Assembly: GCA_020060625.1 (NCBI GenBank)
Contig: JAGUZU010000068.1
Location: forward strand, 1-32,900
Source of the DNA: Anaerolineales bacterium
GTDB lineage: Bacteria; Chloroflexota; Anaerolineae; Anaerolineales; Villigracilaceae
Direction of reading: 5' to 3'
Length of the DNA stretch: 32,900 nucleotides
Of the stretch, positions 1-32,900 are shown one piece after another. A program made the translations under genes and the position numbers. The notes beneath the pieces were generated by a model. The model made no database searches. It was not told the DNA's origin and was given only the letters and a program-made list of their open reading frames with translations. Every line of letters starts with the position of its first letter. Position 1 is the stretch's first letter.

Positions 1-185
1 CTCAACAATACAAATACTTCGTCGCTTTCGTTGTGTCGTTGAAATTCCGAAAGACGTTGAGGGGTTAGTGCAGGCTCAAAGTTCAAAAGGGCAACGCGCC
101 AATAATCAGAATCCACCAACGGCTTAAAACCTGTTAGATGGGATTCATGAATTTCGAGAAGGGTGGCAGGAATTTGGTAAGTCAT
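1..185 (-). CDS. Partial protein, possibly cupin-fold (5' 61 codons only)
   Basis: An open frame starts with ATG at 185 on the minus strand and runs off the left edge without a stop. The minus-strand sequence just upstream reads AAGGAAAATC before the ATG, a good ribosome binding site. The peptide starts MTYQIPATLLEIHES and its last visible part is RHNESDEVFVLL. That last part resembles the first conserved stretch of small cupin proteins (His/Glu-rich, then DEVF and a hydrophobic strand); the cupin call is inference from this short match. The gene diverges from the LacI regulator, and the shared spacer holds the operator at 221-253, so it is probably in the same regulon. Confidence is good that it is a gene and modest on the fold. 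Confidence 0.6.
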   Translation of the reverse strand, partial: MTYQIPATLLEIHESHLTGFKPLVDSDYWRVALLNFEPALTPQRLSEFQRHNESDEVFVLL

Positions 186-193
186 GATTTTCC

Positions 194-222
194 TTGACAG
201 AGTGAAAAAATGATGGTATTTA
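194..222 (+). promoter_or_regulatory. Sigma-70-like promoter of the LacI regulator
   Basis: A perfect -35 TTGACA lies at 194-199, followed after 17 bases by TATTTA at 217-222. TTTAAT at 219-224 is an alternative -10. The predicted start of transcription falls inside the inverted-repeat operator at 221-253, so repressor binding should block this promoter; autoregulation is inferred. Confidence 0.6.
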
Positions 223-253
223 ATGACAACGTTGTCAGTAAACGTTGTCATTA
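221..253. promoter_or_regulatory. LacI-type operator, nested palindromes
   Basis: The arm TAATGACAACGTT (221-233) is repeated as its exact reverse complement at 241-253 with a 7-base spacer. Nested in it is a perfect 14-base palindrome, TGACAACGTTGTCA, at 224-237. The central CG flanked by inverted halves is typical of LacI/GalR-family operators. It lies between two divergent genes and overlaps the start region of the regulator promoter, so it likely controls both directions. Confidence 0.8.
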
Positions 254-284
254 CGTATTTTACCTACAATAAAAGGATGTGCCA

Positions 285-1301
285 ATGGCGACAATCAAAG
301 ATGTAGCCCGACTTTCAGGTGTTTCCATCAAGACCGTCTCGAGAGTAGTTAACAACATGGCGGAAGTTTCCCCGGAGACCCGCCAAAAAGTCCAGCAGGC
401 AATCTTGGAACTGGGGTATCAGCCGAATAACATGGCGCGCAGCCTCGTTAATGGAAGAACAAACACCATTGGTGTGATCATTCCCCATTCTGCGGATTAC
501 ATTTTCACTCACCCGTTTTTCACGGAAGTATTGCGGGGTATTGCCGAAGTTCTAAGCGCAAACAATGTTAATTTGCTTCTCCACCTTGCGCATGGCAGGA
601 CACCCTATGCAAATTTATATACTCAACGGCAGGTAGACGGTTTGATCTTGATGAGCATTCCGCTTGGCGATCCCAATCTGGAAGGTTTGGCAGCAAGCGG
701 CGCTCCCTGCATTGGGACCTGTCGTATCGCTGAGAACGACAATTCGATCCGCTGGGTGGATGCTGATTTTGCGGGTGGTGTAGAACAGGCAATGGAACAC
801 TTAATCTCCCTGGGTCATCGCCATATCGCACTATTAACGGGTCCCAAGAGTCTGGTATCCGTACGTCTGCGCGAACAGGGGTATCGAAATTCCTTGAAAA
901 AAAATGATCTGCCTCTCGTGGATACATACATTCTGGAAGGCAGTTTTACCTCTGAATCGGGACATGCTCTGGCAATCCAGGCTATGCAGCTTCCTCATCC
1001 TCCCAGCGCGCTAGTTTGCGGCGACGACATGATGGCTTTTGGCGCAGTGCAGGCGTTGAAGGAACTCGGGCGTCGCGTGCCAGAAGATGTTTCGGTCGTC
1101 GGTTTCGACGATGTCAGTCTGGCGCGTTTCTCCAGCCCTCCGCTTACAACAATTCGGCAGGATACCTACCAAAAAGGGCGCATCGCCGCAGAGGCTTTGT
1201 TGTCTTTCATTCGTGGCAAGAATGATACTGCCCCAGCCCAAATTATGCTTGACACATCTCTCATTGTCAGAAACTCAACCGCGCCCGCTAAGCACCAATG
1301 A
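285..1301 (+). CDS. LacI-family transcriptional regulator
   Basis: Sugar-responsive DNA-binding repressor of 338 residues, the normal family length. The N-terminus ATIKDVARLSGVS..TVSRVVNN is the classic LacI helix-turn-helix (residues 2-25), followed by a hinge helix around residues 46-60. The rest is a type I periplasmic-binding-protein-like effector domain that ends with the typical GFDDVSLARFSSPPLTTIRQD stretch. ATG at 285 is chosen because AAAAGGA at 271-277 lies 7 bases upstream and the HTH then starts at residue 2; a GTG two codons earlier (279) is also in frame but is placed worse. The gene is followed by the ABC transporter genes on the same strand, so it probably controls them and the divergent gene through the operator at 221-253. 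The effector sugar cannot be read from the sequence. Confidence 0.95.
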   Translation: MATIKDVARLSGVSIKTVSRVVNNMAEVSPETRQKVQQAILELGYQPNNMARSLVNGRTNTIGVIIPHSADYIFTHPFFTEVLRGIAEVLSANNVNLLLHLAHGRTPYANLYTQRQVDGLILMSIPLGDPNLEGLAASGAPCIGTCRIAENDNSIRWVDADFAGGVEQAMEHLISLGHRHIALLTGPKSLVSVRLREQGYRNSLKKNDLPLVDTYILEGSFTSESGHALAIQAMQLPHPPSALVCGDDMMAFGAVQALKELGRRVPEDVSVVGFDDVSLARFSSPPLTTIRQDTYQKGRIAAEALLSFIRGKNDTAPAQIMLDTSLIVRNSTAPAKHQ

Positions 1302-1394
1302 GATAAATGGTTCAGAAAGGAGGCATCTCTGCACCGCTTGCAAAGACATTGGTCGTTATTCAATAAATACTTTTAACCCAAAAGGAGAGAAACA

Positions 1395-2816
1395 ATGAAT
1401 CTGTATTTCATGAAAAAGACGCAGCGCGGTCTTTTCCTGAGCCTAAGCCTGTTGGTCGTCTTTTCGTTCTTGCTCGCCGCGTGTGGTCCTGCTGCTGCAA
1501 CGACCGAAGCGCCCGCCCCGACTGCGGCTCCTTCCGAAGCGGCTGCCACCGAGGTTGCCCCCACTCCCACCGAAGCGCCCAAGCCCCTGCCTCCCATCAC
1601 CATCCTCATCAATGAATCCCCGTGGCTGGCTGGTTTCGAGGCGCTGGTCAACAAGTATGTCGAAGAGACCGGCAATCAGGTCACATTGAACCGCACTCCG
1701 TTCAACGGCATGTTGGAAAAATCGCGCAACGCCGTGCAAGCCTCCGAAAGCGAATTCGACATCCTGACTCTGAACGAGCAGTGGTACATGCAGTTTTACG
1801 CCGACGGACTGGTGACGCCCATCAAGGATATTGACCCGAACTTTGAACTCGACCCGCAAATCATCGAGTACGAATGGGCGACCCGTTGGGACCCAGAATT
1901 GGGCTACTCCTCTGAAGATGGCGAGCTGTACGGCTTGCCCATCAACGGCAACATCATGCTCTACTTCTACCGCAAGGATCTCTTCGAAGCACAAGGTTTG
2001 GCAGCTCCGCAAACCTGGGCAGACGTGGAAGCCGCCGCACAGAAACTACAGAGTGAAGATATGTCCGGCTATGTGGTGCGCGCCAACCCGCCCAACTGGG
2101 AGTTCCAGGCCTTCCTGGCCAGCTACGGTAGCAATGTGATCAAACTGGACGAGCAGACTGGCGAGTGGGAAGTGACCCTCAACAGCCCGGAAGCGTTGGA
2201 GGCCCTGAACACCTGGCTCAACCTTGGAACCGAGTACGGTCCTGCCAACTTCGCGGATAACGGTCAGGCGGAAATGATTGCGCTTATGGCGAGCGGAAAA
2301 GTCCCCCAGATGGTTTTGGTAGGAGCCGCCGCACCCGACTTTGACAACCCCGAAAAATCCACCGTAGTCGGAAACGTGGCGGCTGTGCCGGTGCCGGGTT
2401 CGGCGGCTGGCATGAACGCCACCATGTCTGGTATCTGGGTCATGAGCGTTCCTCACAACCTGCCCGATGATCGCAAGCAAGCCGCGCTCGCCTTCCTAAA
2501 TTGGGCGTTGAGCAAGGACGCGCAGTTGTTCTATGCTCAATCGGGCGCAATCCCCGTCCGCCAGGATGTCTATGAAGAAATGGCGAACGACCCCAAGAAA
2601 GGTTGGTGGATGAAAGCCATGGCAGACAGCACGTCGTTCATTCATGCCCAGCCGCGCCTGGCGGAAACGCCTCAGATCATTGAGGTCTTGGATCGCCGCT
2701 TGAAGCAGGCTTTGATTTCCGAGATTACGCCCGAGCAGGCGCTATTGGAAGGCGCGAAAGAGATTCACAAAATCTTGACCGACGCCGGTTATAAAGTCAA
2801 GCCGCTGGCTGAGTAA
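1395..2816 (+). CDS. ABC sugar transporter, substrate-binding lipoprotein
   Basis: Extracellular solute-binding protein, family 1 (CUT1 carbohydrate importers), 473 residues. It has a lipoprotein signal peptide: a KK-basic start, a hydrophobic core and the lipobox LLAAC near residues 27-31, so the mature protein starts at a lipidated Cys. An Ala/Pro/Thr/Glu-rich linker (about residues 32-65) is followed by the binding domain. AAAGGAGAG at 1381-1389 places the start at 1395; ATG at 1410 is an in-frame alternative. The gene is followed by a strong hairpin terminator and then two permease genes. No ATPase gene is in the window, so a shared MsmK/UgpC-type ATPase elsewhere is likely. The substrate is unknown; the sulfatases downstream suggest a sugar from a sulfated glycan or glycolipid. 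Confidence 0.93.
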   Translation: MNLYFMKKTQRGLFLSLSLLVVFSFLLAACGPAAATTEAPAPTAAPSEAAATEVAPTPTEAPKPLPPITILINESPWLAGFEALVNKYVEETGNQVTLNRTPFNGMLEKSRNAVQASESEFDILTLNEQWYMQFYADGLVTPIKDIDPNFELDPQIIEYEWATRWDPELGYSSEDGELYGLPINGNIMLYFYRKDLFEAQGLAAPQTWADVEAAAQKLQSEDMSGYVVRANPPNWEFQAFLASYGSNVIKLDEQTGEWEVTLNSPEALEALNTWLNLGTEYGPANFADNGQAEMIALMASGKVPQMVLVGAAAPDFDNPEKSTVVGNVAAVPVPGSAAGMNATMSGIWVMSVPHNLPDDRKQAALAFLNWALSKDAQLFYAQSGAIPVRQDVYEEMANDPKKGWWMKAMADSTSFIHAQPRLAETPQIIEVLDRRLKQALISEITPEQALLEGAKEIHKILTDAGYKVKPLAE

Positions 2817-2824
2817 GTCGTATC

Positions 2825-2862
2825 AGGGGAGGCGAACGAAATATTCGCCTCCCCTTTTCTTT
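2825..2862 (+). terminator. Intrinsic terminator between binding protein and permeases
   Basis: A 12-base-pair stem, AGGGGAGGCGAA (2825-2836) with its exact complement (2844-2855), encloses a 7-base loop. It is followed by a T-rich run, TTTTCTTT. Within an ABC operon this placement is expected to end most transcripts after the binding-protein gene or protect their 3' ends, giving more binding protein than permease. Confidence 0.85.
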
Positions 2863-2876
2863 AACTCAACTATCCA

Positions 2877-3818
2877 TTGCGAGTCGCCGTGAACCCTTCC
2901 AAACTTTCTCCCACACCCAACCAGGTTGGACTTTCCAGTCGCCTAGGTAAATTTATAGACCGCACCTTCCAATATTGGACGGTCGCTCCGCTGGTGATCA
3001 CCCTGCTCCTGCTGGTAGCGTACCCCAGTTATCAATTAATCCGTATGAGCGTGTCGGAAGTGGATATTGTCAAAGGGGAAACTGTTTGGGAATTTGTCGG
3101 CGCAAAACACCTGGAAACCGCGCTGCAAGACCCGGTTGTGCCGACCGCTCTGAAAAATACCCTTGTTTTTGTGATAGCCGTCGTCATCATCGAAACAGTT
3201 CTCGCGCTGGTCATCTCGCTGCTTGTCAGCCGCAGCAACCATTTTGTGGGCTTATACCGCACGGTATTGCTGATTCCCCTGCTGGTTCCTCCCATCGCCA
3301 TCGGCACGATGTGGCGGTTGATGTACGACTACAACTACGGCTTTATCAATCAGGCGTTGGCTGTGTTCGGCATTGCCGGTCCCACCTGGACGGCGGACCC
3401 CCAGCTGGCAATGCCATCCGTCATTCTGGTGGACTTGTGGCACTGGACCAGCTTCATGTTCCTGATCATCCTGGCGGGGTTGGAATCGCTGCCGCAGGAA
3501 GTGAACGAAGCCGCCAGCGTGGACGGGGCGTCTGAATCCCAAATCCTGCGCTATATCACCCTGCCCCTTCTGCGCCCCACGCTGCTCACCGCCGTCATGC
3601 TTCGCACCATTTTTGCCTTCAAAGTCTTTGATGAAATTTTCCTCCTGACCGGCGGCGGTCCCGGCACCGCTACTGAAGTCATCAGTTTGTATATTTATGA
3701 CGTATTCTCCGGGCAGTTCCGTCTGGGGTACGCTTCTTTCCTCGCGCTCGGGCTGGCGCTCATAATTTCCATCTTCGTTATCTTTTACCGTCGGGTTGGG
3801 CAACGCGCCCAGGCATAG
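2877..3818 (+). CDS. ABC sugar transporter permease, MalF/UgpA type
   Basis: Inner-membrane permease of a CUT1 carbohydrate importer, about 313 residues. Six hydrophobic segments are visible, the first around residues 36-58 (VAPLVITLLLLVAYPSY). The cytoplasmic EAA loop that docks the ATPase is present as EVNEAASVDGAS near residue 210. The start is uncertain: TTG at 2877 opens the frame and GTG at 2889 is also possible, and neither has a convincing Shine-Dalgarno. The terminator ends only 15 bases upstream, so translation may depend on readthrough or on an unseen promoter. The next permease gene starts 13 bases after the stop, so the two are an operon. Confidence 0.92.
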   Translation: MRVAVNPSKLSPTPNQVGLSSRLGKFIDRTFQYWTVAPLVITLLLLVAYPSYQLIRMSVSEVDIVKGETVWEFVGAKHLETALQDPVVPTALKNTLVFVIAVVIIETVLALVISLLVSRSNHFVGLYRTVLLIPLLVPPIAIGTMWRLMYDYNYGFINQALAVFGIAGPTWTADPQLAMPSVILVDLWHWTSFMFLIILAGLESLPQEVNEAASVDGASESQILRYITLPLLRPTLLTAVMLRTIFAFKVFDEIFLLTGGGPGTATEVISLYIYDVFSGQFRLGYASFLALGLALIISIFVIFYRRVGQRAQA

Positions 3819-3831
3819 CAGGAGAATCGCC

Positions 3832-4665
3832 ATGAAGAAATTTTCCATTGAACCAGTTTTTCGGCACGGCTTTCTGATGTTTGTGGTGGTTTTTACGCTG
3901 GTTCCCATCTTTTTCACGCTGATGACCTCCCTTAAACTCTTCCGCGACATTATTTCCGGCAGCCTGGCATTTACGCCCACACTGGTCAATTACGAAAGAC
4001 TCTTTGACCCCAGTCAGAGCAACTTTTTACGGCTTACGTTCAACAGTCTCGTTGTTGCCGCTGGCACAATGGTTATCGTGCTGGTGATTGCCAGTTTGGC
4101 GGCATACAGTCTCAGCCGTTTTCGCTGGCGTCCCTTGTGGAGCGGCTTACTGCTGGGAATGATTTTATTCATTCACATGCTTCCACCTGTCACATTTTTG
4201 GGACCTTTCTATCTAATTGCCCGCTCGCTCAACATCTACGACACAGTGTTGGCGGTCATCATGGGTCACATCGTCTTGAACCTGCCCACTGCCACTTGGA
4301 TTTTGCTGGACTTCTTCGCGGACGTTCCCAAGGAACTGGAAGAAGCCGCCATGGTAGACGGGGCGAACCGCTTCCAATCCCTGACCCAGGTTCTGCTCCC
4401 GATGATTCAGCCGGGCATCGCCGCTGCGGGCGCGCTGGCGTTCATCTTCTCATGGCGCGACTTCCTCTTCTCCCTCTCGCTGACCAGCACGCCGCGCGGC
4501 ATGACCATCCCGGTCGGTATCTCTAGTTTTGTGCAGGAATACAGTATCCGTTACGGCGAAATGGCGGCGGGCGCATTCTTTGCCATGATCCCCGCCCTGC
4601 TGATGGTTGCCTTCGCCCAACGCTACATCATCAAAGGTCTGACATTGGGGGCGCTAAAAGGATAA
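3832..4665 (+). CDS. ABC sugar transporter permease, MalG/UgpE type
   Basis: Second permease of the CUT1 importer, 277 residues. The N-terminus (MKKFSIEPVFRHGFLMFVVV) carries the first membrane segment, and the EAA loop reads ELEEAAMVDGANRF near residue 172. The C-terminus ends GLTLGALKG, the usual MalG-type tail. ATG at 3832 is chosen because AGGAG at 3820-3824 precedes it; a longer in-frame TTG start at 3796 would overlap the previous gene and lacks such a site. It forms a heterodimer with the MalF-type partner. Confidence 0.94.
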   Translation: MKKFSIEPVFRHGFLMFVVVFTLVPIFFTLMTSLKLFRDIISGSLAFTPTLVNYERLFDPSQSNFLRLTFNSLVVAAGTMVIVLVIASLAAYSLSRFRWRPLWSGLLLGMILFIHMLPPVTFLGPFYLIARSLNIYDTVLAVIMGHIVLNLPTATWILLDFFADVPKELEEAAMVDGANRFQSLTQVLLPMIQPGIAAAGALAFIFSWRDFLFSLSLTSTPRGMTIPVGISSFVQEYSIRYGEMAAGAFFAMIPALLMVAFAQRYIIKGLTLGALKG

Positions 4666-4674
4666 ATTTTCCCT

Positions 4675-5736
4675 ATGACAGATTCCGCCTTCGCTTCCGA
4701 GAAAGAGCCCCCCGACGAATCGGTTTGGTCGTATCGCGGCTACCACCTGCGCCCCTCTGAATTTACCACAGCGATGGTGCATTATTATCGCGCCGAAATT
4801 CAGCGCTCCAATACCTGGCGTATGAGGCTGGATAATACAACGAATTGGGCAGTTGTTTCCACCAGCGCGGCAATTTCTTTTGCGCTTACTTCCCCTTCCA
4901 ACCATCATGGCGTTTTACTTGTCAATACTCTCTTGATCGCCATTTTTCTGTGGATAGAAGCGCGGCGTTACCGCTATTATGAGCTGTGGGCTTATCGCAC
5001 CCGCCTGATGGAAACCGACTTCTTTGCCGCCATGCTTGCGCCCCCGTTTGCGCCCCACCCCGAATGGGCGGAAAATCTCTCTGAGACTTTGCTTGCCCCT
5101 GAATTTCCCATCAGCATCTGGGAAGCCTTTGGGCGACGCTTTAGGCGCAACTACTTCTGGATTTTCCTTCTATTGGGAATAGTCTGGGCGCTCAAGGTTT
5201 ATCTGCACCCCGTCCCCGCAACTGACTGGACGGAATTTGTGACGCGTTCCGCGCTCGGACCCATCCCTGGCTCCACCATGTTGATTTTAGGCTTGATATT
5301 TAACGGGATATTGGTTTTGGTTGGAATTTTGACCGCCGGATTGACGCAAGCCAGCGGTGAAGTGCTGCCAAAATTTGACGGTATGCCAATGATGAATTCG
5401 CTTTGGCGCGCAATGAGGGTGAAACCAGATTCTCAACCAGTAAAAAGAGCGCGCGTTTCCCGCCGCCGCCGCCGCATCCTGGCGCTGGTTGTGACCAAAG
5501 ACCCGCAGGCGGTCTCGGAAAAAATCGTCAAAGAGATGAAGCGCAGCGGCACACTCCTTTCCGGGCAGGGTATCTACTCGCATCAGGATCGTCCGGTGTT
5601 GATGGTGGCGCTGACTGTCACAGAAGTGGCGCACCTGAAAGCCATTGTCCGCGCCCAAGACCCGCAAGCCTTTGTGGTGGTTATGCCCGCGCAGGAAATT
5701 TTAGGCGGTGGTTTTCAACCGTTGAAAGAGGATTGA
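4675..5736 (+). CDS. DUF2270-like membrane protein with C-terminal YitT-C (DUF2179)-like domain
   Basis: A 353-residue protein. Residues about 15-235 match my recollection of DUF2270: HYYRAEIQRSNTWRMRLDNTTNW, then membrane segments near residues 60-80, 85-103, 165-183 and 200-230, with the basic EARRYRYYELW loop between. After an Arg-rich linker (RVSRRRRR, about 258-265), residues about 265-347 read like the C-terminal domain of YitT/YqfU proteins: ALVVTKDPQAVSEKIVKEMK, then GTLLSGQGIY, and a terminal DPQAFVVVMPAQEILGGGF. That domain is a soluble ligand-binding-like fold of unknown ligand. Start ATG 4675 is 9 bases after the permease stop. The function is unknown; it may be a membrane sensor or regulator for the transporter. 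The family assignment is from memory of the motif and was not searched. Confidence 0.8.
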   Translation: MTDSAFASEKEPPDESVWSYRGYHLRPSEFTTAMVHYYRAEIQRSNTWRMRLDNTTNWAVVSTSAAISFALTSPSNHHGVLLVNTLLIAIFLWIEARRYRYYELWAYRTRLMETDFFAAMLAPPFAPHPEWAENLSETLLAPEFPISIWEAFGRRFRRNYFWIFLLLGIVWALKVYLHPVPATDWTEFVTRSALGPIPGSTMLILGLIFNGILVLVGILTAGLTQASGEVLPKFDGMPMMNSLWRAMRVKPDSQPVKRARVSRRRRRILALVVTKDPQAVSEKIVKEMKRSGTLLSGQGIYSHQDRPVLMVALTVTEVAHLKAIVRAQDPQAFVVVMPAQEILGGGFQPLKED

Positions 5737-6474
5737 ATGAGTCAATTTCTTACCATGCCCGGCGCGGAGCCGTTTTTGTTTCCCGGCAAAGGCGCGGGTG
5801 TTTTGTTAATTCATGGATTCACTGGCTCTCCCGCCGCCATGCGCGGACTGGGAAAATATTTGAATGAAACGCAGGGCTATACCGCGCTGGGAATCCGCCT
5901 GCCGGGACATGGCACGCATGTGGACGATTTGCGCCGCCCCGCCTGGCGCGATTGGATTGCCGCCGTGGAAGACGGCTTGAATCTTTTGCAAGGCATGAGC
6001 GACCGCATTTATGTGGCGGGACTCTCCATGGGCGGAATCCTAACCCTGATAACGGCAAACCGTTATCAGGTCAGCGGTGTGGCGGCGTTATCCGCACCCT
6101 ATGGTCTGACGAATGATTGGCGCGTCCCCTTCATGCGCCCGCTCAGTTTATTTGTCCCCAAGTTCAAAAAGCCGGGCGCGGTGGGAATTGCCGCCGAAAC
6201 ATCCTATCGTTATTTTGTGCCTCACGCCATTGCTGAAGCGGCTGGGCTGGCAAAACTGATGCAGGAGGGACTGCCAAAGATTAACGTGCCTGTCCTGCTC
6301 ATTCAATCGCGCGGCGATAAAGTGGTTGAACCGAACGCGCTGGACTTGTTGAGCGAACGTCTGACCACGCCCCACAAAGAGACTCTCTGGCTCGAAAAAA
6401 GCGGACACGTCATCACGCTGGATGTAGAGCATGAAATCGTTTATCAGCGCGTCGCTCAATTTTTTGGCAGTTAG
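5737..6474 (+). CDS. Alpha/beta hydrolase, Est30-like carboxylesterase / monoacylglycerol lipase
   Basis: Serine esterase of 245 residues, the normal size for the Est30 carboxylesterase group. The oxyanion-hole motif HGFTG is at residues 26-30 and the nucleophile elbow GLSMGG has Ser97. The acid follows in SRGDKVVEP near residue 195 and the catalytic His in KSGHVITLD near residue 224. There is no signal peptide, so it is cytoplasmic. ATG follows the previous stop codon directly, with GAGG 6 bases upstream, so translation is probably coupled. It is a paralogue of the hydrolase at 13968-14756 (same GAEP-LFPG start, Ser97 in both). The substrate is probably a short or medium acyl ester; this is inferred from the family. 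Confidence 0.9.
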   Translation: MSQFLTMPGAEPFLFPGKGAGVLLIHGFTGSPAAMRGLGKYLNETQGYTALGIRLPGHGTHVDDLRRPAWRDWIAAVEDGLNLLQGMSDRIYVAGLSMGGILTLITANRYQVSGVAALSAPYGLTNDWRVPFMRPLSLFVPKFKKPGAVGIAAETSYRYFVPHAIAEAAGLAKLMQEGLPKINVPVLLIQSRGDKVVEPNALDLLSERLTTPHKETLWLEKSGHVITLDVEHEIVYQRVAQFFGS

Positions 6475-6506
6475 AAAAATAATCTACCATATCAAAAGGA
6501 GTTCCC

Positions 6507-7847
6507 ATGACCACCGCTTCTGAAACCCTTCCCACAACTGAAGCCGCACCCATTAAGGGACGCTGGCGCAATGTGGTAACTCTGGCTTTCGCCGGCATTG
6601 TGGACGCAGGCGAAGACCAGGCGATGTCCTCCATGTTCCCCGCCATCCGCACTTCGTTGAACATGACCACCGCCCATCTTGGCACAATCACCAGTTTGGG
6701 CAAAGTGATGGAGATGATTTTTGGTCCGCTGTGGGGTATGTTGGCGGACCGTTTCAGCCGCAAGCGCATTCTTATCATCGGCACAGGGTTGTGGGGCTTG
6801 TGGACTCTGTTGATTGGCTTCTCCGCCAGTTACGAGATGCTGCTTTCCCTGCGCATCATCGCCGCCATTGGGCTGGTGGCGCTCGGCGCACCGATGAATT
6901 CCATGCTTGCCGACCTGTTCCCGCAAAAAGAGCGCGGCAAGGTCTTTGGCGTTATGCGCATGATTTCCTCGCTGGCGGTCATTGTCAGCATCCTGTTCTT
7001 TGGGCGGCTGGCGGAAATCCCCGAAGCCGGCTGGCGCATCGGCTTCATCACCTTCGGCGCATTGAGCATGTTGAGCGGTTTGCTCTTTGCCTTCTTCCTG
7101 ACCGAGCCGCCGCGCGGCTCAGCTGAAGCCTCCATTTACGACGTGGCACAGCAATCGGAAAAAAAGTATGCTTTTTCCTGGCAGAACGTGGCGGCCATCT
7201 TTCGCGTGCCGACCAACCTGCTGTTGATTTTTGAGAAGATTTTCGGCGTGCCCGTGCAGATTACGATCCTGACCTTCGCCGTCACCTGGCTGGTGGACGA
7301 GCGCGGCTTCCGCCCCGGTCAAGCCACTACCGTGCTGACGGGCATCGTCATTGGCTCGGCATTAAGCACGCTGTTTGGCGGTCTGCTCGGTGACTGGGCA
7401 GAGCGCCAAAACCCGCGTTATGGACGGCTGTTCATCGTGCAGGGTTCGCGCGCCATGATGGCCCTGCTGGGTTACTTCCTCTTCCAGCAGATGGCGGGCG
7501 GCATGATCAACTTCTTTGCGTTTGCCCTGCTGTTTGGCTTGTTCATGGATATGGCTTTCTCCGGCGCCATCGCCCCGATGATTGCGGCGGTCAACCTGCC
7601 CGAACAACGCAGCACTGCCTACGCCGTCAACCGCCTTGCCAACGGATTAATCCAGGCGGCCGTCGCCGCGCTGGTTGGCATCGTTGGCGACCAGATTACG
7701 CTTACCGACCTGTTCTTCTGGACAGTGACCATTTCGCTCACCTTGAGCGTGATCTCGTGGTTCGCCTTCTATCCGTTTTACCACCGCGACCGCATGGCAT
7801 TGAATGACTTGCTGACAAAACGTCATCAGGAATTGACCTCCGCTTAA
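6507..7847 (+). CDS. Major facilitator superfamily transporter
   Basis: A 446-residue carrier with about 12 hydrophobic segments. The MFS signature loop between helices 2 and 3 reads GMLADRFSRKRILIIG (about residues 74-90) and a related loop, GLLGDWAERQNPRYGR, occurs in the second half. The first half (DRFSRKR, then SMLADLFPQKERGKVFG) recalls spinster-like MFS carriers, some of which move lysolipids; this resemblance is from memory and is weak evidence for a substrate. AAAAGGAG just upstream of ATG 6507 supports the start. It sits between a lipase-like gene and a sulfatase, so it may move a product of the same pathway. Confidence 0.9.
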   Translation: MTTASETLPTTEAAPIKGRWRNVVTLAFAGIVDAGEDQAMSSMFPAIRTSLNMTTAHLGTITSLGKVMEMIFGPLWGMLADRFSRKRILIIGTGLWGLWTLLIGFSASYEMLLSLRIIAAIGLVALGAPMNSMLADLFPQKERGKVFGVMRMISSLAVIVSILFFGRLAEIPEAGWRIGFITFGALSMLSGLLFAFFLTEPPRGSAEASIYDVAQQSEKKYAFSWQNVAAIFRVPTNLLLIFEKIFGVPVQITILTFAVTWLVDERGFRPGQATTVLTGIVIGSALSTLFGGLLGDWAERQNPRYGRLFIVQGSRAMMALLGYFLFQQMAGGMINFFAFALLFGLFMDMAFSGAIAPMIAAVNLPEQRSTAYAVNRLANGLIQAAVAALVGIVGDQITLTDLFFWTVTISLTLSVISWFAFYPFYHRDRMALNDLLTKRHQELTSA

Positions 7848-7861
7848 TAAGAAATAGGAAC

Positions 7862-9433
7862 ATGACTGCCCGCCCCAACATCGTCATCATCATCGCCGAC
7901 GACCTGCGCGCCGACGCGCTGGAAAACCCGCTCGTCCGCATGCCGCATCTCGCTGCGCTGCGCACGGACGGCGTGACCTTCGCGCAAAACTACGCCGCCA
8001 ACCCGGTCTGCGCGCCTTCGCGCATGGCAAACTTTACGGCGCTGTATCCGCAGGTTAACGGGCATCGTTCGCTGTATCAGTTGCTGCGCCCGCACGAAGA
8101 AAACCTGTTTAAGATTCTGAAAGAGGACGGCTATGATACCGTCATGGCGGGCAAGAACGACCTGATGACCACGCCCAGCCTGCGTGCCAGTTTTCGGCGG
8201 CGGCTGGCGGGTCCGCAGAGCGTCCAGTTGAAATTGATGCGCCAGCGTTTGCGCCCTTTGAAGTTACGTAAAAAATTGAAAATGCTGGCGCTGGCGTTCC
8301 GCCTGTTTGTGGTGGAGCGCAAGTCCTTCAGTTCCCTGTTCGGCGACGAGCGCTTGCAGGAATTCGCGGATGTGCTGCCCGCGGCGCGCAGTCCTTATCC
8401 GCGTGGGCATCGCCTGCATCATTCGTTTTACTTCGGAAAGGTGAAACCCGCTTCGCCTGCCGCGCAGATGGAGCCGCTGATTTTCGAGTCCGCCGTGCGT
8501 TGGCTGGATTCTGCGCCGCGTCAGCCATTCTGTCTTTATGTCGCCGCCACATTGCCGCACACGCCCTATCAGGTGGAAGAGCCGTATTTCTCAATGTACG
8601 CGCGCGCCGCCATCCCTGATCCCATCCCCGCCCAACTGGACGACAAGCCGCATTTCATGCGCGAACTGTACGCGCACTACGAGCTGGCGCAATTGACTCC
8701 CGAAGACTTGCGCGAACTGCGCGCCACCTACTACGGCATGGTCGCCAAACTGGACGAGCAGGTGGGACGCGTGGTTACGGCGCTTAAGGCGCAGGGACTG
8801 TACGATGATTCACTCATACTCTTCCTCAGCGACCACGGCGATTATGTCGGCGATTATGGGCTGGTGGAAAAATGGCCGACGGGCTTTCAGGATAATTTGC
8901 TGCGCGTGCCGCTCATCGTCAAATATCCCGCCAACGCTCATGCAGGTCAGCGGGTGGACGGCTTCACCCAGTCACTCGACCTGTTCCCCACCGTGTTGGA
9001 GCAGGCGGGGATTCAAACGTCTTACACCCACTTTGGGCAGTCGCTCACTTCCTTAATGGAAGGCATCGCGGAACGCGAGGCAGTCTATGCAGTGGGCGGG
9101 TACGATCCGCGCGAACCGCAAGCCTTCGAGTCGGGCATCCAGTCTGGCGATGACCCATTGATGGGACATTATTTCGAGAAACTCAAACTCCAGCAGGATG
9201 ACTCCACCACGGTGGCGCGCGCCGCCATGCTCCGCACCCACGAATGGAAACTGGCCATCCGCAGCGCGGGAAAGGAAGAATTGTACGACCTGAAAAATGA
9301 CCCGCAGGAATTAAAAAACCTGATAGATGATCCCGCCCTTCAGGAGATTCGTAACGATTTGCGGGAATGTTTGTTGCACTGGTATCTGCGCGCCAGCGAT
9401 AACCCGCACTGGGAACACGAGCGCAGTATTTGA
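7862..9433 (+). CDS. Sulfatase (Cys-type, no signal peptide)
   Basis: Type I sulfatase of 523 residues, hydrolysing a sulfate ester. The formylglycine motif is CAPSR with Cys50, so activation needs oxidation of that Cys. Metal-binding residues are visible in IIADDLRAD (Asp13, Asp14) and in FLSDHGDYVGDYGL (about residue 320). C-terminal features include ELYDLKNDPQELKNL, the usual sulfatase end. A basic helical insertion rich in Arg, Lys and Leu (about residues 115-155) follows the motif region and is unusual. There is no signal peptide, so the enzyme is probably cytoplasmic and acts on an imported sulfated sugar. ATG 7862 is 12 bases after the MFS stop, with AGGA close by. The maturase at 14772-15953 is the likely activator. 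Confidence 0.93.
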   Translation: MTARPNIVIIIADDLRADALENPLVRMPHLAALRTDGVTFAQNYAANPVCAPSRMANFTALYPQVNGHRSLYQLLRPHEENLFKILKEDGYDTVMAGKNDLMTTPSLRASFRRRLAGPQSVQLKLMRQRLRPLKLRKKLKMLALAFRLFVVERKSFSSLFGDERLQEFADVLPAARSPYPRGHRLHHSFYFGKVKPASPAAQMEPLIFESAVRWLDSAPRQPFCLYVAATLPHTPYQVEEPYFSMYARAAIPDPIPAQLDDKPHFMRELYAHYELAQLTPEDLRELRATYYGMVAKLDEQVGRVVTALKAQGLYDDSLILFLSDHGDYVGDYGLVEKWPTGFQDNLLRVPLIVKYPANAHAGQRVDGFTQSLDLFPTVLEQAGIQTSYTHFGQSLTSLMEGIAEREAVYAVGGYDPREPQAFESGIQSGDDPLMGHYFEKLKLQQDDSTTVARAAMLRTHEWKLAIRSAGKEELYDLKNDPQELKNLIDDPALQEIRNDLRECLLHWYLRASDNPHWEHERSI

Positions 9434-9492
9434 GAGAGGTGATGACCAATCCGCGCAGCTGGTTGTAGATTCTTTACAAAAACTACTTTTTC

Positions 9493-9521
9493 TTGAAACA
9501 CACAGGCGCAAGTGATATGAT
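9493..9521 (+). promoter_or_regulatory. Strong promoter before the cyclic-di-GMP gene
   Basis: TTGAAA at 9493-9498 and TATGAT at 9516-9521 are separated by exactly 17 bases, and TG at 9513-9514 gives an extended -10. This is one of the best promoter matches in the window and starts a second transcription unit covering the GGDEF-EAL gene and the sulfatase genes after it. The predicted start of RNA is near 9528. Confidence 0.7.
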
Positions 9522-9530
9522 AGGAAAGGC

Positions 9531-9566
9531 ATGACATTCAAACAGCCCAAACATCCTTACCAATGA
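9531..9566 (+). CDS. Possible 11-residue leader peptide
   Basis: ATG at 9531 opens an 11-codon frame (MTFKQPKHPYQ) whose TGA stop at 9564-9566 overlaps the ATG (9563) of the GGDEF-EAL gene as ATGA. Purines GGAAAGG lie at 9523-9529, while the big gene itself has no visible Shine-Dalgarno. The overlap suggests that its translation is coupled to this leader. The predicted RNA start is only about 3 bases before the leader ATG, so the leader might be translated leaderless. It may also be chance, given the small size. Confidence 0.35.
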   Translation: MTFKQPKHPYQ

Positions 9567-12496
9567 AAATAACCGATAAAAATACCTGGCTTCAAATATG
9601 GAATCGCTTGGTTTCCTCTTTCGCTACGGACGAGGAAGAAGCGCGCCTCGGGCAGCTATTCAATACCCTGATGGTCATCAGTCTTGGCATTGTCTCGGCG
9701 ATCATCCTTATTTTTACCCTGATGTTTTCCTTCGGAATAGCGGGCAGCCTCGACTTTTGGGTTAGTGTGAGTTTCCCCGTTCTCTCTGTTTTTCTCTCTT
9801 TGTTCTGCTGGTACGAATCCCGCCGCGGGCGGACGCAGCAGATGATTCGCCTGTACGTTTGGACGAACCTGGCAGGTATTTCGCTGGCGATTTTCACATT
9901 CGACGGCCCGCGTTCCCCAGCCTGGGAACTCTACATTTGGACCATTACCATTGCAGGCACATTAATCAAACCTTCTTATGCCCTGCAAATGATGGGCTGG
10001 ATCAGCGCCTATTTTGTGACTCTTTTTTCCCTGCAAGCCCTGGGAATATACACGCCGCCTTTTATCCTGACGACCGCCGGGCGTGAATTTGCTTTTATTA
10101 CTTTTGGCTTGACCATGATAATTTCAACAGTAGGATTGCTAACCTATCTCAACATGACCAGCCTGCAAAATGCCATACGGGATTTGCGTTCCGCCAAATT
10201 AAAATTGCAGGAATATCATGTTGAACTGGAACGTCAGATTGAAGAACGCACCCGCGATCTGGTGGAAGAACGAAATCTGCTGCGTGCGCTGGTGGATCAT
10301 TTGCCGGATGTTATTTTTGTGAAAGACATCAATGGCAAATATTTGCTGGTCAACGCTCCAGGCGTTCAGGAGCTGAATTTACAAACCACCAGCGAGAATA
10401 TCGGAAAAAGCGACTCGCATTTCTTTCCAGAGAAAACCGCTCAGGAGCATAAACTTACAGACGCTCAGATTATTAAAACCGGACAGTCCATCTTAAACCA
10501 GGAAGTTCAAATGCAAACCAACGACGGGACATTGCATTGGTTTTTATTCAGCAAGATTCCGGTCAAAGGCGGGGATGGCAAGGTCAGTCGTATTGTCGGC
10601 ATTTATCGTGATATTCAAACCTACAAAGAAGCGACCGCCGAACTCCAGCGCCATCGCGATCAACTGGACAAAATGGTGCAGGCGCGCACTGCCGAGTTGA
10701 CCGCGGCGAACGCTCACCTGGAAAACGAAATTGCCGAACGAAAGCGAATCGAAGCGTCTTTACGCAAAAGCGAAGAACTATACCGGCGGTTGGTGGAAAC
10801 CTCGCCGGATGTGATCGTATTAACCGATAGCCAAGGCAAGATTACCATGTGCAACGACCAGACGTTGTTGCTGGTCGGAGCAGGCAGTCCACAAAATGTT
10901 ATTGGGAAATACGTCCATGAGTGGCTGTCTCCAGACGACCATCCCCGCCTGCAGGAACATATCCAACAGGCAATCCGTGAGGGCCAGGCGCGCGGCTTGG
11001 TATATGAGATCGTCCTTGCGGAAGGCAGGCGCATCCCCATTGAAATCAACTGCTCTGTAATACAAAGCGCTGAGAATCAAAACGTTTCCCTGCTGATTGC
11101 CATTCGGAATATTACCGAGCGAAAAAAGGCCGAGGAAAAACTGACCTTTGCCGCGCTGCATGACGCGCTTACCGGGCTTCCCAACCGCACCCTTCTTCTG
11201 GACCGCCTGGAACACGCGATTTTACACGCCTCCCATCGGGGAAAGAATTTTGCGATGCTCTTCCTCGATTTGGACCGCTTCAAACTGGTCAACGACTCGT
11301 ATGGACACGCAGCCGGCGATGAATTACTGATCCAGTTTGCCCGCCGTTTGGAAGGGAATCTGTCGGCTTCGGATACCATCGCCCGCATGGGAGGCGATGA
11401 ATTTGTCGTCATTTTGGATGACCTGCGAAATCAGAGCGACAGCATCTTTATCGCCCAACGGATTCTGAACGCCTACCAGTCGCCTTTTTCCATTTCAGGA
11501 CGGGACATTCATATTTCCGTCAGCATCGGCATTGTCAATCACAACTTTCTTCAAAAACAAACTGCAGCGGGATTTTTGCGGGATGCGGATATCGCTTTAT
11601 ATAAAGCCAAAGCAGAGGGAAAAAATCGTTATGTGGTGTTTCACTCCAATTTGAGATTGGAACCGCTGGCGTACCTGGAACTGGAAAACGAACTGCAAAA
11701 GGCGCTCAGGAAGCGGGAACTGCAATTGTTTTATCAACCCATTCTGGATCTAACCACGAGCGACATCGTTGGGATGGAAGCCCTGCTGCGTTGGAATCAT
11801 CCCGTTCGCGGCATCTTATCTGCGACAGAGTTCATTTCGCTGGCAGAGGAAACCGGGCTGGTGATTCCAATTGGAGAATGGGTCATCGCCGAAGCCTGCC
11901 GCCAATTGCAAGTCTGGCGCCGCATCCGCCCAGCGTATGAAAATTTAAACCTGCATGCCAATGTTTCCGCCAGGCAATTGATAGATTCCGGTCTTATCCA
12001 CGCCATAAAAAATGCGCTGCGCGACAACGGCATTCCGCCCTCTCATCTCAAACTGGAGATCACAGAAAGTGTTTTCATCAAAAATCTGGACATGGTATCA
12101 CACTCCCTTTCTGTCTTGAAAGATTTGGGCATCGGCATCGGCATTGACGATTTTGGAACAGGCTACTCCGCTTTCTCTTATTTGCATCACCTGCCCCTTG
12201 AATTCATCAAAATAGACCGTTCCTTTGTCAGCCACATCAACCTGGAGGAACGCTCCAACGCCGTCATTCGCACGCTGATCCAGGTTGCAAACGACCTGCA
12301 CCTATCCCTGACCGCCGAAGGCATCGAAACCGAGGCGCAGCGCGCCATGCTGATAAAAGAAGGCTGCCGCTACGGACAGGGTTTTCTCTTTGCGCGTCCG
12401 CTGCCTGCTGAAGAGATGGAAGACTATTTGAAAAAAATAGCCGCTGAAGCAAATGAGAGGAAAAAGCTTGACATCCATTCCAGACCGCGCCCCTGA
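9563..12496 (+). CDS. Membrane PAS-PAS-GGDEF-EAL cyclic-di-GMP turnover protein
   Basis: A 977-residue signalling protein that can in principle make and degrade cyclic-di-GMP. Residues about 1-205 hold about six membrane segments. A coiled coil (about 210-240, ELERQIEERTRDLVEERN) leads to a first PAS domain (about 245-355). A second coiled coil precedes another PAS domain (about 400-515). The GGDEF motif at 610-614 is intact. The EAL motif (residues 739-741), NVSARQL and DDFGTG (862-867) are intact too. The usual RxxD product-inhibition site before GGDEF reads SASD, so that feedback site seems absent. No Shine-Dalgarno is visible (see the leader at 9531). The gene lies inside the sulfatase cluster, so it may link the locus to surface attachment or biofilm state; this is inference. 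Confidence 0.95.
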   Translation: MKITDKNTWLQIWNRLVSSFATDEEEARLGQLFNTLMVISLGIVSAIILIFTLMFSFGIAGSLDFWVSVSFPVLSVFLSLFCWYESRRGRTQQMIRLYVWTNLAGISLAIFTFDGPRSPAWELYIWTITIAGTLIKPSYALQMMGWISAYFVTLFSLQALGIYTPPFILTTAGREFAFITFGLTMIISTVGLLTYLNMTSLQNAIRDLRSAKLKLQEYHVELERQIEERTRDLVEERNLLRALVDHLPDVIFVKDINGKYLLVNAPGVQELNLQTTSENIGKSDSHFFPEKTAQEHKLTDAQIIKTGQSILNQEVQMQTNDGTLHWFLFSKIPVKGGDGKVSRIVGIYRDIQTYKEATAELQRHRDQLDKMVQARTAELTAANAHLENEIAERKRIEASLRKSEELYRRLVETSPDVIVLTDSQGKITMCNDQTLLLVGAGSPQNVIGKYVHEWLSPDDHPRLQEHIQQAIREGQARGLVYEIVLAEGRRIPIEINCSVIQSAENQNVSLLIAIRNITERKKAEEKLTFAALHDALTGLPNRTLLLDRLEHAILHASHRGKNFAMLFLDLDRFKLVNDSYGHAAGDELLIQFARRLEGNLSASDTIARMGGDEFVVILDDLRNQSDSIFIAQRILNAYQSPFSISGRDIHISVSIGIVNHNFLQKQTAAGFLRDADIALYKAKAEGKNRYVVFHSNLRLEPLAYLELENELQKALRKRELQLFYQPILDLTTSDIVGMEALLRWNHPVRGILSATEFISLAEETGLVIPIGEWVIAEACRQLQVWRRIRPAYENLNLHANVSARQLIDSGLIHAIKNALRDNGIPPSHLKLEITESVFIKNLDMVSHSLSVLKDLGIGIGIDDFGTGYSAFSYLHHLPLEFIKIDRSFVSHINLEERSNAVIRTLIQVANDLHLSLTAEGIETEAQRAMLIKEGCRYGQGFLFARPLPAEEMEDYLKKIAAEANERKKLDIHSRPRP

Positions 12497-13946
12497 TGAA
12501 AATAAAAATCAAAAGCCGCGCATCACACGCCGCGACTTTCTAAAAACCAGCCTGGCAGCGGGCGGCGGACTGCTGGCTGCCGCCGGGTTGGGCAGACATC
12601 TTGTAAACGTCTTCGGCGGAAAGGAGTACGACCAGCCGCGCACGGATACCCTGCTCAAGAGCATCGCCGCCGGCGACCCGCAGGAATTGCCCAACATCAT
12701 CGTTATTTTCGCAGACGATATGGGCTTGGGCGACCTGGGCAGTTTTGGCTCCCAGGCGATTCGCACGCCTTTTCTCGACCAGATGGCGGCGGAAGGGGCA
12801 AGCCTAACCTCGTTTTACGCCTCCGCGCCGGTCTGCTCTCCCTCGCGCGCCGGACTGTTGACTGGGCGTTACCCCGTCCGCACGCTGGTCTTCGATGTCA
12901 TTCAGCCGCCAGGTCCCCTGGATTGGGGCTTCCAATACATTCTCGGCGCAGTGCCGCATGGCATCCCAGAGGACGAAGCGCTCCTCCCTGAAATCCTCCA
13001 GCGGCGCGGCTACCGAACCGGGCTGGTGGGCAAGTGGCACCTGGGATGGGAATCGCCTCACCTGCCCAACGAAAACGGCTTCGACTTCTTCTACGGCGGT
13101 TTGCTCAGCCACGACACTCACCCGTATCACATTTACCGCAACACCGACATCGAGATGAAAGAACCGATTGACTTCGACCGCCTGACGAAAACGTTGACCC
13201 GTGAAGCCGTTAATTTCATCAGCGAAAACAAAGATACGCCATTCTTTTTGTACTATGCCCAGCCGTTCCCACATGTGCCATTGCACGCCTCCGAGGATTT
13301 TCGCGGCCAGTCAGAAGGCGGCCTTTACGGGGACAGCGTGGAAGAACTGGATTGGAGCGTTGGCGAAATTTTCAAAACGCTCAAACAATTAGGCTTAGAT
13401 GAGAAAACGCTGGTCATTTTCACCAGCGATAACGGACCCTGGTGGGAAGGCAGCACAGACGGCTTGCGCGGACGCAAAAACATGCCTTTCGAGGGCGGCT
13501 TCCACGTCCCGTTTATCGCCCGGTGGACGGGCGTAATCCCGGCCGGGCTGGCGTCGGATGTCCCGGCGATGAACTTCGACTTGTTCGCTGCCTGTCTCTC
13601 CGCCGCCGGGCTTCCCCTCCCCGCCGACCGTGTCATAGACGGCGTTGACCTGCTCCCCTTGCTCAAAGGCGCTGGCGCTGACCCGCTGCGCGAACCGCTT
13701 TACTACTACAAAGGTCGAAATTTGACCGCCGTGCGCAGCGGAGATTGGAAATACTATCGCCGCCACACCACCGACAGCGGCGCATATCCCTTCTTCCCGC
13801 AGGGTCCCTTTTTATTTAACCTGCAAACCGACCCGTATGAATCCTATGATTTATCCGAAACCCATCCCGATATTGTCCAAGGGCTCGCCGCCCTGCTCGA
13901 CCGACAAGACCTTCAAAACGAAGCCAACCCGCGCGGCTGGCTATAA
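12468..13946 (+). CDS. Tat-exported sulfatase (Cys-type)
   Basis: Arylsulfatase-like type I sulfatase of about 492 residues with a twin-arginine signal, RITRRDFLK followed by a Gly/Ala/Leu core (residues 18-45), so it crosses the membrane folded. The formylglycine motif is CSPSR (Cys123). Metal ligands appear in IIVIFADDMGLGDLG (Asp83, Asp84) and in FTSDNGPWWEG; GKWHLGW carries the conserved Lys and His. The start is decided by the ribosome site: AGAGG at 12456-12460 lies 7 bases before TTG 12468, whereas the in-frame ATG 12453 has no such site. Either way it overlaps the end of the GGDEF-EAL gene. Maturation by the anaerobic maturase must occur in the cytoplasm before export, which fits the Tat route. 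Confidence 0.92.
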   Translation: MTSIPDRAPDENKNQKPRITRRDFLKTSLAAGGGLLAAAGLGRHLVNVFGGKEYDQPRTDTLLKSIAAGDPQELPNIIVIFADDMGLGDLGSFGSQAIRTPFLDQMAAEGASLTSFYASAPVCSPSRAGLLTGRYPVRTLVFDVIQPPGPLDWGFQYILGAVPHGIPEDEALLPEILQRRGYRTGLVGKWHLGWESPHLPNENGFDFFYGGLLSHDTHPYHIYRNTDIEMKEPIDFDRLTKTLTREAVNFISENKDTPFFLYYAQPFPHVPLHASEDFRGQSEGGLYGDSVEELDWSVGEIFKTLKQLGLDEKTLVIFTSDNGPWWEGSTDGLRGRKNMPFEGGFHVPFIARWTGVIPAGLASDVPAMNFDLFAACLSAAGLPLPADRVIDGVDLLPLLKGAGADPLREPLYYYKGRNLTAVRSGDWKYYRRHTTDSGAYPFFPQGPFLFNLQTDPYESYDLSETHPDIVQGLAALLDRQDLQNEANPRGWL

Positions 13947-13967
13947 ATTTTCACAGGAGCAAAACCA

Positions 13968-14756
13968 ATGACCGCATCCCGACTGATCGCCCGCGGCGCA
14001 GAACCCTACCTCTTCCCTGGCGGAAAGACCGCCTGCCTGATCGTACACGGCTTCAACAGTTCCACCCGCGAAAATCGCGGCATGGGACGCTTCCTCGCCG
14101 GCCAGGGATTCACCGTCCTGGGGATTCGCCTGCCCGGACACGCCACCACCCCGGCGGACATGCGCCGCGTCCGCTGGACCGACTGGCTGGCCGCCGTTGA
14201 AGACGGTTTTTCCCTGCTGAAAGAGTCCAGCGAGCGCGTCTTCATCATGGGACAATCCCTGGGCGGCGTGTTGACCATGACCGCCGCGAGCCGCTATCCC
14301 TTCGACGGCGTGATTGGCATCTCCACGCCCTTTGGTCTGCTCAACGGCTGGCAGGCGCAGCTGGCGCGACCGGGCCTGCTCAAATTCATCAGCCTGTTCG
14401 CAAAGGACATCAAGAAACCATCCCTGGATGACAACCCCGAAACGGTGGACATGCGCGCCCCCGAAAATGACCTTGACCCCTACCCGCGCTACGTCACGCG
14501 CGCCCTGGCGGAAGCGTTGGAACTGGTTCGGCAGATGCAGTCCGGCCTGCCGCAAATCAGCGCGCCGTTATTGCTGATTCAAGGACGCCACGACGCGGTG
14601 GTCGAAAAGAACGCCATGCAGCTCTTCGGCGAGCGCGTGGCCTCCACCCGCAAAGAGACCCTCTGGCTGGAAAACACCGGTCACGTGGTTACCCTCAGCG
14701 ACGAGTGCGAGATCGCCTTCAACGCCATCGCCGACTTCATTCGGCAAATGAAGTAA
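13968..14756 (+). CDS. Alpha/beta hydrolase, carboxylesterase-like
   Basis: Serine hydrolase of 262 residues and paralogue of the protein at 5737-6474. HGFNS at residues 27-31 forms the oxyanion region and GQSLGG carries nucleophile Ser97. QGRHDAVVEKN near residue 207 holds the acid and ENTGHVVTLSDE near residue 240 the catalytic His. Compared with the first copy it has an insertion of about 15 residues in the lid region (DDNPETVDMRAPENDLDPYPRY), which may alter substrate range. AGGAG sits 8 bases before ATG 13968. It is cytoplasmic by lack of signal. It sits between a sulfatase and the sulfatase maturase, so it may remove ester groups from the same substrate. Confidence 0.9.
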   Translation: MTASRLIARGAEPYLFPGGKTACLIVHGFNSSTRENRGMGRFLAGQGFTVLGIRLPGHATTPADMRRVRWTDWLAAVEDGFSLLKESSERVFIMGQSLGGVLTMTAASRYPFDGVIGISTPFGLLNGWQAQLARPGLLKFISLFAKDIKKPSLDDNPETVDMRAPENDLDPYPRYVTRALAEALELVRQMQSGLPQISAPLLLIQGRHDAVVEKNAMQLFGERVASTRKETLWLENTGHVVTLSDECEIAFNAIADFIRQMK

Positions 14757-14771
14757 TCCTATTAGATACTG

Positions 14772-15953
14772 ATGTCTGCTGCCCCTTCATCTCCCGCTTT
14801 TCACGTTATGACCAAGCCGCGCGGCGCGATCTGTAATTTGGATTGCGAATATTGTTTTTATCTCCGCAAGGAAGACCTATATCAGGGCAGTTCCTTCCGC
14901 ATGGACGATCAGACGCTGGAAAGTTACGTCCGCCAGTACATCGCCGCCCAGCGCGCGCCGGAAGCCAACTTTGCCTGGCAGGGCGGCGAGCCAACCCTGA
15001 TGGGACTGGATTTCTTCCGCCGCGCAGTGGCGGTTCAGAAAAAATATGCGCGTCCCGGTATGAGAATTGAGAACGCCCTGCAAACCAACGGCACCTTGCT
15101 GGACGATGCGTGGTGTACATTCTTCGCTGAGAATCGCTTCCTAATCGGGATCAGCCTCGACGGTGCGCGTGAAGCGCATGATTTTTATCGCAAGGACAAG
15201 GGCGGCGCGCCCACCTTCGATCGCGTCCTGCGCGCCATCCAACTGCTCAAAAAACATCAGGTGGATTTCAACATCCTGACCTGCGTCAGCGCCGCCAACG
15301 TCGAACAGCCGCTGGAGGTCTATCATTTTCTGCGCGATGAAATTGGCGCGGAGTACATCCAGTTTATCCCCATCGTCGAGCGCGAGAACGCGACGGGCTT
15401 TCAGGAAGGGACGGCGCTCACGCCGCGCTCCATCACGGGCGAACAGTACGGGCGTTTTTTGATTTCGATTTTCGACGAGTGGCTGCGCCGCGACGTGGGC
15501 AGGATTTTTGTGCAGATGTTCGATACCGCGCTCGGACGCTGGCTGGGCGCGCCCGGCGGATTGTGCGTCTTTCAGGAGACCTGCGGGCTGGCGCTGGCGA
15601 TGGAACATAACGGCGATGTGTATTCCTGCGACCATTTTGTGGAGCCGCGTCACCGCCTGGGAAATTTGCTCGAAACGCCGCTGACCGAACTGGTGGGCAG
15701 CGTCCGGCAAAAACAATTTGGACTCGACAAGCGCGAGTCCCTGCCGCGTTACTGCCGCGCATGTCCCATGTTGTTTGCCTGCAACGGCGGCTGTCCCAAA
15801 GACCGCACCGATCTCACCCCCGACGGCGAGCCTGGACTGAATCACCTGTGCAGCGGCTTCAAAGCCTTTTTCACTCACGTGGACGAGCCAATGCGAATCA
15901 TGGCGGGCTTGCTCCGTCAGCGCCGCCCGGCGGCGGAAATTATGAAAATTTAA
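14772..15953 (+). CDS. Anaerobic sulfatase-maturating enzyme (radical SAM/SPASM)
   Basis: Radical SAM enzyme of 393 residues that converts the active-site Cys or Ser of sulfatases to formylglycine without oxygen. The CX3CX2C iron-sulfur site is C21-NLD-C25-EY-C28, followed by the FYLRK stretch typical of this family. The C-terminal SPASM domain, with two further iron-sulfur clusters, shows Cys residues in QETCGLA, VYSCDHFVEP, YCRACPMLFACNGGCPKDR and HLCSGF (about 270-370). Length and motifs match the anSME group closely. It stands between a hydrolase and a sulfatase gene in the same transcription direction, and all three sulfatases here carry Cys motifs, so it can serve all of them. The start site has only a weak ribosome site; ATG at residue 13 is an alternative. 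Confidence 0.95.
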   Translation: MSAAPSSPAFHVMTKPRGAICNLDCEYCFYLRKEDLYQGSSFRMDDQTLESYVRQYIAAQRAPEANFAWQGGEPTLMGLDFFRRAVAVQKKYARPGMRIENALQTNGTLLDDAWCTFFAENRFLIGISLDGAREAHDFYRKDKGGAPTFDRVLRAIQLLKKHQVDFNILTCVSAANVEQPLEVYHFLRDEIGAEYIQFIPIVERENATGFQEGTALTPRSITGEQYGRFLISIFDEWLRRDVGRIFVQMFDTALGRWLGAPGGLCVFQETCGLALAMEHNGDVYSCDHFVEPRHRLGNLLETPLTELVGSVRQKQFGLDKRESLPRYCRACPMLFACNGGCPKDRTDLTPDGEPGLNHLCSGFKAFFTHVDEPMRIMAGLLRQRRPAAEIMKI

Positions 15954-15970
15954 AATGTAAAGGAAAAACC

Positions 15971-17425
15971 ATGAACACCATCTTCATCCTCATTGACACC
16001 CTGCGCCGCGACCACCTCGGCTGTTACGGCAACGACTGGATTCAAACTCCCAACCTCGACGCGCTGGCGCGCAAGAGTGTCGTCTTCGAGAACGCCTACC
16101 TCGGCTCCTACCCGTGTATGCCCGCCCGCCGCGATATGTGGACGGGACGCTTCGAGTTCCCCTGGCGCGGCTGGGGTCCGCTCGAAACGTCCGACCCCGA
16201 CATCGCCAAAATCGTCACCCAAAACGGACATACCAGCATGGTCGTCAGCGACCACTATCACATGTGGGAGCGTGGCTCAGGCAACTACTTCTTCAACTTC
16301 TCTGGCGCGGAATTTATTCGCGGGCAGGAAAACGACTTGTGGATTACCGACCCCGACATCCCTGTTGAATTCCCCGGCGACCCCGAACGCATGGCGCGTC
16401 ACGCCCTGCGCCCCGGCTCCTTTGCGCGCTACAAACGCAACACCGCCCACTTCCGCGTGGAGGAAGATTACTTCGCCCCGCAGGTCTTCCGCAAAGCCTC
16501 CGAATGGGTGGAGCGCAACCGCAACCAAAAGGACTTCTTCCTCATACTGGAAGTCTTCGACCCGCACGAACCCTTCGACCCGCCCTTCCCATACAACGAA
16601 ATGTACAACCCCGGTTACGAAGGTCAGCGCTTCATCTGGCCCACCTACGGCAAATCCGACCTGTACAGCGAAGAGGAACTCAAGGAAATCCGCGCCCTGT
16701 ATGCGGGCGAAGTCACGCTGGTGGATCGCTGGCTGGGACACCTGCTGGACAACGTCGAACATCTGGGCTTGATGGAAGACACCATGATCATCGTCGTCAC
16801 CGATCATGGGCATCTCTTCGGCGAGCATGGCATGATCGGCAAGCCCTGGTCAGACCTGGGCGATTCCAATATGTATCAGGAAGTGGCGCACGTTCCGCTG
16901 CTCATCTATCATCCCAACGGACAAAAGGGCAAGCGCGTCTCGCACCTGGTACAGCCTGTGGACTTGTTCGCCACCGTCCTGGATGGATTCAATATTCCGC
17001 TGCCGGCCGGGACGCATGGGCAGAGTCTGCTCCCCTACATTCTCCACGCCGAAAGCGATCCGCCCATCCGCGAGACCGCCGTCTATGGGCGCTACGGCGA
17101 AGCCATGAACATCACCGACGGCGAATGGACACTCTATCTCTGGCCCCCCAACGACAAAAACGAACCGCTCTACTGGTACTCGCCCCTGCCGCCCCAATTC
17201 GGCGACGTGCGCGTAAACGACGATTTCGACGGGGTGCGTTACTCCGCCCGCGTCACACGCGGACCAATGTCCAGCGCCCTCTACAACGTCAAGGACGACC
17301 CGCAGCAGCAACGCGACTTATACGCCGAGCGCCCCGAAGTCGTCGAGCGGTTGAAAGCCAGCCTGCGCGAGTTCCTCACCTCCATCAACTCCCCGCATGA
17401 GCAGTTTACCCGTCTGGGACTATGA
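15971..17425 (+). CDS. Sulfatase (Cys-type, no signal peptide)
   Basis: Type I sulfatase of 484 residues. The motif is CMPAR with Cys49, in the variant context SYPCMPARRDMWTGR. The N-terminal metal site reads FILIDTLRRDHLGCYG with one Asp at position 9 where many sulfatases have two. The second metal site is VVTDHGHLFGEHGM (about residue 276). It lacks a signal peptide and is probably cytoplasmic. ATG 15971 is chosen because TAAAGGA precedes it at 15957-15963 and the first beta strand then starts at residue 3; the frame stays open upstream to 15761 but overlaps the maturase gene there. It ends the transcription unit. The substrate is unknown and probably differs from that of the other two sulfatases, given the low similarity among the three. 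Confidence 0.93.
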   Translation: MNTIFILIDTLRRDHLGCYGNDWIQTPNLDALARKSVVFENAYLGSYPCMPARRDMWTGRFEFPWRGWGPLETSDPDIAKIVTQNGHTSMVVSDHYHMWERGSGNYFFNFSGAEFIRGQENDLWITDPDIPVEFPGDPERMARHALRPGSFARYKRNTAHFRVEEDYFAPQVFRKASEWVERNRNQKDFFLILEVFDPHEPFDPPFPYNEMYNPGYEGQRFIWPTYGKSDLYSEEELKEIRALYAGEVTLVDRWLGHLLDNVEHLGLMEDTMIIVVTDHGHLFGEHGMIGKPWSDLGDSNMYQEVAHVPLLIYHPNGQKGKRVSHLVQPVDLFATVLDGFNIPLPAGTHGQSLLPYILHAESDPPIRETAVYGRYGEAMNITDGEWTLYLWPPNDKNEPLYWYSPLPPQFGDVRVNDDFDGVRYSARVTRGPMSSALYNVKDDPQQQRDLYAERPEVVERLKASLREFLTSINSPHEQFTRLGL

Positions 17426-17444
17426 ATTGCACTATATTGCCCAA

Positions 17445-17591
17445 AGGGATGAGATACATTCAATCGGTATATTGCGTAGACGAAGCCGGAACCTGCAAGA
17501 TGGCGTGGATGTGGACGATCACAACTTCCACATGAATCACACCATCACTGCGGAGTCGCTGGCGGCAGTGAGAACATGGCTGGAAAAGTAG
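17445..17591 (+). pseudogene. C-terminal remnant of an alpha/beta hydrolase
   Basis: In one frame the stretch ending at the TAG 17589-17591 reads ...GVDVDDHNFHMNHTITAESL and then AAVRTWLEK. This matches the C-terminal end of phospholipase/carboxylesterase-type hydrolases, which end in a MGHTI motif (catalytic His), ESL and a final W-L helix. No upstream part of such a gene is present: the frame runs into the end of the sulfatase gene. I take it as the tail of a lost gene at the boundary between two regions. The identification rests on about 30 residues. Confidence 0.4.
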
Positions 17592-17702
17592 TTAAAAAGA
17601 TGACAAGTAACAATTAATTTTCTTGTCATGTCATCCAATTTATGGAGAAGTATTTCCTCCAAAAAGGGACAATGACACAGTTTGTTCATTAGAACTAGGT
17701 TT

Positions 17703-18143
17703 CTACTCAACCTGCTGTATCATCTCTGTCAACTCATGGATTGACAACAAGATCTGCCCACTTTTCTCGTTGTCAATCAGCAAAGCTAAGTCATCCAGCC
17801 AGTGAAATCGGGTGGCGATCATGGCATCCACAAGTTTCTTTCCATGTTCCCCCAGTTCTATTTGGCGGACCCGCCTGTCGTCAGTTCCTTCATATCTCCG
17901 CACCAGATGTTCCAGTTCCAGTTTCCTGATAAGCTGACTGGCTGCTGCGTTGGTCGTCCCCAATTTTTCGGCAATATCAGAAACATTGCTTTTTCCTTTG
18001 TAATAAAGATGCATAAGTATTGAAATCTGGGAAAAAGAAATATTCCGGTCGCGCGTAAAAGCCAGCAGACCTTTCATGCTTTGGCGCATGGATTCCTCCA
18101 TGAATTTTCGAAGTTCGTTTGATAGGGTGGCGGCTTTTGTCAC
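17703..18143 (-). CDS. MarR-family transcriptional regulator
   Basis: A 146-residue winged-helix regulator, usual MarR length. The wing and recognition-helix region reads SDIAEKLGTTNAAASQLIRKLE, then HLVRRYEGTDDRRVRQIELGEHG, which is the MarR signature (DxRxxx at about residues 84-92). The start is GTG at 18143: on the minus strand AAGGAG lies 6 bases before it. It diverges from the winged-helix regulator at 18249 with about 105 bases between, a typical arrangement for a MarR protein that controls itself and its neighbour. Two relatives are in the window: a broken copy at 26503-26895 and an intact, more distant one at 31865-32311. The ligand is unknown. Confidence 0.92.
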   Translation of the reverse strand: MTKAATLSNELRKFMEESMRQSMKGLLAFTRDRNISFSQISILMHLYYKGKSNVSDIAEKLGTTNAAASQLIRKLELEHLVRRYEGTDDRRVRQIELGEHGKKLVDAMIATRFHWLDDLALLIDNEKSGQILLSIHELTEMIQQVE

Positions 18144-18219
18144 AACGCGCTCCTTGCGTTACGGTGATAGTGTAACATTATTTCATCTTCATGGATTGGG
18201 ATTGCTTCATCAGGGAGCA

Positions 18220-18247
18220 TGATATAATATTTTCGGAATTTTCGGAA
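18220..18247 (+). promoter_or_regulatory. Extended -10 promoter with tandem TTCGG repeats (copy A)
   Basis: TGATATAAT at 18220-18228 is a perfect extended -10; the -35 region is weak. Immediately after it, TTTTCGGAA is repeated in tandem at 18230-18238 and 18239-18247, so TTCGG recurs at a 9-base period and overlaps the expected RNA start. The leader before ATG 18249 would be only about 14 bases. The same layout occurs at 26973-26998, which supports function. A repressor bound to the repeats would block RNA polymerase. Confidence 0.7.
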
Positions 18248-18248
18248 G

Positions 18249-18953
18249 ATGTCTGTAAAACTTACCCGACGACAACAAGAGGTATTAAGCAAGCTTCTGG
18301 ATCTCTACCATGAAGGCGGAGAGCCCATTCATTACACCACGCTTGCAAAACACCTTCGAATTAGCCCGGTCAGCGCTTATGAAATGTTGCGCCTTCTCGA
18401 AGCGCATGGGATGGTTGAAGCGGAACACCAACGTCCTGATCAGCCTGGCGGACCTGGACGGCCAACCATAGCATTTCGTCCCACGCTTGCCGCCGTCCGA
18501 AGACTGCGAACATTAGCTGGAAGCGATTTACGCAACGAGGAAGAATGGCAGCAAGTAAAAAAACGTATCCTGCAACAAATTGAGAATTACCGGGACAAAG
18601 ACCTCGAAAGCCTCCTGGATAAATTGCTCGAACACATCCCAGGTGAAAACGTATCGCTCCCGAATCTGGCGAACATTACAACCGCCATTTTGCTCAATTT
18701 GAATTTAATGGATGAACATGAGGATATAACCAATGTGCGAAAGGCTTTTTTGAACCGGGAACTCTCGGTAGCTGCCAGCATAAGCGCCTTGATCGGGCTT
18801 GGATTTAGCCTTGCCATCTCGAAACGACTTTATTTTCGTTTAGGAAGCCTGTTGCTGAGCAGAGCGGGCCAGATTCTATCGGCAGTTTCCACATTGAACG
18901 CAGAGAAGTTGAACCGTCTTGCTGATTTGCTGCGGGAAGTTGTGCGTGCGTAG
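18249..18953 (+). CDS. Winged-helix DNA-binding protein of unknown family (copy A)
   Basis: A 234-residue protein. Residues about 4-60 form a convincing winged helix: LTRRQQEVLSKLLDLYHEGG, then TTLAKHLRISPVSAYEMLRLLEAHGMVEAE, followed by a Gly/Pro-rich turn (GGPGRPTIAFRP). Residues about 80-234 are helical, with a hydrophobic stretch near 180-192 (AASISALIGLGFSLAI) and a leucine-rich end. I do not recognise a named family; by position it is the likely regulator of the block. It is about three-quarters identical to the protein at 27002-27709. GGAAG lies directly against the ATG, so initiation may be near-leaderless. It probably binds the TTCGG repeats, but MarR is an equally possible binder. 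Confidence 0.85.
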   Translation: MSVKLTRRQQEVLSKLLDLYHEGGEPIHYTTLAKHLRISPVSAYEMLRLLEAHGMVEAEHQRPDQPGGPGRPTIAFRPTLAAVRRLRTLAGSDLRNEEEWQQVKKRILQQIENYRDKDLESLLDKLLEHIPGENVSLPNLANITTAILLNLNLMDEHEDITNVRKAFLNRELSVAASISALIGLGFSLAISKRLYFRLGSLLLSRAGQILSAVSTLNAEKLNRLADLLREVVRA

Positions 18954-18988
18954 CAAGTCTACTTTGATAACTTTTTTTACTCTATTTT

Positions 18989-19002
18989 TTCGGTTTATTC
19001 GG
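18989..19002. promoter_or_regulatory. TTCGG-N4-TTCGG repeat before the thioesterase gene (copy A)
   Basis: TTCGGTTTATTCGG stands between the regulator and the thioesterase gene with the same 9-base period as the promoter repeats at 18232-18245. The equivalent place in copy B (27741-27754) keeps it as TTCGGTTTATTTGG. It is a candidate second operator. Confidence 0.5.
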
Positions 19003-19040
19003 AAATTCACCAACCCAATAACAAAGGATTGAAACACTTA

Positions 19041-19517
19041 ATGAAGAAATTACCCGCTCATGGTTCTTGTTTCGTATGCGGTTCGGAAGATTCGTCGGGT
19101 ATGGGTGTCACCTGGTACGCGCAAGACGACAATTCGATTTTTGCCGAAGTGATGTTGACCCGCGCCCAGCAGGGCCCGCCCGGTTTCGCGCACGGCGGCG
19201 CATCTGCCGCTCTGCTGGATGAAGCCATGGGCGCGGCGATCTGGCAAGCTGGGTATCGCGTCGCTTCGGTAAACCTCAACATTACATACCATAAGCCTGT
19301 GCCGCTTGGCCAGCCGTTCAAGGTCACGGCGCAGTTAAAGGAATCCAATGGAAAGAAGGTTACCGCCGTCGGTGAAATCCGTTTAGCGGACGGAGCGCTG
19401 GCTGTCAGCGGCGAAGGACTCTTCGTCCATGCTCCACAGTTGTTCCACAGCCTGGGAGCGGAAACCGGCGGAATGTCGAGGCATGAAACGAAAGGACGCA
19501 GAAAAGCGGAGAAATGA
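19041..19517 (+). CDS. PaaI-like hotdog-fold thioesterase (copy A)
   Basis: A 158-residue hotdog-fold protein expected to hydrolyse acyl-CoA or other acyl thioesters. The family motif is FAHGGASAALLDEAMGAA with His51 and Asp60-Glu61, and the central strand reads VNLNITYHKPVPLGQPF. A CxxC pair (Cys10, Cys13) opens the protein, as in the CFVCG-type branch of this family. ATG 19041 is chosen by match with copy B, which starts with the same MKKLPAHG; AAAGGA lies 12 bases upstream, a little far. Its stop overlaps the next gene as ATGA, so translation is coupled to the membrane protein. Copy B (27979-28485) has Gln in place of His51. Confidence 0.9.
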   Translation: MKKLPAHGSCFVCGSEDSSGMGVTWYAQDDNSIFAEVMLTRAQQGPPGFAHGGASAALLDEAMGAAIWQAGYRVASVNLNITYHKPVPLGQPFKVTAQLKESNGKKVTAVGEIRLADGALAVSGEGLFVHAPQLFHSLGAETGGMSRHETKGRRKAEK

Positions 19518-20185
19518 AGATGCAGGTGAAAAACCTTTACTGCGTAGGCTTGTTCGCCGTCGCCATGGCATACGTTGAATCGGCAGTGGTGGTCTATCTG
19601 CGGAAGATCTATGGCATCAGCGACCTCATCCTCAGTGTTCCTCATTTCGATCCGCAAATCGGAGCCATTGAGGCGGGCAGGGAACTGGCAACGCTGGTCA
19701 TGCTGCTGGCTGTTGGCTGGGCGGCCGGGAGGAAGTTTCAGTCGCGCCTGGGATTTGCTGTTTTCGCTTTCGGTGTATGGGACATCTTCTATTACATCTG
19801 GCTCAGGGTTTTCATTGGCTGGCCGCAAACGGCATTCGACCCTGACCTCCTTTTCCTGTTGCCACTTCCATGGTGGGGACCTGTGCTTGCGCCTGTGCTG
19901 GTTGCCCTGCTGATGGTCATGGTGGGAGCGATCTTAATACGAAAGGACGCGCACGGGCTTGATGTGCACCCGACCTTCTTGGATTGGTCAACCCTGATTG
20001 CCGGCGTGATCATTGTCCTATACTCATTCATGTCTGACGCTCTTGCCGCCCTACCCGCCGATACACAAACACTCAGTCAATTACGCCCTTCTGAATTCAA
20101 CTGGCCTGTTTACCTGGTTGGGCTTGCGATGTTGGCTCTGTTTGTCTGGCGTATGGGCAAACCAGCAGAAGCGAAGATGGACTAA
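19514..20185 (+). CDS. Membrane protein of unknown function
   Basis: A 223-residue protein with about six hydrophobic segments (about residues 8-25, 50-70, 75-100, 112-137, 155-172 and 195-212). A conserved-looking start, YVESAVVVYLRKIYG, carries Glu and Arg within or next to the first segment. I do not recognise the family. It overlaps the thioesterase stop by 4 bases (ATGA) and the next MFS start by 1 base (TAATG), so the three are translated as a coupled unit. Copy B has lost it together with the MFS gene. Confidence 0.85.
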   Translation: MKMQVKNLYCVGLFAVAMAYVESAVVVYLRKIYGISDLILSVPHFDPQIGAIEAGRELATLVMLLAVGWAAGRKFQSRLGFAVFAFGVWDIFYYIWLRVFIGWPQTAFDPDLLFLLPLPWWGPVLAPVLVALLMVMVGAILIRKDAHGLDVHPTFLDWSTLIAGVIIVLYSFMSDALAALPADTQTLSQLRPSEFNWPVYLVGLAMLALFVWRMGKPAEAKMD

Positions 20186-21393
20186 TGGAACAGAACAATA
20201 GACTCCGCAAGTTACATCCCAATATTTGGATTGTTACTGCTACATCGCTTCTCACGGACATCTCTTCAGAGATGATTGTCTATCTCATTCCATTGTTCCT
20301 CTCCAACGTGTTGGGCGTGCGGATGGCATTCATTGGTTTGATTGACGGTGTTGCAGAGACAACGTCCAGTTTGCTCAAGGTGTATTCGGGTGCGCTCTCC
20401 GATAAACTGGGTCAACGCAAGCGGCTGACGGTGATTGGATATGGCATCTCCGCCATTGCCAAGCCGTTCCTCTATTTTGCAAATACATGGGGATGGGTCA
20501 TGGGCGTGCGTTTTGCAGACCGCGTAGGCAAGGGCATTCGCACCGCGCCGCGCGACGCGCTCGTAGCCGCCAGTACCGATGAAGGCAATCGCGGTTTTGC
20601 TTTCGGTTTTCATCGGGCGGGGGATACGGCAGGCGCCTTTATAGGCATTGCCATTGCCGCGTTGATTGTCTGGCTGACACAGGCGGGAGACTTGCAGATC
20701 ACACGCACCACATTTCAAACTGCGGTGTTGGTCAGCGTCATCCCTGGTGTGTTGGCGGTCATTGTTTTAGGGTTGGGAGCAAAAGATTTGGGAGGAGCAG
20801 GCAGCATGTCAGACGCGAAGCGCTTGTCTTTTAAGGAGTTCGATCCCCGTTTCAAGACCTTCCTCTTTATTGTGGTCATCTTCACGCTTGGGAATTCATC
20901 CGATTCTTTTATTATTTTACGCGCGCAGGAACGCGGTTTGAATGTGCTGCAAACATTATTCATGTTGATGACATTCACCGCGGTCTATGCGATCTTATCC
21001 AGCAGGCTCGGCGCGCTCTCCGATAAAGTGGGGCGGCGAAGAATGATCATCGCTGGCTGGCTCATGTATGGGCTGGTGTATCTGGGATTTGCATTTGCAC
21101 AGGCGGGCTGGCAAATCTGGTTGATGTTCGGACTCTACGGAATTTACTACGCCGCCACAGAAGGCGTTGCCAAGGCGTTCGTTGCCGACCTTGTGCCGGA
21201 TGCGCAGCGCGGCGCCGCCTATGGACTCTTCAACGCCGCGATTGGAATCACTGCTCTCCCCGCTTCGCTTCTTGCGGGACTTTTATGGCAGGGATTCGGT
21301 CAATGGATGGGATTCGGCCCCTCAGCCCCTTTCCTGTTTGGCGCGGCGCTGGCTTTGTTTGCAAGCACGCTGTTATGGCGGCGCGTTAAGTAA
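20185..21393 (+). CDS. Major facilitator superfamily transporter
   Basis: A 402-residue carrier with about 12 membrane segments. The helix 2-3 loop reads YSGALSDKLGQRKRLTVIGYG (about residues 70-90), and FADRVGKGIRTAPRDALVAAS (about 111-131) is a strongly conserved stretch in one group of bacterial MFS proteins of uncertain substrate. A second loop, LGALSDKVGRRRMIIAG, occurs in the second half. It is coupled to the preceding membrane protein by a one-base overlap. It is not similar to the MFS at 6507-7847 beyond the superfamily. Substrate unknown; a drug or lipid-like compound would fit a MarR-controlled block, but that is inference. Confidence 0.92.
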   Translation: MEQNNRLRKLHPNIWIVTATSLLTDISSEMIVYLIPLFLSNVLGVRMAFIGLIDGVAETTSSLLKVYSGALSDKLGQRKRLTVIGYGISAIAKPFLYFANTWGWVMGVRFADRVGKGIRTAPRDALVAASTDEGNRGFAFGFHRAGDTAGAFIGIAIAALIVWLTQAGDLQITRTTFQTAVLVSVIPGVLAVIVLGLGAKDLGGAGSMSDAKRLSFKEFDPRFKTFLFIVVIFTLGNSSDSFIILRAQERGLNVLQTLFMLMTFTAVYAILSSRLGALSDKVGRRRMIIAGWLMYGLVYLGFAFAQAGWQIWLMFGLYGIYYAATEGVAKAFVADLVPDAQRGAAYGLFNAAIGITALPASLLAGLLWQGFGQWMGFGPSAPFLFGAALALFASTLLWRRVK

Positions 21394-21481
21394 CTCATGC
21401 GCAAAACCTGAAGATCGTTTCTCCCGTTTCAAAAAGGTGCCCACGCACAGAATCTCGTCAATTCCACTTATGGAGGCAGTT

Positions 21482-22147
21482 TTGAAAATTCGTTATCTTG
21501 GCCATTCCTGTGTAGAAATTACCTGCAAGCATCATATCCTGATTGATCCCGACTTTACCCGCGATCCCGAGCCGGGTGTGGAATACATTTGCATTACCCA
21601 TGCGCACAAAGACCATATAGGCCGAGTGGCCGATGTGCCAAGCGGAATCGTTCTCGCCTCGCCGGATGTCTGTGAAATCGCGGCCGGACTCGGGGTCCCG
21701 CGTGAACGCTTGCATCCTGTTGTGCCGGGCGAGCAGGTTGCCAACATCCGGGTTCTGCCCGGATACAGCCGCGTCAACGACCCGATTTACACGTTTTTCA
21801 GCCTCTTATTTCGCTGGCGGCTTCCCGATCCCGGCGGCACGCCGCTTTCCTTCCTGGTGCAGGATGAAGCCGACCTGCTGCATATCGGCGACGCGCACGA
21901 AGCGCCGCTTCCAATATCCCCCGATATTCTATGCCTGCCCTGGCGCACTACCCCCTTTGGCGCCAAACGCTATAAACACATCTTGATTCGAATGGCAAAC
22001 CGATTCGCCGCGCCCTACATCCTGCCCATTCATTATGACCTGCCCGGCACCGAAGCCGACCCACGCGAACTTACCAAACAGGTGAATTCGACTGTGCTGG
22101 AAGGCAAAGGCTGGTACGGTTTCCATGAAAAGAAAAAGGACGGCTGA
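21482..22147 (+). CDS. Metallo-beta-lactamase-fold hydrolase (copy A)
   Basis: A 221-residue metal-dependent hydrolase of the UlaG/YtnP-like MBL superfamily. The N-terminus KIRYLGHSCVEI is the first strand. The metal motif is intact as THAHKDH (His40, His42, Asp44, His45), followed by LLHIGDAHEAP (Asp ligand) and ILPIHYDL (His ligand). The start is TTG 21482: GGAGG at 21472-21476 lies 5 bases upstream, and copy B has the same GGAGG-N5-TTG layout and exactly the same length. An in-frame ATG at 21470 would remove that site. A reaction cannot be assigned from the sequence. Confidence 0.88.
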   Translation: MKIRYLGHSCVEITCKHHILIDPDFTRDPEPGVEYICITHAHKDHIGRVADVPSGIVLASPDVCEIAAGLGVPRERLHPVVPGEQVANIRVLPGYSRVNDPIYTFFSLLFRWRLPDPGGTPLSFLVQDEADLLHIGDAHEAPLPISPDILCLPWRTTPFGAKRYKHILIRMANRFAAPYILPIHYDLPGTEADPRELTKQVNSTVLEGKGWYGFHEKKKDG

Positions 22148-22238
22148 AGGATGCAATGGATAACTCTTGATTTGTCCAATCCGGGTTCTATTTCCTTTGG
22201 ACTGCTACAAAGAAAAATTAAGGAGTGAATAACCTGTA

Positions 22239-22913
22239 ATGAAAATTTTACTTATCACCAACACCCTTGTCACTTTTTTTGGCTCCTACATATTAGGAGC
22301 AATACCTTTCGGATTACTGCTGGTTCGCTGGAAAACCGGGCAGGATGTGCGCCTGATTGGGAGCGGACGCACCGGCACGACCAATGCCTTGCGCGCTGCG
22401 GGTCCTGCCATTGCCATACTAACATTGCTCTTGGATGTTTTCAAAGGAGCCAGCGCCGTATGGCTGGCACATTGGCTGACGCCTGATAATGCCTGGTTGG
22501 AAATTCTTGCCCCCTTGGCAGCCATCCTGGGTCACAATTATTCCATTTTCCTTACCGAGCGTGACGAAGATGGACGGTTGCGCTTACGCGGAGGGGCTGG
22601 GGGTGCGCCTGCTTTAGGCGGGGCTTTAGGTTTATGGCCGACGAGTTTCCTGATCTTAATTCCAATTAGCATATTGATCTATTTTGGCGTGGGGTACGCA
22701 TCTGTAACAACGATGACCGTCCCTCTAATAGCTATCATCCTTTTTGCGGTACGTGCCTGGCAAGGTTATTCCCCGTGGGTCTATGTTTTGTATTGCCTAA
22801 TTGTAGAAGCGCTTTTGCTTTGGGCATTGCGTCCGAATATCCGTAATCTACTTGATGGCACAGAACGCGGTGTTGGTTGGCGCGCCAAGAGGAAAGGAGC
22901 AGGATCTAAATAG
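22239..22913 (+). CDS. plsY: PlsY-like glycerol-3-phosphate acyltransferase
   Basis: Membrane enzyme of 224 residues that transfers an acyl group from acyl-phosphate to glycerol-3-phosphate in phospholipid synthesis. Motif 1 reads IGSGRTGTTNALRAAG (residues about 41-56), motif 2 LLLDVFKG (about 68-75) and motif 3 LGHNYSIF plus RLRGGAGGAPALGG (about 103-135). Two places differ from the consensus as I know it: SGN is SGR in motif 1 and GGKG is GGAG in motif 3; an ERDEDGR insertion precedes the latter. Five or more membrane segments are visible. It stands next to degV, which binds fatty acids, so a lipid role fits. It may be a divergent subfamily with altered activity. Confidence 0.85.
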   Translation: MKILLITNTLVTFFGSYILGAIPFGLLLVRWKTGQDVRLIGSGRTGTTNALRAAGPAIAILTLLLDVFKGASAVWLAHWLTPDNAWLEILAPLAAILGHNYSIFLTERDEDGRLRLRGGAGGAPALGGALGLWPTSFLILIPISILIYFGVGYASVTTMTVPLIAIILFAVRAWQGYSPWVYVLYCLIVEALLLWALRPNIRNLLDGTERGVGWRAKRKGAGSK

Positions 22914-22991
22914 GAGAGTAAACGCTCAGAATAATGTTGTCCACTTCCAATCGCATTAAACCATTCCATTGATCAACCAAAGGAGATTATT

Positions 22992-23846
22992 ATGTCGGCA
23001 AAGAAAAAAGTTGCAGTTGTTGCAGATGGAGCATGTTCCTTGACCCCTGCGCAAGGTCTGCAATATGGGATGCATGTTGTCCCTGTCCATTTAAACTTTG
23101 AGGATAAAAACTTTCAAGTGGGTGTAAATTTGGATGCAAAAGAATTCTATACTCTTTTGCGCGCCAGCAAGAAACTGCCCACCACCGCCCAACCTACGGC
23201 GCAGGATTTCATTAATGTGTACAGCAAACTGGCGCAGGATGCGGAGGAAATTGTTACAGTGACCATTTCCGATAAGATGAGCGCCACACTGCAATCGGCA
23301 TTGATGGCGAATGAGCAGTTTAAGGATGTGCCTGTTCATATCGTCAATTCAGAGAATGTTTCGCTTGGGTTTGGAATGATGGCGATTGCCGCAGTCCGCG
23401 CGGCAGAGAATGGAAAGAACGCCAAAGAGGTGGTTGAGCTATTGGAGCGCATCAAGCAAAATATGAATCTGTTTTTCACCGTGGAAACACTTGAATACCT
23501 CCACAAAGGAGGGCGCATTGGAGGGGCAACTGCCTTTCTTGGGTCGGCACTAGCCATCAAACCAATTCTTTACGTTAAGGAAGGGCGAATCGAGCCCTTG
23601 GAACGCGCCCGTACCCGTAAGCGCGCGGTTGCGCGCCTATTTGAATTGGTGGAGGAAAAGATTGGTTCAAAGGAAACTCACTTCGCCGTGCTGCACTGCG
23701 AAGCGGAATCTGAAGCGCGAGAATTTGGAGAACAATTGAAGGCTAAATTTAATTGCGCGGACCTGATGATTGCAGAGGCTGGACCCGTAATCGGCACCCA
23801 TGCAGGGCCTGGTACACTAGGTGTTGCTTTTTACACATTAGCATGA
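22992..23846 (+). CDS. DegV-family fatty-acid-binding protein
   Basis: A 284-residue protein of the DegV/FakB family, which binds a fatty acid and, with the FakA kinase, presents it for phosphorylation to acyl-phosphate. Visible landmarks are VVADGACSLTP (start), TTAQPTAQDF (about residue 57-66), TVTISDKMSATLQSA (about 89-103), SLGFGMMA, and LEYLHKGGRIGG (about 166-177). The end GPVIGTHAGPGTLGVAFY is the normal DegV end. AAAGGAG before ATG 22992 is a strong ribosome site. Product acyl-phosphate would be the substrate of PlsY encoded just upstream. No fakA gene is in this window. Confidence 0.93.
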   Translation: MSAKKKVAVVADGACSLTPAQGLQYGMHVVPVHLNFEDKNFQVGVNLDAKEFYTLLRASKKLPTTAQPTAQDFINVYSKLAQDAEEIVTVTISDKMSATLQSALMANEQFKDVPVHIVNSENVSLGFGMMAIAAVRAAENGKNAKEVVELLERIKQNMNLFFTVETLEYLHKGGRIGGATAFLGSALAIKPILYVKEGRIEPLERARTRKRAVARLFELVEEKIGSKETHFAVLHCEAESEAREFGEQLKAKFNCADLMIAEAGPVIGTHAGPGTLGVAFYTLA

Positions 23847-23851
23847 TATTG

Positions 23852-23890
23852 ATATCAACAGACTTTCATTGAATAAAAGTCTGTTGATAT
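23852..23890 (+). terminator. Perfect 15-bp hairpin after degV
   Basis: ATATCAACAGACTTT (23852-23866) is followed by its exact reverse complement at 23876-23890 with a 9-base loop. It begins 5 bases after the degV stop. There is no T-run after it, so it is either a weak terminator or a 3'-end stabiliser. Confidence 0.55.
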
Positions 23891-23898
23891 ATTGCTTG

Positions 23899-23910
23899 GA
23901 GTAGCTACTC
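23899..23910. promoter_or_regulatory. 12-base palindrome upstream of the sirtuin gene
   Basis: GAGTAGCTACTC is a perfect palindrome in the degV-sirtuin spacer, 58 bases before the sirtuin start. TATACT at 23931-23936 could be a -10, but no good -35 is seen. It may be an operator; a chance palindrome of this length cannot be excluded. Confidence 0.3.
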
Positions 23911-23967
23911 AGCATGACCAGATGCCTGATTATACTGTGATAATAAACGAGTTTTGGTAAAATTGAA

Positions 23968-24771
23968 ATGTCTCAACTTGATGCCTCTCACGAAATTCTT
24001 CAAGCCGCCTCTCTGATGGCAAAAAACAAACGAGTCATAGCATTCACAGGCGCGGGGATGTCCACCCGTTCAGGTGTCCCTGATTTCCGCAGCCCGGGGA
24101 CAGGTCTATGGGTGCATCTGGAGGCTGCCGGAACGGACGAAACGCAGTCTGGCACTATTCAGGCATTCGGGCGCGACCCTCAGACCTTCTACGAGCACAT
24201 GAAGCCTCTCTTCCAGAAGATCCTCTCTGCCGAACCAAACGCCGCCCATTACGCTCTGGCTGAACTCGAAACTAGGGGAATCATTCATACTGTCATCACA
24301 CAAAACGCTGACCTGCTTCAACAGCGGGCCGGCTCGAAAAACGTTATTGAAGTTCACGGCTCACTGGCTGAAGCCACGTGTATACAGTGTTACAAGGTCA
24401 AACCATTCCCTCCTTTGCTGGATCAATTTTTATCCGATGGCATCATGCCGCGCTGCCAAGAATGCGGAGGGGCGATGAAGCCAAACATTATTCTGACAGG
24501 AGAACAGCTGCCAGTTCGGGCCATGCTAGCCGCCCAACAAGCCCTCCGCCGCGCCGACATCCTGCTAATTGCCGGAACATCCCTGGCAGGCGGGCCGGCA
24601 ACAGCGCTAGTTGATCGCGCATATTTGCAAGGCTCGAAACTGATTATCATCAACCAAACACCCACTTTGCTGGATCATGTTGCTGACGTTGTGGTTCACG
24701 ATGATGTGGTGAAAGTTTTGCCAGCAATAAAGGCAACTTTGCAAAAATTGAAAGAGGGTCCCCATGTATAG
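23968..24771 (+). CDS. Sir2-family NAD-dependent protein deacylase (sirtuin)
   Basis: A 267-residue sirtuin, removing acyl groups from protein lysines with NAD. Motifs in order: FTGAGMSTRSGVPDFRSP (NAD site, about residues 27-44), TQNADLLQQRAG (about 111-122), EVHGS with the catalytic His (about 129), a zinc site from CIQC and CQEC, GTSLAGGPA (about 211) and INQTPT (about 235). The usual TQNIDGLH is changed to TQNADLLQ, keeping Asn and Asp. There is no strong ribosome site before ATG 23968. The stop overlaps the next gene by 8 bases. A broken relative is at 29151-29545. Confidence 0.93.
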   Translation: MSQLDASHEILQAASLMAKNKRVIAFTGAGMSTRSGVPDFRSPGTGLWVHLEAAGTDETQSGTIQAFGRDPQTFYEHMKPLFQKILSAEPNAAHYALAELETRGIIHTVITQNADLLQQRAGSKNVIEVHGSLAEATCIQCYKVKPFPPLLDQFLSDGIMPRCQECGGAMKPNIILTGEQLPVRAMLAAQQALRRADILLIAGTSLAGGPATALVDRAYLQGSKLIIINQTPTLLDHVADVVVHDDVVKVLPAIKATLQKLKEGPHV

Positions 24772-25306
24772 GCTGATTTCAGCCCGAGCTTTATATATAT
24801 TGAGAAGCCTAAACCATACCCCGATGACCAAAAAACAGCTGTCTAGGTATCTAAATTTCATGTCGATTTTGGGACAGGCCGATGATGCCGATCTTGCAAG
24901 TATCGACCGTGATGTCAGGTTCCTGCAACGTTGGGGGTTGATTCAATGGGCACGTCAGCAACAGGATATACATCGTATCTATCACATTACAGAAATGGGT
25001 CGCAGGTTCCTAAAAGATTGCATCCTAATCGAATCCAATCGTTTTTTCGAAGAATATCGTGGTTTTACTTCAGTTGCGACAATATTGGACCTCCCGGGAA
25101 AAAATGAGCGTAACCAGTATATCAACATGCGTCGGGCTTTTATAAATAAGATGATTGGCGAACTCAGGAAATCGCAGTCTGTATTGGGGAAAAAAGAAAG
25201 GGCCCGTGGACTCTTGATTCAATACCATCTCTATCGCTTGCAAGGCGAACTTGGGTGGTTGCGGGATATCAGCGGCTCACAGGGGGCGCAAAATGAGCAG
25301 AAATAG
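24764..25306 (+). CDS. Unknown protein with HTH-like N-terminus
   Basis: A 180-residue basic protein. Residues about 6-75 (ARALYILRSLNHTPMTKKQL, then DVRFLQRWGLIQWARQQQD and YHITEMGRRFL) have the look of a PadR/MarR-like winged helix: helix, helix, wing strands ending in a Thr-Glu-x-Gly turn. The C-terminal part is helical and charged. I do not recognise the family and call it HTH-like by pattern only. It overlaps the sirtuin gene by 8 bases and the small CxxC gene by 14, so the three form a tight operon. Copy B has lost almost the whole gene by a deletion that leaves only its last few codons. Confidence 0.75.
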   Translation: MYRLISARALYILRSLNHTPMTKKQLSRYLNFMSILGQADDADLASIDRDVRFLQRWGLIQWARQQQDIHRIYHITEMGRRFLKDCILIESNRFFEEYRGFTSVATILDLPGKNERNQYINMRRAFINKMIGELRKSQSVLGKKERARGLLIQYHLYRLQGELGWLRDISGSQGAQNEQK

Positions 25307-25562
25307 AATAAGCTGGATTGGTTCACCTAAAGAAGACCCCTCAAAGGTTACATGGATTGGAGATGCATTGGATTCATCAAACACCATTGAGCTATATTGC
25401 GAGAAATGCCGGAAAGTGACAGTATGGTTGCTGGTGCGGGAAAGCAAACTAACTAGCAGTGACTTCATAACAGAAAATGCACTGTTGGATGGCAGTGCAG
25501 GGGTATTTTTCGCACACTATAGAATCTGCACAGAATGTGAAACAAAAATCAGATATCATTAA
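25293..25562 (+). CDS. Small double-CxxC protein, probably zinc-binding (copy A)
   Basis: An 89-residue protein with two CxxC pairs, YCEKC (about residue 40) and ICTECE (about 80), which together could bind one zinc. Between them is a Trp-Leu-Leu strand and an acidic stretch (SSDFITENALLDGSAG). ATG 25293 is preferred because GGGGG at 25282-25286 lies 6 bases upstream and the following sequence matches copy B from this point. It overlaps the preceding gene by 14 bases. Function unknown; the family is not recognised. A decayed relative lies at 29573-29856. Confidence 0.7.
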   Translation: MSRNRISWIGSPKEDPSKVTWIGDALDSSNTIELYCEKCRKVTVWLLVRESKLTSSDFITENALLDGSAGVFFAHYRICTECETKIRYH

Positions 25563-25716
25563 TCACGCGTAACTGCTTGATCTGCTGTTTAATCTGAATA
25601 TGGTTTTTTATCGCCAACCCTGGAAGAAGTTTGCTGATCCAGTTCTTTTCGTGTCTGATGCACGTATTGACACGATCCTGGCTTTTATAATTCTTTTTTG
25701 CAACAGCTTGTGTTCG

Positions 25717-26286
25717 CTACTGAAAAAAATCTTTTATTCTTCGCAAAACCTGTTCCTTTGCATCATTGGCTTCGAGGCTACTGAGACTCTTGAGGCAGCC
25801 TTGAGCCACGGACTGGGCGCTTTCCGTTGAGGGGTGAGTTGCCCTCGCCTCAACACAATGCTGAAAAAATCTTTTGGCGTCGGCCGTTTGACCTTTTGTG
25901 ACGGCGATAAACCCCAGACCCAGGGATAGGTTTATGAATACGTTGTGCTCGATATCCGTCTGTGGCGGTTGGCAATGGGTAAACAGCTCTTGGGCTTTAT
26001 TGAGACACCGACCAGCATTTTGATAGAAGAAAAGTTCCCGCAGCCGATCACCGTTCTGCGATGCCGTTATTCCCAATCGAATGTATTGACCTGTAATGGC
26101 GTCATAGCATGAGCAAGCCAAGAGAGCAGCTTGTCTCATGCTGAAACGGTTCTGAGATGCAACTTCCGCAAAAAACGTTTCTTCCATTGAGAAAATAGTA
26201 TCGAGTGTTTGTTCAGCCAAGAGCAAGTCGCCACGCTCGGCATATTTAACTACGAGTTGCATGGTGTTCAACAGCAAATTTTTCAT
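25717..26286 (-). CDS. Helical TPR-like protein of unknown function
   Basis: A 189-residue, all-helical protein on the minus strand. Repeating pattern of aromatic and small residues (ERGDLLLAEQTLDTIF, then YYQNAG-like FFYQNAGRCLNKAQELF, and GFIAVTKGQTADAKRFFQHC) resembles two or three TPR units; this is pattern recognition only. There is no signal peptide or membrane segment. No good ribosome site precedes ATG 26286. It stands alone between the two copies of the duplicated block and is convergent with copy A. The 154 bases on its left and the 216 bases on its right show no other gene. Confidence 0.7.
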   Translation of the reverse strand: MKNLLLNTMQLVVKYAERGDLLLAEQTLDTIFSMEETFFAEVASQNRFSMRQAALLACSCYDAITGQYIRLGITASQNGDRLRELFFYQNAGRCLNKAQELFTHCQPPQTDIEHNVFINLSLGLGFIAVTKGQTADAKRFFQHCVEARATHPSTESAQSVAQGCLKSLSSLEANDAKEQVLRRIKDFFQ

Positions 26287-26502
26287 CAGTACTCATTGCC
26301 TGCTGCAGCAAAATTTATTTGTAATAACTTTTGTTTCCAGTAGTACCTATGATAGAACATGAGCAAAGTCATTCGTGTGCAAGGAGCATTTTGGGGAAAG
26401 TCATTTTGTCAATTGTCTGTAATTTTTATTAAAATGTACAAAGAGTTGCGTGTTCTCCTATTGATTATCGTTGGCATGGGTGTATCTGCCAGCCTGGTTC
26501 TC

Positions 26503-26895
26503 TCATGAGCAATCCACCTTCTCGTTGTCAACCAGCAAAGAAAAGTCATCCAACCACCGAAAACGGCTTTCTGGGGGAGCATCCACAAGCTCCCAACCGT
26601 TATTCGCCCGTGCTATCTGACGGACTCGCCTGTCAGCAGTTCCTTCATGTCTTTTCACAAGGTGGTCTTGCTCCAGCTTTTTGATGAGCTGACTGGCTGC
26701 TGCGCGGGTCGTCCACCGATTTGTGCCAATATCATAAACGGTGCTTTTCTTTATCGTAAAGAAGCACGAGCACAGCGATTTGATGCGAGGAAATATTGTC
26801 GCGCACAAAAGCCAAGATTCCTTTCATTTTCTGGCGCATAATACTCTCTGCCAATATTCGGAGTTCCTGTGGGATGGGAACTGTTTTTTTATCAT
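26503..26895 (-). pseudogene. MarR-family regulator, frameshifted (copy B)
   Basis: The minus strand carries a MarR relative of the gene at 17703-18143 in pieces. One frame reads LRILAESIMRQKMKGILAFVRD (compare LRKFMEESMRQSMKGLLAF); the match then shifts frame at about 26740-26750 and resumes as AAASQLIKKLEQDHLVKRHEGTADRRVRQ. The last 27 or so codons are missing, because the frame ends VDNEKVDCS. The start of copy A (GTG) aligns with ATG at 26895, but the first codons are also out of frame with the rest. It is not expected to make a working repressor. Confidence 0.85.
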
Positions 26896-26972
26896 GATTG
26901 TGCTCTAGGCCTTGCACTTCTTGCTCTACCCATGAATCCTTATACACGTGGTTTACTCGATCTTGGGAGGCA

Positions 26973-26998
26973 TGATATAATATTTTTGGAATTTTCGG
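26973..26998 (+). promoter_or_regulatory. Extended -10 promoter with tandem repeat (copy B)
   Basis: TGATATAAT at 26973-26981 is identical to copy A. The repeat follows as TTTGG (26985-26989) and TTCGG (26994-26998), period 9, just before ATG 27002. This conservation, while the adjacent MarR gene decays, points to regulation by something other than the lost MarR. Confidence 0.7.
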
Positions 26999-27001
26999 AA
27001 G

Positions 27002-27709
27002 ATGTCTGCCAAGCTAACCCGCCGCCAACTAGAGGTATTGAGCAAACTTCTGGATCTCTACCACCAAAATGGGGAGCCGATACATTACACCGCCTTGGCA
27101 GAACATCTGGGGGTAAGCCCGGTGAGCGCCTATGAAATGCTGCGTATACTTGAGACACATGGAATGGCTGATGCAGAACATCAACGTCCCGAACCGGCAG
27201 GCGGACCAGGACGTCCCACGGTAGCATTTCGCCCCTCGTTGGCTGCCATCCAAAGATTGCGAACGTTGACCGGAGGTGACATTCGCAACGAGGAAGAGTG
27301 GCAGCAAGTAAAGAACCGCATTTTGCAGCAGATTCAGAACTACCAGAGTCAAGATCTCGAAAAGCTCCTTGATAGGTTAATCGAACATATCCCGGAAGAA
27401 ACTGTATCGCTCCCGAATCTAGCAAATATTGCAACAGCCATTTTGCTCAATTTGAATTTGATGGGTAAACAGGAAGAAGTAACTAATGTGCGTAGGGCTT
27501 TTGCGAACCGGGAACTGTCAGTAATGGCCAGACTGAGCGCGTTACTTGGGCTGGGATTCAGTCTTGCCGTCTCGAAACGGCTTTACTTTCCTTTGGGCAG
27601 TCTCTTGTTGAGTCGAGCGGGCGAGATCCTTTCGGCCGTTTCGACTTTGAGTACGGAGAGATCGAATCGCTTAGCCGATTTGCTTCGCGAGGTCTCGCGT
27701 ATTCAGTGA
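27002..27709 (+). CDS. Winged-helix DNA-binding protein of unknown family (copy B)
   Basis: A 235-residue paralogue of the protein at 18249-18953, collinear over its whole length and about three-quarters identical. The winged helix (LTRRQLEVLSKLLDLYHQNG, then LAEHLGVSPVSAYEMLRILETHG) and the GGPGRPTVAFRP turn are kept. It is the only clearly intact, conserved product of copy B's first half, so it may still bind the same repeats and cross-regulate copy A. GGAAG abuts the ATG, as in copy A. Family not recognised. Confidence 0.85.
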   Translation: MSAKLTRRQLEVLSKLLDLYHQNGEPIHYTALAEHLGVSPVSAYEMLRILETHGMADAEHQRPEPAGGPGRPTVAFRPSLAAIQRLRTLTGGDIRNEEEWQQVKNRILQQIQNYQSQDLEKLLDRLIEHIPEETVSLPNLANIATAILLNLNLMGKQEEVTNVRRAFANRELSVMARLSALLGLGFSLAVSKRLYFPLGSLLLSRAGEILSAVSTLSTERSNRLADLLREVSRIQ

Positions 27710-27740
27710 GCCACTCCGACCCTTTTTTTTGTCCGATTGT

Positions 27741-27754
27741 TTCGGTTTATTTGG
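27741..27754. promoter_or_regulatory. TTCGG-type repeat after the regulator gene (copy B)
   Basis: TTCGGTTTATTTGG matches the site at 18989-19002 with one change (TTCGG to TTTGG in the second unit). It lies downstream of the regulator stop, about 225 bases from the thioesterase because of the insertion at about 27780-27960. Confidence 0.45.
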
Positions 27755-27866
27755 AAATCACGGTAAGGATTTTACATGAGGTACATATGAGAACATTCGG
27801 ATTTGTTGGATGGTGGTAGTCTTGTCACTCCGATTGTTTGCAATAGCGCTGGCGGATGTGGAATTT

Positions 27867-27947
27867 GCCCGTCTCTGGCACCGTGTTGATCCTCGTCACG
27901 CCGCGCATAGTTCTCTAGCTCAACGGCGAGGCCGGCCAAAGACGGGC
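27867..27947. repeat. Imperfect inverted repeat in an inserted segment
   Basis: GCCCGTCTCTGGC (27867-27879) and GCCAAAGACGGGC (27935-27947) are reverse complements with one mismatch. Inside them GTTGA and TCAAC also pair, so the 81 bases could fold into a long interrupted hairpin. The spacer between regulator and thioesterase is 269 bases here and 87 in copy A, so about 180 bases were added. It may be a small mobile-element footprint or a structured RNA. Confidence 0.5.
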
Positions 27948-27978
27948 ATATTATAGTGAAGCTTGAGCGGTACGCACG

Positions 27979-28485
27979 ATGAAAAAGTTACCTGCTCATG
28001 GACCTTGTTTCGTATGCGGTTCGGAAGATGAACCGGAAATGGGTGTAATTTGGTATGTGCTGGAAGACGGCTCAATTTTTTCTCAAGCGATGTTCAATCA
28101 CGTTCAAAAGGGTCATCCAGGGTTTGGGCAAGGCGGCGCATCGGCCGCTTTACTGGATGAAGCTATGGGCATGGCGATCTTGCTGGCTGGCTACCGTGTC
28201 GCCCCAGTTAACCTGAACATAAATTATCACAAACCTGTTCTGTTCGGACAATCGTTCGCGGTCATGGCGCAAGTAAAGGAAGCATATGGAAAGAAGATCA
28301 CCGCCTCAGGCGAAATTCGCTTGCTGAATGGAACGTTGGCCGTTAGTGGCGAAGGAATTTTCGTGCAGGCTCCGCAGTGGTTTCAAGTCGTGGAAGCAGG
28401 CGTAGGCATAACGCCGAGTACCGAAAGAAAGTCCTGGAGCGAAGAGATGAGCGGAGAGGAAAAGATTTTCTGGAGGCTGAATTGA
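27979..28485 (+). CDS. PaaI-like hotdog-fold protein, His-to-Gln variant (copy B)
   Basis: A 168-residue paralogue of 19041-19517. The N-terminal CFVCG pair is kept (Cys10, Cys13) and the family motif reads FGQGGASAALLDEAMGMA, so His51 of copy A is Gln51 while Asp60-Glu61 remain. The central strand VNLNINYHKPVLFGQSF is conserved. The C-terminus is about 10 residues longer than in copy A and covers the ribosome site of the next gene; its stop overlaps the TTG start of that gene (TTGA). No good ribosome site is seen before ATG 27979. Thioesterase activity may be reduced or changed. Confidence 0.85.
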   Translation: MKKLPAHGPCFVCGSEDEPEMGVIWYVLEDGSIFSQAMFNHVQKGHPGFGQGGASAALLDEAMGMAILLAGYRVAPVNLNINYHKPVLFGQSFAVMAQVKEAYGKKITASGEIRLLNGTLAVSGEGIFVQAPQWFQVVEAGVGITPSTERKSWSEEMSGEEKIFWRLN

Positions 28486-29147
28486 AGCTTCGATATCGCG
28501 GTCACTCCTGCGTAGAAATCAAAGGGAGGCATCATATTTTGATCGACCCGGATTTCACGCGTGAGCCAGATCCAGGCGTGGAATATATCTGCGTTACCTA
28601 CGGTCATCGACATCACATCGGGCGCATAGCGGACGTGCAAACGGGAACTGTGCTTGCTTCGCTGGATGTATGTGAAATTGCCGGACGCATGGGCGTGCCG
28701 CGCAATCGATTACATCCGGTTAAGCCTGGGGAAAAAGTCGGTCCTGTCAAGATCCTGCCGGGCTTCATTCCATTCGACGATTTTGTTAATACGTTTTTCA
28801 AGGTGCTCTTCCTAGGGCGTCAGCCCGATCCGGGAGGCACACCGCTCTCTTTCCTGGTGGAGGATGAAATCAGCCTGCTACACATCGGGGATACCCACCG
28901 GGCGCCTCTGTCGGAATGCCCTGACTTGCTCTGCCTACCCTGGCACACGCCTCCCTTTCGTGCAGATCACTATAAAAATACACTCATTGAAATGGTAAAT
29001 TACTTCTCACCTCGTTATATCCTGCCGATTCATTATGATCTGGAACATACTCAGGCGGATCCCCAGGAAATCGATGGGCGTACCAACGCGGTTCTTCTAA
29101 ATGGATACGGCTGGTATGGATTTACGAATAAAAAGCTGGCAGACTAA
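28482..29147 (+). CDS. Metallo-beta-lactamase-fold protein with altered metal motif (copy B)
   Basis: A 221-residue paralogue of 21482-22147 with identical length. The metal motif THAHKDH of copy A is here TYGHRHH: His40 is Tyr and Asp44 is His, while His42 and His45 remain. The later ligands GDTH and ILPIHYDL are kept. Start TTG 28482 follows GGAGG (28472-28476) by 5 bases, as in copy A. It overlaps the thioesterase stop by 4 bases, so it is translationally coupled to it. The altered motif suggests lost or changed metal binding; the frame is otherwise intact. Confidence 0.85.
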   Translation: MKLRYRGHSCVEIKGRHHILIDPDFTREPDPGVEYICVTYGHRHHIGRIADVQTGTVLASLDVCEIAGRMGVPRNRLHPVKPGEKVGPVKILPGFIPFDDFVNTFFKVLFLGRQPDPGGTPLSFLVEDEISLLHIGDTHRAPLSECPDLLCLPWHTPPFRADHYKNTLIEMVNYFSPRYILPIHYDLEHTQADPQEIDGRTNAVLLNGYGWYGFTNKKLAD

Positions 29148-29150
29148 TTC

Positions 29151-29545
29151 ATGTCATTTTTCCTTTTGATGATTTCTAATGCATTTACCGGAGCGGACAG
29201 GTTCACCGCTTCAGGCGTCCCTGACTTCCGCAGCCCGGAGACGGGACTGTGGGCGCGGGCAGAAGCTTTGCAGGAGGGGGGATTTGAGATGGGGACTCTG
29301 CAAGGTTTCTACCGCGCCCTCAGGTATGCTTGAAGAGTTTCGAATCGCTCTTCAATGCAAGATTTGCAGCAGAGCCTAATGTAGCGTACTGCACCCCTCC
29401 CGGGTTATGCCTGCCTGCTATGTCAGCAAGCCGATTCCAAAAATGCGATTGAACTACATGGCACAATGGAAGAAGTTGTATACATCTCTTGTCACAAAGT
29501 AAATCCATCCAAGTCATTTCTGGAACAATTCCTGCGTGGTGTAAG
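29151..29545 (+). pseudogene. Sirtuin remnant (copy B)
   Basis: Fragments of a Sir2 gene in different frames. FTGADRFTASGVPDFRSPET (starting near 29185) matches the NAD-site region of the protein at 23968-24771 but lacks the GAGMS core, and the frame stops after about 60 codons. Further on, QQADSKNAIELHG, then EEVVYISCHKVNPSKSFLEQF matches the catalytic-His and first zinc half. The C-terminal half is absent, replaced directly by sequence homologous to the end of the HTH-like gene and the CxxC gene. It cannot make a sirtuin. Confidence 0.85.
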
Positions 29546-29572
29546 ATTTCAGCGGCCCACCCGGGCTGCAAA

Positions 29573-29856
29573 ATCAACAGAAATAGAATAGGCCACCTAG
29601 GCTTACTAAAAGTACTGTGCCTGGAGACTCGTCAAAGAAGGAAATGGATTCATCAAACACCGTTGAACTATATTGCGAGAAATGTCAGAGGGTGAAAGTA
29701 TGGTTGCTTATGTGGGAAAGCAAATCAACTAGCTGTGGCTTCATAACAGGAAATGCACTGTTGGAGGGCTGGGCAGGAGTATTTTTCTCGCTATATGGAA
29801 TCTGCTCGGAATGCGAAACGAGAATCCTGTCTCACGAGACCTGGGTACGGTACTGA
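29573..29856 (+). pseudogene. Small double-CxxC gene, start codon lost (copy B)
   Basis: Nucleotide-level relative of 25293-25562. The ATG of copy A is ATC at 29573 here and the frame shifts before codon 28. From about 29643 the homologous frame is open to 29856 with both CxxC pairs kept (YCEKC, ICSECE). A shortened protein from ATG 29643 or GTG 29617 is possible (about 71-79 residues), so decay may be incomplete. The 3' end runs on a further 14 residues compared with copy A. Confidence 0.7.
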
Positions 29857-29903
29857 TTGGCTGTTCAAGGCATTTTTATATCCGTAACCCGAAAGGGATG
29901 TTG

Positions 29904-31823
29904 ATGAAAATACTGTTATTCATACTTGTTGGACTTTTGGGACTTGTGTATGCCCTGTATTACTGGCGGGAAATCCGCCCGGAAATTAACACTCGACGCA
30001 ACTTATCCACTCTGGGGGAAGAAGCTCCTCTCCTCCAAGAGGACGGTATCACATTTCGGGATCTGAATAAAAACGGGCGACTTGACCCTTATGAAGACCC
30101 GCGCTGTTCCGTTGAAGATAGGGTGGAAAATCTCTTGTCACAGATGACCTTGGAAGAAAAAGCAGGCATGATGTTCCATACCATGATCGGCATGAATGAC
30201 GATGGCTCATTGCAGGAGAGGGGTATTCTCATGCCGCCATCGTCCGACCTGATCGTCGGCCGGCTCATGAATCACTTCAATGTGCTCCAAACTGCTGAAC
30301 CGCGCCAGATGTCGGAATGGTACAACCGCATTCAAAAATTGGCAGAACGAACACGATTAGGCATCCCTATCACGATTTCATCCGATCCCCGGCATGCCGT
30401 CACTCAGAACCCGGCGACCACCATGCTGGCGGGGCAGTTCTCCCAATTCCCCGAGCAGACTGGACTTGCCGCTGCACGCGATGTTGAACTGGTTCAACAA
30501 TTTGCCGATATCGCCCGGCAGGAATACCTGGCGGTAGGCATTCGCCTGGCATTGCATCCGATGGCAGACCTGTCCACCGAGCCGCGGTGGGGTCGGGCGA
30601 ACGGTACGTTCGGCGAAGACGCCGACCTTGCCTCTGAGATGATTGCCGCTTATATCCGTGGCTTTCAAGGGGAGCGGTTGGATGCGCAAAGCGTTGCCTG
30701 TATGACCAAACACTTCCCAGGCGCGGGTCCGCAGAAGGATGGTGAGGACGCGCACTTCCCTTATGGCAGGGAACAAGTCTATCCCGGCGGAAAGTTTGAA
30801 TATCACTTGAAACCGTTTGAAGCGGCGTTAAATGCCGGCACGGCGCAGATCATGCCATATTATGGAGTGCCGGTTGGTCTTCCGTTTGAAAAGGTCGGCT
30901 TTGGTTTTAACAAGGATGTCATCACCGGCCTGCTACGAGAGAAATACGGTTTCGATGGTGTGGTCTGCACAGCTTGGATGCTCATCAACCCGGTCAAGGT
31001 AATGGAACGTGAACTTATTCCTGCCAGAGCCTGGGGGGTGGAGCATCTATCAGCGGCTGGACGCATTCAAAAGGCCATTGAGGCGGGCGTGGATCAGTTC
31101 GGAGGCGAGGCATGTCCCGAAGTCCTTGTGGCACTGGTTCGCAGTGGTAGGATCAAGGAGGAGCGGATTGACCAATCCGTTCGCCGCCTGCTGCGAGATA
31201 AGTTTCGCCTGGGATTGTTCGACGATCCTTACGTTGATCCTCATATCGCTGAACAGACCGTTGGCAACCCTGAATTTCGCAAGGTTGGGGAACTTGCCCA
31301 GCGCAAATCCATCGTATTGTTGAAAAACGAAAAAGGGATCCTCCCGCTCAAGGGTGAGTTGAAGATTTACGTTGAGAATATTAATCCCGAAACCGCCAGC
31401 CAGTATGCGCAGGTCGTCAATAACCTGGCTGATGCAGACGTTGCCATTCTGCGCCTGAACGCTCCATATGAGAAACTCAAAGGTTTAATGGAGAGTTATT
31501 TCCATACCGGCGATCTGGATTTCAAAAGCAGGGAAAAGGAGCATATTTTGGATGTAATGAGCCGTGTGCCCACGATTGTTGATATTTACCTGGAACGCCC
31601 CGCGGTCATCCCCGAGATTGCTGAACAGAGTGCCGCCCTGCTGGCGAATTTTGGCGCAAACGATGGCGCGGCGCTGGATGTAATTTTTGGCAAATTTGCG
31701 CCCCAGGGGAAACTCCCCTTTGAATTACCCGCATCGATGGAAGCCGTGCGAAGGCAAAAAGAAGATGTGCCCTATGACTCTGAGAATCCATTGTTCCCAT
31801 TCGGGCATGGGTTGATCTATTAG
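29904..31823 (+). CDS. Membrane-anchored GH3 family protein lacking the nucleophile Asp
   Basis: A 639-residue glycoside hydrolase family 3 protein. A single N-terminal membrane segment (residues 2-20) anchors it outside the cell. An EF-hand-like loop, DLNKNGRLDPYE (about 48-60), precedes the barrel, whose landmarks are LEEKAGMMF, EPRWGRANGTFGED, KHFPGAG (Lys-His pair) and GFDGVVCTAWM. In GH3 the last stretch normally holds the catalytic Asp (SDW or TDW); here codon GCT at 30972 gives Ala357. The second domain ends FPFGHGLIY. Length is within the family range. ATG 29904 is chosen because AAAGGG at 29892-29897 is 6 bases upstream; ATG 29898 is an alternative. Function may be sugar binding, not hydrolysis. 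Confidence 0.9.
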   Translation: MKILLFILVGLLGLVYALYYWREIRPEINTRRNLSTLGEEAPLLQEDGITFRDLNKNGRLDPYEDPRCSVEDRVENLLSQMTLEEKAGMMFHTMIGMNDDGSLQERGILMPPSSDLIVGRLMNHFNVLQTAEPRQMSEWYNRIQKLAERTRLGIPITISSDPRHAVTQNPATTMLAGQFSQFPEQTGLAAARDVELVQQFADIARQEYLAVGIRLALHPMADLSTEPRWGRANGTFGEDADLASEMIAAYIRGFQGERLDAQSVACMTKHFPGAGPQKDGEDAHFPYGREQVYPGGKFEYHLKPFEAALNAGTAQIMPYYGVPVGLPFEKVGFGFNKDVITGLLREKYGFDGVVCTAWMLINPVKVMERELIPARAWGVEHLSAAGRIQKAIEAGVDQFGGEACPEVLVALVRSGRIKEERIDQSVRRLLRDKFRLGLFDDPYVDPHIAEQTVGNPEFRKVGELAQRKSIVLLKNEKGILPLKGELKIYVENINPETASQYAQVVNNLADADVAILRLNAPYEKLKGLMESYFHTGDLDFKSREKEHILDVMSRVPTIVDIYLERPAVIPEIAEQSAALLANFGANDGAALDVIFGKFAPQGKLPFELPASMEAVRRQKEDVPYDSENPLFPFGHGLIY

Positions 31824-31827
31824 CACC

Positions 31828-31869
31828 ACATCGCCTGCTTCAGGACAAAGCAGGCGATGTAATTTTATT
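31828..31869 (+). terminator. Intrinsic terminator after the GH3 gene
   Basis: A 13-base-pair perfect stem (ACATCGCCTGCTT, 31828-31840, with its complement at 31848-31860) with a 7-base loop is followed by AATTTTATT. It lies between the convergent GH3 and MarR genes and mainly serves the plus strand. Confidence 0.8.
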
Positions 31870-32311
31870 GATTATCCAGGCTGCGCTCCGCTGTTATCAA
31901 ATCCCTTAGTGACACGGAGATTGTCTTCAGTTGCTTTTCGGAAAGTGCCAGGGGCAGCCTCTCAATCCACTGGTTGCGGACCTCAATTGCCTTTTCAATC
32001 AGGGCGCGCCCTTTGGCGGTTAGTGTTAATTGTCTGACCCGTCTATCCTTGGGGGATTCCGCCCTGTCAACCAATTGTTCTTCCACCAATCTATTTATCA
32101 ACTGACTGGCTGCCGCCACGGTGATATCCAAATGCTCACCCATTTCTGAGATGTCATTCGCGCCACGATAATACAGGTGCATCAGGATACCGAAATGAGA
32201 CAATGACAACCCTGATGCTTTGACAAAGTGCATGTAATTGCGCATGGATCGGCTGATAAACCGTTCGGACCATTCCATCAAAACCTTGTTGAATTCAATC
32301 GCATCCGTCAT
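31865..32311 (-). CDS. MarR-family transcriptional regulator
   Basis: A 148-residue intact MarR protein, related to the gene at 17703-18143 but more distant. The DNA-binding part reads NDISEMGEHLDITVAAASQL, then NRLVEEQLVDRAESPKDRRVRQLTLTAKG, with the DRRVRQ wing shared by all three MarR relatives in the window. GGAG precedes ATG 32311 on the minus strand. A single TTCGG lies just upstream at 32332-32336 without a second unit. It is convergent with the GH3 gene. It may regulate itself; the target set is unknown. Confidence 0.92.
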   Translation of the reverse strand: MTDAIEFNKVLMEWSERFISRSMRNYMHFVKASGLSLSHFGILMHLYYRGANDISEMGEHLDITVAAASQLINRLVEEQLVDRAESPKDRRVRQLTLTAKGRALIEKAIEVRNQWIERLPLALSEKQLKTISVSLRDLITAERSLDNQ

Positions 32312-32403
32312 CCTGACTCCAATCTGAAAATTTCGGTTTTAGATCTAATTTTACCTGACTGCAAAAGCTGTACATATTCGTATCCCGTCAATAAAGGTAC
32401 TAC

Positions 32404-32900
32404 TCAATACATAAATACCCAAAGACGGTCTCGATCATCCAGAGTGTGCCCCGTCAGGCTTTTCCAAACGAATGGCAATTCAACGTCAAAGAGTAATCCG
32501 CCATTCAACACGGATATTTCAAATACTTTTACATTTCGCGGCAAAGATAGCAATGGGTTGCCACCCGCGAACTGTACAAGTCGATTATGTTTGCTGTTCT
32601 TGATTTTGCGAAGATATTCGGGGGAAAGTGGTGTGAATACAATTTTGCTTATTCCGTCTCCGGAGGTACAAACCAGCGACAGCGGCTCTTCAAACGCCTC
32701 GATAATTTGTATATTCAGATCATAGCCGCAGGCTTTTGTAACAATACTGTTAAGCCAGATAAGCGGATTGTCAACATGAACATCACGCGCAAGTCTTTCC
32801 CGTTTGATTCGCAAGTCCTGCACCGCCCAAAGAACCACCTGTTCCCTCAGCCCATCAATAGCCCTTCTTTGCCGTTCATTCCCCATACTTATCAATGCGC
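32404..32900 (-). CDS. Unknown protein, partial (5' end outside the window)
   Basis: An open frame on the minus strand ends at a TGA (32404-32406) and stays open to the right edge, so its start is likely beyond the window; internal ATGs near 32886 are possible starts but have no clear ribosome site. About 165 residues are visible: an N-terminal basic, helical part (NERQRRAIDGLREQVVLWAV), then mixed strands ending VELPFVWKSLTGHTLDDRDRLWVFMY. No family is recognised. It lies upstream of the third MarR gene on the same strand, with about 90 bases between. Confidence 0.6.
   Translation of the reverse strand, partial: ALISMGNERQRRAIDGLREQVVLWAVQDLRIKRERLARDVHVDNPLIWLNSIVTKACGYDLNIQIIEAFEEPLSLVCTSGDGISKIVFTPLSPEYLRKIKNSKHNRLVQFAGGNPLLSLPRNVKVFEISVLNGGLLFDVELPFVWKSLTGHTLDDRDRLWVFMY

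Follow-up and report, generated by a model that had tools for sequence, protein, structure and literature searches.

An open GH3 gene with alanine at the aligned catalytic nucleophile position, next to decayed genes, in an Anaerolineales genome

Results

A partial second gene row sits directly upstream of the GH3 gene

The window is the whole stretch of DNA that was analyzed (32,900 nucleotides). It holds a glycoside hydrolase family 3 (GH3) gene and, directly upstream of it, a partial second gene row MarR-HTH-4HBT-MBL-Sir2 (copy B, 26518 to 29540) that repeats members of a longer row (copy A). The features are as follows.

17703 to 25306, strand not assigned: copy A of the gene row, with open frames, identified by similarity, Pfam and reading.
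26518 to 26887, minus strand: MarR remnant, frameshifted and split over two frames.
27002 to 27709, plus strand: second winged-helix regulator (HTH2), 78% to copy A.
27979 to 28485, plus strand: second thioesterase-fold (4HBT) protein, 65% to copy A.
28467 to 29147, plus strand: second metallo-beta-lactamase-fold hydrolase (MBL2), open frame.
28599 to 28616, plus strand: YGHRHH at the metal-motif site of MBL2, with coordinates counted by hand from the alignment.
29181 to 29540, plus strand: Sir2 remnant, truncated, with an internal deletion and two in-frame stops, 47% to the Sir2 protein of locus L008 across its own length.
29904 to 31823, plus strand: GH3 protein of 639 amino acids, with a predicted N-terminal membrane helix and an intact open reading frame.
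30972 to 30974, plus strand: codon GCT for Ala357 at the aligned nucleophile column, where the other 82 of 83 non-identical family proteins have Asp.
31828 to 31860, plus strand: terminator-like hairpin of 13 pairs directly 3' of the GH3 stop, weak evidence by itself.
31865 to 32311, minus strand: MarR-family regulator (MarR2), open frame, 88% to L006 and 85% to L007.

Copy A reads MarR, HTH, 4HBT, membrane protein, MFS, MBL, PlsY, DegV, Sir2 and winged helix. Pfam was applied to the last four genes only, and the winged-helix match fell below the cut-off, so that name is a reading; MarR, HTH, 4HBT and MBL were named by similarity to copy B, and MFS and the membrane protein by reading. The open reading frame at 15761-17425, near the GH3 locus, we take to be sulfatase-like from its motifs. 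Terminator-like hairpins number three in the region, against a shuffle mean of 2.8.

In copy B, two genes (MarR and Sir2) are plainly broken and a third, MBL2, is without its metal motif, having YGHRHH where nine other rows compared, several of them nearly identical, have HAHKDH. An intact MarR of the remnant's type sits in copy A. At the five sister loci L006 to L010, GH3 comes after the row MBL, PlsY, DegV, Sir2 and winged helix, and every gene of this row matches in one piece, L009 and L010 being nearly identical to each other. The window has such a sister-like row, with open frames, in copy A at 21.5 to 25.3 kb. MarR2 likewise lies downstream of GH3 in L006 and L007, and apart from GH3 no window gene was found in the fetched flanks of L011 to L016.

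From MFS to DegV, the proteins of copy A share 97 to 99% identity with those of L008, as against 65% for Sir2 and 45% for the winged-helix protein. Positions 20562 to 23855 are 97.7% identical to L008, and beyond them the Sir2, winged-helix and GH3 proteins are at 45 to 75%, which marks a sharp mosaic boundary. The nearest relatives of the window GH3 protein are those of L006 and L007, not that of L008. Since copy A is close to L008 and the GH3 gene to L006 and L007, lineages appear to have swapped segments of the locus, and such exchange may also have produced copy B. In a search of 25307-29903 for a leftover L008-like GH3, the best match had an E value of 0.80.

Genes are broken outside the window too, since a membrane-protein gene at L009:315-964, also present in L010, matches in two overlapping pieces and may be frameshifted. 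As a separate observation, the near-identical Sir2 genes at L006:3374-4135 and L095:3-632 differ in about 20 residues that align only in another frame, a difference that is either real or a sequencing error.

Neutral decay of MBL2 had been expected and was rejected: the dN/dS of its branch was 0.076, and a value of 1 was excluded, in a comparison of six sequences and 222 codons with an analyst-set topology and a saturated branch length of 2.2. This low ratio argues against copy B having been in decay for long.

The GH3 protein has Ala at the nucleophile column in an otherwise conserved fold

The open reading frame at 29904-31823 is a GH3 member by descent, as judged from both Pfam domains and the predicted GH3 fold. 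The N domain was matched with an E value of 3.1e-41 (142.3 bits against a cut-off of 27) and the C domain with an E value of 6.4e-18 (65.9 bits against 31). The AlphaFold model has a mean pLDDT of 94.2 and predicts a helix at residues 2-35, in agreement with the membrane anchor proposed in an earlier sequence-only reading of this DNA. The KHFPGAG motif, the EF-hand-like DLNKNGRLDPYED and the long open frame listed in that reading are all present, and the motifs are common to relatives; 9 of the 83 rows have the Ala274 of KHFPGAG. An open reading frame check found neither frameshift nor stop nor truncation in the GH3 gene, which thus does not qualify as a pseudogene.

Translation of the frame confirmed that GCT at 30972-30974 encodes Ala357 within the peptide GFDGVVCTAWM. 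In the sequence alignment, this column pairs with the Asp of the GH3 beta-glucosidase 9ul7 (VVTDW), and in two mutant chains of SN243 it is occupied by Ala and by Asn, the mutations being D415A and D415N according to the PDB titles. The alignment identifies the column as that of the GH3 catalytic nucleophile, and the earlier claim that Ala stands where GH3 enzymes have Asp therefore holds. Active GH3 retaining glycosidases have an Asp nucleophile at the end of a barrel strand, a position taken by Ala357 in the window protein. Loss of a catalytic residue with conservation of the fold, which characterizes pseudoenzymes, is what the alignment and the AlphaFold model indicate.

D357A is the only private change of the window GH3 at well-filled columns where all other rows of the 83-row alignment agree, a count based on 109 well-filled columns with at most one exception; other rows have 0 to 4 private changes each. 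Two further departures, A137S and A224S, fall in columns where 95% or more of the rows agree. Lys269, His270 and Arg228 are present in 83 of 83 rows and Asp161 in 79, and the window protein keeps all four. By motif reading, Asp161, Arg228 and the Lys269-His270 pair are putative residues of the -1 subsite, and window residues would pair with those of the barley exohydrolase HvExoI, whose ligand contacts include Asp95, Arg158, Lys206 and His207 (PMC9508125). When the acid/base in domain 2 was looked for by eye in the alignment, no column clearly matched barley Glu491.

Residue 368, eleven residues from Ala357 and flanked by model strands 364-366 and 369-372, is Gly in 68 of 83 rows and in 90% of the rows outside the window lineage, and a Gly368Glu change arose on the window branch. 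The two strands are compatible with a place of residue 368 in the active site as well as outside it. Another carboxylate, such as this rare Glu368, or an external nucleophile could conceivably have taken over catalysis. We consider such a takeover very unlikely, as the nucleophile is described as strictly conserved across the Rhodothermus marinus beta-glucosidases and beta-xylosidases (PMC6987092) and as highly conserved in GH3 (PMC10995091).

Ala at the nucleophile column occurs in one species

A relative scan of GTDB species genomes gave 401 stretches encoding a relative, and the best 80 of these have 79 Asp and 1 Ala. The Ala belongs to L005 (Anaerolineaceae MAG SURF_68), which equals the window over 7,997 bases with zero differences, and the contig breaks of its genome differ from those of the window assembly. 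L005 is a second assembly of the window population, perhaps from shared reads. A column table of 83 rows, which adds the window gene (L001) and the second GH3 in L028 and in L038, contains 81 Asp and 2 Ala. A separate set of 83 non-identical proteins was made from the best 80 loci and from loci found in a search of 61 genomes, with identical proteins collapsed. In this alignment of close homologues, a check that the sequence-only reading had proposed, 82 of the 83 proteins have Asp and the 83rd is the window protein (via L005).

Because the source is a metagenome-assembled genome, an error of assembly or consensus, or a rare allele, might lie behind Ala357. Against this, two assemblies with different contig breaks, possibly from shared reads and so not surely independent, agree over 8 kb, and the title of L005 gives a read_count of 74004 on an 18,557-base contig, which is deep if these are mapped reads. 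An artifact or rare allele is hence scarcely probable.

In the two nearest relatives (88% identical), codon 357 is GAT, so that one A-to-C change accounts for Ala357, as had been suggested. A set of 110 other GH3 loci from 61 related genomes, comprising 30 returned by the search and 80 regions fetched by hand among the listed matches, with the window gene left out and a few members of its subfamily included, has 109 Asp and one Ser by automatic alignment. Loss of the nucleophile is thus sporadic but rare. The Ser is found in L243 (G051:C83:2900-4500), whose GH3 domain belongs to a protein of the long type with an open frame of 944 amino acids. The three other GH3 proteins of the window genome (L211, L212 and L213) have Asp. 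A further copy of the window GH3 subfamily was not found in the window assembly (98% complete), and no close paralogue would therefore cover the loss.

Candidate Ala members were also looked for with the pattern G-[VIM]-[VI]-C-[TS]-A-W, which is blind to relatives whose strand sequence differs. Among 400 same-phylum genomes, 24 had matches. Fifteen of the 25 listed matches were examined by tblastn, and the sole GH3 was the window's own gene; the match in L107 (E 0.81) was taken as chance. Six stretches in viral contigs carry the peptide pattern, and none of them encodes a relative. Plasmid records with a match numbered 522, all below 60% identity (best listed, 56.6%). Searches of open-licence PMC papers, among them ones for GH3 pseudoenzymes and for SN243, turned up no report of a natural nucleophile-less GH3.

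The window branch is under purifying selection

Using our own codon branch model (13 sequences, 615 codons, topology fixed from the family tree), we obtained a dN/dS of 0.120 for the window branch against 0.058 elsewhere (2dlnL 9.0). Taken alone this is significant, but the Asp-bearing sister lineage has a similar ratio (0.124, 2dlnL 12.3; stem alone 0.257, 2dlnL 7.0), and relaxation of the window branch was therefore rejected as evidence of decay. A dN/dS of 1 was excluded for the window branch (2dlnL 33.4), and the upper limit of its ratio lies between 0.18 (2dlnL 2.7) and 0.22 (2dlnL 5.7), the usual limit for 2dlnL being 3.84. Counted by parsimony, columns that are at least 90% conserved took 5 of the 30 changes on the window branch and 3 of 32 on three pooled sister branches, which is no excess (Fisher p 0.47).

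Since the window branch is under purifying selection and is no more relaxed than its sisters, either catalysis was lost recently or the fold continues to be maintained. The ratio of 0.12 spans the whole branch, before and after D357A; if selection ended at D357A, the upper limit would leave roughly the final tenth to seventh of the branch as neutral time.

The intact frame and the purifying selection would also fit a retained pseudoenzyme, in which catalysis was lost and the protein persisted as a binder or sensor of sugars anchored in the membrane. So would the presence of Asp161, Arg228, Lys269 and His270 in a fold predicted with high confidence, and the pseudoglycosidases of other families include binders of glycans or glycan-like ligands (PMC7828330) and an inactive beetle GH28 with a role (PMC6549527). 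However, the observed selection may wholly predate D357A, and nothing on the branch points to selection acting on the Ala state in particular or on binding. Ala is found in one species only, the neighboring genes are decayed, and the hydrophobic N-terminus that would suit a sugar-binding surface protein is similar in near Asp-bearing relatives. Retention of a pseudoenzyme, the main alternative explanation, is on this evidence rather unlikely.

Close relatives have other active-site changes

In the family tree, the window groups with L086 and L087, and the branch that is sister to this group consists of L008, L088 and L089. The latter three proteins have NSLH for DPRH at 161-164, with loss of Asp161 and Arg163, and L088 and L089 also have Gln for Trp358; the dN/dS of their stem is 0.068. 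Unusual active sites in such close relatives lend the retained pseudoenzyme some support. The GH3 orthologues at L008:5001-6923, L009:5001-6923 and L010:5001-6923 have NSLH for DPRH, and in those of L009 and L010 the Trp that follows the nucleophile is replaced by Gln as well. Asn161 is found in L064, and Tyr358 in L035 and L049.

In barley, mutation of Trp286, which by motif reading would pair with Trp358, to Ala or His gives folded, inactive enzymes (PMC9508125). On the other hand, SN243 has Asn at the Asp161 column in the alignment and was crystallized as a glucuronide-binding enzyme, so that NSLH need not mean inactivity.

The changes in L008, L088 and L089 keep alive the idea of a functional shift across the clade. 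In one Anaerolineales branch, the GH3 at the PlsY-DegV-Sir2-winged-helix locus might be changing from an enzyme into a sugar sensor or binder without catalysis, anchored in the membrane, with MBL2 changed in parallel. The evidence for it is the lost nucleophile of the window protein, the loss of DPRH or Trp358 in relatives, and the purifying selection on the branches tested. That GH3 and MBL2 both lost active-site residues while their folds stayed conserved could likewise mean that they changed their role together. Such a shift seems to us quite improbable.

Discussion

Cleavage by GH3 enzymes takes two steps, with a covalent glycosyl-Asp intermediate between them. This intermediate could not form with Ala at the nucleophile and hydrolysis would not proceed, and from the chemistry of the family the window GH3 has very probably lost this activity. 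The Ala357 protein would still fold and might still hold a sugar in the -1 pocket. The dead enzyme proposed in the sequence-only reading is well supported by the alignment, and the corresponding substitution was introduced deliberately in SN243 (D415A).

We propose that one missense change at the catalytic nucleophile recently inactivated a GH3 beta-glycosidase gene. Selection on the segment would have been relaxed in the window species, and D357A would be an early lesion, preceding any frameshift in the GH3 gene. Because the genes upstream are decayed, the GH3 gene is more likely to have been caught early in its loss than to encode a new sugar-binding protein. The occurrence of Ala in a single species, the one private change, the sister-like dN/dS and the decayed neighbors all fit a recent mutation best, so that this part of the earlier proposal is better supported than its sugar-binding alternative. 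In our judgment it is moderately probable, and the likeliest of the explanations weighed, that the inactivating D357A marks an early stage in the loss of the gene within a segment that is decaying. Several observations stand against early loss: the frame is unbroken and almost every conserved residue is in place, as in a retained protein, no close paralogue was found in the assembly, MBL2 is without overall relaxation, and MarR2 downstream is intact.

The window GH3 may show how an enzyme gene dies, with a hit to the active site preceding breakage of the frame. It is also a warning for annotation, as an intact GH3 frame need not mean a working enzyme. Were the shift across the clade true, a bacterial GH3 group would be moving toward sugar binding.

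The closest solved structure, both by sequence (675.5 bits) and by fold, is the GH3 beta-glucosidase 9ul7. The model of the window protein and 9ul7 share 51% identity and a two-domain layout (TM 0.89 and 0.95), and the two differ at the nucleophile column, where 9ul7 has Asp (VVTDW). The barley exohydrolase HvExoI has the same GH3 fold at 24-26% identity in the fold alignment and is an active enzyme, with Asp285 as nucleophile and Glu491 as acid/base (PMC9508125).

Glycosidase folds without catalysis are described for YKL-39, klotho and CyRPA (PMC7828330) and for a beetle GH28, inactive but with a role (PMC6549527). These pseudoglycosidases belong to other GH families and have functions shown or proposed, unlike the window GH3, which is a candidate.

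The likeness at the nucleophile is to SN243 D415A (7qea and 7qef), which has Ala at the aligned column (chain 7qea) and was crystallized with beta-glucuronides bound according to the PDB titles. Wild-type SN243 has Asp, as the names of the mutants indicate. SN243 D415A is a laboratory mutant of a longer enzyme, with 32-33% identity to the window protein in the fold alignment. The window GH3, seen beside decayed genes, is a natural counterpart of the Asp-to-Ala mutants made by crystallographers in GH3 enzymes.
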